Shown here: positions 1 to 64,000 of the stretch, in pieces
How the letters are laid out: the number at the start of each line of letters is the position of its first letter
Numbering within the stretch: position 1 is the first letter of the stretch
Origin: Buxus sempervirens
Taxonomy: Eukaryota > Streptophyta > Magnoliopsida > Buxales > Buxaceae
Direction of reading: 5' to 3'
Length of the DNA stretch: 64,000 bases
Assembly (NCBI GenBank): GCA_947561395.2
Contig: OX387186.1
Coordinates: 47,511,220-47,575,219, forward strand
Program-made: the position numbers and the translations under genes
The notes under the pieces: model-generated
Databases searched by the model: none
The model's input: only the letters and a program-made list of their open reading frames with translations
What the model was told of the DNA's origin: nothing

Positions 1-260
1 AGATAAAAGATAAATTAAAAAAAAAAGAAGAATTAAATAATAGTAAAACAACCCAAATATTACCCAACTAATTTAAGGGAACCCATTTCGGTGGGGCAAC
101 CCAGGGTGTTCAAGGACTTCCCTGGATTATAATCGGGTAACTTATCCGGAATCACTAGTTCAGAGCAAAAGACAACAAGGTGTCTACCTGCACCATTTCA
201 GGTAGTAGCGACTCCATTAAACATGTAACCCGCTTCTTCCGCACGCTCAAGGTGCGCACA
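1..260 (+). mobile_element. 3' end fragment of a Tat/Ogre-type LTR (family B/D)
   Basis: This stretch resembles the 3' part of the solo LTR at 8665-11671. It shares a stretch around a GGGGTGTCTACGGACTTCCC-like block, then a CCTGCACC..TCAGG..GCGACTCC block, and a terminal TGCGCACA ending at 260. It runs off the left edge of the window, so its start is not visible. No coding potential is claimed. Homology was judged by eye. Confidence 0.6.
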
Positions 261-800
261 CCCCGATCCAGGTGTTTACCCCTATGCCATTGGATAGAGG
301 GCTCCGATACGATTCTAACGCAATTGAGTTTGCCCAGATCGGAGCCCGGATGAAGAAAATATGAGCTGTCAAAGTTTCCGAGCAGCAAAACTGGAAAACT
401 GCACACGTGGCAAGTGGTGCAGGAAAATATCTCGGGGATCAAATCCGTAAATATCGAAACATTCAAAAGATCCCAGGGACCAATCTGAAAGTATCTGAAA
501 ATATCTAAATAAAATAATATTTTCTCAAAATATCCCAGGGACTATATCTTAAATTTCAAATTTTCCGGACAACCCCGCGGCCAAATTAAATTTCTTTAAT
601 CATTGTGTCGCTCGTGCCGAGCGACAACTACTCAGCGCCAAACCCGACGGACACCTATTTCTTCTCCTATAAAAGCCGCGGCAACCCTCTTGCAAGGGGT
701 TCGGCTTGTCTTTCTCATTCGGCTTTTTTCGGGGGGATCCTTCTCCCGTTGGTGGCCGGTTTTTCTGGGTTGGCTCTTCACACAGAGAACCTGTGTGCTT
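261..800 (+). mobile_element. Internal LTR fragment (family B) with TATA box
   Basis: From about 270 the sequence matches the solo LTR at about 8915-9400: the GGGCTCCGATACGATTCTAACGC block, the CTCGGGGATCAAATCC block and the promoter region. A TATAAAAG box lies at 668-675, at the same place relative to these blocks as 9347-9354 in the solo LTR. The match fades at about 780-830, where the minus-strand ORF1 relic begins, so this is a rearrangement junction. It follows an LTR 3' end directly at 260/261, which suggests an LTR inserted into another LTR of the same family. Confidence 0.55.
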
Positions 801-809
801 GCGTAGATG

Positions 810-2030
810 TCGGTCCTCTTCTGTGTGCTTGCGCACAATGTCAAGCTTTTGCTGAAGGGCCTCATTGGCCTTCCTGTTTTCACGTTCAGAATTCACGTAT
901 GCACGGTGAATTCGAGAATGAGATTCCTGCAGTTCGGCCACCCTATCCCTGTATGTGTCAGGGGGCGGAACTTGGATGTCACCAGAGGCGACAAGATACA
1001 GAGGAGGGGGCCGTCGAGGCCACATTCACGAGCAATCCATTGTTCATAATTACGAACGTCGGATCCAGAGAAAATATCTTCTTGGAGTTTGTGCACGTGT
1101 TACCATTCCTTTACCAATTGCTTCTTCAATTCAAATGTGAGCGGGCCAGTTAATCCTTCCGCGTCATCCTTGAATGGGATTCCCTGAGACTTCCCAAACT
1201 ATCTCAGAACTCGAACCGGATAGTATGGCATGACATGGGTTAAGCCTATCAAGGCTAAGCAGTGTCTCTTCCTGAAAGCTATGATGGGAGTGTAGGTATG
1301 ATTAAATGTGCCCCACCATCTTATATCCGTTTCTCCATTCAATTGGAGAAAGTGGTCTAACCAGTCCTCACGAGAGGGTAAGTCTGGTCTGATCTCTCTT
1401 CGGGCCATCAAGGTGACATTGTCACGGACGTACCCATAATGTGGGATGACAGGTTCAGCAACCATCAAGTGGTCTTGTAACCAAATGTGTAGGAGAGGAA
1501 CGCACCCTGAAACCTCCTAGTTCCATTCTTGGTCATAGTCAAAGCATGGTATAGCTGGGCAAGGATCAGTGGCATGATTTGGAATCCTACCTAGAGTTGG
1601 TCTACAATTTCCATGAAGGCTAAATTAATGGTGTCTTCCCCAGTTGGAAAGAATATTTGCGATAGAACCACGAGGGTGAAGGTGTCCCACCAAACACGGG
1701 GTCTTTCTTGCTTTTGATTCTTATCTTTTCAGTGATGAAGGTTTTAGAGACCCTCGTGAATGCTTGGTCACCTCTTAAGGTCTGGAATTCTCCTCTTGGT
1801 AGGCCAAAGAAAGTACAAGCTTCATTCTTGTAGCTATCTTTGAGACTTGGCCTAACGGGTTCTCCATGGTCACGAAACCGGAGGAATAGGTCAAATTCCT
1901 CAATTGTAGGAGTCAACTCATTGATGCAGAATCTGAAAACCAAGAATTGGGGATCCCAGAAAAGCAAAGCCGCTTGAATCATATCCCAATTAATCGGCAC
2001 ATTTAACAGGGACAGAGTTTGTCCCATGCG
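810..2030 (-). pseudogene. Broken ORF1 of a Tat/Ogre-type retrotransposon (DUF7745-like)
   Basis: Read on the minus strand from 2027, the translation resembles the plant ORF1 protein (DUF7745, related to the plant mobile domain) that precedes gag in Ogre elements. Visible pieces include FRFCINELTPTIEEFDLFLR and GLPRGEFQTLRGDQAF at 1620-2027, then a LILAQLYHAL region, and WLQDHLMVAEPVIPHYGYVR crossing 1468. From about 1025 to 810 the piece is charged and coiled-coil-like (HRAYVNSERENRKANEALQQ). The three pieces lie in different frames with stops between them, so the gene is dead. It follows the minus-strand LTR and PBS at 3634-6009, which is the place expected of Ogre ORF1. The family name is from recall of family features, not a search. 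Confidence 0.6.
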
Positions 2031-3633
2031 GTATTTGTGCTCCTACTGGATCTGCTCATCTCCTTGCAATTGCCTTGTCCAAGAACGGATCCAAGGTGTA
2101 TCAAAGGCACACTTCTCTATCCTAGGGAAGCGAATTCTCTCAGTCGAGAATGAAGATGCTATGTCAACTATCCGACTGAAATCCCAAGTCAATTTAGGGT
2201 TTTATGCTAAAAACTCTAAATTAGTCCAAAGCATGCATCAGGAAGTGTAAAAATTAAATCATTGTCTAAGCAGTTCAGCATTTATGCCAAAATTAAGTGC
2301 AAAAATTAAATTCAGGCACACAAGGTGTGTGGTCATAAGGGTTGTAACCTCTAGACATACTGGCGTACAGGAAGCACTACTAGGTCCTAGTCGACCTTTT
2401 CTTTCATCTGTTCTTTCATCTGCCCCTGGTGTCGAACCATAGCAAAAATATTTACAACTTGCCATCGAGGGCGAAATTTACAAGAATTTACATAAATCTG
2501 TAAAAAATCACTTTTAGAGTTGTTGAGAACCTAAAAGGAGGGTACAAGTTTGCTTCTTGGCAGGTGGGCTGAAATCCTAAATTTAGGGTTTTTCTGCCCT
2601 TAATTTGTTCTGACCCATTTCTGTCTGATCTGGCTGGCTTTCATCTGTACAAAGGCCGACTAGGACTTAAAGTGCTTCCAGTGGACTCAATGGGTCAAGG
2701 CCCACGGCTCACAGGACTCATATGCATGGATCTGGGGTCATACCCCTAATCAAATTGGGTTGGCTTCCTAAATTAGGGCTAAGGCAGCCCATGGTCTAAG
2801 GTTCACTCAATTTGATATAAGGAAGGCAGGGTTGCTGCCCCTGATGGACTCTTGGGTTTTAAATTGATTTTACCCTTATTTGATCACTCGCATTTGCATT
2901 CACATGTATGTTCACATCCACATTCAGCATAGAGTTTATCAGAAGTAATAGGTGGGGAAGGATACCCAGCCCGAGGCATCTGCCTACAAGGGTCTGAGCC
3001 AAGTACTAGCCCCTTTGCGTACCACCGCAAGAAACCAGTGGTGCTTGAAGAGTCTAGAAACCTGGGGAGACGGGTTTACCTTGCTTTCCCTGGCAAGCCA
3101 CGGGAGCGTAGGGCTAATACTGTCCCAAAAGAAAGTTTATCATTTTAGAAGGGTGGCTGCTAGAGAGGTCTAGGTTTTGATTGAGAAGAACATTCACATT
3201 CATAACAGATACATTCAATTCGGATCACCCATGCAGGCTCTCTCGTGCATGTCACCCCATGTAGTTAAAAGATCATCCACAGTGTAATAAGGTGCCTGTG
3301 TGTGCAGTTAGGCAAAGTGTTGTGTCTATTCGGGTGATTCTCAGATAATGGGCTGATAAAGGGTTCCTTGATGTCACTTTTTTAGTGAAAGTACCGAACA
3401 ACATACAATACGATGTCTGGGTAGATCCCTAGGTAAGTGGACGGGTCACATCGGTCCCATTAAAATCCACTTACCTTAGGCGATTATCATGTCCGTTTGA
3501 CAGGATCCCCCAATATCACATAATTGCAAGCGTTCCGTAATTCACTAAGGTCGGACAAGAAGTACTTCCTAAATCTGCTTATATCCACCTAGGTTGACTC
3601 ATTTTTTAACCAGGGTCCGACTGGGTTGAGGGG
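2031..3633 (-). other. Leader region between PBS and ORF1 relic, no gene seen
   Basis: This is the stretch between the minus-strand PBS and the ORF1 relic. I see only short open frames with no recognisable protein, and no clear tandem repeat. It is most simply the 5' untranslated leader of the minus-strand Tat/Ogre-type element. Confidence 0.4.
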
Positions 3634-3651
3634 TCCCCAGTGGAGTCGCCA
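3634..3651 (-). other. Primer binding site of minus-strand element
   Basis: On the minus strand this reads TGGCGACTCCACTGGGGA, three bases after the LTR end at 3655. It would pair with a tRNA 3' end containing GGAGTCGCCA, the tRNA-Arg type reported for Ogre/Tat elements. The element at 21041-34234 has the same site with one change. Confidence 0.8.
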
Positions 3652-3654
3652 AGC

Positions 3655-6009
3655 TGTGCGCACCGAAAATCTAAATCGCACGTGAGGCGCACGTGGAGCG
3701 TGCGTGCCTCGGGACTTTTGGAGTCGCCATTGCCTGAGAGGTGCAAGCAGACATAGGGATTGCTTATCCGAGTCTAAGTTTGGTCTGCGGCTTATTAGAG
3801 ATCTAGCTAAGTCCTTGGTTATGTCCAGGGAAGTCCGTAGACACCCCGGCCCGCCCCGTCGGTTTGACGGATCCCTCGGGTCTCCTTGGTTTTTTTTGAG
3901 TCAAATTTCACCCTTTCCTAGACCAACATGTGTCTTTTTGGGTCTGGTGGGGTCCTTTGGAGGTGTGTGCCCCTTTTTTTATTTATTTTTATCTTTTTAT
4001 TTTGGTTGTGTGGGTCGGATACGGGCCCCGTTGGAAGGCCTATAGGATGCCAAGATTGGGCTTGGGCCAGGGGCCTAGTAAGGTTATTGGGTAACCCTTT
4101 TTGGTATGGATTGCTTATAAAAACAAGTAAGTCTTTTAAAGGCTCAGTGGGCTTGGATTTGGCCCAATAGCAACTAAATCAATGGCCTTGGACCCGTTTG
4201 TTGAAAGTGGGCATGGTTTGGGCTGGTCAGAATATGGGCCCCATAGGTGGGCCCATGAGGCCTTGGTGGGCCTGGTTAGGCCCATGGTCCACAAGTGGGC
4301 TTGGAACAGCCCAAACTGCCTAAAGGGTCGGGTTAAACCGGTTCGGGTCGGATCGAATCCCCGGGTCAAAAAAGTTGATTTTTAAGTTATGTAATGAAAT
4401 GACCGCATTTGCTATGCAGATTGGGCTGAACCGTAGATGCAATGCAGTTCAGGCTGGACCGCATAACAAGTGCGGGCATGCTTGGATTGCACTGTAAATA
4501 CGGTTTTTGTCTGATTTTACAATTTTGCTACAATTCCGGCCGGGATCAATCTGGCTAGCCCTCTAGGATGTCCGGCGACTTCTGTTGGCGGTCCTAGCAC
4601 AATTTCTGAGGTGCAAACATCTTCATTTGCCTTTAAATCTCCTTCTTTTTCTTTGGTGTCTTGTAATGGAATGAAGTCCCGCTTTTCTCTATTTGGTTAA
4701 GATACTTCCCGGTTGTGCAAAACAATACTTAGTGAGAAAGGAAAGAGGGAATGTGTTTGGGATACATTGGATAATCCAAAGAGGACAAACCCCTCTTACG
4801 TTTGCAAATGAAACCAATTAATCAAGTTGTGTTAGTTTGCATATTTCTTTTTTTTTTGTTTTATAAACCCACTCTCCTCCTTTTCCGCATAGAGACACCC
4901 ATTTTCATGGGGTCTCTCAGGGCATGTAAAAGTAAAACAAACAAGTTAATAACAATATAGTAGAATAAGAAGAGTTTAAAGTTATTTAAACAAGAAAATT
5001 CTTATATATGTTGAAGAAAAAGTTACCAGAATTGTTACCACACTACTACCTTCTTGATTCGATGTGTTATGGTTCTTCGCGAGATTTTGACAGCGCTTCC
5101 GCACTCCCATTGATTTTCCGAAATAGGTTTGAAAAGGGGTTCTCTTGCCTTCAGATTGAAAGGATAAAAGGTAAGGGTGAAGGGTAGTGTTTCAGGGGCA
5201 AAATGGGAATATTTTTATGCTAGCAAGGTTTCAACAGGGTATGGACGTGGAGAAGGCAAGGAAGGAGAGGGGGGACCATTAGGGGGACCAGCTTACACAA
5301 ATGGGGAGGGGGGACCATTATAGGCAAAATTTTTGTGCCTGCATTTCAAATGCGGGCGAGCCACCCACGTGCTCAAATCTAGCGCGAATCGCCAGCTGTC
5401 ACCGTACAAGACACGCGTCCCCCTTTTAGAAGGTTTGCCCACATTTTTTAAATGCACGGATTTCAACCCTTAATTTAATTTAATTTATATTAAAGATTTT
5501 ATTCAATTTTATTATTATTATATTATAAAAAACGAGATTTTTTTTATTAAAATATTATTTAAAAAATAAAGATATTTCTATTAAATGATTATTTTATTGA
5601 TTTATTTTGCTTTTTTGCTGCTATTTTGCCAAACAGGAAGTTTTCGTGAAACTTCAACTGCTCATAACTTCTTCATCTGGTGTCCGATTTCAGCAAACTT
5701 AGTGTCGTTGGAATCAGTTCGGAACTAACTATCCATTGGGATTAATTTGGGTAGCTGAATTGGGTTGAGCAAAAAGTCAACTTTTTGCTTCCCAAAAGTT
5801 TAACCAACTCATAACTTCCTCATTCGGACTCCGATTCCAGTAAACTCAATTGCGTTAGAACCGTGTAAAAGTGCTCTTTTTAATGAGATGAAGTTTGATG
5901 GCCAATTCTACTTGGATCAAAAAGCCAATTTTTGACTTCTCAGAGTTTGTCTTTTTTGTTTGACTTTTCATTTTTTTTATTTCAGGGGTGCAAAAATCAG
6001 GTGATAACA
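3655..6009 (-). mobile_element. Complete LTR (family D, 2355 bp), minus strand
   Basis: On the minus strand the LTR begins TGTTATCACC at 6009 and ends GTGCGCACA at 3655, giving TG..CA termini, followed by a PBS. Its start resembles LTR B (8665), sharing a TTTTTGCACCCCTG block, and its end shares the GCAGACCAA and GCGACTCCA blocks, so B and D are related families. Around 4400-4500 and 5339-5355 it carries GCAT/ATGC palindromes like those in other LTRs here. The partner LTR is not in the window as a minus-strand copy. Confidence 0.75.
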
Positions 6010-6526
6010 GCATGCTAGAATTTGTGTCGATGCAATGAGTTTGAAACTTTGACCCAAATGCAAATCATACGCAAATATCAGTTCAGATACGACCTTGCCA
6101 CCTGTAGACGAAGAGATTGTGTCACGCTAGAAATAATATTATTTCCCTATTTGTGTCAACCCAGAAATTGTAAGGCACGCTAGAAATTGTGTCAACCTAA
6201 ACATGGTCCAATTGATGACGATTACCTACCAAAATTGAAAGAAGATCAACATCTCACAAAAATCTAACCTACCATTTAGACTCGCAACAATATTATTTCT
6301 GTATTTGTCTTTGATGGGTATCACCCCTTATTCTAGATATTCAAACTTTAATTCAAAATCTTGTTGTCCTCTTTTATAAAAACATGGTTTGAGAAATAAC
6401 CATACTCTAGCAAAGTCACACACACACACACACATATATATATCCTGAATTTCATACTTTTTGCTTTGTCCTAACAAAAAAAAAATCACAATTTGTCTTG
6501 ATTTGTCTTTCTAAGTCACTTGTATA
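6010..6526. other. Intergenic, contains a dispersed repeat
   Basis: No gene is seen. Positions 6018-6110 loosely resemble 20219-20310 (a TGTGTCGATGCAA start and a GCCACCT motif near the end). Positions 6171-6329 are near-identical to 35116-35274. A short CA/TA repeat lies at about 6417-6442. Confidence 0.5.
6171..6329. repeat. 159-bp dispersed repeat, copy 1
   Basis: Runs from AAGGCACGCTAGAA to GGGTATCACCCCTTA and matches 35116-35274 in the same orientation with only scattered base differences. Similarity stops sharply at both sides. No terminal inverted repeat or TSD is clear, so the element class is unknown. Confidence 0.75.
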
Positions 6527-6987
6527 TAGGGATGGCAAATGGTTTGGTTTTGCAAAAAACCAAAACCGAACCGACAAGTTCACAATGAAGACCATAATTG
6601 AACCGTAACCATTACGATTTACCAATTTTAAAACCAAAACCATTTAACTTTCATATTCTTAAAACTTAACCAAACCGTTTCACAATTTTGAAAGTTCAGA
6701 TAGATTAAGTTTTTATTATTTTATCGTGTCGACACAGGGATGTGCTATCCATCTCTAAAATCATTAATAAATCCTTAATGTGCTAACTGGCTAACATGTT
6801 TTGCAGTTGTGCAACTCAAAGCTTATGCATATTTTATGTAGTCGGTTCGATTTCACCTTAAAACCTTAATCGAATTGAAACTGCGTTGGTTTTTGTTTTG
6901 GAACCAATTATTAAGGGCCCAAAACTGACCCTTGTAGGTTCAGTTTGCTTCATTTTGTCAATTTTAATTGAACCGTTTCCATCCCTA
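6527..6987. mobile_element. hAT-like MITE, 461 bp
   Basis: It begins TAGGGATGGCAAA and ends TTTCCATCCCTA, so the ends are inverted repeats of TAGGGATGG. Flanking 8-mers CTTGTATA (left) and ATTGTATT (right) agree at six of eight positions, as expected of a decayed 8-bp hAT target duplication. The interior is rich in AACCGAACC and GGTTTGGTT motifs and has no transposase. Confidence 0.7.
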
Positions 6988-7327
6988 ATTGTATTGGTTA
7001 GATTTCCCTCCAATTGGACTAGGTTTCCTCTGAAATCGCCGTTATGAATCTCTCTATTAAGCTTAGCAAATAATCCTCTTAATTGTGTTTATTCCAATCC
7101 TAGCTAAATTCCTTTCTTGTTCTTCACCTTCTTTGAATTATCCTATTAATTATGTACAAGGTGATAATTAGGGGTGCTTATCGGGTCGTGCCGGCCCGGG
7201 CACGCCAGTGGGCCGACATGGCCCACCCCTTGAGCCGTGCTGTGCCGTGCCCATATATACGGGCACGCGGCACGTTCGGCACATGGGTGGCATAGCCCAC
7301 GCTTGACGTGGGCCGTCCACATGGTCC
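6988..7327. other. Short intergenic stretch with GC-rich block
   Basis: Holds no gene. Positions 7170-7320 are GC-rich and repetitive (GTGCCGGCCCGGGCACG and CGGGCACGCGGCACG motifs), in contrast with the AT-rich surroundings, and end where the LTR A fragment begins. Probably the end of another transposon, class not determined. Confidence 0.35.
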
Positions 7328-8658
7328 TGTAGACACCCCAAAATTGCACGATTTTTTATAAATCTTGAAGGAGAGAGAGAAATATTTTATTGGAATTTTC
7401 AATTCTTAGCATTGGGTTTGAAATCCTTAACCCATTTGAATCCAAAACCACAAAGGAAAAGGCCCAAATTCAATCTTTTGCACAAAGTCAAACTTTTATG
7501 GTTGAATTTTGTTGACTTTTGACCCCAAAAGTAAAATATTTTTTAAGGCAAAATTTCAAGATAATTTTTCCCAGTAATCAGGTTTTTAGCAATGTTATTG
7601 CATAAATGAATTTTTTGAGCCTTTAAATCTTGACAAATACCTTGGTATTAACATGTTGAACCTTTTTACCAGACCTGAAAAACTGGAATTTAGCCTTAAA
7701 CTGGAAAGTTGACTTTTTATTCACTTGGAATTTGGGTTTGGAACTATTTTTAATGGATTCAAATTTGGGGGGGGGGGGGGGGGGGGTGTTTGCTTATTTA
7801 CATGTAATATCTTAAGTAAATGGAGATTAAAAAATACGAGGACATTTACTTAAATGATATTACATGTAAATAAGTATTGCTTGTGTTGGTAAGGGTTAAA
7901 AAATATGAAAAATTGGTCAAACCTGTTCTATCCGCATTTGGTATGCGAACAAGCCTTGACCGCATTTGATCTACAGGCATTACGTGACAGCATTGAAAAT
8001 GCGGACAAGGCGTGTTCGCAATTCAAATGCGGTCAAGCGTATTTTGGGCGTTTTCGTAAAAATTCATTTTTTAAAGTCTTGTTACTATTTTTACCTCTTT
8101 CTAGAGTTTCATCCGTCCCCATTTTGCCCTCATTGGTTCTCATATTTACTCCAACTCATGTTTCTAAAACTGAATTGGAACATTCTAGAACCTCTTGGGA
8201 TCACCCTTGCCCTTGCTCTTGCTTATAAATAGAAGGTTTCTCCTCAAGCAAATGGCTGAAGATTGTAGCTGGAAATTGTGGCTAAGAATATTGCCAAAAA
8301 TTGAAGATTGAAAAGCTCCAAGTGAAGAAGAGAACCCTTACCTTTTTGCTTTCTCAAGTCCATGTAAGCTTCTCTCCCCTTTTATTTTTCAAGTTTTAAT
8401 TTCTAGGATTATTCTGATCTTCTCTCTTTCTGTAGAATAAGGCCTGTGTGTGATTGCAAGCCCAAACCTAAATCTAAGTACCTCAAGTATCTTCTCTAGC
8501 TGTAAAACGTGAAGAGAGTTCTAGAGGAAAGGAGGACAGGAATGGATTCGTAAGGCAGACCCCTATATGCTGTAATCTTAGAATTGTGTAGTTTTAATGT
8601 CTTGCTTAGATTGTGTGATGATTTATTGATGTAATATGGAGGAATACCATAGATCTAT
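7328..8658 (+). mobile_element. 5' fragment of LTR A, truncated by nested insertion
   Basis: Starts TGTAGACACCCC and follows LTR A of the full element (21041 onward) through shared blocks, including a TTACATGTAATATCTTAAGT block, the palindrome cluster at 7928-8035, a TATAAATA box at 8224-8231 and the CTCCAAGTGAAGAAG block. It stops at the point corresponding to about 22507 of the full LTR, where LTR C begins. A run of G lies at about 7767-7786. It is more diverged than the two LTRs of the full element, so it is an older copy. Confidence 0.8.
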
Positions 8659-9346
8659 TGTAACTGTAAGCACCTTATTTTTGCACCCCTGGAATTGCTG
8701 AAAATGAAAACCCTAGCAGAAAGTCAAACCCCGAGGGGACAAAAAGTTGACTTTTTGATTAAGTGATATTTGGCCACCTTGCTTTATATCATTGGATAGA
8801 GAATCTCGACACGATTCCAACGCAACTGATTTTGCAGGAATCGGAGTCCGGATGAAGGTTCTGCGGGCAGTCAAACTTGGGCGAAGCCAAAAGTTGACTT
8901 TCTGCCAAAATCCGATCAAGGTGCTTACCTCTAGGTCATGGGATAGGGGGCTCCGATACGATTCTAACGCCACTGAGTTTGCCCAGATCGGAGCCCAGAT
9001 GAAGAAAATATGAGCCGACAAAATTCCCGAGCAGCAAAACCGGCAAACTGCGCACGTGGCAGAGAGCTGCACACGTGGCGAGTTGCGCAGGAAAATATCT
9101 CGGGGATCAAATCCATAAATATCCAAACATTCAAAATATCCCAGGGACTAAATCTGTGAAAATCCAAGAATATCGGATTAAATTGAAAATAACCAGGGAC
9201 TAAATCCGAAAATTCGGATTTTCCGACCAAACGAGCGGCCGCATTAATGGTTTTTTAATCATTCGGTCGCTCGCGCGAACGTGGCAGGGGGTATGCGCTC
9301 ACCTTGAGGTGGGAGCCAAACTCGGCGGATACCCTCTGTCCTCTTC

Positions 9347-9354
9347 TATAAAAG
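9347..9354 (+). promoter_or_regulatory. TATA box of solo LTR B
   Basis: TATAAAAG followed by GCCGCGC, in the same context as 668-675 in the other family B copy. Its position inside the LTR fits the U3/R border. Whether it is active is unknown. Confidence 0.55.
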
Positions 9355-10059
9355 CCGCGCAAGGTTTCATTTCCAGGGGTGGGAAAAATTTTGGTTGGAG
9401 ATTTTCTTCTTGGGTCTGCATTTTTTTGGTTCGGCATTTCTTGGGGGTTGGACATTCTGTTGTCCCTCGGCACTCGAAGGTAGTCTGGGCTACCATCTTC
9501 CCCAAAGAAACCACACTCTTGGCCATTCCTTTCTTCCCCTTCTTCCTCGTCAAACCCGAAGGTAATCTTGTTCTTGGTGTGAGAAGGAGGCTCCGGCTGC
9601 AGCTCGTTGGCTCCAAGGAACCCTCCGGCCTACTCTACAAAGACCTGGAACCAAGGTGAGCTCTCCATTTTCTTTTGTTCAATATATATATAAATCAGGC
9701 TTCCCATGCATCTCTGATATCTTGTTTGTCATTGTTTGTTTGATTCGAATTCGAAGGGGAGCATGTTCCCTGTGATCGCACCTCTCTTGTATCCCGATAG
9801 AACCCCCCTTTCCCTTCTTCCTTAATCGTGTTTTGTTAGTTAGTGTTTTGTTTTCAAAGTTTTATGTATGTTCTGTAATGTTTGGGTGTTCGGATTTGTA
9901 GGTTTGCAAAGAGGTTTGATCCTCACAACTTAGGTTAGATTAATTTCCAAGTATGTTAGAGGTCTGCTGGGGTTCTAATGATCCCCAAAAACCAGTTACA
10001 GAGCTTAACACCAGTCGGAAATGGAGTTTGGAGAGAAAAAACAGAGAGTCAGGGTCTGC

Positions 10060-10470
10060 ACTGAGCTCACGCTCACCTCGCGCTGAGCTCGCGCTCACCT
10101 AGCTTGGGTCCGCTCACCTTGAGCTCACCTCGCCCTCACCTCGCGCTCACCTCATGCTCACCTAAAATTGGATGCGCTCACCTCGCGCTCACCTCGTGCT
10201 CACCTAAAATTGGATGCGCTCACCTTGCGCCCACCTAAATTTGGATGCGCTCATCTCGCGCTCACCTCGTGCTCACCTCGCGCCCACCTAAATTTGGATG
10301 CGCTCATCTCGCGCTCACCTCGCGCTCAGCTCGTGCTCACCTCGCGCCCACCTAAATTTGGATGCGCTCATCTCGCGCTCAGCTCGTGCTCACCTCGCGC
10401 CCACCTAAATTTGGATGCGCTCATCTCGCGCTCACCTCGCGCTCACCTCATTTTGGGTGCGCCCACTTCG
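10060..10470 (+). repeat. Minisatellite in LTR B (GCTCACCTCGC units)
   Basis: A 10- to 11-base unit (GCTCACCTCGC and variants) repeats many times. It is organised into longer units that each end in CACCTAAATTTGGATGCGC. At least five of these long units are visible. It is open in one frame on the plus strand (10168-10617), but the protein is a simple repeat and not taken as a gene. Confidence 0.85.
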
Positions 10471-13400
10471 TTTTTGGGTGTTTTTTCACTGTTTTCGGTC
10501 CGCCCACTTCGCGCTGACCTCGCGCCTAGCGCCCGGAGGTCGGCGCCTACCCTTTTAAGGCCAAATGGCCTATATTTTTTAAATTCCGAAAATACCCCTT
10601 GGACCCAGTGTATGTGATTTTCGTATATTTTGTGTATTTCATGATTTTTGACTGTGGGGTGACATTCTCAAACCAAACCAAATATGCCAATAGGGTTTCC
10701 GGGTCACCCGAGAACCCAACATGGGACCCAGACCACCTGGTCTGACTTGATTTCCAGTGGGCCCTCCAACGGGGCCCACCCAGTCCGAACCATTGAATTG
10801 TGCTTAAATAAAATAATCAAAGGAACTGGGCAGGCCGGACCACTTGAGGCCCACCCAAGCCCTATGTGGGGCATGAATGCTTAAATTAGGTCGTGGTTTG
10901 GCCGAGACCACGGGCAGGGCCTATCGGGCCCATTAAGCCCATTGAACCCAACCAAGTGTAGGGTTTCCAAACCCTATCTCAGAAAGTCTTGGGCTTTCAA
11001 GCCCGAGCCCAGGTAAAGGGCCCCAAGCCCAACACTTGGCCATTTTGGCACAGATTAGAAAGATAAAATCAAAATCACTCGGCAACCAATTGTGGGCCCA
11101 CTCAAGGGCCCACAAAGCAATCCCGGCCCACTTTTGGCATGAAATCCACTTAGCTAATCCAATTTGAACTTCAAATAAAAATCAGTTCATTTGAACCAAA
11201 GCCCAAAGGGCCTCTCAGGTTTAGATTGAGGCCCACCAAGGGGACATATGGGCCACACTTGGCCCACCAAGGAATCTGTGGGCCTTCCAACGGGGCCCGC
11301 CCAATCAGACTCACATCACTTTAATTAAAAAGATAAAATCAAGTAAAGGGACCCACACCACTTTGGCGGTCCCGCCAGACTTAAACCAAAATTGAATGCT
11401 GGATTAGGAATCAAGTGAGTGAGAGACCAACTGAGTTGACTCAAACCAGGGAAACTTATGGGACCCGTCACTTGACGGGGTGGACTGGGGTGTCTACGGA
11501 CTTCCCCAGACCGCAACCGAGAACCTACTTAGAATCTCAAGCCGCAGACCAAGCCTTAGTAAAATAACTTAGGCACCCAGGTGTCCGCCTGCACCCCATC
11601 AGGCGGTGGCGACTCCAACATTCCCGAATTACCCTTTAGGAGGCGTGCCTACCCGTGCGACCACGCGCACAGTAACACCCCGGAATTTTGAGAAATTTTA
11701 ATTAAGATTAATTAAAATTATTAAATAAGGACAATAGAGGATTAAAATTCATTTGGTTGAATTAGTTCATTTGGTTATTGGTTTAATGGGTTATTGGTTA
11801 GTTTAGTGGTTTAATGGATGGTTGGTTGGTTCATTATGCTGAACCGGTTTAAGTTTTAAAAAAATAAAATAAAATAAGACTTTTGTAGATGAAAGAACCC
11901 GTAGGTTCTTTCATCTCAAATGGGCGTTAAGGGTTAGCCGTAAACGAGAAAATGAAAAAAGGGACAGGAAATCGTAGGAGGAGAAATTGCCGAAGGAAGA
12001 AGAAAGAAGAAAGGGGGAAATCGAGTGGAAGAAGAAGGAAGAAAAGAAGAAGAGAAGGGGGCGTTCGTTGGGGGTTTAGCCGTAGAAGAGAAGGAGAAGA
12101 GAAAAGAGAAGAAGAAAGGAAGAAGAAGAAAAGAGAGGAAGTGAAGAAAGGAAGAAAACGCAAAGGAGAAGAGGGTTTGGGCGTGGATTTGTGCGAAATC
12201 TGGTATGTAGCACGCTTTCCTCTGTTTGATCGATCGTCATGGTTTTTCTATTTGTTTCTGTTTGTCGATCGATTGCTGTTGGTTGATTTCGACATCTATT
12301 TGATTTCTGTTGATTGCTGTTGGTCGATTGAGCATGAGTTTGATTGACTACTGTTTGGTTTTTCTTCTCTTTTGGTTTCTGTTTGTCGATTGATTACCAT
12401 TGGGTTTCTGTCGATTGATTAGCATGTTTCTGTTTTGCTGTAAATTATTGTTTGTTTGCAAAAGGTGTTGGGTCGTTTGGCTTGAGAGACCAAAAGCACC
12501 AGTCGCTACGCGTCTGGGGTTTCCTTGGTTGAGAAACCAGTTGATGAAAATTCTGATTTGGCATGAGAGTTTAGGTTCAGAGTTTGTTTTGAGGTTCTCC
12601 AAATTTGATTTAGTTTCATTTGGGTTTGATGGCATGGGGTAAGATGATTCTATTTTAGTTTAGTGTGGATTTAAGTTCTGATTTTAGGTTCTAAATGGGC
12701 ATGAGAGTTTAACTTAGGTTCTGATTTTAGATTTTGATTTGGCATGAGAAAATGCTGATTTAGCATGAGATGGTATGATCACAATAGGTGCTGATTTAGG
12801 TTCTCTGTTATTATACTTTGTATGGCTTAGCTATCCTCTTACCTGGGAGGTTGAGTTAGTAAAAATCTGCAGGATTGTTATAAAATTTGGGTTGTCTTGG
12901 TGATGGCTTGAATTGATATGAGGTTGTTGTTATGCTCTTAGGGCATTCTGAAATTGGATTTTTGGTGGCTCACTCTTTTATGGGTTGTATTTTAGTTGAT
13001 GAGGGTTGTGATGGGAATGATATTGTTAGGGGATATTTGGTTGGGAAGGGAAACAATTTGAAATTAACTCATAGCAGCCCTCTGTCAGGCTACCTTCTGT
13101 TAGAGACTTAAGGTGGGGTTAATAGTCTAAAATTTTGATGACTTGCGAAGGCTAGGAATCTTCGCGTAAAAATTTATAATTGTAGTCTAAAATTTAGTTT
13201 AGGGTATTTTTAGTTGAATGGAATTGGTTTGGGACCAATCGAAACTCGAGTTATTGCAAGAAAAATCCAGAAAAGTAGATGATTTCCATCCAGTAGGTTT
13301 CGAGGTTGTTTGAACCACCTGTAGTAAAACAGCCATAACTTCCTGTAGGAAACTTCGAATTATGAATCGGTTATTGCGTTGGAAACTAGACTCGTAGAGC

Positions 13401-14462
13401 TTTCCAACGATGTATAGTACGCATACCAATTCCTTATAGAGTAATTCAGGTTTAGCATTCAATTAAGTAGTTAAAACTAGATCGGTAGAATAAACAGCAA
13501 TTACAAACCAACGGTGGATATTTTGGATTGGTCTTCTCCAAACCTGAACTTGAGTTACTTCTAACTTGTTTTCAAGAAATGATTTATAGAACTACTCCTT
13601 ACCTTCATTCATTAATGATTTGGGTTGATACAATGTTCTGAGTTGTGTGGTCGGAAATCGAAGCTGAGGCTTCTTGTTAGTGAGAAAGGCAATGAGCCTA
13701 TGGCATTCCGAAAGGCAGAATGGCCTCGGGATTTAAGAGTAAGTGAACAGCAAGGTTCACTTGGATTGAGTTTTACTTGGGTAGTTGATTTCTTACAGGT
13801 TCTGTTTAGTAAAATATTTTCAAAGTTAATTCTTATACGAGTCTAGGCCGCATAGAGAGTCGTGGATCTACGGTCCGTTTAGATCATGCATTAGTGTTGG
13901 CTTGTTGAGTTAATATCCCGGGCTAATTGCGTACCACCGTATGGGATCGCTGAGTTGCAGCGTGCCAGCCCATGCGTGGGTGCTCCACTCGTGCGATGAC
14001 CGTGTGTGGCTTCAACGACGGGTAGTGAGGTGGCAAACCAACTAAGGGTGTTTAACTCGATTTACAGACACGCTAATTCATGAATCTTGTACACACTTTA
14101 TTTTCTGGAATGGTATTGTTATATGTGTATTGATCTTTACATGATTGCTGAAATTAATTGTAGGATATGTAGCATGTTATTTTATTATGTAAAATTGCAT
14201 AAACTGTTTATATCTTGCATTATGCTGCTTACTGAGGCGTTAGTCTCACACATTTTTATTTTTACTGGTTTTGTTTTCTGATAGATCTGTAGGGCAAGCA
14301 CCAACTGAGGTAGGAAGAAATAGTGATCCTGATGATGATTATCGCCTTGAGGATTACTACTATCCTGGCTAGGGCTGGATTGCACTTTTGTAGTTGTCAA
14401 TTTTTGGATAGTTGTATATGTTAATATTTTTGGAAAATGTACATATTGTATATGTTGTAAAT

Positions 14463-14463
<1 letters not shown>

Positions 14464-14523
<60 letters not shown>
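14464..14523. repeat. (GA)n microsatellite in LTR C
   Basis: About 30 uninterrupted GA units near the 3' end of LTR C. The inverted family member at 16105-19888 has only a short CTCTCTCTCTC at the matching place (about 16403-16413), so the run expanded after the copies separated. Confidence 0.95.
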
Positions 14524-14526
<3 letters not shown>

Positions 14527-14811
14527 TGAGAACCTTAGTGAAATTTATTTTGGATATGTGTATGTTGATGGTTAAGTTTTTTTTTTTTTGGAATGGATGT
14601 ATTTGTTTCTTTTGTGATTATCAGTGATTGGGGGCTTAGCCCATTCTTGCATGTACAGTCGTTATATAGCCATTTTTCTGAAAAATTTTAGGATGTTATT
14701 TTTGTGTTTAGTTAGTTCTTAAGTTCGTTTTCAGCACAATTTGGGCCGTAAACTAGCGTTCGGGAGCCACTATAAACCCAATAAGGGTGGACCTGGTTCC
14801 GGGGTGCTACA

Positions 14812-16099
14812 GGTTGGGCTATTCTAACTAACCGGTCGGGTTATCCAACCCTATCCCTAGGAATTGGCAACATGGTGGGTTTTGACAAACTCAAACTTGC
14901 CCCGTCAATGGTTTAGGTAAATACCAAACCCTAACCCGCTCTTATTGGGTCAATAACAGGGTGGATCGGGTTGCCTCGATTACATTATAAAACTTATAAA
15001 AAGAAACTATTTTTAATTAGAATTTATAAATTAATAATATAATTATTAATAAAATATGTATTTTTTATACATAATATATGTAAAAATAACATTTTTAATA
15101 CATACAAAATATTTAAATAAATAGGGCGGAGTCGGGGCAGGGTTGGGCTAAACCCTAACCCGTCTCTAGCTCAAGTTTGGCTATACCAAACCCGTCCCAT
15201 TAGGGGCAGGGAGCAGCAGGTTACCCATTCAACCCACCGCATTATCATCACTAAACTACCCCGTTTAAAAACCATAATTTTCAGATTTTCATTGGCATTT
15301 GAAAATTGTGGTTTAAACTAAATGTGTTTGATATATTCAATTAAATTTTTGAGCAAAAGTTAAAACAAATTTTTTTGCGAATGGGGAAAGAATCAAATGG
15401 CCATAACCATATGTGAAAGTTGCCTTATTTAAAGAATATTCTTGAGTGACACACAACCTTTTAGTAAACTTGTTATTCGAGAAAGAAACAAATGCCCACA
15501 ATGGTATTTTAAGGTTGCTTCGATGGAAAGAGAGAGTGTTCTTGCATGCCACACAACCTTTAATAATAACTTCTTGATAAAAATATTATTATTATTATCA
15601 TTATTATTATATAATAATAATTTCTTATAGAGCAAGAAACAAATGCGCTTGCTTTAATTAAAGGGAGTATTCTTTGCAAACCAGACCTAATAGACTAGTC
15701 AAACAGATGGAACCACCAATTAATTTAGGTTTTTTTTTCTTTTCTTGGAACTCAGGGTATCTGCTTACGCTCAACCAACTATTCCCCATCTTTCAAAGTT
15801 TTCATGTAAAGCAACACTTCATTTCATGGATAGGCATTTAAATTAGGGAAAATTGGTTTAAAGTGATACTTTTTTAAAATAATTCAGACTCAATTGTCCA
15901 ATTCTTGATAATTGTGAACTAGTGATAATTTTTAAAATAATTGAGAAACAGTGTCATTCTACTTTTCATAAAAACTTTCTTCCGAAAATGCCCTAAAAAG
16001 ATATGCAAACCTAACTGTAAGTTGTAACAAAATGAGTGAAAAGGTTTTCAATTTTTAACTAAAAATTATTCCAACTGGACAATAAAGAAGCATGGTTCA
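14812..16099. other. Spacer between inverted family C LTRs, no gene
   Basis: No gene is seen. Positions 14815-15240 have GGTTGGGC, AACCCG and GGGGCAGGG motifs around an AT-rich core, as in decayed hAT-like MITEs. Positions 15430-15650 hold an imperfect direct duplication (a CACACAACCTTT start and AAGAAACAAATGC end, twice), the second copy interrupted by a TTATTATTA run. Confidence 0.4.
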
Positions 16100-17109
16100 A
16101 GAATTGTAGCACCTCGGAACCAGGTCCACCCGTATTGGGTTTATATTGGCTCCTGAGCGCTAGCTCAGGGCCCAAATTGGTGAAAACTAACTTAAGAACT
16201 AACCAGATACAAAAATAACATCCTAAAATTTTTCAGAAAAATGGCTATATAACGCCTGTACATACGAGAATGGGCTAAGCCCTTAATCACAAAAATCACC
16301 TGATAAACACAGACATGTATATAAACCATATATATCCATTCACAACCTAAACCAACGAATATACAGATCCACCAATATTGTTTACTAAGTTTCACACCCT
16401 AGCTCTCTCTCTCATTTACAACATATACAATACCCAAAAATAAAATCTACAACTATCAAAAGAATTACCTTCTATGGGTCTAGCCGGGGTAGAAATAATC
16501 CTCTGGCCTATATTCGGGATAACCTTCAGCTTCTGCCCTGCTACGCGTCTCACTTGCCGGATCTGAAAACAAAACCGGTAAAACAAAAACTCGCGTGAGA
16601 CAATTGTCTCAGTAAGTAGCATCATGCATGCTAGAAGCAGTTTTATGCAATTTCAAATATAAATAACATGCTCGATTATAACACGATCAAATCTCATCAA
16701 TTTTATGCTGAAAATAATTCAAACACAAAGAAGCAGTTCATTTTCAATTAAATCAATATTTCACTATTCAGGATCATACTAATAAACAAATAAAAAGCAT
16801 ATCAATCCAATTTACGAGATAATCACCCTCTACCCTCTAACCAAGATTCAAGGTCTAGCGGAGTGCTTCTCTACGCTTCCTGACAAATCAAAATAAGCGG
16901 AGTGCCCTCTGCGCGACTTAACGAATCCAGGTTAACGGAGTGCCTCTCTACGCTGCCCGATGAAGCAAGGCTAAGCGGACACTGCCTATTTATACCGAAT
17001 GGAATTCCCTTCCACTTCCCAAATCATACGAAGAACAATTCTATACAAATAAAATAAACTCATACAAATCAATTACTGATAAACAAATTTCACCGTTCTG
17101 AGATTCTGG

Positions 17110-17405
17110 GTGAATTTAGGTTCATGATCCACAATGCCTCAAAGCACGTGGTGAACTTAGTTCATGATCCCCCTATTAGGGTGAACAACAATCCATGATC
17201 CACAAATATCCAGATTTGTGGTGGATGCGTGTTCACGATCCCCCGCTAGGGTGAACACCAGTTCACGATCCCCAACTGAGGTGAACAGCAATCCCAGTCC
17301 ACAGATACCCATGTTTGTGGTGGATGCAGGTTCACGATCCCCCACTAGGGTGAACACCAGTTCACGATCCCCAGCCGAGTGAACCAAAATCCCAGTCCAT
17401 AGAAC
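17110..17405. repeat. Minisatellite in solo LTR C'
   Basis: Repeats of a unit containing GGTGAACACCAGTTCACGAT with CCCC, arranged as longer units of roughly 120 bases (compare 17215-17310 with 17325-17410). I did not see the counterpart in LTR C. The unit contains its own near-palindrome (GTGAAC..GTTCAC). Confidence 0.8.
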
Positions 17406-17584
17406 ATCCAACTATAGGCCCTCGGCCCTTTTTCAGACTAAGAGGAAGCTTCAGCTTCAATTTAAAATCACTATCAATCACAACTAATGTTATAGAATCC
17501 ACAATACATATTTTCACCCTTGGCATTACTGCCATCAACACATTTACTTTCAAATAACCAACCCTTGGTTGCCAAAACAATAGT

Positions 17585-17920
17585 GAACAGTAACAGTAAT
17601 TACGAACTGTCCGACACTAACAGTCTGACACTAACAGCACTTACGAACAGTAATTTACCAATTACTAATAGTAATTACTAATTAACCAATTTACCAATTC
17701 CTAATAGTGATTTACCAATTACTAACAATAGTTACTAACATCAATTTCTTTCCTAGTTACTAACAGTTGTTAACAGCAATTAATCTTGGCGTCTTCTTGC
17801 ACCTAATTGCTAACAGTGATTAACCCATTCCTAACAGTAATTCACCAACAGTGATTACTAACGGTAATTTACCAACAATAATTTACTAACAATAATTTTT
17901 ACTAACACTATCAGTAATTA
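17585..17920. repeat. Degenerate AACAGTAATT-type tandem repeat
   Basis: Short units such as AACAGTAATTA, TACCAATTACTAA and CTAACAGT repeat irregularly over more than 300 bases inside solo LTR C'. AT-rich, with no coding potential. Confidence 0.7.
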
Positions 17921-19893
17921 CTAATGAACCAATTTCGGTTTAAACTAAGTAACCAATTTCGTGCTTGAAAAGACCAACACAAATATCCACAGTTGGGTAG
18001 CAGTTGCCGTTTACTCTGCAGATCGGATCCTAACTAGTTAAATTAAATGCTTAACTTGATCCAATAGATAATGAATTGGTATACATGCCATACATCATTG
18101 GAAAGATCTACGAGTCTAGTTTCCAACGCAACAAACGGTTCATAATTTGGAGTTTCCTACAAAGACTTATGGCTGTTTTACTACAGGTGGTTACAATCTG
18201 CCGCGAAACCTACTGGACGGAAACCATCAACTTTTCTAGATTTTTCTTGCATTACCCTGAGTTCCAATTGGTCCTAAACCAATTCCATTCAACTACAAAT
18301 ACCCTAAACTAAATTTTAGAATGCTAATAAGAATTTTTATGCGAATATTTCTAACCTTCATAAGCCACTAAAACTTTACAAATTTGGGACAGCATAATTA
18401 AGGAACTGCAATGTTGTAACTTCCAATTGTTCCTATACTGAAGGTCAATGGTACCAACCCTAAAAGATTTTCTGACACAAATACTTAGCATAAAGTTCTC
18501 ATATATGTCCCATTTAATGTAGAATTCAGCTGTCTCATTATCCAACACTAAAAATGTAGCAAACTCTCTCATGCTTTCTCTATTTCTCAACACTATGTGG
18601 TGAACTCCTAAACACCTACAGAACCCTCTCTCATGCATTCTCACAAAATTCTTCATCTCAAAACTATTAAACTAAGCACCTCATGGAAGACCCAGTACAT
18701 AATTTATGCATACATCATTGACTGTGCATATATAGAGACAAAACAGAAGTTTTGAGAGAGAAAAATCTATAGAATCCTTGAAGTCTCCGAACATTAACAC
18801 ATTGACTCATTAACAAGAAACGAGCAATCATCCATACAACATTCCAAAATCTCAAAGAATCGATATAACCCAAAATCATTAAAGAAACCCAATTCCAAAT
18901 ATCCCACCTTGATATCAAGAAAAGTAATTTACATATATTCCCATCTCAAACATCATCAGCTAAGATACAAGCCCATGAAAAAAAAAATGAGCCACCGACA
19001 AGCCAGATTCAGAATGCCTAAATCATAACAATAACCCCATATCAATTCAAGTGATTACCAAGTTGTAATACCAAACCAACCAGGATCGCAAATCAACAGA
19101 AATCGAACAGTAAAAATTAGAGCTTGCTGCCAGGCTGAAATACCCATACCAAATCAACAAAAATCGATCGAACAACTGAATCTAAAAAAAAAACAGCAAC
19201 AATCGATTAAACAGAAAGAAGAAAAACATGCTACTTACCTGGTTTTGTAGAATCCACGCCCACTCTCTCTCTTTTCCTCTTCTTTTCTTCTTCCCCACGT
19301 TTTTCTTCTCCTCTTCTCGTCCTCTCTTTTCTCCTCCTTCTTCTTCCTTTCTTTTTCTTCTCTTTTCTCTTCCCTTCTCTTCTGCGGCCAAACCCCCAAC
19401 AAATGCCCCCTTGCTTCCCTTCTTTTCCTTCTTCCTCTCCTCCTCCACGATTCCTTCCTTGTTTCGTTTTTCTTCAAACCCTTAACAACGACCAACCCTC
19501 TTCTTCTCTTCCTCCTCCTTTTCTTCTTCTTCTTCCACTCAATTTCTTCCTCTGTGGCTAATCCTCACCAACAATCCCCTTGTTCCTTTTCTTCTTTTCC
19601 CCCTTTCCTTCTTCCATGATTCCTCCCTTCTTTCTCAAACCCTAACGCCCAAACACATAAACCCCAAATGAAAAAAACGTGAAATTGCTTTGGGTTTTTT
19701 TTTTAAAACCATTGAACCATTAAACAAATGAACCGGTTCACTTAAACTGAACCAACCTCATTAAACCACTAAACTAACCAAGCCCTTCAAACCAACTAGT
19801 TTAATTGGATTTTTTTTTATTCCTCTAATTGTTATTATTTAATATATTTACTCTTAATTACAATTTCTCCAAATTCCGGGATCTTACAAGAAT

Positions 19894-21035
19894 GATGGAA
19901 ATAAGAATTCCATGCCATGGGAGCCACCTAATACTTAACATCAACATCGACACCCATTTTTGGAATCTTTCCGCCTTCTCCATTCCTAGTTGCTCATATC
20001 GGTTTTTTTGGGAAAACTTGGTAATTTACTTTTTCAAATTTGACTTAAAAGTTACCTCAATTATTCACGAGTAAATCAATCAACTTGGAATTGAATATAG
20101 TCAATAATATTATTTAGAAATAAAAAATATTTTTTTTTCTTAATTCAACTTGGCATAAAGTCTACTAAACATGGTCCATGTTCCCATCATTTCCGGCTCT
20201 GGGACGTGTATGTGTGGGCATGCCTTGTGTCGATGCAACGAGTCAGAAACTTTGACCCCGGTGCATATTGTATGCAGATTGTAGTTCAAATACAACCTAG
20301 CCACCTATAGATGAATAAACTTCTAATCTAGAGATTGTTAGGAGAATTAGGGTTTGTCCTCTAAGGTTCTTTCACCCAATTTGTGGAAATGAAATGGTCA
20401 TGTAAACATGGTGGTAACCGTTTTGATGGTGAAAGTGTAAACATGGTGGGCTATGTTGTGAACTACGGCCAGCCAATTGGTGTAAAGTAAATGACGGTCA
20501 CGTTAGAGGTGGTTGTTTGATGTAGAGTTGTAGGAATTATGGGCTGTGTAAGGTGATGGCCATTCCAAAGATAAGGAGGAATAAAAAGAAATAAAAGATA
20601 AAAAGAAAACCCATAAAATATCTCGGTACCTGCCGCTTGTTTCCCTATAGTCGTGATTAGAGTATGGAGAGAAGAGATCAGGGGCCACCTTGATGATCAC
20701 CGGTTTTGGGGTGCATATAGTGACTGTCCTAACCTTGGTTGAAGGACTAAGGAAGAATGTCCTTAGCCGTGATCGAAGTAAGGAAGATCTTCATTAGCCT
20801 TACTCATAAAGAGTAGGTAGGATCTCCATGTGTTGTTGCGACAGGAAGCAACAAAACAAGATAGCTACTTCATGCTATGAGGATAGCATGACTGTAGGGA
20901 GGTATGAGAAGACCGGATAGGAGGTCTAAGAAGGCCGAATAGCTACAATGTTGTGTTGATTGAGAGATCAATTTTCTTTGCCTTCAAGCTCCTTTTTATA
21001 GGCTTCTTTACTTGATTGGCAATTTTTGATGCAGG
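19894..21035. other. Intergenic, no gene seen
   Basis: Only short open frames without recognisable products. Positions 20219-20310 loosely repeat 6018-6110. The rest shows no clear repeat. It is the pre-insertion flank of the 13-kb retrotransposon. Confidence 0.4.
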
Positions 21036-21040
21036 GGGAT

Positions 21041-23359
21041 TGTAGACACCCCAAAATTTCATGTTTTTTTGATAAATCTTGAAGCAGAGAAATATTTTAT
21101 TGGAATTTTCAATTCTTAGCATTGGGTTTGAAATCCTTAACCCATTTGAATCCAAAACCACAAAGGAAAAGGCCCAAATTCAATCTTTTGTGCAAAGTCA
21201 AACTTTTTCCCGTTGAATTTTATTGACTTTAGACCCCAGAAAATCAAATATTTTTTAAAGCAAGATTTCAAAATAATTTTTCCCTATAATCAGGTTTTTA
21301 GCAATGTTATTGCATAAATGAATTTTTTGAGATTTTAAATCTTGACGAATACCTTGGTATTAATATGTTGAATCTTTTTACCAGACCTGAAAAACCGGAA
21401 TTTAGCCTCAAACTGGAAAGTTGACTTTTTATTCACTTGGAATTTGGGTCTGGAACTATTTTTAATGGATTCAAATGGGGGGTGTGTTTGCTTATTTACA
21501 TGTAATATCTTAAGTAAATGGAGATTAAAAAATACGAGGACATTTATTTAAACGATATTACATGTAAATAAGTATTGCCTGTGCAGAAACAGGTCAAAAA
21601 AGTGTAAAATCTAGTCAAACATGAAGTGCCCGTAATTTATCTACGGTCTGGTCTTGCCCATAATTCATATACGGTCATGTCGTGCCCGTATTATTAATAC
21701 GGGAACGATACGACCATAGTTCATATACGGACGCGGGCTTTTTTGTGCAAATTTATCCTTTTTCGATTTCTGAGCCTTATCTACACTTAAATCTCTCTCT
21801 GTGAGATTCAAATCCTCTTGTTTATCCATTTGAATCCTCTCGTTTATCCTCTATGGTTCAATGGATTGGCATTATCTCTGTTTTTAACTCAATCTAAAAT
21901 CTTTTGGAACTCTATCTTGGCATATCCCTTGGATCAACCATGCCCTTGGGTTTGCCTATAAATAGAGGGCCTCTCCTCAAGCAAATGACCAAGAATCTGA
22001 AGCCTGAAGAGCTCCAAGTGAAGAAGGGAACCCATGCTTCTTTGCTTTCTCAATCCAGGTAAGTCCATTTTCTCTTTTGATTTTTATTTTTAATTCTAGA
22101 AATAGTCTAATCTTCTCCATTGCTGTAGAATAAGGCCTAGTTTATATTTGTATCCCCAAACCTATCTCCAAAGTACCTCAAGACTCCTCTCTAGCCGTAA
22201 AATGTGAAGAGAGAGCTAGAGGACAGGGGAACAGGTGGATTCTTAGAATAGAACCCTATAATCCGTTCTTCTCTTTTTTTGTAGAATAAGGCCTTTTGTT
22301 TATTTTTGTATTCCCAAACCTATCTCCAAGTACCTCAAGACTTCTCTCTAGTCGTAAAACGTAAAGAGAGAGCTAGGGGAAAAGTGAACAGGTGGATCCG
22401 TAGGGTTGACCCCCATGTGCTATAATCTGTGAGATATGGTGGCTTTTACTATCCTGTTAATGTTTTAATGGTTTTATTTTGAATCTAGAGGGATTATATG
22501 AATCTATGATGTTTATAGCATGAGATCCCCACTTCCTCTCACAGTTTGGATTTTTCTCACCATTGCACCCACATCACTGTTTTCTTGATTTTGGTGATAT
22601 TTGGCTAGGATTCTGGATTTACCATGATTTATACGGTAGATCTAAAACCAAAAGCCTAAAAGTAACCTATAGGGTTTCATGATGTGATTTTAAAATTGTT
22701 TTAATCTTGGAGAAAGGATCCTATAGTCTAAACTCTTTCTTTTGATGTTTTTTCATCAACATGGGTTGAGTGAGGGTTCTATTTCTCCACTAATGAGAGA
22801 TCTGGATAAGATCTGTATTCCAGATAACTTTATTCTTCAATGTTTTAATCAAGAGATTTCAATCTAGTTTTTCAACCTTTTAATGGTTTAGCCTAAAACC
22901 AGTTTTTTCAGGTTTCTCTTTAGATTGGTTTTCTTTGATTTTTATCTCAATTTTATTTTAATCATGAAACCCTTAGAATGGTATGATCATATTGAAGGTT
23001 CTGAATTAATCAGGCTATTCATATGAAAAACCATATACTTTTGTCACTTTTACGATTTTTTCTTTATTAAGCAAGCCTTCTTTATTTTTAACATGAACAA
23101 TACCTAGCAACCACCTTGTGTGGATGAATAGGGGTGCCTAACACCTTCCCCCATTCATAACCTAATCCCCTTACCCATCTTTGGTTGTTTTTGCTTTGTA
23201 TTTTAAAATAGAGTTATTTTTACTCTAATTTCTATCTCCTTTATTTGATTTGATATTTTGGTGTCCATTCACACCTAAACAGAATGGTGGCGACTCCTTG
23301 TTTTAGTAAATCCCGTGTGATGATTAAGAAGTCATTACATTGATTTTTCATGTCTCACA
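21041..23359 (+). repeat. 5' LTR (A1), 2319 bp
   Basis: Begins TGTAGACACC and ends TGTCTCACA. TATA box TATAAATA at 21957-21964. A cluster of CCGTA/TACGG palindromes lies at 21629-21730, upstream of the TATA box, in U3. About 22088-22250 and 22258-22440 contain an approximate tandem duplication (a GTAGAATAAGGCCT start, CCTCAAGAC and GAGAGAGCTAG further on). Confidence 0.92.
21957..21964 (+). promoter_or_regulatory. TATA box of 5' LTR A1
   Basis: TATAAATA followed by GAGGGCCTCTCCTCAAGC. The same box and context occur at 32830-32837 in the 3' LTR, at 8224-8231 in the older LTR A fragment, and on the minus strand at 61299-61306. Confidence 0.65.
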
Positions 23360-23361
23360 AT

Positions 23362-23379
23362 TGGCGACTCCACTGAGGA
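23362..23379 (+). other. Primer binding site
   Basis: TGGCGACTCCACTGAGGA, two bases after the LTR end. It matches the PBS at 3634-3651 except for one base near its distal end. It fits the tRNA-Arg-type primer of Tat/Ogre elements. Confidence 0.85.
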
Positions 23380-24595
23380 ATTGTAGATTTCAGCCTTTTG
23401 GTATATTTGTTCATGTTTTTGTGTTTTGATTGGCTTTCTATTTTGTGTTCTTAAGCATGTTTGATATGTTTAAATCTAATTTATTATTTAAAAGCTCATG
23501 GGGTAGAAACATGTTTAATTCTGATTTATAGGATTGTTTCTAAAAACATGTGTAGGGGGCTTGTTTTGCCAAACCATGCTTATTTCTTGTTGTATTTTCA
23601 TGATAGCATGTTTTAATTTTCAGCATGTTCTCTATGATGTATTATTTGGTTGTATAACATGATCACATGTTTGCATGTTCGGGTGATTTTTGTGAGCATG
23701 CTTAGGTGCTATAGGATTGCTTTGTTTACTTATGTTTGTTTGCTTTAAATATGTTTCCTGTTATGCCTTGTTTTGTATATACGCATGGCTGCAAAAAAGA
23801 TTGGCAAGGGGCCAAGACGTTGTGAATGCACCCAATATTTTACAAATGCACTGTGCACATTTTACTTTTTACATAGCCTACCCATAACCTATAGGAAGTT
23901 AAACCCGAATGTGTGTAGCTTGGCACAACGAGGTCGTTACTTCGAAAAGCGAAAGTGAAAACATTCACCTTAGAACTTTGAGTCAATGATGTGATAACAA
24001 TGTGGATCTTTGATTCTGGTTATCACTAGACTTGAGATCTAAGTTGTCATTAAGCCAAAACCCAAAACCCAAAACCCCTACGTTTGAAGGTGGAAATACA
24101 CGTTTTTAGCTAAAGTACACAATTACGTGGGGAAATGGGTTTGTAATTGAGGGAAGGCCATTTGCATGGTTCACAAGCTAAGGCATAATGTGGATGCCAT
24201 ATTGAAGGTAAACAAGGTAACGAGGTGACCTTAAGTTTAGCATTACTTTCACGTCATGCAAATGTCATGGTGTCCATATGTTTGGGATGAAGTTGTTACC
24301 AATGAGGTTTTAAGATTGGTGTAGCCTATAGGAAGAGTTTTTTTAACTCTTCTCAGAATGGATCCTACCCAAAGTTCATATAAGAGGCAACCAAAGGTAC
24401 CAAAGTTCTGAGTATGGTGTCCAATTTTGGAGGGAACATGTGCCTTCATGAGCATTCATGCATTTTTGCAAATAGGGTCAAAGTCCACTTTGGGACAGTT
24501 TAGAAGCCTTTCAAGGGTGAACAATATGTTTGGATGAACAATCAAGGTGATCAAATCATGTAAAAAATGGAAAAAAATGAAAAAAAAAAGTCCGT
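23380..24595 (+). other. 5' leader of the retrotransposon, no gene
   Basis: Untranslated leader between PBS and the structured region. It has T-rich stretches with frequent GCATGTTT and CATG motifs (23400-23760). One short open frame (23773-23958) has no recognisable product. Confidence 0.45.
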
Positions 24596-24715
24596 AAACC
24601 GCATTTTCTATGCGGACTGGACTGGACCGCATTTGTTATGCGGTCAAGGCTTGACCGTAATTTAAGTGCAATCAAGTCTAGACCACATTAACTATGCAGT
24701 TTTTGCGGAAAATCC
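24596..24715 (+). repeat. CCGCAT/ATGCGG palindrome cluster in leader
   Basis: Two perfect short hairpins with 6-bp arms: 24599-24615 (CCGCAT, TTTCT, ATGCGG) and 24627-24643 (CCGCAT, TTGTT, ATGCGG), followed by weaker variants to about 24715. It resembles the U3 clusters of the LTRs, but here it is in the internal region. Confidence 0.8.
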
Positions 24716-25002
24716 AATTTTAGCAATTTTTTCTACCAAATCTTGTTCCTTTAACCTTTAAGTGATACAAACAATTAATAAACACTTCAATAAGGGTAAG
24801 GGGTATCCAAATTCTTCTAAACTCATTCAAATCAAAATGTTAAGCTTATTTTAGGAAATTTTACCTAATTTGAACATGTAACTTAACCCAATAGATGAAG
24901 ATGATAATGGAAAATGAGCTTGAATAAAATATTTCAAAAAAAAAAAAAAAGAAATAAAAATGTGAAACAAAATTTCTTGAAGATTCAAAATATCCCTGGG
25001 CC

Positions 25003-26498
25003 TCTGAAAGCCTTTGAATTTCAGACTTTTTTTCAAAAAAAAATCATTGGGCCTCTGAAATCCTTAGAATTTCAGACTTTTTTTCAAAAAAAAAAAAAAA
25101 TCCTTGGGCCTCTGAAAGCCTTTGAATTTTAGACCTTTTTCAAAATCCCTGGCCCTCTGAAAGCCTTTGAATTTCAGACCTTTTTTAAAATCCCTGGGCC
25201 TCTGAAAGCCTTTGAATTTCAGACATTTTTCAAAATATCCCGGGGCCTCTAAAAGCCTTTGAATTTCAGATCCTAAAATATCCATAGGCCTCTGAAAGCC
25301 TTTGAATTTCAGATCCTAAAATATCTATAGGCCTCTGAAAACCTTTGAATTTCAGACCTTTTTCAACCGCATAAGCCCTTGGAAGCTTAAGTAATTCCAA
25401 GACACTCCATGATTTGTCTAAAAGCTTTTATTTTTAGACATTTCATACCTTGTGAGACCTGTTGGAAGCCCTAAAATATTCCAACACCTCTTTGGTTGGT
25501 CTTTTTCGTACCAATCAATCCTTTTGTAGGACTTGTTGGAAGCCCTAAAATATTCCAACACCTCTTTGGTTGGTCTTTTTCATACCAATCAATCCTTTTG
25601 TGGAACCTTTGGAAGCCCTAAAATATTCCAACAACTCTTTGGTTGGTCTTTTTCGTACCAATCAATTCATATCTTTGTGGGACCTGTTGGAAGCTCTAAA
25701 ATATTCCAACAACTCTTTGGTTGGTCTTTTTCGTACCAATCAATTCATGCCTTGTGGGACCTGTTGGAAGCCCTAAAATATTCCAACAACTCTTTGGATG
25801 GTCTTTTCGTACCAACCAATTCATAGGCCTCTAAAAGCCTGGGTAATTCTAGAAACCTTTGCTTGGGCCGTCTAAAAGCCTCTGAATTTTAGACAAATCA
25901 TTTCTATGGGCTGTCTAAAAGCCTCTGAATTTTAGACAAATCATTTCTATGGGCCATCTAAAAACCTCTGAATTTTAGACAAATCATTTCTTTGGGCCGT
26001 CTAAAAGCCTCTGAATTTTAGACAAATCATTTCTGTGGGCCGTCTAAAAGCCTCTGAATTTTAGATACAACATTTTTGGGCCGTTTGAAAGCCTCTGAAT
26101 TTCAAACATCATTTTCTTTAGGCTGTCTATAAGCCTCTGAATTATAGATACATATTATAGGCCTTCTAAAGCCTGAATTTAGAAAATCATAGGACTTCTA
26201 AAAGCCTTTAAATTTCAGAACTCATATCTTGGGCCATCTAAACGCCTCTGAATTTTAAACAAATCATTTCTTTGGGACATCTAAAAGCCTCTGAATTTTA
26301 GACAAATCATTTTAGACTGTTTATAAGCCTCTAAATTATAGACACATATCATAGGCCTTCTAAAGCCTGAATTTAGAAAAATCATAAGACTTCTGAAAGC
26401 CTTTAAATTTCAGAACTCATATTTTGGGCCTTCTAAAAGTCTCTAAATTTTAGACATTTCTTATTCTTTGGAACCTTTTGGAAGCCCTTAAATTTCAT
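25003..26498 (+). repeat. Tandem array of about 30 hairpins with co-varying arms
   Basis: Units of roughly 40-77 bases each contain an inverted repeat around a GCCTCTGAA-like loop. Arms seen: TCTGAAA/TTTCAGA (25003-25025 and later), CTTGGAA/TTCCAAG (25378-25401), TGTCTAAAA/TTTTAGACA (25415-25440), GTTGGAA/TTCCAAC (25461-25485 and four more, one of them lacking the terminal G-C pair), GTCTAAAA/TTTTAGAC (25870-25894 and several more), GTTTGAAA/TTTCAAAC (26083-26107), GTCTATAA/TTATAGAT (26125-26149), TTCTAAA/TTTAGAA (26164-26184), TTCTGAAA/TTTCAGAA (26391-26415). Many units are preceded by GGGCC or GGGACC. It lies just 5' of gag. Open frames across it are repeat-derived and not called genes. A structural role in RNA is inferred. 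Confidence 0.9.
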
Positions 26499-26750
26499 AT
26501 TCTTTTAGATGGTCATTTATACCAACCACTTCCCTTCAAGGTCAATTTCAACCAAACAAAGAAAAGAAAAAATATAAAAAAAATAAAAAAACAAAAAAAT
26601 CCAAACTCATGTTCACCTAACCTACATATATGCATTCATAGGTATGTGACTGAGATTAAATTGACACTGATATCTCTCTTTATTTTTCTTTTGCCAGGTA
26701 TCAAGATATTTGCAACCATAGCTCCTGTGAATATATCAAGAGCTCGCACC

Positions 26751-28334
26751 ATGAATCCCACTAAGAATCAAGCCGATGTTCCTATTCAAGACTTTGCCCT
26801 CCTACAAGAGCAAGTGGCAGGACTTGCCCAAATGCTAGAATACTTACTGGCGGTGCAGGCCCAACAAGTCTAAGTCCAAAACCAAGCCTCCACTTCCAAC
26901 CAAGCACCTCCACCTCAAACCAACATTCCACTTCCAGTTCAACCTATTCCTGAACCCATTTCTGAACCTACCCCTGAACCTATACTGATCAGGGAGGAGA
27001 CGGTTGAGTCTGAGAAAGAGAAGGAAAAAGAGAGAATGAGGGATGAGATGGAAAAGAAGTTCATCCATAGGCTGGAAATGATTACGGATGAACTGAGGGA
27101 GGTGAAAGGGGTGAATAACTTTGGAGGCACCAATTTCAAAGATTTGTGTCTATACCCCGATGTATGCTTACCGGCCAAATTCAAGTGTCCAGACTTTGAC
27201 AAGTATGATGGCACGGGCTGCCCTATGAGCCATCTGAAGCTCTATTGTGGGGCCCTATGCCAATTCGGTCGGGATGATGGCATACTGATCCAGCTCTTCC
27301 AAAGAAGCTTGACTGGGGCTGCTTTGAGGTGGTTTGCCACCATAGATCATGAAAGGATTAGAAGGTGGAAGGACCTAGCGGATGCCTTCTTGGCCCAGTA
27401 CAAGTTCAATTCTGAGATCATGCCAGATAGGTACGATGTGATGAGGATGAGCAAAAGTAAGGACGAATCTGTAAGGCAATATGCCAAAAGATGGAGGGAG
27501 ACTGTCTCTTAGGTCATGCCATCCATGCTGGAGCCAAAAATGATCTTCACTTTTATCAGCACACTGGGGCAACCGTTTTACAGTCACTTTGTGGGTCAAA
27601 CTACCACCAACTTTGCTGTCCTAGTGCAAGTGGCAGACAGAATTGAAGATGGGATCAAGTTTGGGAAAATAGCTGATTACTCTGCAATGTTAAACTAGGA
27701 AGCTTCCACCACTTTCTTTACACAGAAAAAGGATAATGGTAATGAAAGAAGAAAGAATGAAGAAAGGAGAGAAGCAGAAGTGAATATGGTGCAAATTCCC
27801 AGGGAACCCTTTCAAATCAATGCCCATCCACCTCCTATCAAGCCAACCCATCAAGTTCCTTTGCTGCCTATCCAAATTAATGTCCCTTCTGCACAGCTTG
27901 TAAAGGAGGAAATAGAAGTAAGGAAGAGAAGAGAATCTTCTAAACTGCCTATGAGCCCATCTGAACTTTTGCCTACCTTATTTCAGAAGAGTTATGTGGC
28001 TTTGAAGTTGCCAAATCCTCATGCAAGTAAGGGGAAGGGTTATGATTCATCTGCACTCTGTGATTATCATATGAACACTCTAGGGCATACCACAGATCGT
28101 TGCTTGGCCCTAAAGCATGCAATTCAGGATTTACTGGATAATAACTCCTTATCATTCAATTCAGTTACACCTATCCCACCTACCGATAACAATGGGGCAG
28201 GTAGCTCAAATGCAGTAGGGGCAATTTTTCCAGTGAAAAAAGGATTTGACCCTTCTCAACTTATTGCTCCGGTTGGTACCACAATCCGAGTTTATTTTGA
28301 AAAAGAAGATGAATGGGGCCATGTGGAGAAATAG
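26751..28334 (+). pseudogene. gag of Tat/Ogre-type retrotransposon, three in-frame stops
   Basis: One frame of 528 codons from ATG at 26751 (MNPTKNQADVPIQDF) to TAG at 28332-28334, with no frameshift. It is broken by TAA at 26871, TAG at 27510 and TAG at 27696. The N-terminal part is proline and charge rich. The core resembles retrotransposon gag: SHLKLYCGALCQF, SLTGAALRWFATID, WKDLADAFLAQYKFN and VRQYAKRWRE. Near the end, DYHMNTLGHTTDRCLALKHA resembles the CxxH..GH..C segment that ends Ogre gag. Gag forms the particle that packages the element's RNA. Each internal stop can be explained by a C-to-T change in CAA or CAG. No protease or RT frame follows. Confidence 0.85.
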
Positions 28335-30989
28335 ACTCACACATGAGCAGATTTTAAGCTGAAGTTGAAAGAAAATGAAATGACAGGTGAAAAGGCAGAG
28401 GAGGTGCAAACAATTCCATTTGAGCAGTTTGAGCAAACAAATGGCCTAGCACTGGAAGTTGAACAGGAATTCAGTATGGACAATAATGATTGTCCAAAGG
28501 GTATAGAATCACTCTTCATACAAGAATAAAATGAAGCAGAGGTAATTGAAAAAGGAAAATCCCAAGAAAAAAAGAAGAAGATTCAAATGAAAAGATTGAG
28601 GCTAAGTTTAAGCTTCCATTGATTGACTGGGCTGCAATCCAGATTCCATATCAAGGAATGTCACTTCTTTCAGAAACTGAGCATAACACCCCAGGGAAGG
28701 AGATCATCCCAAATCATTGAAAGTTTGCCTCACTCAGTAGGAGAAAGATATTTTCTAAAAAAGAAAGAAAAGTCAGCTTTTGCCTTTAAGAATATGGGCA
28801 GTTTTCGAACTCCCACGCTCTTTGAAAAGAAACCTCCATAAAAAGAATGGACATTTCCTGAGGGTCCTAAGAAGCCTTGTTCTCAGGAAGTGATTTTAAT
28901 AAAGGCTCTTCAAAAAAAAAAAAAAGATTTTCCCCTTTAACATTTTTCTTGGGGAAAAAAAGGAAAATTTTTTCAATAAGGTCCTTTTTATTTGAGTTAT
29001 ATCTCCCATTGAATTTCATTAAGTTGAATATGACTTCGAAATTAGGCTCAATTTTTTTAGACCAAAATCGAAGAAAAAGACATTTTATATGAAAATTCAA
29101 ATTTGTTTAAGTGTCATGAGAAGAATATTTTGCAAAATTATGAAATGACCAATTTTATGGCCTTTGGAACCAAAGATGACCCACAGAAGAGATAGAAGAA
29201 GATTTGAAGTTCCTTCATTAGAATACAGAAAGGATCGCACCACTTGCTGATTCGTTCAAAGGGAGGTCAATAATATTGTTTGAAGAAATTTTGGGGCTTT
29301 GCACTTGAAAATATGGGAGAAGATTTGACATTTTCGTTGGAAATCGAATTGTGCATCATTTGATGGAAAGAATCCAAATTCATAAGATTGATCAAAAGGT
29401 GAAGAAAATGTTCATAACAGAGGTTCTATTTGAAGAGGCTTTTATCTTGATAGAAGGTGAAGAAAAAAAAAGAAAAAAGAAGAAAAAAAAAAGAAAAGAA
29501 GAAAATTTTCCTAAACTAGTCATATAGTACAACTTTACCAAGTCTGAAAATTCAATTTTTTCTTAAAATGATAAGAGGGCTTTCTTTCTTATATCCCCAA
29601 AAATTTTTAAATCCCTAGTTAAGCCCTTTGAGCTTGATACATTTTTCCAAGTAACTTAAACTGAGAATTGTAACCCCACACTGGGGCAAATTTATTAAGG
29701 CATAAAAAAAAAGGAATGAAGGGACAATTGTTGAAGTTCAAAAGGGATTTCGAAGATGTTTTCAGAAAATGGGGCAGATAAATGAAAAAAAAAAAAGAAA
29801 AAAAGAAGGAAAAAGGAAGAAAGAAGAAAAAGAGATCATCAAATGCTATGGGATATTTGGAGAATGTCTTCAAAATTGTGAAGAAAAGAATGGAAAAAGA
29901 ATTTCAATATTGAGGAATAAGTTTCAAATGAAAAAATCAAAGTGGAGGAAAAACTTCATTACTGGGGGCAATTTTGTATTCATTCGAAGGGAAGAAATGC
30001 CTTAAGAATTGCAATTTCAGTAAACCCATTTAATCATATGGTATTTAAGCCTTTTATTCCTTTTCTTTCTAAACAAACACCAAGCCTTCGTTTCGTCCCA
30101 TTCATAAGTCCTCTTTGATTAAGAAATTTTGAATTAAGGCAATTTTGACTACATGGTTGCTGGTGATGAAGGATTCAAAAAAAAAAAGGAAAAAAGGAAA
30201 AAAGGAAAAAAGGAAAAAAGGAAAAAAGGAAAAAATGAAAAAATGAAAAAATGGAGAAAATGTAGTGAAAACCCGGAAGGGCGCTACATGGCAAATAATC
30301 AGCTATCTACAAGAAGGAAATCGTCAAAGAGGAAAGTCCAGAATTGGCATAGATCCATGTGAAGTCCTCATGTTGGTGGTTATTTTGAGATACAATCACT
30401 CTTCAAATGATTGAAGAAAATTCTCTTTTCAAGACTGAAGCAACATAATCAGAACTATAATATGAAGCTTCTGTGAACAAGTTGATGGCCATCAAAATTG
30501 CCATTAGGAAATTGTTGTTGAAGTTGAAGTCATAAATTCTCATATCATGGATACAATGGAGAAATAATTGCTCTTCAATTGGATGAAGGAAGATGTCTTT
30601 CTAGACTGGGGCAAAATAGTCAGATTGAAAAAGTCGTCATATTTGGAGCATCAATTGACAAGTTGATGGTCATGGGAATGATTCTAAAGGTTCTGAAAGC
30701 TTATTTTGGTCTTTCTTCATTTTCTGAAATAATCTTCTCATTATTCAACTTGATTTTAATTCTTTTGGACTATATGCTAATAAGTGATTGGATCATTTTT
30801 CAACAAAAAAAAAGGCACAAAAAGCAAAAAACTATATTTTTGGCCCATAATGAGCATCTGTCTTTTCATAAAACATTGGTTTTGCATGCATTAGAGAATT
30901 CTGAGGCTACTAATATAAAACCTATTTATTATTTTTGTATTTGCATTCTTTTATTAGGGTTTCTTTTTGGCAAAGGTTAAAAAAAGGGA

Positions 30990-31021
<32 letters not shown>

Positions 31022-31894
31022 GAAAAAAAGAAAAAAAGAAAAAAAAGAGAAAAAGGAAAAAGGAGGATCATCTCTGCTGAGGGGCAAATACTTTTTCAAG
31101 CAACCAAAACCGGGGCAGTCAAGCCTTAGTCCTTGGATTTTCATTGGAATGAATTACAACATCTGGAAGAAGTAGTCAAGCCTTAGTCCTTGGATTTAAA
31201 AAAAAAGGGAAGCTTCAAAGCAGTTGCATGTTTTCTCCGTTAAACAAGGGTTCCCAATTTTTTAATCATGAAGAAGAATTTTACCGGGGCAGTAAGAAGG
31301 AATGAAGAAGAGATCATGGGTAGTAAGGGCATGAGATTAGATCATCAGATTATGATTCTCAAATCCATCAATCAAGAAGAGAGCATTCACTTGAGCAATT
31401 AAAAAACATGAAGATAGGTTATGGGCAGTAAGGGCACATACATCGTTATTGAGAGAGCAAGAAAATGAAGAAGCAAAAGCAAGTTGCAGAATATTCATGC
31501 ACAGGTTTGAGCATCAAATGGTACCCAGGTATATCAAATAAGAAAATCAATCAGGAAAATTCAATAAAATATTTCCTTCCTTATTGTTGAGTTGAAAAGT
31601 GAAAAACATCAAAAGCAATTAAGTTTGCAGAGGTTAATTTAAATCCACCTTCTTTTCAAAATTTGCTTGTCTCATATTTCTTTTCATAGCCACGAGAGCT
31701 CCAAGAAATCTGAGATAAGGAAGAGACGCCACCCCATCAGACTTCAACCAGGGGTTTCATTGGCTATCTTCAAATCCATGTTTTTTTATCACTACTTTCT
31801 TTGACCAAAGCAAGTTCAATTAATGAAATGTCTTTCAAATGTGCAATTTTGAGTTGTGTCTGTTCTTTGCTGTTCATTGTGCTACAACTCCAGC
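28335..31894 (+). other. 3' internal region without pol, A-rich
   Basis: About 3.5 kb with only short open frames. No RT, RNase H or integrase motif was recognised in any of the listed frames. It is rich in GAAA, AAAAAAG and GAAGAA runs. Repeated GGGGCA words (for example near 29685, 30610, 31110, 31285) recall the PPT. Positions 28600-28720 retain a short gag-like tail in one frame. It looks like a degenerated or replaced pol region. Confidence 0.5.
30170..30260 (+). repeat. (GGAAAAAA)n low-complexity run
   Basis: Repeated GGAAAAAA and GAAAAAAT units within the 3' internal region. A related (GAAA)n run lies at about 30985-31060. Confidence 0.9.
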
Positions 31895-31903
31895 AAAGAG
31901 GGG
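31895..31903 (+). other. Polypurine tract
   Basis: AAAGAGGGG, a few bases before the 3' LTR start at 31908. This is the expected primer site for plus-strand DNA synthesis. Confidence 0.75.
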
Positions 31904-31907
31904 CAAT

Positions 31908-34234
31908 TGTAAACACCCCAAAATTGCATGATTTTTGATAAATCTTGAAGGAGAGAAATATTTTATTGGAATTTTCAATTCTTAGCATTGGGTTTGAGAT
32001 CTTTAACCCATTTGAATCCAAAACCACAAAGGAAAAGGCCAGAATTCAATCTTTTGTGCAAAGTCAAACTTTTTCCCGTTGAATTTTATTGACTTTAGAC
32101 CCCAGAAAATCAAATATTTTTTAAAGCAAGATTTCAAAATAATTTTTCCCCGTAATCAGGTTTTTAGCAATGTTATTGCATAAATGAATTTTTTAAGATT
32201 TTAAATCTTGACGAATACCTTGGTATTAACATGTTGAATCTTTTTACCAGACCTGAAAAACCGGAATTTAGCCTGTAAATGGAAAGTTGACTTTTTATTC
32301 ACTTGGAATTTGGGTTTGGAACTATTTTGAATGGATTCAAATGGGGGGGGGGGGCGTTGTTTGTTTATTTACATGTAATATCTTAAGTAAATGGAGATTA
32401 AAAAATACGAGGACATTTATTTAAACGATATTACATGTAAATAAGTATTGCCTGTGCAGAAACAGGTCAAAAAAGTGTAAAATCTGGTCAAACATGAAGT
32501 GCCCGTAATTTATCTACGGTCTGGTCTTGCCCATAATTCATATACGGTCATGCCGTGCCCGTATTATTAATACGGGAACGATACGACCATAGTTCATATA
32601 CGGACGCGGGCTTTTTTGTGCAAATTTATCCTTTTTCGATTTCTGAGCCTTATCTACACTTAAATCTCTCTCTGGGAGATTCGAATCCTCTTGTTTATCC
32701 ATTTGAATCCTCTCGTTTATCCTCTATGGTTCAATGGATTGGCATTATCTCTGTTTTTAACTCAATCTAAAATCTTCTGGAACTCTATCTTGGCATATCC
32801 CTTGGACCAACCATGCCCCTGGGTTTGCCTATAAATAGAGGGCCTCTCCTCAAGCAAATGGCCAAGAATCTGAAGCCTGAAGAGCTCCAAGTGAAGAAGG
32901 GAACCCATGCTTCTTTGCTTTCTCAATCCAGGTAAGTCCATTTTCTCTTTTGATTTCTATTTTTAATTCTAGAAATAATCTAATCTTCTCCATTGCTGTA
33001 GAATAAGGCCTAGTTTATATTTGTATCCCCAAACCTATCTCCAAAGTACCTCAAGACTCCTCTCTAGCCGTAAAACGTGAAGAGAGAGCTAGAGGACAGG
33101 GGAACAGGTGGATTCTTAGAATAGAACCCTATAATCTGTTCTTCTCTTTTTTTTTGTAGAATAAGGCCTTTTGTTTATGTTTGTATTCCCAAACCTATCT
33201 CCAAGTACCTTAAGACTCCTCTCTAGCCGTAAAACATGAAGAGAGAGCTAGGGGAAAAGAGAACAGGTGGATCCGTAGGGTAGACCCCCATGTGCTATAA
33301 TCTGTAAGATATAGTTGCTTTTACTATCTTGCTAACGTTTTAATGGTTTTATTTGGAATCTAGAGGGATTCTATGAATCTATGATGTTTATAGCATGAGA
33401 TCCCCACTTCCTCTCACAGTTTGGATTTTTCACACCATTGCACCTACATCACTGTTTTCTTAATTTTGGTGATATTTGGCTAGGATTCTGGATTTATCAT
33501 GATCTATACGGTAGATCTAAAACCAAAAGCCTAAAAGTAACCTATAGGGTTTCATGATGTGATTTTAAAATTGTTTTAATCTTGGATAAAGGATCCTATA
33601 GTCTAAATTCTCTCTTTTGTTGTTTTTTCATCAACATGGGTTGAGTGAGGGTTCTATTTCTCCACTAATGAGAGATCCGGATTAGATTTGTACTCCAGAT
33701 AACTTTATTCTTCAATGTTTTAATCAAGAGATTTCAATCTAGTTTTTCAACCTTTTAATGGTTTAGCCTAAAACCAGTTTTTTCAGGTTTCTCTTTAGAT
33801 TGGTTTTCTTTGATTTTTTATCTCAATTTTATTTTAATCATGAAACCCTTAGAATGGTATGATCATATTGAAGGTTCTGAATTAATCAGGCTATTCATAT
33901 GAAAAACCATATACTTTTGTCACTTTTACGATTTTTCTTTATTAAGCAAGCCTTCTTTATTTTTAACATGAACAATACCTAGCAACCACCTTGTGTGGAT
34001 GAATAGGGGTGCCTAACACCTTCCCCCATTCATAACCTAATCCCCTTACCCATCTCTGGTTGTTTTTGTTTTGTATTTTAAAATAGAGTTATTTTTACTC
34101 TAATTTCTGTCTCTTTTATTTGATTTGATATTTTTGTGTCCATTCACACCTAAACAGAATGGTGGCGACTCCTTGTTTTAGTGAATCTCGTGTGATGATT
34201 AAGAAGTCATTAAATTGATTTTCCATGTCTCACA
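31908..34234 (+). repeat. 3' LTR (A2), 2327 bp
   Basis: Begins TGTAAACACC and ends TGTCTCACA, and is followed by the TSD copy GGGAT. TATAAATA at 32830-32837. The palindrome cluster at about 32503-32610 is conserved with the 5' LTR. A G-run at about 32344-32355 is expanded relative to the 5' LTR. Confidence 0.92.
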
Positions 34235-34239
34235 GGGAT

Positions 34240-35848
34240 CCAAGACAGATGATGCTGAGCTGTTAGATTGCACGTTGATGGCACTGAGACACCATGAGTT
34301 GGCAGATTAGTGTAAAGGCAAGAAGTGATTGTGATATTTTCCTAATTGGGGCAGTTTTGAATGCGTTTCAGTATTTTGGCCATAACTTTGGCTACAGGTG
34401 TCGGAATCGTGCATATGACCCCAATTCGGAAAGAACTTTTTGGAGTACACACCGTTAGTGGGTGTGCATCTTTTCCGACATCAAATTCCATTATTGTCCC
34501 CTCCGAATCACTATTTTTAGTTATTTTTTGCTATTTCGGGTAATATTTCATTTGTCAATTAGAAAGTGATTTTAAACCAGATTTAGGCCAAAATTTTCGC
34601 AAATTGCTTATTTTATTCTGTATTCCATTTTAGCATGATTTACGAGATTTTGCCGTTTTTAGTTACATTCGGTTACAGATGATTTTTGGCTATAAAGTTC
34701 GGTTTGTGGACTGATTTTAGGCATTATTTGATTTAATAATATTCAGTTGAACCTCAGAGACGTGTTCTCTATGTTTTGGGCAATTTTCTTGTGTTCTTCC
34801 CTATGAATCAACTGTTGGAACTAGCCTGCAGAATAATCACTATTCTGTCCGGCGTCAATTTTCCTAACCAATCTCACTCTCTCAATCAGTTAGGTAGTTG
34901 GGACCCCACCTTGCACGTTGCTAACTTCCCTAACTAAATCCACTTCTGCAATCGGTTGGAAGGTTTCCCAACTGATCCCACCTTCTATGTAATGGGGGTT
35001 TCAAACGGACCCCACTCCCCTTTTTTAGAGAGTCCCTTGCCATATGGATTCTCTTTTTCTACCTGGCTACGACGGGTGTAAATAGTCCAATTTAAGATAA
35101 CTTCTCAATTTAGTAAGGCACGCTAGAATTTGTGTCAACCTAAACATGGTCCAATTGATGACCATTACCTACCAAAATTGAAAGAAGATGAACACCTCAC
35201 AAAAATCTAACCTACCATTTAGACTCCCAATAATATTATTTCTCAATTTGTCTTTGATGGGTATCACCCCTTAGTCCATAATGCATTTTTAAATCTATCA
35301 AAAAAATAAAAATAAATTGTTGTTTAATTAAAAAAAAAAGAAAAAAAAGGTGAGCCCCACCCCTTACCTCATTCTCCCAGCAGCCACCAAATAGGAAGGA
35401 GGAAAAGTCATTTTCTTTTCCTTGGCCTGATTCGTTGTCTCTACTCTCATATATCTCCTCCACAACAAAAAGCATACAACGCCGTATACAACAGCCTTGT
35501 GATTGGTGCTTTGTATTTAAAAAATAACTTTTTAAAATATAAACTATTACTTTTTTATTCCTTAAATTAAAGGAGCCAATCACAAGCGACCATATAACGA
35601 TTGTATTTTAAAAATAAAATTTTCAAAAATGCACGTAAATCACGAGCGGTGGCTAGTTGTGAAATTTTCCACATTTCCCTCCTGAGCCTGAAAGAGTCAT
35701 CTGTCGGACCAAATGCCTTAAAAATCTCGTCTTTTCCTTCTCTTTCGTTGCGTCACAAGATTTGGTTTTGGATTCAGACTATCTGTATTTTTCTGTTCTT
35801 GTTTTTTTTTCTCTTCTCAGAGGCTCTTCCCTTCGGCCCCGAAGAGTG
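34240..35848. other. Intergenic region upstream of IGPS
   Basis: No gene is recognised. The 34240-35110 part is the right-hand pre-insertion flank of the retrotransposon. Positions 35116-35274 are the second copy of the 159-bp dispersed repeat. Positions 35330-35350 are A-rich. The last 250 bases include CCAATCACAAGC (35574) and a pyrimidine-rich stretch (about 35725-35825) that probably holds the IGPS promoter and 5' UTR. No convincing TATA box was found. Confidence 0.45.
35116..35274. repeat. 159-bp dispersed repeat, copy 2
   Basis: Near-identical to 6171-6329 in the same orientation. It lies about 575 bases upstream of the IGPS start codon. Confidence 0.75.
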
Positions 35849-38800
35849 ATGGAGGGAATCTCAATCAGAGCTACGCCTAGGTTTTCGTTTTCGAGCAATT
35901 CTTGCTTACGACGCGTACGAAATTTCACGATTTCGAGATCGGTTCAAGGAATTCCGATGGAGGATGGCAAGAGAACGGGATTCACCGCCTCTATTCGAGC
36001 TCAACAGGTCAGTTTTGGATCTCTGTAAGTGTTCGACTTGGGTTTTCGGTGCTTGATTGGGTGGATTTGAGTTCTGTAGCTTAATTTAATTTTTTCTTTT
36101 GACTGTTTGGGTTCGGATATGTATACGATTTCAAGCTCTGTATCGCTTGAAATATCGAGGATTAGGGTTCCAGTTAGATTTTTTTGTGTTTTATATTGTC
36201 TGAAGCATACATGGTGGTTGGTTGTCAAAGAGAGAAGTTTTACAAGCTTAAAAGCTTGATGTGTTAGTCAAGTACCTGTGGCCGTTTTATTTCCGGATCG
36301 ATGCAAGTATTATAGAGACATTAGATGTATTAATTTTGAACGCCTAGACAGTGGAATTTACAGTTTTAGCTTTTATCTTTTGTCATCCAAAGAATGATTT
36401 CGGTTGATTAAAGAATTAAGTTACTGTGCACCATTAAATCTGTTAAATGTGACTGCCTTCGATTTTAAATGCAGAAGTTCGTTTGAAATCCGAGTAATTG
36501 ATAAATCACATTAACAGTTCTAACATTACAACATCTTGTTGTTGATGCTTGTACCAGGGGTCTGGCGATAGTGCTGCTATAATTTCCCCGACCAGTGATG
36601 TCGAGGGAAATGCTCTTGAAATCAAAGAGTGGGAATTGGGGAGATATCAAAATGAAGTAGCTGCTAGCCAGGGTATCAGAATTAGGAGAAGGCCGCCAAC
36701 TGGACCACCCTTGCATTATGTGGGCCCTTTTGAGTTTCGGATTGAGAACGAGGGCAACACTCCTCGTAATATTCTTGAGGAAATAATATGGAATAAGCAT
36801 AAAGAAGTTTCACAGGTACCATCTCACCTGGTTTCTGATTTCCGTTTTTATTCTTTTTTTTTTCTTCTAAATTTCTGATTTCAAGATATTTTTCTATTCG
36901 TATTTTATCTTTTCAGTTAAAGGAGAGAAAGCCTCTCTATGACCTGAAGAAAGCTCTCGAGAATGCTCCACCTGCTAGGGACTTCATTGGAGCTTTGAAG
37001 GCATCCTATAAGCGAACTGGAATGCCAGGTTTAATTGCTGAAGTCAAGAAGGCTTCTCCAAGCAAAGGAGTAATAAGACAGGATTTTGATCCAGTAAGCC
37101 TGCTATCTTTGCTATTATTTTCTTGGTTTAGATTGATGTCCTTTTATAAAATTCAGGGTGAAATTGAACCAGTTACTATTTGTTTGCTTATGATCATATC
37201 AAATAGCAACAAGGTTATTATTCTTCCTGCATAATGTATATGTTGGCTTTACATGTTCTTTCGTTTTATGTTTGAAATAAATATCCCTCATGTCAAGTTG
37301 GGTTTTTTCTTTTAAGTTCTTGGGCCCGTTGGGATTTAATTTCCTCTCCTGTTCTTATAGACTCTGTTCTAATGGCAACAAATCCAGTGTAACTTAGTTG
37401 TTTGTATCAGCTTCCAACTCCTTCAGCACGAGCCGAAACAGAGTTATTCGTAAGCACTGTTCAAGGCATGCACATCTGATGCAATGATGCCTGCCTTCAT
37501 TGTAAAATCACATGCCTTCATATTAATCATTGATATACTTAGAGCAGATACTAAAACTGATCATAGGCTGCCTCCCGCTCTGGAATGATAATGACAAGTC
37601 TCCAAAGAACCATTCTTACTCGTATAAAAGCTAAACTATCTGATTTTGATATCTTAATTTGTTGTCCTTTGCTCTTGGGGTTCTCAGATCATGTGCTTGG
37701 AATCCTAGATTTTTGGGAGGAAAAAAAAACAGAAAATGCCAGAGAAAGCACTTTCTCTTGTTTGGTTGGAACTCGAAATAGGGATTTAAGAAGAAAATTT
37801 GTTAAAAGATTTTCTCATTGGGGATGAAGACCTTTCTCTTCCAAAAGGTTTGAGATTTTGAAGGAAAATAAGAGAATGACAATATAACTTCCTTTAGTAT
37901 TCTAACTTAACCTACTAATATCTCTTTGCTTTATTTTGCGTCAACCATCCTTGCTGCAATATATAAGATTGTATTGGGAAAAATTATCAGATATGATCAA
38001 AATCGACCTTTTCTATATTTTTCTCTTCCTATCCAAATGCTTTATCTAAATGCTTGAAAGGAAATATAAACCATTTCTTTTCTTGTCATTTCTTTTGCTG
38101 TTTTGTTTTTTTTTCTTCCTAAATCTAATGTTACAAACATAGCCATGGCATTGGAAAAATTCAATCTGGAAATGAGCAATTAAAGATGGGTGGTACTCTT
38201 TAAATTTCTACATCCTATATGCTCTGCTTGGAACTTTGTAGCAAGGATGGTTACTTTCCACTTTTTGGCCTGAGAAAGCATAAGAAAAGAAACCTTAAGC
38301 ATATTTAGAATCACAATTATGTGGCTTCACTTTATTTTACCATTTAGTATGCCTTTATCCTCAGATTGTATGGGTTACATTGGGGTCCAAATTTTTCATT
38401 ATAGGTTCAAATTGCTAAATCTTATGAGGAAGGTGGAGCAGCTTGCTTGAGTGTGTTGACAGATGAGAAGTATTTCCAGGTACAAATCATTATTTGGCTT
38501 CAAAATTGCTGGACATTATGAATTATGGCTGGAGACTGTTTGGTTTGGACTTCCATATACTAAACTAATCACCTTCATGTATCTTTTGTTTTACTGATGG
38601 AAGGGGAGCTTTGAAAATTTGGTAGCTGTACGGAATGCCGGAGTAAAGGTCTGCCTTGTTTAACATATGCTTTCACGCTGCAGATTTCATACCTGTTCTA
38701 TGATTGCATGTGAAATAGATTTTTATACTATGTTCTAACATGGGAAAAAATGCAGTGTCCTCTTCTTTGCAAAGAATTTATCATAGATGCTTGGCAAATC

Positions 38801-41520
38801 TATTATGCTCGAACAAAAGGCGCAGATGCAATTCTTCTAATTGCTGCTGTATTACCTAATCATGACATTGGATACATGATTAAGATATGCAAAATGTTTG
38901 GGTTAGCTGCATTAGTTGAGGTTAGTAGAATTTTTTTCTTCATTGTTATGTCGTTATTGATGTAGCTAAAACATTTTGAACAAGCCTTGCAATCCATGAG
39001 ACTACATTCAGGCCGAAGGAAAACTTTATTTTCTAAAATATTTTATTGGTCATCCCTGGCACTTCAAGAAGTTGATGGGGCTGTTCCCTCCATGTTTGTC
39101 TTTCTTTTTTGATGAAAGTCACTATATTATTAATAAAGTATAAAGAGAATAAGGTACAGAGAGATGTTCAACTGACACCATCGCAAGATACAACAAAAAC
39201 AAAGCACAAATCAAAGTTGAGCTAAGGAATGCTACAAAATAACAGATCTCTCCCACAACCTCTCTAGATAACTGAAAAGCTAGTTCATTGGCTGGCTTAG
39301 TCCTGTGAAAGAATGAAGTATTCATCTCATGCACCAGCAGTTGAGCCAACTGGACCAAATGCAAAACATTCCAATGGCCCTCCCTAGTCCCTACTATTTC
39401 TTACCCAACCAAAAACAGAGTAATTTCCTTCAATCTGAAAATTCCTGAAACCTCTCGACCGTGCTCCATGCAAGCCTGTTTTGAAAGCCAACGAGTCTGC
39501 TCTAGGAGTATGCCCCTGCCCGGAGAAGGCATGGACAATCTCTCCATGCTCATTTCTAAAGACCCCTCCAATGCCTGCCAATCCTGAAACACCACATCTA
39601 CACCCTGCAAGGTTCAGCTTGGTAAATCCCATGGGAGGAGTTCAGTTGGTCTTATTTAAAAGTCAAATTAGTTTTTTGGTTGAGTTTCTAAATACAGGAC
39701 AATTATGTTTTTACTTTGTCTTATATTTCCTTCTTATGCACATCTGTTTTTCTTGATTACTATACAATTTATTCGGCATTTCTCTCAAGGTGCATGATGA
39801 AATGGAAATGGATCGTGTTTTAGCAATAGACGGGGTTGAACTTATTGGTATCAACAATCGTAACCTCGGTAAGGATTTAGCCTCCTTGTAAAGCCTTGTC
39901 TTTGGAATTCTTATGCAAATATATGATTATCAGTTGAATCTCATTCTTCCCCACATTATTTCTGACATTCTAATTTTTATTAGCCAAATGTCTAAATGTG
40001 GATTTTGGAATTATTTTTCATGCTTGTTTATTATTCTTTATTTTTTGGGCAAATAAAAGATTGTTTAGTAAAAATAATCACAGCACATAAAGTCTTTTTT
40101 CATACATTCCAATACCTTCTCTGGGAACTGACTGGAAGAGATTGCTTCAATTTTGCAATTATTGACCAATCTTAGCTGAAGCATCAGTGACACAATTCCG
40201 CACAATAAACAACATAGACCTGTTTAAAAACATAATAGGAGCATCTTGATTAAATCATGGGCCATGCCTGCCACAGGGACTCTATCTCTTGTTTAATTCC
40301 TCCAATGACTTTTAGAGTCCTCTTTGGTTCCAAAATTCTTCCCACACCAAATGTTTAGCTAAGTAAAAGCCCCTCATATAAGGTTAATAGTTATGCCATA
40401 TTTACTGTATTAGCAGAGTGCTGAGAACAAAAAACGTGCTTCTCTGCTCCATAAGCGAATAACCTCTCAAAATTGTATCAATTGCTGTCTTTCCGTCCTC
40501 TAACAGCCTTCCAAAGTTGAGTTTGTCACTTTTGATATGTTGGGTTGCCAAGCCACCAAAATTGGTTCCTTTCTTGTCCCATTTTTCAATTTACAACCTA
40601 CCTAGGTAGATAGGTTGTTCTCATACCTCGCTTATTCCACAAGCTTTGGGTATATATGTTTACTGTAGATTGTATAGTAAACTGTTTTCTTTTTTTCTCA
40701 ACAACTTAAAAAATTTCTATGCCGGTGGTCCTCACCCCACAAAAATATATTTTACCTGTGTGGCAGCTACTTTTTAGATGTCTTTAGATCTCACATGTCA
40801 TGCATACATATTTGCTTGTATAGAAAAAATATGAGCATTTTTAATTACACTGATAAATTTGCAACAAGCTTTGCCTTGAGGTTAATATTTTTTCTTTGTC
40901 TTCGGCAGAAACATTTGAGTTTGATATAAGTACAACAAAGAGACTTCTTGAGGGAGAACGTGGGGAACTGATCCGTCAAAAGGACATAATTGTAAGTGGT
41001 CTTTGATTGATGTCCTACATGTTCAAGAGCACCAAAACTTCCCATTGTCACCTTCATCATCTATTTTTGCATGTTGTGCCTCAGGTGGTGGGAGAATCTG
41101 GGTTGTTTACTCCTGATGATATTTCTTATGTACAAGGAGCTGGAGTTAAAGCTGTAAGCTCCATGATTCCTATGCAAAATATAGACATTTTTGCTCTCAA
41201 CTGCATCCACTATGTTCGTTTTCATGCTTGATAATTGCTGATGCCTGTATTACTGGTTATGGCTAGTTGTTTTACTTGTTCATTGACTTATGTTACTGGA
41301 TCTGTCTTTTTACATGCATGCTGCTTGTTCATACCAATTACTGCATGCATTGGCATCCATGTCCACAGTAATTACCATGGTTATGATCAAGATGGAAATG
41401 TAATTTTATCTCTTTTTGCAGGTTTTGGTAGGGGAGTCGATAGTGAAACAAAGTGATCCAGGGAAGGGAATAGCCGGACTTTTTGGCAAAGATATTTCTT
41501 TAATGAATTCCAACATGTAA
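35849..41520 (+). CDS. IGPS: Indole-3-glycerol phosphate synthase, plastid
   Basis: Catalyses ring closure and decarboxylation of 1-(2-carboxyphenylamino)-1-deoxyribulose 5-phosphate to indole-3-glycerol phosphate, a step of tryptophan synthesis in the plastid. Ten exons: 35849-36007, 36558-36815, 36917-37093, 38405-38479, 38604-38648, 38756-38920, 39790-39868, 40909-40991, 41085-41153, 41422-41520. They join in frame to 402 codons plus stop, about the usual length of plant IGPS. The Ser/Arg-rich N-terminus ([18 protein letters not shown]) fits a transit peptide of about 55-65 residues. The TIM-barrel motifs are intact: [10 protein letters not shown] (181-190, E181 and catalytic K183), CKEFIID with K244, LVEVHD with E293, INNRNLE with N316, GESGLFTP with E351, and LVGESI (372-377). 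All introns are GT-AG. The start was chosen as the first ATG in frame with the transit peptide. No break is seen. Confidence 0.97.
39104..39632 (-). mobile_element. LINE-like RNase H fragment in IGPS intron 6
   Basis: On the minus strand, 39632-39384 encodes an RNase H-type (RVT_3) fragment: [50 protein letters not shown]. Downstream, the sequence ends in TTTCATCAAAAAAG at about 39104-39117, like the A-rich 3' end of plant L1 LINEs. It lies antisense within intron 6 (38921-39789), well away from the splice sites. The fragment is 5'-truncated. Confidence 0.65.
40040..40600 (-). other. Possible second LINE-type remnant in IGPS intron 7
   Basis: Intron 7 (39869-40908) is long. On the minus strand around 40130-40340 one can read pieces such as [14 protein letters not shown] and a later region rich in Cys and Ser. 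These are weakly like the C-terminal RNase H part of plant LINE proteins, with several frameshifts. This is a weak call. No other feature is seen in this intron. Confidence 0.25.
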
Positions 41521-42059
41521 CTTTTATAGGTAAGACACAAAAAGGAAGGAATAAATCATTTTGTTTCTATAAGATAAAGAGAGAATCCAAACCCTGGATG
41601 TAGATTTTAATTCCCTGGAAATAACCTATAAGTAATGTTACAGATTCGCATAAGACTGTTGTATAACGCTTACGGTTCTTACCTGAACATGAAATTATTT
41701 TCTGCAACTTTTCATAGTGATATGTAACAGTTCTTCCCTGAACATCAAACTGTTTTCTCCAACTTTTTATAGTGATATAGACAGCATATGATAAAGCTGA
41801 TTAAAAGGCCAATGCGATTCAATTCCACCACAAAGGGGATTGGACGGCAGGAATGAAGGTAAAATATCATTAGAACATGCCAACCCGTGATTTCGAATGT
41901 CGTGGTGATAACAACCCAGCAGAAAATAATTACAATTTCACAGTAGCAATGTAATGTTACAGTGATAAAATTGTGGTAGGAAGCATTACAGACCGCTTTG
42001 AATTGATAAGTGATCATGTGGTATCACAAAACTCGGTGCAAAATGTGAAAACTGGACTC
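41521..42059. other. Convergent 3' intergenic space
   Basis: About 540 bases between the stop codons of IGPS (+) and the borealin-like gene (-). It must hold both 3' UTRs. No coding sequence or repeat is seen beyond a short near-duplicate around 41690-41770 (CTGAACATCAAACT, TTTTCTGCAACTTTT and similar). Confidence 0.5.
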
Positions 42060-45000
42060 TCATAAACTTTCCTCAGACTCTGCAAGTCAAAAGTATAACA
42101 GGTTAGAACTACATAACTACCTAAAGAATGACACAAAATATGACAAGTGGGGAGGCTTACCATGTATGGCCTCCATGTTATCTTCCTTGTAAACACCAAG
42201 GGGTGAGCCATGAACAGATAGAAGCATCTCACCATGCTTTGGTAGTCTTACGGTTTTTGGAGTCATACCTATGGACAATCTTTGGGCATTCATCTGTGGT
42301 TCATATAATAAAGTTACTCTCAGAATCTCATGAAGAGCAGAAACAAAAGTTTAAGGTCCAAAAGATTTGTCACCAACGGAATATAAACAAAATGTGATCC
42401 AAAATGTTGTTCTAGCTTACAAAGGGATATTCATCCTATCAAGGCTTCCATTAGCCAATAGCAAACAAGCAACGAAGCTATCAATAAAACATCGGTTTTA
42501 GAAAATCAATGATACCCAAAAACGGAAAAATGTTACGCACCCTCATATCAGATGTCTTGTGCCTGCTTCTATGAGTATTCAAGTTATACATAGAGGAAAA
42601 CTAGTCCTACCAGTATAGTAAACCCGTAAGGCTTAAAACAGTAACATGCATATGTGGTCAAATAGTTACTCACTCCGGGGGTTTGGGCATCTTGCAAACC
42701 AAGCATCTGAGCATCTGATTGCTCCTCCAAAACCTAAATAGGAAATTTTCATTGGAGAACATTAGCATAGTTGAAACTGTTTTGACAAAAATATGGTAAC
42801 CATACAAAAGATAGCGAGTGGACGTACAAAGCCTGGGTTGTGTAGGTTTGCAGCACTTAAAAGGCTGGTTTCCACTGCCAACAATCAAGCTCTAGTCACG
42901 TGAAATATCTGTTTACCATGAGAAATTCAATCTCCTATGCATCTATGAAAGTATGTCTGTACCTGCTTTGCTTGAAAATTCAAAGCCACCAAGGGCTGGC
43001 ATTTCAACAGAACAACCAGGAAATGCTAGGGATGTCTGTTGTAGAACAGAACTATGTATGTTTCTTTCATCAGCATGGCTCATTGACAGCTTGCCATCTC
43101 TATCTTTCCAGTCCACTTCAAATTGACCATCATTTTCATTTCTTACCAATGATAGGTTCGACAAATTTTCCTTGAAAAATTGCAAAACAGGGGTTTTTAG
43201 CTGCTGCTCATTGAAATTTGAGCGAAGCAAACGCAACCCGGTCAGCAAACGTTCAATCTCAATATCACGAATAGTTCTAGTTGCAGCAATTTGATGTTCA
43301 ACTGCAAATGAATATTTCAGGGATCCAAATCATTTAGGGCTTAGCCAAAAATGGAAATATATCACAAATTATTGAAGGTTCTATTAGAAAACTTATAATA
43401 TTAAAACTGCAGATATGGAGAACATTTGGAGGACCCCTGTACTAACATGTCATGTAGAGCTTCAGAAAGCAAAGTTGACAAGCAGTCAAATGAACTCACA
43501 CAAACATAGACGCATGGCCGCCCCATGGCAATGCATGGACAGCAGTTCATATATATCAACTTCACAATTACAACCACAAAAAATGGCTAACATTAAGATA
43601 ATATAGTGCAAAATACTGTTGTGGCATTGCCTCTCAAGGTAAAACCCCAAAATCAACACAGCAAGTGGAGACAAACTGTATCATAACTCTCACAAAGTGA
43701 AAGAATTACAAATTAAGCCAACTAAGAGGATTATTCATCAATACCTCCGAGGAAAAGGGCTTCGCAAAGAAAAAATGAAGAAAAAGCCTCAATTTTCCAT
43801 GATTTAAATTCGTTTTAAAGGTTTTCACTCACTTTATTTCCCCAAAGTCAAGTAAGATATTAGTACTTCAACTGTCTAAACAGGAGAGTGACGATCAATT
43901 ATTATTTCGGGATTATTTCAAATGTTATATATATAAATTTTTAAAAATAAAAATTTTTATTTATTAAGTTACAAATTTAGACATTTCCTACAGCTTTTGG
44001 GCCTTGTACGTTTGGATATCATTTAGGATCCTTTTTATGAATTTACAGTTGTGGCTTACAAAGTTCTTTTGTTATTCTAAGGTGTATGCGCATAATTCAT
44101 GTACAGAAAAAAAAAAAAAAGAAGCTTTGGGTACTAATTCAATTGTATAATAGTCTTTTATATTTTTTAAGAGCCATTGCAAGAAAATAAGTAACAAGTT
44201 GTTCTTTTAGGGATATTAAAGTCTTTACAAAATTTTTGGAGATATTTAAAAATAAATAAATGTCAAGATAGCATCAGAATCTTCTCTCTTTCCTTTATAT
44301 AAAAGTTCCACTATAATAATATCGCACCTAAAAAGTTTGGATGCAATTTACACATTAGACACATTTTTTGTGTAGAATGCACTAAAAAGACTACAGTGAA
44401 AATAAACCACCAAGCCATAAGTGACTTTAGATGTGCCAATTATGAAAATAGAAAGACCCCCCAATCCTAAAACTCAAATTCCAATCTAGAATTGAGCTTG
44501 AAAGAATTTTCGAATTCACACATATGGGCGTAAGAGTTTAAAGATATTTGAAACAATCTAGGAAAACGAATTAAGACAAGGGAGTCTCCCCAACAGGGAT
44601 AAGGCCAAAACTGAATTCTGGAGTCTAACCCAATGCAAAACCACACAAGGATAAAAGACATGTGCCAATGAAACACTAACCCTCCACGGATTGTAGCACA
44701 CCCCCTCAAGGTCGAATTTATGTTCCACCTATTATCTGCTATCCCAATAGATACTAATGATCACCCTATGCCACAAGGAGTCTGAAAACCTAAATCTAGT
44801 CCCATTACTTATTTAAACAGGACAACTTAGCAAGAAGAAAAAACCAAAACGAAAACCTAAAAGAATCCTTCATCCACTTCTAATCTAATGAGAAACAAAA
44901 TGCATGTGGCGACATTATTTTACAGTTCACCACATCATTATCACAGTCTCAACAACATTTGATCAATGGGCTGATTCCACCACTTATGTGAGAGAGTCAA

Positions 45001-46193
45001 CATGACTCTTAAGGAGATGTAGCAGATTGATTTTTCAAGAATGGTGCTGCAATGGAAGCTATTGTCCTGGGAGGGTAGGCAAAGCTATAATCAGAGTATA
45101 TATAAACGCGATTTAATGTGTTTATTTCTTATATTTTATATTTTGTCTCCTCTGCATCAATGGGAAGCTTGTAGCTTGTCACAGCACCTTGTTCCATGTA
45201 CACTGATTCAATTCTTTAATAGAAGCCTCTGTTATCTATTAAAAAAAAGCATCTAGGAAAAATTCGAAGGAGAGTAAATTAATATTGCTTGAGAATTTAA
45301 TTAAGACCTAAGAAAGCAATTGTGAGAAAGAGTGAGAGGTGCATATCAGAGAATCTAAAAGCACTAGAAGAAAACCAAAAAGAACGAGAATGGAAATTGG
45401 TGGCGATGGTTTGAACACATATAATCTGACCAAAGATCTAGATTTTTGGTAGATTAGGATGGCAAAGCAATTTCTAACCTCAGGAACTTGAGATATGGCT
45501 GTTTGTTGGCAATAAAGATGAGTCATGCCAAATAAAAATATGCCCAACTATTTAAGAAAGGAGGAAAAAAAAATAGAACAATCATGTAAAAGAGTCTGCA
45601 ACCTTCTCTAAAACTTTATTTAGACACTCTAGTCTTGCAGGCACGCCTGTTAATACGTGAACTCTAGAGCAAAGCATAAGCACATCTGGCTTGAGCAACT
45701 TTATTGAGAAACGGAATTTATTGATGATTTTTTCCTTTTCATTTCTTCTTGCTTTTGTTAAATGGGCAACATTGTTTGACCCATTGATTTGAAGTTGTTC
45801 ACATAGACCTATAATGGCAAGAAATGTCATGTGTGCGAAGAAGATCAGATGACAATTGGAAGATTTTGATAACATCATACAAGTGAACATTCATTTTAGA
45901 AATTATCTTTGAAAGAACATGGACCACGTGGAATATTGAAAGTCACACAATTGATGGAACAAAGCTAAAATAGACAAAGGAAAACAGACAATACTAATCC
46001 AAGCACCAACATGATAATTGAATAAACATATGCATCAGGGAAAAAAATGGAAAATAACTTTAAATATACCTTCTTGATCGCTAATTCCATCTTGTTGCAG
46101 TTCAGCTTCCTGGTCAGCCATGGTACCAATCAAGTTACTATCGGATAGCCTAGGGGGCTGTTTAACAGCCCGTTTAGCTCTTCGTTTTGGCAT
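42060..46193 (-). CDS. BORR: Borealin-related chromosomal passenger complex subunit
   Basis: Six coding exons on the minus strand: 46193-46070, 43301-42963, 42874-42828, 42733-42674, 42293-42161, 42079-42060. They join in frame to 240 codons plus stop, all with GT-AG introns. Exon 1 encodes a basic start (MPKRRAKRAVKQPPRLSD). Exon 2 begins with a helical stretch (EHQIAATRTIRDIEIERLLT) and LQFFKENLSNLSLVRNE. The end carries IGMTPKTVRLPKHGEML and LLSVHGSPLGVYKEDNMEA, close to the C-terminal signature of borealins (TP..LR.P..GE..S..GSPL). Borealin bridges INCENP and survivin and brings Aurora kinase to centromeres. Plant BORR is the equivalent. The first coding intron is 2.8 kb. The identification rests on recalled family signatures. 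Confidence 0.8.
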
Positions 46194-48420
46194 TGCTGAA
46201 TAGAAATAGTTTTGTATTAAATTTGCTACAACGTGACAGAGGTTCTCTTCATACAAATATGAATTTGTCTAAAGACATCCAACAACAGCTTTTGCTTGTT
46301 TCCTGCAGAAATATTTGTATGAGATGTCAATTAGAAATTAATCCACATGGAAAAATAGAAACAGGCTGAGATCCACAAACCATTTGCATAGTTTTACGTA
46401 TCGATATATCCCCTTTCCGTAGGAATCAATACAAATCTAGAATTTCATATTGACATTCAAAAACATCCCCTTTCTCTAGGTGGCAATATATCTAGCCATA
46501 TTGATATTTAAAACCTTGACCATTGGAACACATCATCAAATATTTCACAAACTTGTTCACAGAGAAAATGTACTCCCCTGTTGTCCTCTAATGCACTTCC
46601 CTTATGAGAAAATATGTACAAGGAATGACTACAAAAATTTTAAACGAGAACAAGATGAAGTAGAAGCTTTCGGTGCATGGACATATATAAAAAAATGTTC
46701 CCTGGGTTGGGAAGGAAATTAGGTACACATATGCTCACAAACATAAAAACAAGCATGCGGGAACCTGTCAACACTCCAAATGGAAAACAGAGAGAGAGAG
46801 ACACACACACACACACACACAAACACAAAGAAAGCAACAATAGCTCGATTAATTGCCATTTTTCACATCCATTATATGACAGACATAAAATGCATAAGGC
46901 ACTTAATAAATAATATATCTCAATATAAATCCATTATAATTAAGCAAAAAAACTAGGGATCAAACCTGTGGCTCATTCATTTGGCATTCTGAGCTAACCA
47001 TGCTGTATCTTTAATCCTAGCTTGCTCAAATACCCCATGACAAACCCCCAACTAACAGAACACTTCCTTCATATATATGTTGACAAACTGTCCATTTGAT
47101 AGTCCTAGTCAATATAAAAAACATACTATTCTCACAAAGCAGAATCAAACAAGTACTGTATTCATCAACCAAAGTTACACAAAGATAATCAGCACATATT
47201 ATCTCTAAGCAAATGTAAACAAAAATGTAGCTTACTAGAATAAATACTTTCAATTGACCACAAAAAAAATGCAATTGAGTAGACCTATTAATCATCTAAA
47301 AAACGGGTTGTCAATCCATAAACACTCTACCTTGAGTATGGGCAGAGAGAGCTCGGGAAGAGAGAGAGAGAGAAAGAGATAGAGAGCGCAGATAGAGGAG
47401 CAATATGGGAATAGGAAGACCAAAATCTTCAAGGCTGTTTGGTAACGTTTCTTTTTCTTTATAACAGTTTGAAAACCAAAATCTTTTCAAATTGTTTTTA
47501 TATTTTTTTAAAACAATCAAGAATAAACCTGTTTAGCAAAAACTACGTCTAAATCAATTACTATATTAAAAATATGTAAAAAAAGAAGGCGTTTGATAAC
47601 AAGTAAAAACCGAGTTCTTATAAAACTCATCCGAAAAAAAAAACAAGATACAATTTCACATACAGAGGAATCAAGACCCCTCTAAAAGATTTTCTTTAAA
47701 AGCAAAAACCCTCCTATTGATTCTGCATTTCCTTCCTTCGGAAGAACTCAAGACGGTGAGATCAAAAATTTCAGTGAGATCATGAGGTTGCCATATGATC
47801 GAAAAACGGAATGCACAATCATAAACAGGGAAGAAGATCAAAAGAGGAGGAAGAAAATCTGTCCAGAAAAGCCAAGATTTAGGAAAGGTTCCCTAGTGGT
47901 TGGACTATTGGTTTCACCGCGGTGGAAGGTTGGCTGGGAAGAATGTCGAATAGTGTTGAGGTTGCTGGAGAGCTGAGAGTGTATCAATGCACAGAAGCAA
48001 GGAGGGAGCCGAATCGAGAATTTTGTGAGATAAGGCGCTAGAAATTGGATCTGATTTTCCGGAGTTAAAGAGTTGTTCGATCGATGGTAACCGGAGCTTC
48101 GTTGTGTTGCTGATGAGTTTCTGGGATTACCACAAGGAAGAAGACGAACTACGAGTCCAAAACCCCCCGAAACCCGGAGACTTCGACAAAAGATTTCAAC
48201 GCCCATAAAATAAAAGACCATAAATGACCTAATTTGGAAGCTTACCATGAATGAGAAGTCCTGAATGCAATTAATCTTTCTTCCCGTGAGAATAGAACAG
48301 AAGTCCTGAATGCGATTAATCTTTGTTCCGATGAGAATAGAAATCTGTTTAGAACGACGTTGAGAGAGAGATAAACGAGAGCTGAATGCAAGGTGTCGAA
48401 GAGATAAATTTAAAGAAAAT
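46194..48420 (-). promoter_or_regulatory. 5' UTR intron and candidate first exon of borealin-like gene
   Basis: Just before the ATG the minus strand reads TTCTATTCAG then CAATG, a splice acceptor two bases before the start codon, so a 5' UTR intron is likely. A good donor, ATG followed by GTAAGC, lies at about 48240-48248 on the minus strand. The candidate first exon would be about 48246-48400. If correct, the UTR intron is about 2 kb. The stretch has short AG and AC repeats (46790-46821) and a CT-rich block on the minus strand (47347-47388). No other gene is seen. The exon assignment is inference. Confidence 0.4.
48254..48343. repeat. 45-bp tandem duplication
   Basis: AGAAGTCCTGAATGC..ATTAATCTTT..GTGAGAATAGAA occurs twice with a 45-base period (second copy about 48299-48343) and a few differences. 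It lies in the candidate first exon of the borealin-like gene. Confidence 0.8.
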
Positions 48421-49584
48421 CACAAAAATGCCATCGAATTCAAAAAAAAACACGATATGTTTTTAGAAACTTGGAGGCGGTAAAGTATATATATATATTT
48501 TAAATAATTTGAAAACGAAAAACTTTTTAAATTGTTTTTCTGATTTTAGTAACAGATTAAGAAAAACCCATTTGATAACGTGTAACTTTTGAAAATCTAT
48601 GACAATGTATTTGGTAATTTGAAAACCCTAAGATAAAGTTCATCCAAGATTAAGCCGATGGTAACAAAGAAGAAGGAAATGGGAGCCAATCTCTAAAGGC
48701 TCTCAGCCGACACAGAAGGGGAGTGGGCGGAAATAAAAGGAAAAAAACCATAACAGTGGAAGATTTGAGACCTTTGATCTCGACAAGAACTTCATCGGTT
48801 GTCTCCTCCGACCATCCCAAAGGGAGCACTAACCTACTATAGGAAGGCAAAGAATAAATGGGGCTTTGCTTTTTTATTTTCTATTCTTCTCCCGCTGAAG
48901 CTCCAATCCCATTGTCCTCGGCCGCAAAACTCTGTGCCTTGGTGGGCATCACCTTCTTTCGGAGATCAGGTTTTCCATTTTGACGGTGGTTTTTGTTTTG
49001 GTTTTTTTCTCTCTCTTCTCTTCTTGTTAAGGTGAATTTCTTTTTTTTTTTTTTGTTAAGGAGAATTTCTTAGGTTGCTTTTGGGATTGCTCGTGCTTAT
49101 GAGTAAGAGCTTATAGATAACTTATCTTATTTAAGAACTTATCCATAATTTGACAAAGTTTACTGTTTTAAAGCAATTGGTGTTTGGTAACAACACATAC
49201 TTAAGCACCTAATAAGTAGAACACAACAAAAATTGAAAGATGCAACAATTCTTTGAAACAAAGTGATTCAGGCATTTTAACTAACATATGGCATGTACGA
49301 TCTTCTTCCTACAGGCTAATTTGCCAGAACGTTTAGAAAATATACCTTCATGTTTAGAGATCATTGATTTCACCAGAGAAAAGGGAGATAGATACAAGGA
49401 GAGAAAGAGGATGAGAATGAGAAAAGAAGATGGAGTTATGCCCCATTTCGGCATTTAATGTATCATATACAAAGATAAGAGAGAGAGGAAATGGATCCAT
49501 TGGCTCAACCTTGTTCGAATCACCGGGTACACATCCAATGGCAACTCTTCTAATGCTTAGTAGGTAAATTTTAAAACTTTTAAG

Positions 49585-49585
<1 letters not shown>
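48421..49585. other. Intergenic, no gene seen
   Basis: Short open frames on both strands (for example near 48650-49035) have no recognisable product and no splice-supported continuation. AT-rich with T-runs at 49041-49056. Confidence 0.4.

Positions 49586-49587
<2 letters not shown>

Positions 49588-49639
<52 letters not shown>
49588..49639. repeat. (AT)n microsatellite
   Basis: About 25 AT units, next to an AACCGAACC-type repeat region. Confidence 0.95.
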
Positions 49640-49642
<3 letters not shown>

Positions 49643-50030
49643 TGTTTTAGGATCGGTTCGGTTTAGGAAATATGCAAATTCGGTTCAGTTTCGGTTTAAC
49701 CAAGTACCGAATCTAAAATTGAACCGACTTGATTCGGTTTAAGGATTTTGAAACTGAAGTCGAACCGAACAACTAAAAAACCAAACCGAACTGAAATCAG
49801 TTTGATTCGAATGGGTTTTAGGTTTACCCGAATGGAGTTGCACCCCTAACTCCGACCCTACCCTAATGGAATAAAGGTAGTCCTGACCCTACTGCCCCGG
49901 GGTTCGAGGAAGACCTAGGGATACCAAGTTACCAACCCCCGCTCCTTCAAGGACTCCTAGAACCCGTCCCCGCCCCGCCCCGCCCCTATTGAGGTGGGGC
50001 AAGGCTTGCTGTGTGGCCAATTTTCCTTGT
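49640..50030. mobile_element. AACCGAACC-rich and GGGGCGGGG-rich hAT-like end sequences
   Basis: Positions 49650-49850 repeat GGTTCGGTTT and AACCGAAC motifs and end GTTGCACCCCTAA. Positions 49850-50015 are rich in CCCTACC and CCCCGCCCCG. Such motifs are common at the ends of plant hAT-type MITEs. A hAT transposase relic lies 650 bases to the right. Ends and TSD could not be fixed. Confidence 0.4.
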
Positions 50031-50672
50031 AACGGATTGAAATTTAGATTTTTTTCCCTAATAGACTCATATTTCTTACAATTTTAAGACTAAACAATTA
50101 GAAAGCAATAACACATATACACAAATACTAGCATTCAAAATACATTTCAATGTTTGAAACAAACAAAATTAACTTTAACACCAAGTCAATAGCAACAAAA
50201 AAAAAGAATGTCTCCACAATTTTGCTTCCAATTAATGAGCTTCTAACCAGTAAATCAGTCTCATATGTTTTCTTACTATGTTGCCATTGCATAAGAATTA
50301 CAAGGATGAAACGAGTTAGTTCAGCAGCCTTGTTACAAGAAAATATAAAAGAAAACCGCATTAAAAAAGCTTTATACACTATGAAGTTCCACTTTGAAAT
50401 ACAAGAACCTCAACCATATCCTAAGCAATTTAAAAAGCAGCAACATGAAAAGCAGCCATTTCCACAAACACAGAGAAGACATTCACTCAAATGCTAAGCA
50501 ATTTCACTAAATAGTTTCTATCACATTAGAGGAAAAATCAAAGGAAAAAGAAATAAATAGAAATTTAATGCAGATGAACAAGGAACTACATAAACAAAGT
50601 AAACCACTTAATTACTTATATAACACAAGCTATCACTAAAAATATTTTAAATAAAATTTGAAACAAAACTAC
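50031..50672. other. Region flanking hAT relic, no gene
   Basis: An open frame at 50150-50497 (+) has no recognisable domain. It may be the 3' part of the minus-strand hAT element. AT-rich. Confidence 0.35.
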
Positions 50673-50879
50673 CTTGAATTTCATTCCATAACCACTCTTG
50701 TGCACACATTAGTGCCTCTAAAGTGTTTGGATGAAATCTACTACGATGATTATCAACCACCTGACCACCAGGCATCAGTACTAAATGCCGACTCGGATGC
50801 AACGGTGGATATGAGAATAGCTAGAACATCTTGAGCAACCAATTGCGAAGTTGGATACTTAACTCCATTTGCTTTCCAC
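50673..50879 (-). pseudogene. hAT transposase C-terminal relic
   Basis: On the minus strand the translation reads WKANGVKYPTSQLVAQDVLA, then STVASESAFST, then after one frameshift near 50775 VVDNHRSRFHPNTLEAL and MCAQEWLWNEIQ, ending at a possible GT donor. This is the hAT dimerisation region of the RICESLEEPER-like family (W..N..KYP.L..A.D.L.I..S.V.SE.AFS.....D..R..L.P..LEAL.C...WL). The N-terminal BED finger and catalytic core were not found. Confidence 0.85.
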
Positions 50880-51600
50880 TTAATGATCAAACTCCGACTT
50901 CACTTAAGAACCAATGAGATGCATTCACATTGGGTTATTGTGCATTCACATTCCATGGCATCGGTAGTTCTCATGCTTGACAGTCACACTGTTACCCTTC
51001 CATCTCCTTGGCTACCATCTATAGTGGAATCAGGACAAGCTCAGCAGGATTGTGAATGACGTTTCAATTACAGATCCATAGTTGAATTTTTTGTTTTTTG
51101 CTCAGAGGGGTATCATCGTAGATAAATGTAAATCAGTAGTTGGATGCAACTTGAATCAAAAGTGTAAAAAATTAGGGTTTAAGTGTTTAACATTCGATTG
51201 ACCCACAGTATAAACATTTGTGTCCCAAAATTCCCAGATTTGGACTTGATGTTTCTTCAAGTCTTATAATCACTTTTTTATAGGTTCAGCAAATTGGGCA
51301 TTAAGCTTAATCGTGCCTTTCTGAATTTGAGATTGAGGGGAGAGATTAGATGTGAAGGTCTTGCTGGGTTGAATAAGGTTATCAGGGCGCAGACGAACCC
51401 TCCGACTTGCCACTCAACAACTCTCGAGTTGCCTCTTACATCAACACATTACTTTTTAACTAACCAACGACTGTTTGTTTAGATAGAATCTATAGGAAAC
51501 AAAAGGAAAATGAACTTTCTGTTGATGTTTGTGTATTTGGTTCATAGGTAAATATGGGGCCAAAGAAAATTAATTTTCCAAAAGAGATATATTTTTCCAC
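50880..51600. other. Intergenic, no gene seen
   Basis: Only short open frames such as 51294-51482 (+), without a recognisable product. No repeat structure is seen. Confidence 0.35.
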
Positions 51601-51603
51601 TAA

Positions 51604-52696
51604 GGCTCTATTTGTTTCACCGGAAAATAGGGAAAAAAAAATATTTTCCAGAACTTTGAAATTTTCCATACGTTTGTTTTAGGGAAAAAGGAAAACTAAC
51701 GGAAAATATTTTTCATATTAGAGGAAAATCAGGGGAAAATAACTTCCGCTAAAATTCAACGGAAGTTATTTTCCGTCAGGGCATTACGACGATAGCTCGT
51801 GTTTTCTTCTTCTCCCTCGGGCAGGGCACGTCGAAGGTATGAGCCTCATGTTTTCTTTCTCCCTCCTCCTAGGGCACGACGAATCTCCATCCTCGGTGAT
51901 CCCCAAAACATAGATCCCATTCACAAGACATTCTGACTCCGAGCCGTTCCCTTCCGACCACAAGGACTGGTTCTTCCCGTCTCCTTCCTTCATACACTCA
52001 ACTCCTTCCTCTAAATCTGCCAAAACCCCTTGAGGATTTTCCACAAACCCTAAGATTACGAAACACTACCTTTCAGGTTCGAGATCTCTGAAGCCACCAT
52101 CATTGAATCAGAGTTTCTCGTCGTCTAGCCCGATTCCTCACAAGGACGACATAAAGAATGCCGGAATTCGTCAGAGGATCGATTTTGCTCGCCTGAATGA
52201 AGAAACGAAGAGGCAGAATCCTGTCGAGCTTGCTTCGGACAAAAAGCCAGAGAAATCTGATGTTTCGGACATCGTTTTGGAGGAACAAACTTCGGCTGGA
52301 GAGAGACTTCTAGGTTCCCTGAGTTTTAGATTGAAGATTCGATGGAATATTGCTTTTATGGCGTCAGTGAGTTATTTTTCTTGGAATTTTGTTGAATAGT
52401 TCGATTTTTGTTTGAACTACTTCGGCCGTCTTATGCAATCGAAACCGCCCTGATGTTAATAGTCGTATTGTTTATAATTACAGCTTGTGATTATAGCTTT
52501 CGCTTCACTTCTACACAAAAATTTCTCATTGCACAACCAGGTTAATAATTTACAGGTTAGTTGACCTTTGCATCTGTAATCTTTCTCCATTGTGTAAGAA
52601 AAGAAAAAAAATAAAATTCTAAAAAATTTTCCACGTCACATCCAAACACTTGGAAAATTTTCCACGTCACATCCAAACACTAGAAAAAACAGAGCC
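51604..52696. mobile_element. Harbinger-like non-autonomous element carrying gene exons
   Basis: Left end GGCTCTATTTGTTTC, right end (as inverted) GGCTCTGTTTTTTC. It is flanked by TAA on both sides (51601-51603 and 52697-52699), the 3-bp target type of PIF/Harbinger. It is 1093 bases long. Near the ends are GGAAAATA-rich subterminal motifs and, at 52623-52680, a direct repeat of TTTTCCACGTCACATCCAA. It has no transposase. Inside are exon-like pieces of a host gene (52077-52540). The ends are imperfect, so the class is likely but not certain. Confidence 0.65.
52077..52540 (+). pseudogene. Captured two-exon fragment of an unidentified membrane protein gene
   Basis: Exon 52077-52366 follows a TTTCAG acceptor and ends before GTGAGT. 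It encodes IPHKDDIKNAGIRQRIDFAR and RLKIRWNIAFMAS. Exon 52484-52540 lies between TTACAG and a GTTAAT donor and encodes LVIIAFASLLHKNFSLHNQ, in phase with the first. The last part of exon 1 and exon 2 together form a hydrophobic segment, so a single membrane helix is likely. I do not recognise the protein. Splice sites are kept, so genomic DNA rather than a spliced RNA was captured. It sits inside the Harbinger-like element and has no upstream start. Confidence 0.55.
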
Positions 52697-52739
52697 TAAA
52701 AAGCTCTGTTTTTTTCATTGGAGAAAATATCTTCCATTT

Positions 52740-53412
52740 GATGAAAAATTTCTAGGAAGTGCTGCTTGATTGTCACAATGCAATTTAGCAGCTTGAGGAC
52801 GAGAAATTTGTAGAGCTTCAAGGATGTATATCAGCCATGTTATCTCCGAACAAGTAGTTGCCATAGCCCGGTACTTAGCTTCAGCTGAAGAACGTGAGAC
52901 TATGGATTGTTTCTTTGATCACCATGATATAAGAGATTGCCCGAGGAAAATGCAATATCCAGTGATGGACTTACATGTGTCTGGGCAAGAGCCCCAATTT
53001 GAATCACAAAAGGCTCTTAGTTGCGAGTTGTTTGAAGAAGGAAATAAGATCTCTTGTCTAGGTGCTGCTTTTATATAACGAAGAACCTTTTCAGCAGCTA
53101 AGAAATGAAGATTGGTTGGTCATTCCATGAACTAGCTAAGATTTTGCACAATATAAGCTATGTCTGGCCTTGTTATAGTGAGGTAAAGCAACTTACCAAT
53201 GAGTCTACGGTACATGGCAGGATCAGATATGGGTATGCCTTCATCCTTACTGAGCTTAGAATTCTGATCCATTGGAAGTTTCATAGGCATGGACCCTAAT
53301 GTCCTGATTCTGCTAAAATATCCAATGTATATTTCCTTTGGTTGATGAGAATGCCTTGTGGAGTTCTAGCCCCCTCAATCCCAAGGAAATATCTTAAGCG
53401 TCCCAAATCTTC
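52740..53412 (-). pseudogene. Copia pol relic, RT end and RNase H
   Basis: On the minus strand from 53412: [119 protein letters not shown]. These are the well-known consecutive blocks from the RT thumb to the RNase H of plant Ty1/copia elements. Several stops interrupt it (for example after VQNLS and after ESGH). It lies between the two gene-capturing DNA elements. No LTR was identified. Confidence 0.9.
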
Positions 53413-53585
53413 CATTTGATGAAAAATTTATAGGAAAAAGTGTTACTTCTTCTTTTTTCTTTACTATTTGGACATGACATGGACTGTGTTCTGTAAGAAA
53501 TGGTAGAATCAATGGAGATGAATGTAGCAAAATTTGGGTGCTTACAAAAGTAACGAAAAGTGAGAGTAGGGGGCATTGTGTATGT

Positions 53586-55142
53586 TAGGGCTACAACTCG
53601 ATGCGTTTTGGTTCAGGTTGGCCTCAACCCAAGACCAAACCAAGGTTATTGATGGTTGGTCCAAAACCGAACCGAACCGACCATAGAACCAAAAAATCCA
53701 AACCGAAAACTGAACCGATTGTTTAGAGAAAACCCGTAACCCAACCCAAATCGAACCAATCGGTTTGGGTTTTTTTTTTTGGTTCAACAAGTGAAGAACA
53801 ATTACATCTATTACTTCATATTCCAAACAGAAAGCCTACAACACACGAACCACAGAAACAAGAAGACTCTGCACAATAGTACTCAAAAACACCCATCAAT
53901 TTACTCTGGACATCCAACATCTACACCAAAAATCACATAACAAACAGACCTAACATTGGAGGAACATTTACCAATCCGAGCATAGGTCCCCTCAGTATGG
54001 CGATGCTCAAATCTGTCGGCACCAGAGCTTTCCCTCTCGCCTTAACTTTTGTCTCAGCCGCACTAAATGAATGAGGATGAGGAAGGAAGAAAGAATCTCT
54101 TGTAAATATTAAAGATTTTGACCAAAACATTCGGTTCTTGTTAGAGGTCGTGTTCTCACCCGAATAGATCGTATCCTGCGGAGAGAAATGAAGCCCAAGA
54201 ACGTAAAATTGCCTTTGCTGAGAGGGAACTCAAATTCTCAACCAAAACCATTTCTTCTTCCTCATCTTCTTCATCTTCTCTGCAATTCTTTCTTCCAACC
54301 TATACATACTCTCTCTATACCTCCATTCACACCATTAAAGCACGAAAATGGCGAATCTCCTCAACACGAGCACCTCTTTTATCCCCTCGTCTTCAAAGAA
54401 CCTTACTGGAAACCCTAATTCGTTTTTTTCAGTTCAGCAAGTAGCTTCCTGTAAGAAAGCCCTAATTCAGGTGAAGATCTGCCGACATTGAGCTTGACAA
54501 TGACAGAAGGGAAGATCGTTTCGTGGGTGAAGTCCGAGGGAGAGAAGCTCTTGAAAGGTGAGAGCGTCATCGTTGTGGAATCTGATAAAGCAGACATGGA
54601 CGTCGAGACCTTCTACGATGGTTACTTGGCTGCAATCATGGTCGAAGAAGGCGGTGTTGCCGCTATCGGATTGGCGATCGCTCTTCTCGCCGAGACTGAG
54701 GAGGAAATCGACAAAGCTAGGTCTAAAGCCAATTCACCTTCTTCTTCTTCTTCTTCGGCTTTGACTATTGCTTTCGAGGTCTCCTTCTAGCCGATACGAG
54801 TGTTCGCAAAGGTCGATATCTCTCTCGCCGAATTGGGGAAGTTGCCGAGGGCTATGATGAAGGGGAAGCCCTCAAAAGGATCCCATATATCAAGTGAAAT
54901 CTATTATATATTTTATATATTTCGGTTTGGTTCGATTTGGTTTTACACTTAAAACATTCGGTTCAGTTTTCGGTTTGGTTCGGTTAACCTGAGCCTTCAA
55001 CCCAAAACCGAACCAAATAAATTCAGTTCTCTATTTTTAGAATTAAAACCAACCCAAAAACTATATAACCCAAATCAAACCGATCCAAAATCTGGTTGGA
55101 CTGGTTCAATTTCGGTTTTAACCGACCCAAGTTACAGCCCTA
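53586..55142. mobile_element. hAT-like element carrying host gene fragments
   Basis: Left end TAGGGCTACAACTCG, right end (inverted) TAGGGCTGTAACTTGGG. Subterminal regions on both sides (53620-53780 and 54915-55130) are rich in AACCGAACC/GGTTCGGTT motifs, mutually inverted. GTATGT lies immediately outside both ends (53580-53585 and 55143-55148), a partial target duplication. It is 1557 bases long with no transposase. Inside is the E2 gene fragment (54348-54900) and another unassigned region (53830-54180) with an open minus-strand frame of unknown origin. Confidence 0.75.
54348..54790 (+). pseudogene. Captured 5' fragment of plastid pyruvate dehydrogenase E2 (LTA2-like)
   Basis: ATG at 54348 opens MANLLNTSTSFIPSSSKNL, like the plastid transit peptide of dihydrolipoyl acetyltransferase. 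After a short loss and frame change near 54470-54490 comes a lipoyl domain in another frame: LTMTEGKIVSWVKSEGEKL, VVESDKADMDVETFYDGYLA (lipoyl-lysine context SDKADM), AIALLAETEEEIDKARSKA, then a Ser-rich linker and stop at 54788-54790. The true enzyme is over 400 residues with peripheral-subunit-binding and catalytic domains, which are absent, apart from scrambled residues to about 54900. The real gene makes acetyl-CoA for fatty acid synthesis in plastids. This copy is a fragment within a hAT-like element and cannot make the enzyme. Confidence 0.85.
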
Positions 55143-55914
55143 GTATGTATAAACATTAAAATTTTGCATCATCGCAAATCAAAAGCCTAAAAAATATGGA
55201 CCATTGACCAATCAAAACTTCAATTTGGATCAGCATTCAAAATTCAAAATCTAAGTTATCACATGGGGTTGAGGTAAATTCTTCTTGCCTTGCATTACAT
55301 ATGTATATGTGACGTAAAAAACTTCACTAATACATGAAAAAATGTATATATAATTCAGATTCATATTAACTTATGTATGAAATTTGAAATTCACAACAAT
55401 GACTTTTATTTGCAATTGAAAGTAAATGTAATTAGGAGACTAATATATATATCAACTCACATGAAATTTTTTTCGATTGTTCATTTTTTTTCTATTTTAA
55501 TAAAACAAATATATATTATTCAAAAAATTTGTCTTAATATGAAAGTCAATTTGTTTCTCTTTCAGGGTTGCCTAGTTGGCAAGGGGAGAATTATGCGATG
55601 AACTATAAACCTAGATGTCCTAAGTTAAAACCTCTTTCCGGTGCTCTATAACTTAGAACAATACATGGGCCCTTGCAGGTTGGTTCATATATTTTGGGGT
55701 TTATTCCCCTAGGGTGGGTCCAATTAAGGCCCAAACAAAAACGAAATTAATTAGGAGAGTTAAACAAAAAAAATCAAGATTATATACATTTAGATTAATT
55801 AATCTTTTATTCTAGTTGTTTATATGAATAAAATATATTTTTAAATTCATGTTTAGAGTTTAAATTTAATTAGGAGATTTGTAGGAGTTGAAGGAAGAAA
55901 ATTAAGAATAACAT

Positions 55915-55954
<40 letters not shown>

Positions 55955-56758
55955 CATTTTCAACATAAGAAATTGTGGAAATAGAAAATCTGTGGAAAAT
56001 CCATGTAGGCCACTTGTGGCCATTGAAGTGCTTAAGTACCTTGAGAGGAATGAAATATTTTCCTTTGTCATCTTGCAATAGACATTGCAATTAGTACAAA
56101 GGAGGTGGTGGCCAATGCTTCCATGAGTTACTCCCAAGTGATTTGGCAGAGGAGGTCCTAGATCAAATCTCACTAAATGCAAGAGTTAGTCTTCAGGAGT
56201 GAGTCCAAGTTCTCCTATGTGGACTGTTGTACTTTCAAATCTCACTAAATGCAAGAGTTAGTCTTCAGGAGTGAATCCAAGTTCTCCTATGTGGACTGTT
56301 GTACTTTCGTGGTGATAGTCCAATCCTACCACTAAACCAAGATGATTAGTAGCTTTAGCTCACAAAACATGTGGCTTAGGGAGGCAGAGTGGGGGTCTCG
56401 TTGCACCTGGAAATCCGAAAACATGACATGATTCCCTGCAGACGCTAATGACTAATCCCAAAACTTCTGTTCGAACTCTCTTTGACCTACGTATTTTCTA
56501 GGCACTTCCCAAGCTCTGGTCTCTTAATAAACAATAAAATGCCTAGAAATCTGTGATTATAAATTACTTGAAAAACTGGTCAAAAGGCTCGAAACACACT
56601 AAAGCTAGAGTGAAAAAGTTATACCAACGGAATGAAATCTTTGAATTACCAAAAAAAATAATAATAATAATCTTTGAATCTTGGGAGTTGGGACCCTAGT
56701 TAACCAATTTCTCGTAAGAAAAGGATGCCCTAACTCATCAAAATCAAAATTACAAAAC
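55143..56758. other. Intergenic 3' of QRT3-like gene
   Basis: No gene is recognised. It contains an (AT)n run at 55917-55953 and a 72-bp tandem duplication at 56164-56307. On the minus strand 55950-56180 is open (HLVRFDLGPPLPNHLGVTHG), but I do not recognise it. The 3' UTR of the QRT3-like gene should lie at the right edge. Confidence 0.4.
56164..56307. repeat. 72-bp tandem duplication
   Basis: CAAATCTCACTAAATGCAAG..GTACTTTC occurs twice in direct succession with a 72-base period and about one difference, so it is recent. Confidence 0.9.
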
Positions 56759-58960
56759 TCACGTCGGCAGTTTCTTTTCTCCTGCCATGTTATACTGATC
56801 AACCACCGTGGAAACCACCCCATTAACAGGCTTGTCACTCTGCACAACCACCACATTCTTTGACACACCGGTCACGGCATGAGCCACGAACCTCGGATTT
56901 CCACCTCGAACGTAAAATGAGTACTGCAAGTGATTAATACGGTCGGGAAACACCAACAACCGTGAAAAATCAGCAACCCATTTCGTCCCATTAGCAGCCA
57001 CATTCAGCCTCCCAACTGTTGATTTCAAACTCATTCCTTTTACATTGTTCCGATCAATCACAACTTGATCTATGTTACTGAACCGTCCTTCCAATTTGAT
57101 AATCGGATTCATATGCATTGGATCTCCATTGAACATATTATCAAGAATATTCAACCCGGAGATCTGTCCCTTAACCGATCTTAACACAATGTTAGCATCT
57201 CCCAAGAAGAATGCATTAGTGACATGAACTTGAACTGGGTCTTCCATCACTATTGCAGTGTAATCCATGTAAGAGTTATCTATCCTAGTCTGTGATAATC
57301 CGGCCAGCTTTACATGTATACCGATGCCACCAAAAGATGTAGCCTTGTTATAACAATGTACTCCGGTTAGTATGTTAGCCTGACCACGCAGAATGATTCC
57401 GGTGGCCGCCGAGAAGATGACGACATCGGTGACGGCATTGTCGTTGCTCCAGAGTTCTATTCCGGTACCCGAAAACCATTTCTCATTCTTGTCACCTCCA
57501 ATTGTCAAGTGTTGGCCGAGGAAGCAACTTGAGATGAAGGTCTCATGGCTGATATGGCCTTGAACCAGGATTCCTTCAGTGCTGAAGTGGATGAAGAAGC
57601 AATTGTTGATGCGTATTCTCGCGGAATCGATGACTAAAATCCCACCTCCTCGGTAGCTTGAATCGAAGAGAATGTCCCGGAAGGTGATGTCTTCATAGTA
57701 AATTCTGTCGTTCTGGCCCTTCTGGGAGTTGTTAGACCATAGTTCGATGAGATGCCGGTCGCCGGGAAATTTCTTCGATGCTCGCAAAGTACCTCCTTGC
57801 ATCTGGGTAACCAAAACTCGTCTATGTTTAATGTGATTACATGTGTGCTTTGAGAAGAGAGAGAAATTAGGGGTGTGACTACATATGTGCAATAGGGAAT
57901 GAAATCTCCTATGGCCTTTCCCGGGAATGTCCCTAATGCAACCATGAGATGCTGCAATGTGGGGTATCTCATGGCCAAAATGTGGAGTATCTCATGGCCA
58001 ATGTTTTATCATGGTAGCATCTCACGGTCACGTTTGAGGGAAAGGCCACAGACGATGTCTTCTAATAGAGAGAGAGAATTTGAATTTCTTCTTTGAAATT
58101 TATGTTAAGAAAGAAGCGGGAAATACTGTAAGTTAGGATGGGCAGTTGGGAGTTTAAAGGCTGAGGTAAAAGCAATTAAGTAGGAAGGAAAATTTATATT
58201 TATTTGTGGTCAAAGAGCAGTTGTGTTTATTGAATTCCCATGAATAGAACCTTGGGAAACCCAGAGTAACAGTGCCACGTGGCACCGACCCACAAGTCAA
58301 ACTCTAAATGGGGCATAAAAGCCTAAGAAAGAGTCTAATGCTAACATGCGCCAGTAGCCATTACTGATACCTTCATGGTGCAGATAAAAGTAGAAGAAGA
58401 AGAAGGAAGAGAGAGAGGTGTTACCACAACATTGCCTCCACCAGTAGCAGGGAAACGAATCGGTTGGGTGATCTTATAATTGCCACCTTGAAAGTCGATG
58501 AGGACACCACCCAAATCATGGACCCCAGGAAGCAACACCGAACCATTCTGCACTTGAAAGGCATCATTCAAAGCTTCTAAAATGGCGTCACTGCTGTCTT
58601 GCACCCCAGTTGGGTCTGCACCATACCCAATTGGATAGAAAACTCTCCCATTCTATCAAACCATCAAAGACAAAACGAACATTTCATTCATCAAGCACCC
58701 ACCACAAAACACACACAAACACAAAACGATAAACTCTAATAACTCACCTGCTTCACATGAATGTCTGCGACCAGCGGCATCCCTGCCCATCGAGCGGACA
58801 TCTTCTCCTTCTCGTGTACCTTTGCTTTGAATTCCGATAGCTTCCAACGATGTGGGACGGCACAAGAAGCTTCTTGCACCAACATCAATAAGAGGAGACA
58901 CGATGCTGTGCATGGTTTCTCTGTTAATATTCCCTTCTTGCTGAAAAAATACAAAGCCAT
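56759..58960 (-). CDS. QRT3: QRT3-like polygalacturonase-family secreted protein
   Basis: Three exons on the minus strand, 58960-58748, 58652-58425 and 57802-56759, join in phase to 494 codons plus stop, close to the length of Arabidopsis QRT3. An N-terminal hydrophobic stretch (CTASCLLLLMLVQEASC) fits a signal peptide, so the product acts in the cell wall. Exon 2 carries the pectate-lyase-3-type start (VFYPIGYGADPTGVQDSSDA, ILEALNDAF). Exon 3 has the beta-helix with repeated turns: GGILVIDSARIRINNCFFIH, GTGIELWSNDNAVTDVVI, GGIGIHVKLAGLSQTRIDNS. QRT3 degrades pectin of the pollen mother cell wall so that tetrads separate. Other family members have broader roles, so the biological role is inferred. 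The GH28 motifs NTDG and GHG were not seen. Introns are 95 and 622 bases. Confidence 0.92.
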
Positions 58961-59010
58961 TAGAGGACCTTAGAAGATTTGCCGAAAGGGGTACGATCTT
59001 TGAACGGGAA

Positions 59011-59016
59011 TATATA
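59011..59016 (-). promoter_or_regulatory. Putative TATA box of QRT3-like gene
   Basis: TATATA about 50 bases before the start codon on the minus strand. Spacing fits a short 5' UTR. It is the only TATA-like element close to the ATG. Confidence 0.5.
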
Positions 59017-59326
59017 CAAACGAGGGAAAAGGGGGAAGTTTTTAATTAGAAACGGGAGGCAAATATTTGGTTGTAACTGTTAATTTTGCCTAATTTGGGT
59101 TTTTAGTCCCTTGACTCCCTTCTGAGTGGTTGAGAGTCTTTAATAAGTTGGAGATCTGAGAATGGTGTTTGTCGCCTGGAACAGGGCCTCCAGCATAAAT
59201 ACTAACGGGGCCAAGACTCTAGGAAGACGCGCAAACTAAGCATCTATCTTCGTGGAAATCGTCTCCAGCAAATTAATAAATATCTTCCGGCTTTGAAACA
59301 GGTTTTGATTGTCTCGTTCAACTTTA

Positions 59327-59460
<134 letters not shown>

Positions 59461-59532
59461 CATCGTTTAAAATATCATACTAATAACAATATATAGTAGC
59501 CATGAACATCACAAGGAATGGACACCAAAGGG

Positions 59533-61886
59533 TCGATAAAAATAAGAGTCGCCACCATCCATTTTAAGGAGTGAATGGACACCAAAGGGTTCATAGATGT
59601 CAAATAGAGCCAAAGTAGCTCTAATACAAGGAAAATCCAGAGATTGGGTACGGGGAATTATTTATGAGCGGGGGAAGGTGTTAGGCACCCCCACTCATCC
59701 GTCTAAGACGGTTACCATATGCTTGCTCATACTAAGAATTGTTTTTCTAACAAAATGGGCAAAAGGGTGCTCACAACAAGCACCATGTATGTGATCATTC
59801 CACATGAGAAGTCTAATGAGTTTAGACTCTCTTTGTGGATTCATCACTTCTAAAACTTCATGAGTGAAGTGAAATCAAGGTAAAATTGAAGAAAATCCAG
59901 CTAAGGCAAATCTGGAGAAATTAGGTCAAAAAAGCTTGAAAGCTTTGATAAACCATAACTCACCCACTTCAAATCCAAATCAAATGAAACCAAGGCCATT
60001 TGAAAGCTGGTATATAGTAGAGTATATAGTAAAAAATTCAGCTCAATCCGATTCAAAACAAAAGAGAAATCCACATATGAAATCTGCTGTTATAACTCAG
60101 AAAAAGTGTTAAGTAGGCATTTTCAAAGCTCTATTCGTGGAGTTTGGCTCAATAAAAATCCATGAAAATTGGTATGGAGGAAGTATGTGGTGCCATCTTT
60201 TCAAAGAAAAAGACCTCACACCAATCTCTATCCGAATGTGACTTGTGTGCTCTCTTGAACAAGCCTAGAAGACCACAGATGAGCTTTGGACTATGCCAGC
60301 GAGCACCTCTGAGTCAACTGAGCACCCAAGACACAAAACAGATTGAAATCTGCTGAAACTAGTTGGAAATGAAAATAGACTTCTCAAAGAAAACTCAGAA
60401 ACTGGAATCATAGGAAACGGATTAAAACTGAGCAAATAGTGCACCATCAAAGCGGCAAGTTCAGCAATCTGGGCTGAACTGTCTTACAAACTTTGAAGAG
60501 ATGGTGTCAAAAATTTGCTACATGGAAGTGGACGAAAATTTCCAAATATTAAGTAGACACATCCATCTATCACATGTCTTTGGAATCACTCAAAAATTCA
60601 TCCGGAGGATGAAGTTATAAGTCTTCCAAGACAGGCCATAGATCTGTCCTGTTTTGAGGTTTTTTGAAGAGGAAACATGGAAACCAGTGCATGTGTGCAT
60701 GTGGATTCGACCAAAACCTCAAAAATCCTCTCATGAAGTTCTAAAATTCATTTTTGAAGCCAATGGATTCAGATTTCCCGTAGTGAATATGGAAATCCAA
60801 GACCTAGCTCCTTTGATAAAAAATGGTGGAAAGTGTGTGAGCAAGTGAAAATTCACTCCCTAGGAGAAGGATGGAATCCTTTGCTACTGAGAGCAAGGAT
60901 CCACATATTTCTCCAAGAGCAAGTGCAAAACATCAGAAAATAAACATCCATAGGTCCAAAATAACCACATAGCATGCTCTTCATCATTTGAGGGTTCTAA
61001 ACCTAGAGGATCCATTCCACCTTCCTTTTCCCCAGGCTCTCTCTTCACGTTTTACGGCTAGAGAGGATTCCCAGGTACTTTAGAAGGGGTTTGGGGTTAC
61101 AAAAATGCACAAAGGTCTTACACTACAGAAAGGTAGAAGATGAGAGGTTGCTGGAATGTAAAGAGGAAACCAGAAATCTAAATAGAGCTTTACCTTAGGT
61201 AGCTTAAGCTTTGAATAGACAATCCAGCAGAGTTTCTCCTCTTCTTGCAGAGCTTCTATGCTTCAAATTGTCAGCCATTTGCAAGAGGAGGACCCCTCTA
61301 TTTATAGGCCAAATCAAGGGTAGAAGAGTCCCAAGGGTAGGCCAAAAAGGCCTTCTAGATTATTCCAATTCTCCTCCAAGGCTTGAATTGGAGTAATTCA
61401 GCAAGTTTCGGAGGGTGAAATAGGGAGTTCAAGTCCCTAAGAGAGAGGTAATATGCGTAAATAAGGCTCAGAGATCGAGCCATTTCGCAAATCCCCGAAA
61501 CAGCCAAAACCGTATACTCAGTGCGGTTTCTACACAACCGCCACTCAAAGTGCGGTTCATGTACAAATTTGACCAAACCGCATATACAGGGCGGTTCAAT
61601 TCAGTTATGCTTTAATTGATTGCTGTCCACGCGGCTTAACGGCCGAAGCTTCGCGAAGCCACGTGGCCGCCAGCGCAACAAGCATTGATGTGAACCGTGC
61701 TGTGTGTGCGGTTGCAACCGCACATACAGAGCGGTTGAGACCAAGATTATAAAAACCGCATACTCAGTAAGGTTGGCACCAATTTTGATTGTTTTTGAAT
61801 GCTTGACATATGTTAATGCCCAAATATGACATTTAAAGCCCATTTGAAGGCTCTCTCTTATGGAAGTGTAATTTGGGGTGTCTACA
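59533..61886 (-). mobile_element. LTR E (A-related), minus strand, 3' end truncated
   Basis: On the minus strand it starts TGTAGACACCCC at 61886 and follows the LTR A plan: palindrome cluster (61510-61780), TATAAATA box at 61299-61306, a GAGAGTTTCTC-type leader, a CGTAAAACGTG block near 61045, a GGGGTGCCTAACACCTTCCCC block near 59670 and GGTGGCGACTC near 59550. Similarity to LTR A ends before the usual terminal CTCACA, so the 3' end is lost. GAATGGACACCAAAGGGT occurs twice (59515 and 59572). Confidence 0.75.
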
Positions 61887-62705
61887 GGTCCCCACTTTTT
61901 TATAAAATTTGGATTTTCCACATATTTGCCCCTACAGCACTGTTTTCTTGATTTTTGTGATTTCAGGCTAAGATCCTGGATTTATCATGATCAATATGAT
62001 AGATCTGGATCCAGAAGCCTGAAAGTAACTTCTAGGGTTTCATGATGTGGTTTTTGAGTCGTTTTTCATTATTAAGAGAAGACCCTACGGTCTAAATTCT
62101 CCCATTTTGATCTTCTTCATCAATGTGGGTATTTTTTGTTTTGATTTTCAGATTTAATGTGAAATTTGGGCTCTACCTATGTCCTGGACTATTCAAGTTC
62201 AATTTTGAAATATTTTATAAAAATCATATTTTTCCAGATTTCTAGAATTTAACTTGAAGCCAGATTTTTGGATTTTTCACTTTAAATTGATTTTATCTCA
62301 ATTTTGTTTTGATCATGAAACCCTAGGAATGGTGTGATCATATTTGAGAGTTCTGGATCAATCAGACTATTCGTATGAAAAAGCCATATATTTTTGTCTT
62401 TTTGTAATTTTTTCTGATTTTTATAGCAAGCTTTTTCCTTTATTTTAACATGAACAATACCTGGCAACCACCTTGTGTGGATGAATAGGGGTGCCTAACA
62501 CCTTCCCCTGTTCATAACTTAATCCCCTTACCCATCTCTGATTGTTTTTAGGAGGGTTATTTTTACCCTAAAATTGCCTTTTGTGCTTATTTGATATTTT
62601 GGTGTCCATTCACACCTAAATTGAATGGTGGCGACTCTTTGTTTTATTCAAACCCGTGTGATGATTGAGGAAGTCATTGGATTTGATTTTTTCCCATGTC
62701 TCACA
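61887..62705 (+). mobile_element. 3' fragment of LTR A, plus strand
   Basis: Matches LTR A from the TCCCCAC block (about 22530) to the terminal CATGTCTCACA at 62705, with the shared blocks GGTTTCATGATGTG, GGGGTGCCTAACACCTTCCCC and GAATGGTGGCGACTC. It abuts the start of the oppositely oriented LTR E at 61886/61887. Confidence 0.8.
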
Positions 62706-63149
62706 GTAAGGCCATTACCGCCCTAAAAAATCGTACAGGTGGAATCACGTGAAATTTTTACCGGCGGTCTTAAAAACCGCCGGTAATAACCCGATAACAC
62801 GTTATTTACCGGCGGTAAAGAACTTCTTCATTTTTTTTTTAAAAACTCAACTACTATTAAAGTTGGAGAGAGAAATCAACTTTTAGGGGCGGGAATCTAC
62901 CACTGCTAAAAGCAAAAGCGGGAATTTTCCCGCGTTCCAAATCAAACGAAATTTTTTTAGACTTTTAGGGGCGGGAACTACCGCCGGTAAAAGCATACGC
63001 GGGAATTTTCCCGCTTTCGAAATGAAATGAATTTTTGTTTGACTTTTAGGGGCGGTAAGCTACCGCAGATAAAAGTTAAAGCGCCAATTTTCAAATGTTA
63101 TTCAACTTTTAGTGGCGGTAAGCCTGTTACCGCCCCTAAAAGTCTCTTC

Positions 63150-63157
63150 TATATATA
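63150..63157 (+). promoter_or_regulatory. TATA-like box in CACTA-like element
   Basis: TATATATA followed by CGAACCG and then a pyrimidine-rich leader. It could be the promoter of the element's former transposase gene. No coding sequence follows in the window. Confidence 0.35.
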
Positions 63158-63395
63158 CGAACCGAACCTCTTTTTCTTCAACTTGTCTCCTTCTTCTTGT
63201 TTTTTTTCTTGCAATCCAACTACAGGTATGCATTTCTTTTTACACATCATTTATATTTTCTTTTTATTTTTTGCAAATTTACTCTCTCACTAACATGTTG
63301 CTCTTTCTCTCTCTACAGATTTCTTCCAAGGTCTCACTCTCTCTCTTCTCTTTCTCCCTCCCTCTCTCTCTCACACTCTCTCTCTATGCCTATAT

Positions 63396-63448
<53 letters not shown>
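63396..63448. repeat. (CT)n microsatellite
   Basis: About 25 CT units within a wider pyrimidine-rich stretch (63300-63450). Open frames across it are low complexity and not called. Confidence 0.95.
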
Positions 63449-63449
<1 letters not shown>

Positions 63450-64000
63450 TGTCGAACAACGGCAACAAAATTTTTTTATTTTTTTAATATAGTTTTTAGC
63501 GACGGTAATGCCCCGCCTGTAAAGGGTGTTAATTTATTTTTTATTTACTTTTTAGCGGCAGTAATTAGCGCCGGTAAAAGTCGTTAATTTATTTTTTTTA
63601 TTTTTTACATGTTATTTTTAGTGGCGGGAATTTACCGCCGCTAAAAGCCGAAATTACCGCCAGTAAAAGTCGTTAATTTATTTTTTATTTTTTAAATTGT
63701 TATTTTTACCGGCGGTAATTACCGCCGCTAAAAGTCATTATGTGGCTTTTTTATTTTTTTAATATTTTTTTTACCGGCGGTGTTGTTCCGACGGTAATGA
63801 CCTAGAAATAGCGGCGGTAAGAAAATTACCGCCGCTAAAACCTTTACCGTCAGTATTGTTTGGGGCGAGAGTCCTTACCGCCGGTAATACTATTACCGGC
63901 GGTATTTGTATATTTACCGGCGGTACCCTACCGCCGGTAAAAACTTGCTTTTTTGTATTGTTTGGTTAAAATAAGATAGAATATACTAGCAAAAAATAAA

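Follow-up and report, generated by a model that had tools for sequence, protein, structure and literature searches.

A tandem array of about 30 units, most of which probably fold as H-type pseudoknots in the sense RNA, occupies the leader of an LTR retrotransposon in the genome of Buxus sempervirens. It lies in a window of 64,000 nucleotides, the whole stretch of DNA analysed, and arrays of this family were collected from at least 72 loci (the window and L009-L079), a lower bound, with genome searches scoring 40 of 3200 and 40 of 1255 candidates. Our best reading of the array, held tentatively, is that it would act as a repeated packaging mark on the genomic RNA.

The array-bearing element looks like Ty3/gypsy. 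It is flanked on both sides by a 5-bp target duplication (GGGAT), and a sequence resembling its primer binding site (PBS) occurs at the same place in relatives. The array lies between the PBS and gag, where the first-pass annotation had located it, starting 1.6 kb after the PBS (~23362) and ending 0.3 kb before the gag ATG (26751). Pfam searches matched Retrotrans_gag (PF03732) in the gag piece 26874-27509 and no domain in the gag piece 27699-28331. In the ORF list of the window copy, no pol was seen by eye in 28335-31905, before the 3' LTR. TR-GAG elements have gag without pol between their LTRs, and the window copy, in which LTRs, PBS and gag are present, fits this gag-only type. The stretch 29459-31062, where pol would be expected, holds purine-rich simple repeats and lysine-rich open frames, a similar frame being found in the relative L097. 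Tandem repeats of 28 nt with short palindromes (CCGTA...TACGG, CCGCAT...ATGCGG) were seen in the LTRs (21626-21690 and 32499-32563) and in the leader (24598-24657).

Table 1. Features of the array-bearing element in the window. In splice sites the slash marks the exon-intron boundary; in units it separates the two arms.
Feature	Position	Strand	Details
LTR retrotransposon holding the array	21041..34235	+	LTR pair 96.5% identical; ends read
5' LTR	21041..23359	+	LTRs 2.3 kb
TATA box in 5' LTR	21957..21964	+	TATAAATA; kept in 7/7 relatives covering the site
Probable splice donor	22056..22064	+	CAG/GTAAGT; intron would start at 22059
Primer binding site	23362..23379	+	TGGCGACTCCACTGAGGA; directly after 5' LTR
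A-unit block	24998..25356	+	TCTGAAA/TTTCAGA, loop GCCTTTGAA; upstream RGGC pairs with loop GCCT in most
Unit G	25371..25404	+	pseudoknot AAGC-C-CTTGGAA-GCTT-AAGTAA-TTCCAAG
Unit F	25411..25440	+	GTCTAAAA/TTTTAGAC, loop GCTTTTAT; without full stem 1
Five B units	25459..25822	+	GTTGGAA/TTCCAAC, loop GCCCTAAAATA; stem 1 imperfect, GGAC/GCCC with A.C in most relatives
Unit H	25823..25856	+	TCTAAAA/TTCTAGA in window, TCTAGAA/TTCTAGA in most relatives; loop GCCTGGGTAA
C, K, T, D, E units	25865..26456	+	partly a 194-nt higher-order repeat; strict pseudoknots at 25865, 25908, 25994, 26037, 26078, 26120, 26159, 26353
Probable branch point, polypyrimidine tract and splice acceptor	26667..26697	+	CTGAT; ...CAG/GTA
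gag, one frame	26751..28334	+	in-frame stops at 26871, 27510, 27696
3' LTR	~31909-34235		

Requiring arms of 6 bp or longer, we counted 29 non-overlapping stem-loops in 25003-26530, whereas 100 dinucleotide shuffles gave 6.1 on average and 13 at most; raising the minimum arm to 7 and 8 bp left 25 against 1.8 (maximum 5) and 11 against 0.75 (maximum 3). Equal-length window tiles not overlapping the array contained at most 15, 8 and 4 such stem-loops, respectively. Four of the 29 are T-runs or alternative folds. A loop-anchored reading gave 28 units in the window, or about 30 once G and F, which it missed, were added (the one-letter class names are labels coined in this analysis). The array of about 30 hairpins described in the first-pass annotation was thus recovered in its place, and the arms and coordinates quoted there are correct, for example those at 26083-26107, 25378-25401 and 26164-26184. 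The unit loop is mostly GCCTTTGAA or GCCTCTGAA, with loops of 7, 8, 10 and 11 nt in some classes, and mismatched units also occur in the window (e.g. 25106, G.U; 25243, A.C). Each B unit is followed by a second stem-loop, TTGGT...ACCAA (GATTGGT/ACCAATC in relatives), which has no crossing helix. An Rfam search of 21000-36000 yielded 0 matches above the gathering score. A protein-coding array was ruled out, as the unit lengths (~43, 45 and 74-78 nt) share no common frame. A double-stranded DNA palindrome site for a dimeric protein was likewise ruled out as the main reading, given that classes with different half-sites adjoin.

The conserved hairpin loop, a central point of the first-pass annotation, is indeed kept, but reading it as the 3' half of a second helix explains it better and would make the unit a pseudoknot rather than a plain hairpin. 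The start of the loop, GCCY, is complementary to an RGGC located just before the 5' arm; units with loop GCCT have AGGC upstream, and those with GCTT mostly have AAGC. The geometry is of the H type, with a stem 1 of 4 bp, an L1 mostly of 1 nt, a stem 2 of 7-8 bp and an L3 mostly ending in AA. In the window array the two helices cross (order a b a' b') as read from complementarity, and it is from these complementarities that the folding of the RNA is predicted. When 1263 units were anchored on their arms, with upstream and loop left free, RGGC/GCCY was found in classes A, C, T, K, D, G, H and I, and an AAGC/GCTT form of stem 1 in G and part of H; hairpins collected without regard to class agreed with these counts. 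A loose stem-1 test, applied to hairpins with perfect arms (4/4 pairs, G-U and four offsets allowed), was passed by 312/355 A, 321/387 C, 138/142 T, 54/57 K, 35/37 D, 26/28 H and 21/23 G hairpins, and by 0/29 of the unrelated stem-loop J. Full stem 1 is present in only 3/103 B and 1/14 F units, B keeping GGAC/GCCC with an A.C in 74/103. An alternative A/T-rich fold passes the loose test in 46/72 cases.

Stem 1 itself varies in sequence. Its second pair from the outside was counted in 79 units of classes G and H, leaving upstream and loop free, and is AT in 46, GC in 27, GT in 3 and another combination in 3, with no A.C; among 46 distinct G/H/I units it is AU in 24, GC in 18 and GU in 4. The switch from AAGC/GCTT to AGGC/GCCT takes place inside one arm class: TCTAGAA of class H occurs with both types (26 GC, as AGGC/GCCT, and 10 AT, as AAGC/GCTT), and CTTGGAA of class G is found with AAGC/GCTT and, in one mixed unit, with AGGC/GCCT.

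A strict scan required four standard pairs in stem 1 (at least three Watson-Crick and at least two G-C), an L1 of 1-2, at least six Watson-Crick pairs in stem 2 and an L3 of 3-7. It returned 12 sense and 0 antisense matches in the window array (200 shuffles: mean 0.03, maximum 1); the remaining 62.3 kb of the window yielded 3 in sense and 1 in antisense. Across 71 loci, it returned 914 matches in sense orientation against 17 in antisense. The RGGC/GCCY kind, with R allowed at each of its first three positions, accounts for 883 of the 914, and the GGTG/CACC kind for 8. Within the limits set by the scan, L1 measures 1 nt in 784 and 2 nt in 130 of the 914, and L3 is mostly 5 nt and ends in AA in 873/892. 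Twelve loci fetched after the pseudoknot idea gave 162 sense matches and 1 antisense match; found by array similarity, they provide a test of consistency, not of independence.

The terminal pair of stem 1 is a fixed G-U in classes A, C, T and K, where it alternates with A-U; a terminal G-U is natural in the sense RNA and a mismatch on the other strand. An L1 of 1-2 nt over stem 2 and an L3 of 3-6 nt over a 4-bp stem 1 suit a sense-strand H-type knot under the groove-spanning rule; on the antisense strand, 1 nt would need to cross 7 bp. Folded singly, the typed class forms gave stem 1 for D and stem 2 for all others; the two helices are thus in competition, except where a knot lets them form together. 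A nested minimum free energy fold of the array scored z -2.75 against 20 shuffles, and also paired neighbouring units together.

In the first 60 loci, the loop-anchored reading gave 1304 units in ten classes (class F being missed by this reading). The same arm classes recur in similar order in other copies, the recurring order being A(n)-G-B(n)-H-(C,T,K)(n)-D-A/E-C with many variations among loci, and array length varies widely between loci. Arm classes are copied by unit duplication, and few of the changes are independent. The arms are paired in the main classes, in line with the first-pass annotation.

Three loci were sampled downstream of gag. One of them, L096 (part of the element of L036), carries RT and RNase H with RVT_3 (PF13456) right behind them. 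This place of RVT_3 matches that of the aRH in Ogre and Retand, which lies behind the RH in the passages cited from PMC6317226; an extra RNase H of archaeal type (aRH) in this position characterises the Tat clade of Ty3/gypsy. L097 has a lysine-rich frame resembling the one in the window copy, and its 1.2 kb read downstream shows no RT-like frame; L095 has, by eye, only a gag-like piece downstream. The array of L036 holds 13 strict pseudoknots in sense and 0 in antisense. The array family includes pol-bearing and gag-only members: an array of this kind is present in the element of L096 and L036, which has RT-RNase H, and is therefore no peculiarity of gag-only elements. The earlier description of a gag-only element is appropriate for the window copy, with its three in-frame gag stops and no pol seen in the ORF list, but not for the array, which extends to a pol-bearing relative. 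TR-GAG elements and the array family have gag without pol in common, but the array is no defining part of this condition, one pol-bearing relative having it.

In piecewise alignments of other loci to the window, divergence was ~0.09 in stems and loops, 0.17 in spacers and 0.11 in the other leader, which agrees with the earlier proposal of a many-copy structured element under constraint. Pairs 1, 2 and 5 diverge by 0.02-0.03, and pairs 3, 4, 6 and 8 by 0.11-0.31. Within classes, mean divergence was 0.04-0.09 in stems, 0.02-0.03 in loops and 0.15-0.25 in spacers, single stem sites reaching 0.27 in A and C and 0.51 in B; spacer divergence may be overestimated where variable lengths are misaligned. 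The first gag piece diverges by 0.093, 0.066 and 0.311 at codon positions 1, 2 and 3, indicating that the lineage has been under selection; the values in the later gag piece are only 0.091, 0.079 and 0.113.

The matched arm differences from which the first-pass annotation argued are real between unit classes, where pairs 3 to 8 swap standard pairs, but they do not represent about 30 independent events, as the classes spread by unit duplication. Class-level change events are few, about a dozen by eye, and we read the covariation pattern as few old events amplified by duplication. Under a phylogenetic null, computed with our own R-scape-like script (FastTree-based for the 9-nt-loop units) and not with R-scape itself, no pair was individually significant; on this test, which the first-pass annotation had named as a possible refutation, the covariation it anticipated was not supported as stated. 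Among 640 distinct 39-mers of 9-nt-loop units, the best pair (p3) ranked 1 of 741 with E=1.0, and same-branch double changes were not enriched. Among the G/H/I units the best values were E=0.83, 0.85 and 4.9; the proposed pairs 4-17, 8-31 and 9-30 ranked 1, 2 and 4 of 561 column pairs, 4-17 having changed twice on the tree via G-U and 9-30 by double changes on three branches.

In column shuffles, three measures stood at 0/500 and two others did not. Over both helices, the 46 distinct G/H/I units show 79 double-change cells; the shuffled value is 32.6, and 0/500 shuffles reach 79. Pairing covers 96.0% of cells, compared with 88.4% (0/500); stem-1 pairing in this set, 98.9%, is partly forced, since the search held the outer pair constant and admitted only R or Y at most other positions. 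Shifting the partner columns by 1-3 destroyed the excess of double changes. In 132 distinct C/T/K units (from 166), aligned with about ten rows out of register that were retained, the corresponding values were 82 against 26.5 (0/500) and 90.0% against 85.0% (0/500). Neither the pairs changed on both sides (158/500 for G/H/I, 364/500 for C/T/K) nor the number of pair types (423/500 and 107/500) exceeded shuffles. Pairing fraction was also compared with simulated trees: the observed value was reached in 0/300 simulations for G/H/I, in 1, 0 and 0 of 100 for stem 2 (A, C/T/K and all units) and in 0, 0 and 12 of 100 for stem 1, the last with all classes in one register. We set this comparison aside as support for covariation and take it to show constraint only, because the null places changes on deep branches and the real ones lie at the tips.

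Wobble asymmetry, as a test of the RNA strand, is mixed and not decisive. In stem 2 the GU:AC ratio is 88:101 for A units, 41:13 for C/T/K units once the outermost pair is left out, 12:11 for the 46-unit G/H/I set and 37:47 for the 132-unit C/T/K set; in stem 1 it is 7:2 in the G/H/I set and 19:21 in the C/T/K set without the outer G-U. In A units, C-to-T and G-to-A changes at CHG sites make up the four commonest mismatches and are about equally numerous; we read them as decay of silent copies.

Splice-site-like motifs in the 5' LTR and just before gag are conserved. Of 15 LTR pieces fetched, 9 matched and 8 relatives cover the donor, whose GT and +5 G are kept in 8/8 and whose last exon base is G in 5/8 and A in 3/8; the acceptor AG is kept in 31/36 aligned relatives. 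These motifs make it rather likely that a leader intron of ~4.6 kb, containing the array, extends from the LTR donor (22059) to just before gag (26697). With 65 ATGs between the PBS and gag, plain scanning to gag is unlikely, and splicing would be the simplest way to translate it. If the array is inside an intron, only unspliced RNA, which also carries the PBS, would keep it. The junction pattern has 119 matches in the genome with at most 3 mismatches (63 + 56; control 0); the 7/7 inspected are unspliced acceptor contexts, and no spliced genomic copies were found among them. In sister families, the acceptor context resembles the donor exon end (CAATCCAG, followed by GTA).

The proposed packaging mark would work as follows. 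Tandem H-type pseudoknots on the sense strand of the genomic RNA, placed within the leader intron between the LTR donor and the gag exon, would be retained in unspliced genomic RNA and lost from spliced gag mRNA. A packaging signal of the retroviral type (psi) is an element of the genomic RNA that splicing removes and that Gag binds for encapsidation. They would present one shape in many copies, stem 1, L1 and the A-ending L3 being constant and stem 2 free as long as it is paired. The array could thereby serve as a multivalent docking site for multimeric Gag, whether encoded by the element itself or by a pol-bearing relative; Gag presumed to land there would mark the genomic RNA for packaging. 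Packaging is our best guess because the array would be multivalent, confined to genomic RNA and common to gag-only and pol-bearing copies. A broader scenario strikes us as doubtful: that the lineage evolved a leader-intron array of ~30 knots as a multivalent mark, in which stem 2 diversifies but stem 1 and L3 persist, so that differing sequences present a single shape to one Gag or host protein, while gag-only parasites compete with pol-bearing relatives by array copy number.

The position inside a probable intron also suits a candidate constitutive-transport or intron-retention element, by which unspliced genomic RNA would escape splicing and leave the nucleus; this is the main rival, discussed with the cited part of PMC12786077. 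We consider it rather unlikely, and the same position fits packaging too. About 30 units are, moreover, many for such an element.

The array might instead be maintained by mutation, with no function: template switching in reverse transcription or replication would copy arm to arm, and hairpin-rich units would duplicate easily. The spread of arm classes by duplication, the widely varying array lengths, GU and AC intermediates that are about equally common overall and the lack of a significant pair under the phylogenetic null are all compatible with this. Such upkeep would account for the matched arms, yet it is unlikely, as copying of arms fails to explain why pairs 1, 2 and 5 diverge so little and leaves the kept RGGC and GCCY, the crossing second helix and the 914 to 17 strand bias without explanation.

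The long leader, with its many ATGs before gag, could also point to translation control, the array shielding or bypassing them as an IRES, shunt or ribosome block, and pseudoknots often act on ribosomes; the conserved acceptor right before gag, however, suggests a gag mRNA without the array, and we regard this role as improbable. A host silencing target or source, that is, a small-RNA hotspot like the palindrome-rich parts of maize Sireviruses, where such hotspots are known, is the least credible reading, as stems of 7-8 bp are short for Dicer and the kept core would not be explained. In its favour are the high-copy symmetric motifs of Sirevirus LTRs (PMC2829016, passages cited).

Those Sirevirus motifs resemble the array in being many short inverted repeats in a non-coding part of a plant LTR retrotransposon, but, in the same passages of PMC2829016, they sit in the LTRs upstream of the TATA box, have a CGG-CCG core and belong to Ty1/copia; the array lies between the PBS and gag of a seemingly Ty3/gypsy element, is AU-rich and has a second, crossing helix. 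The closest functional parallel is the 5' UTR of foot-and-mouth disease virus (FMDV), where, according to the cited portions of PMC11734982 and PMC9203018, several putative pseudoknots stand in tandem in a long non-coding 5' leader and at least one is needed for encapsidation. FMDV differs in having 2 to 4 knots instead of ~30 units and in being a picornavirus, with no LTR or reverse transcription, and no homology is claimed. Retand (Tat) elements, as far as the cited part of PMC11963269 describes them, share a long internal region with tandem repeats, and some are non-autonomous, but their repeat arrays are found after pol and ahead of the 3' LTR rather than in the leader. BARE parallels the proposed scheme in using a spliced RNA for Gag and a separate RNA for packaging; unlike the window element, it is Ty1/copia with a 104-nt intron inside gag, and the cited passages of PMC3735527 describe no leader array. 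Our searches of the open-licence literature brought up no pseudoknot array in the leader of an LTR retrotransposon.

The array may bear on how the genomic RNA of plant Ty3/gypsy elements is selected. If the fold is true, the array would be a natural set of one RNA shape in many sequence versions, in which effects of shape and of sequence on the binding of Gag or an export factor could be separated directly, and copy number could be tested as a trait in parasitic versus pol-bearing elements. It would also be a natural case of stem diversification with a constant binding face; in MS2 arrays, engineers diversified the stems while the binding face stayed constant.

The three sense matches of the strict scan outside the array are alike among themselves. 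A second candidate H-type pseudoknot, GGTG-T-(7 nt)-CACC-(4-5 nt)-(7 nt), was seen at 179-205, 11580-11606 and 62601-62628 of the window, with a weaker version in the element's own 3' LTR (34135-34162). It sits just before T(G/A)GCGACTC in several LTR-like stretches, and its outer stem varies in a matched fashion (CCATTCA/TGAATGG, CCGCCTG/CAGGCGG, CTACCTG/CAGGTAG, CTGCCTG/CAGGCAG). Several ACCGGCGGT/ACCGCCGGT inverted repeats follow right after an LTR-like end at 62705-62820, where they perhaps belong to another mobile element.
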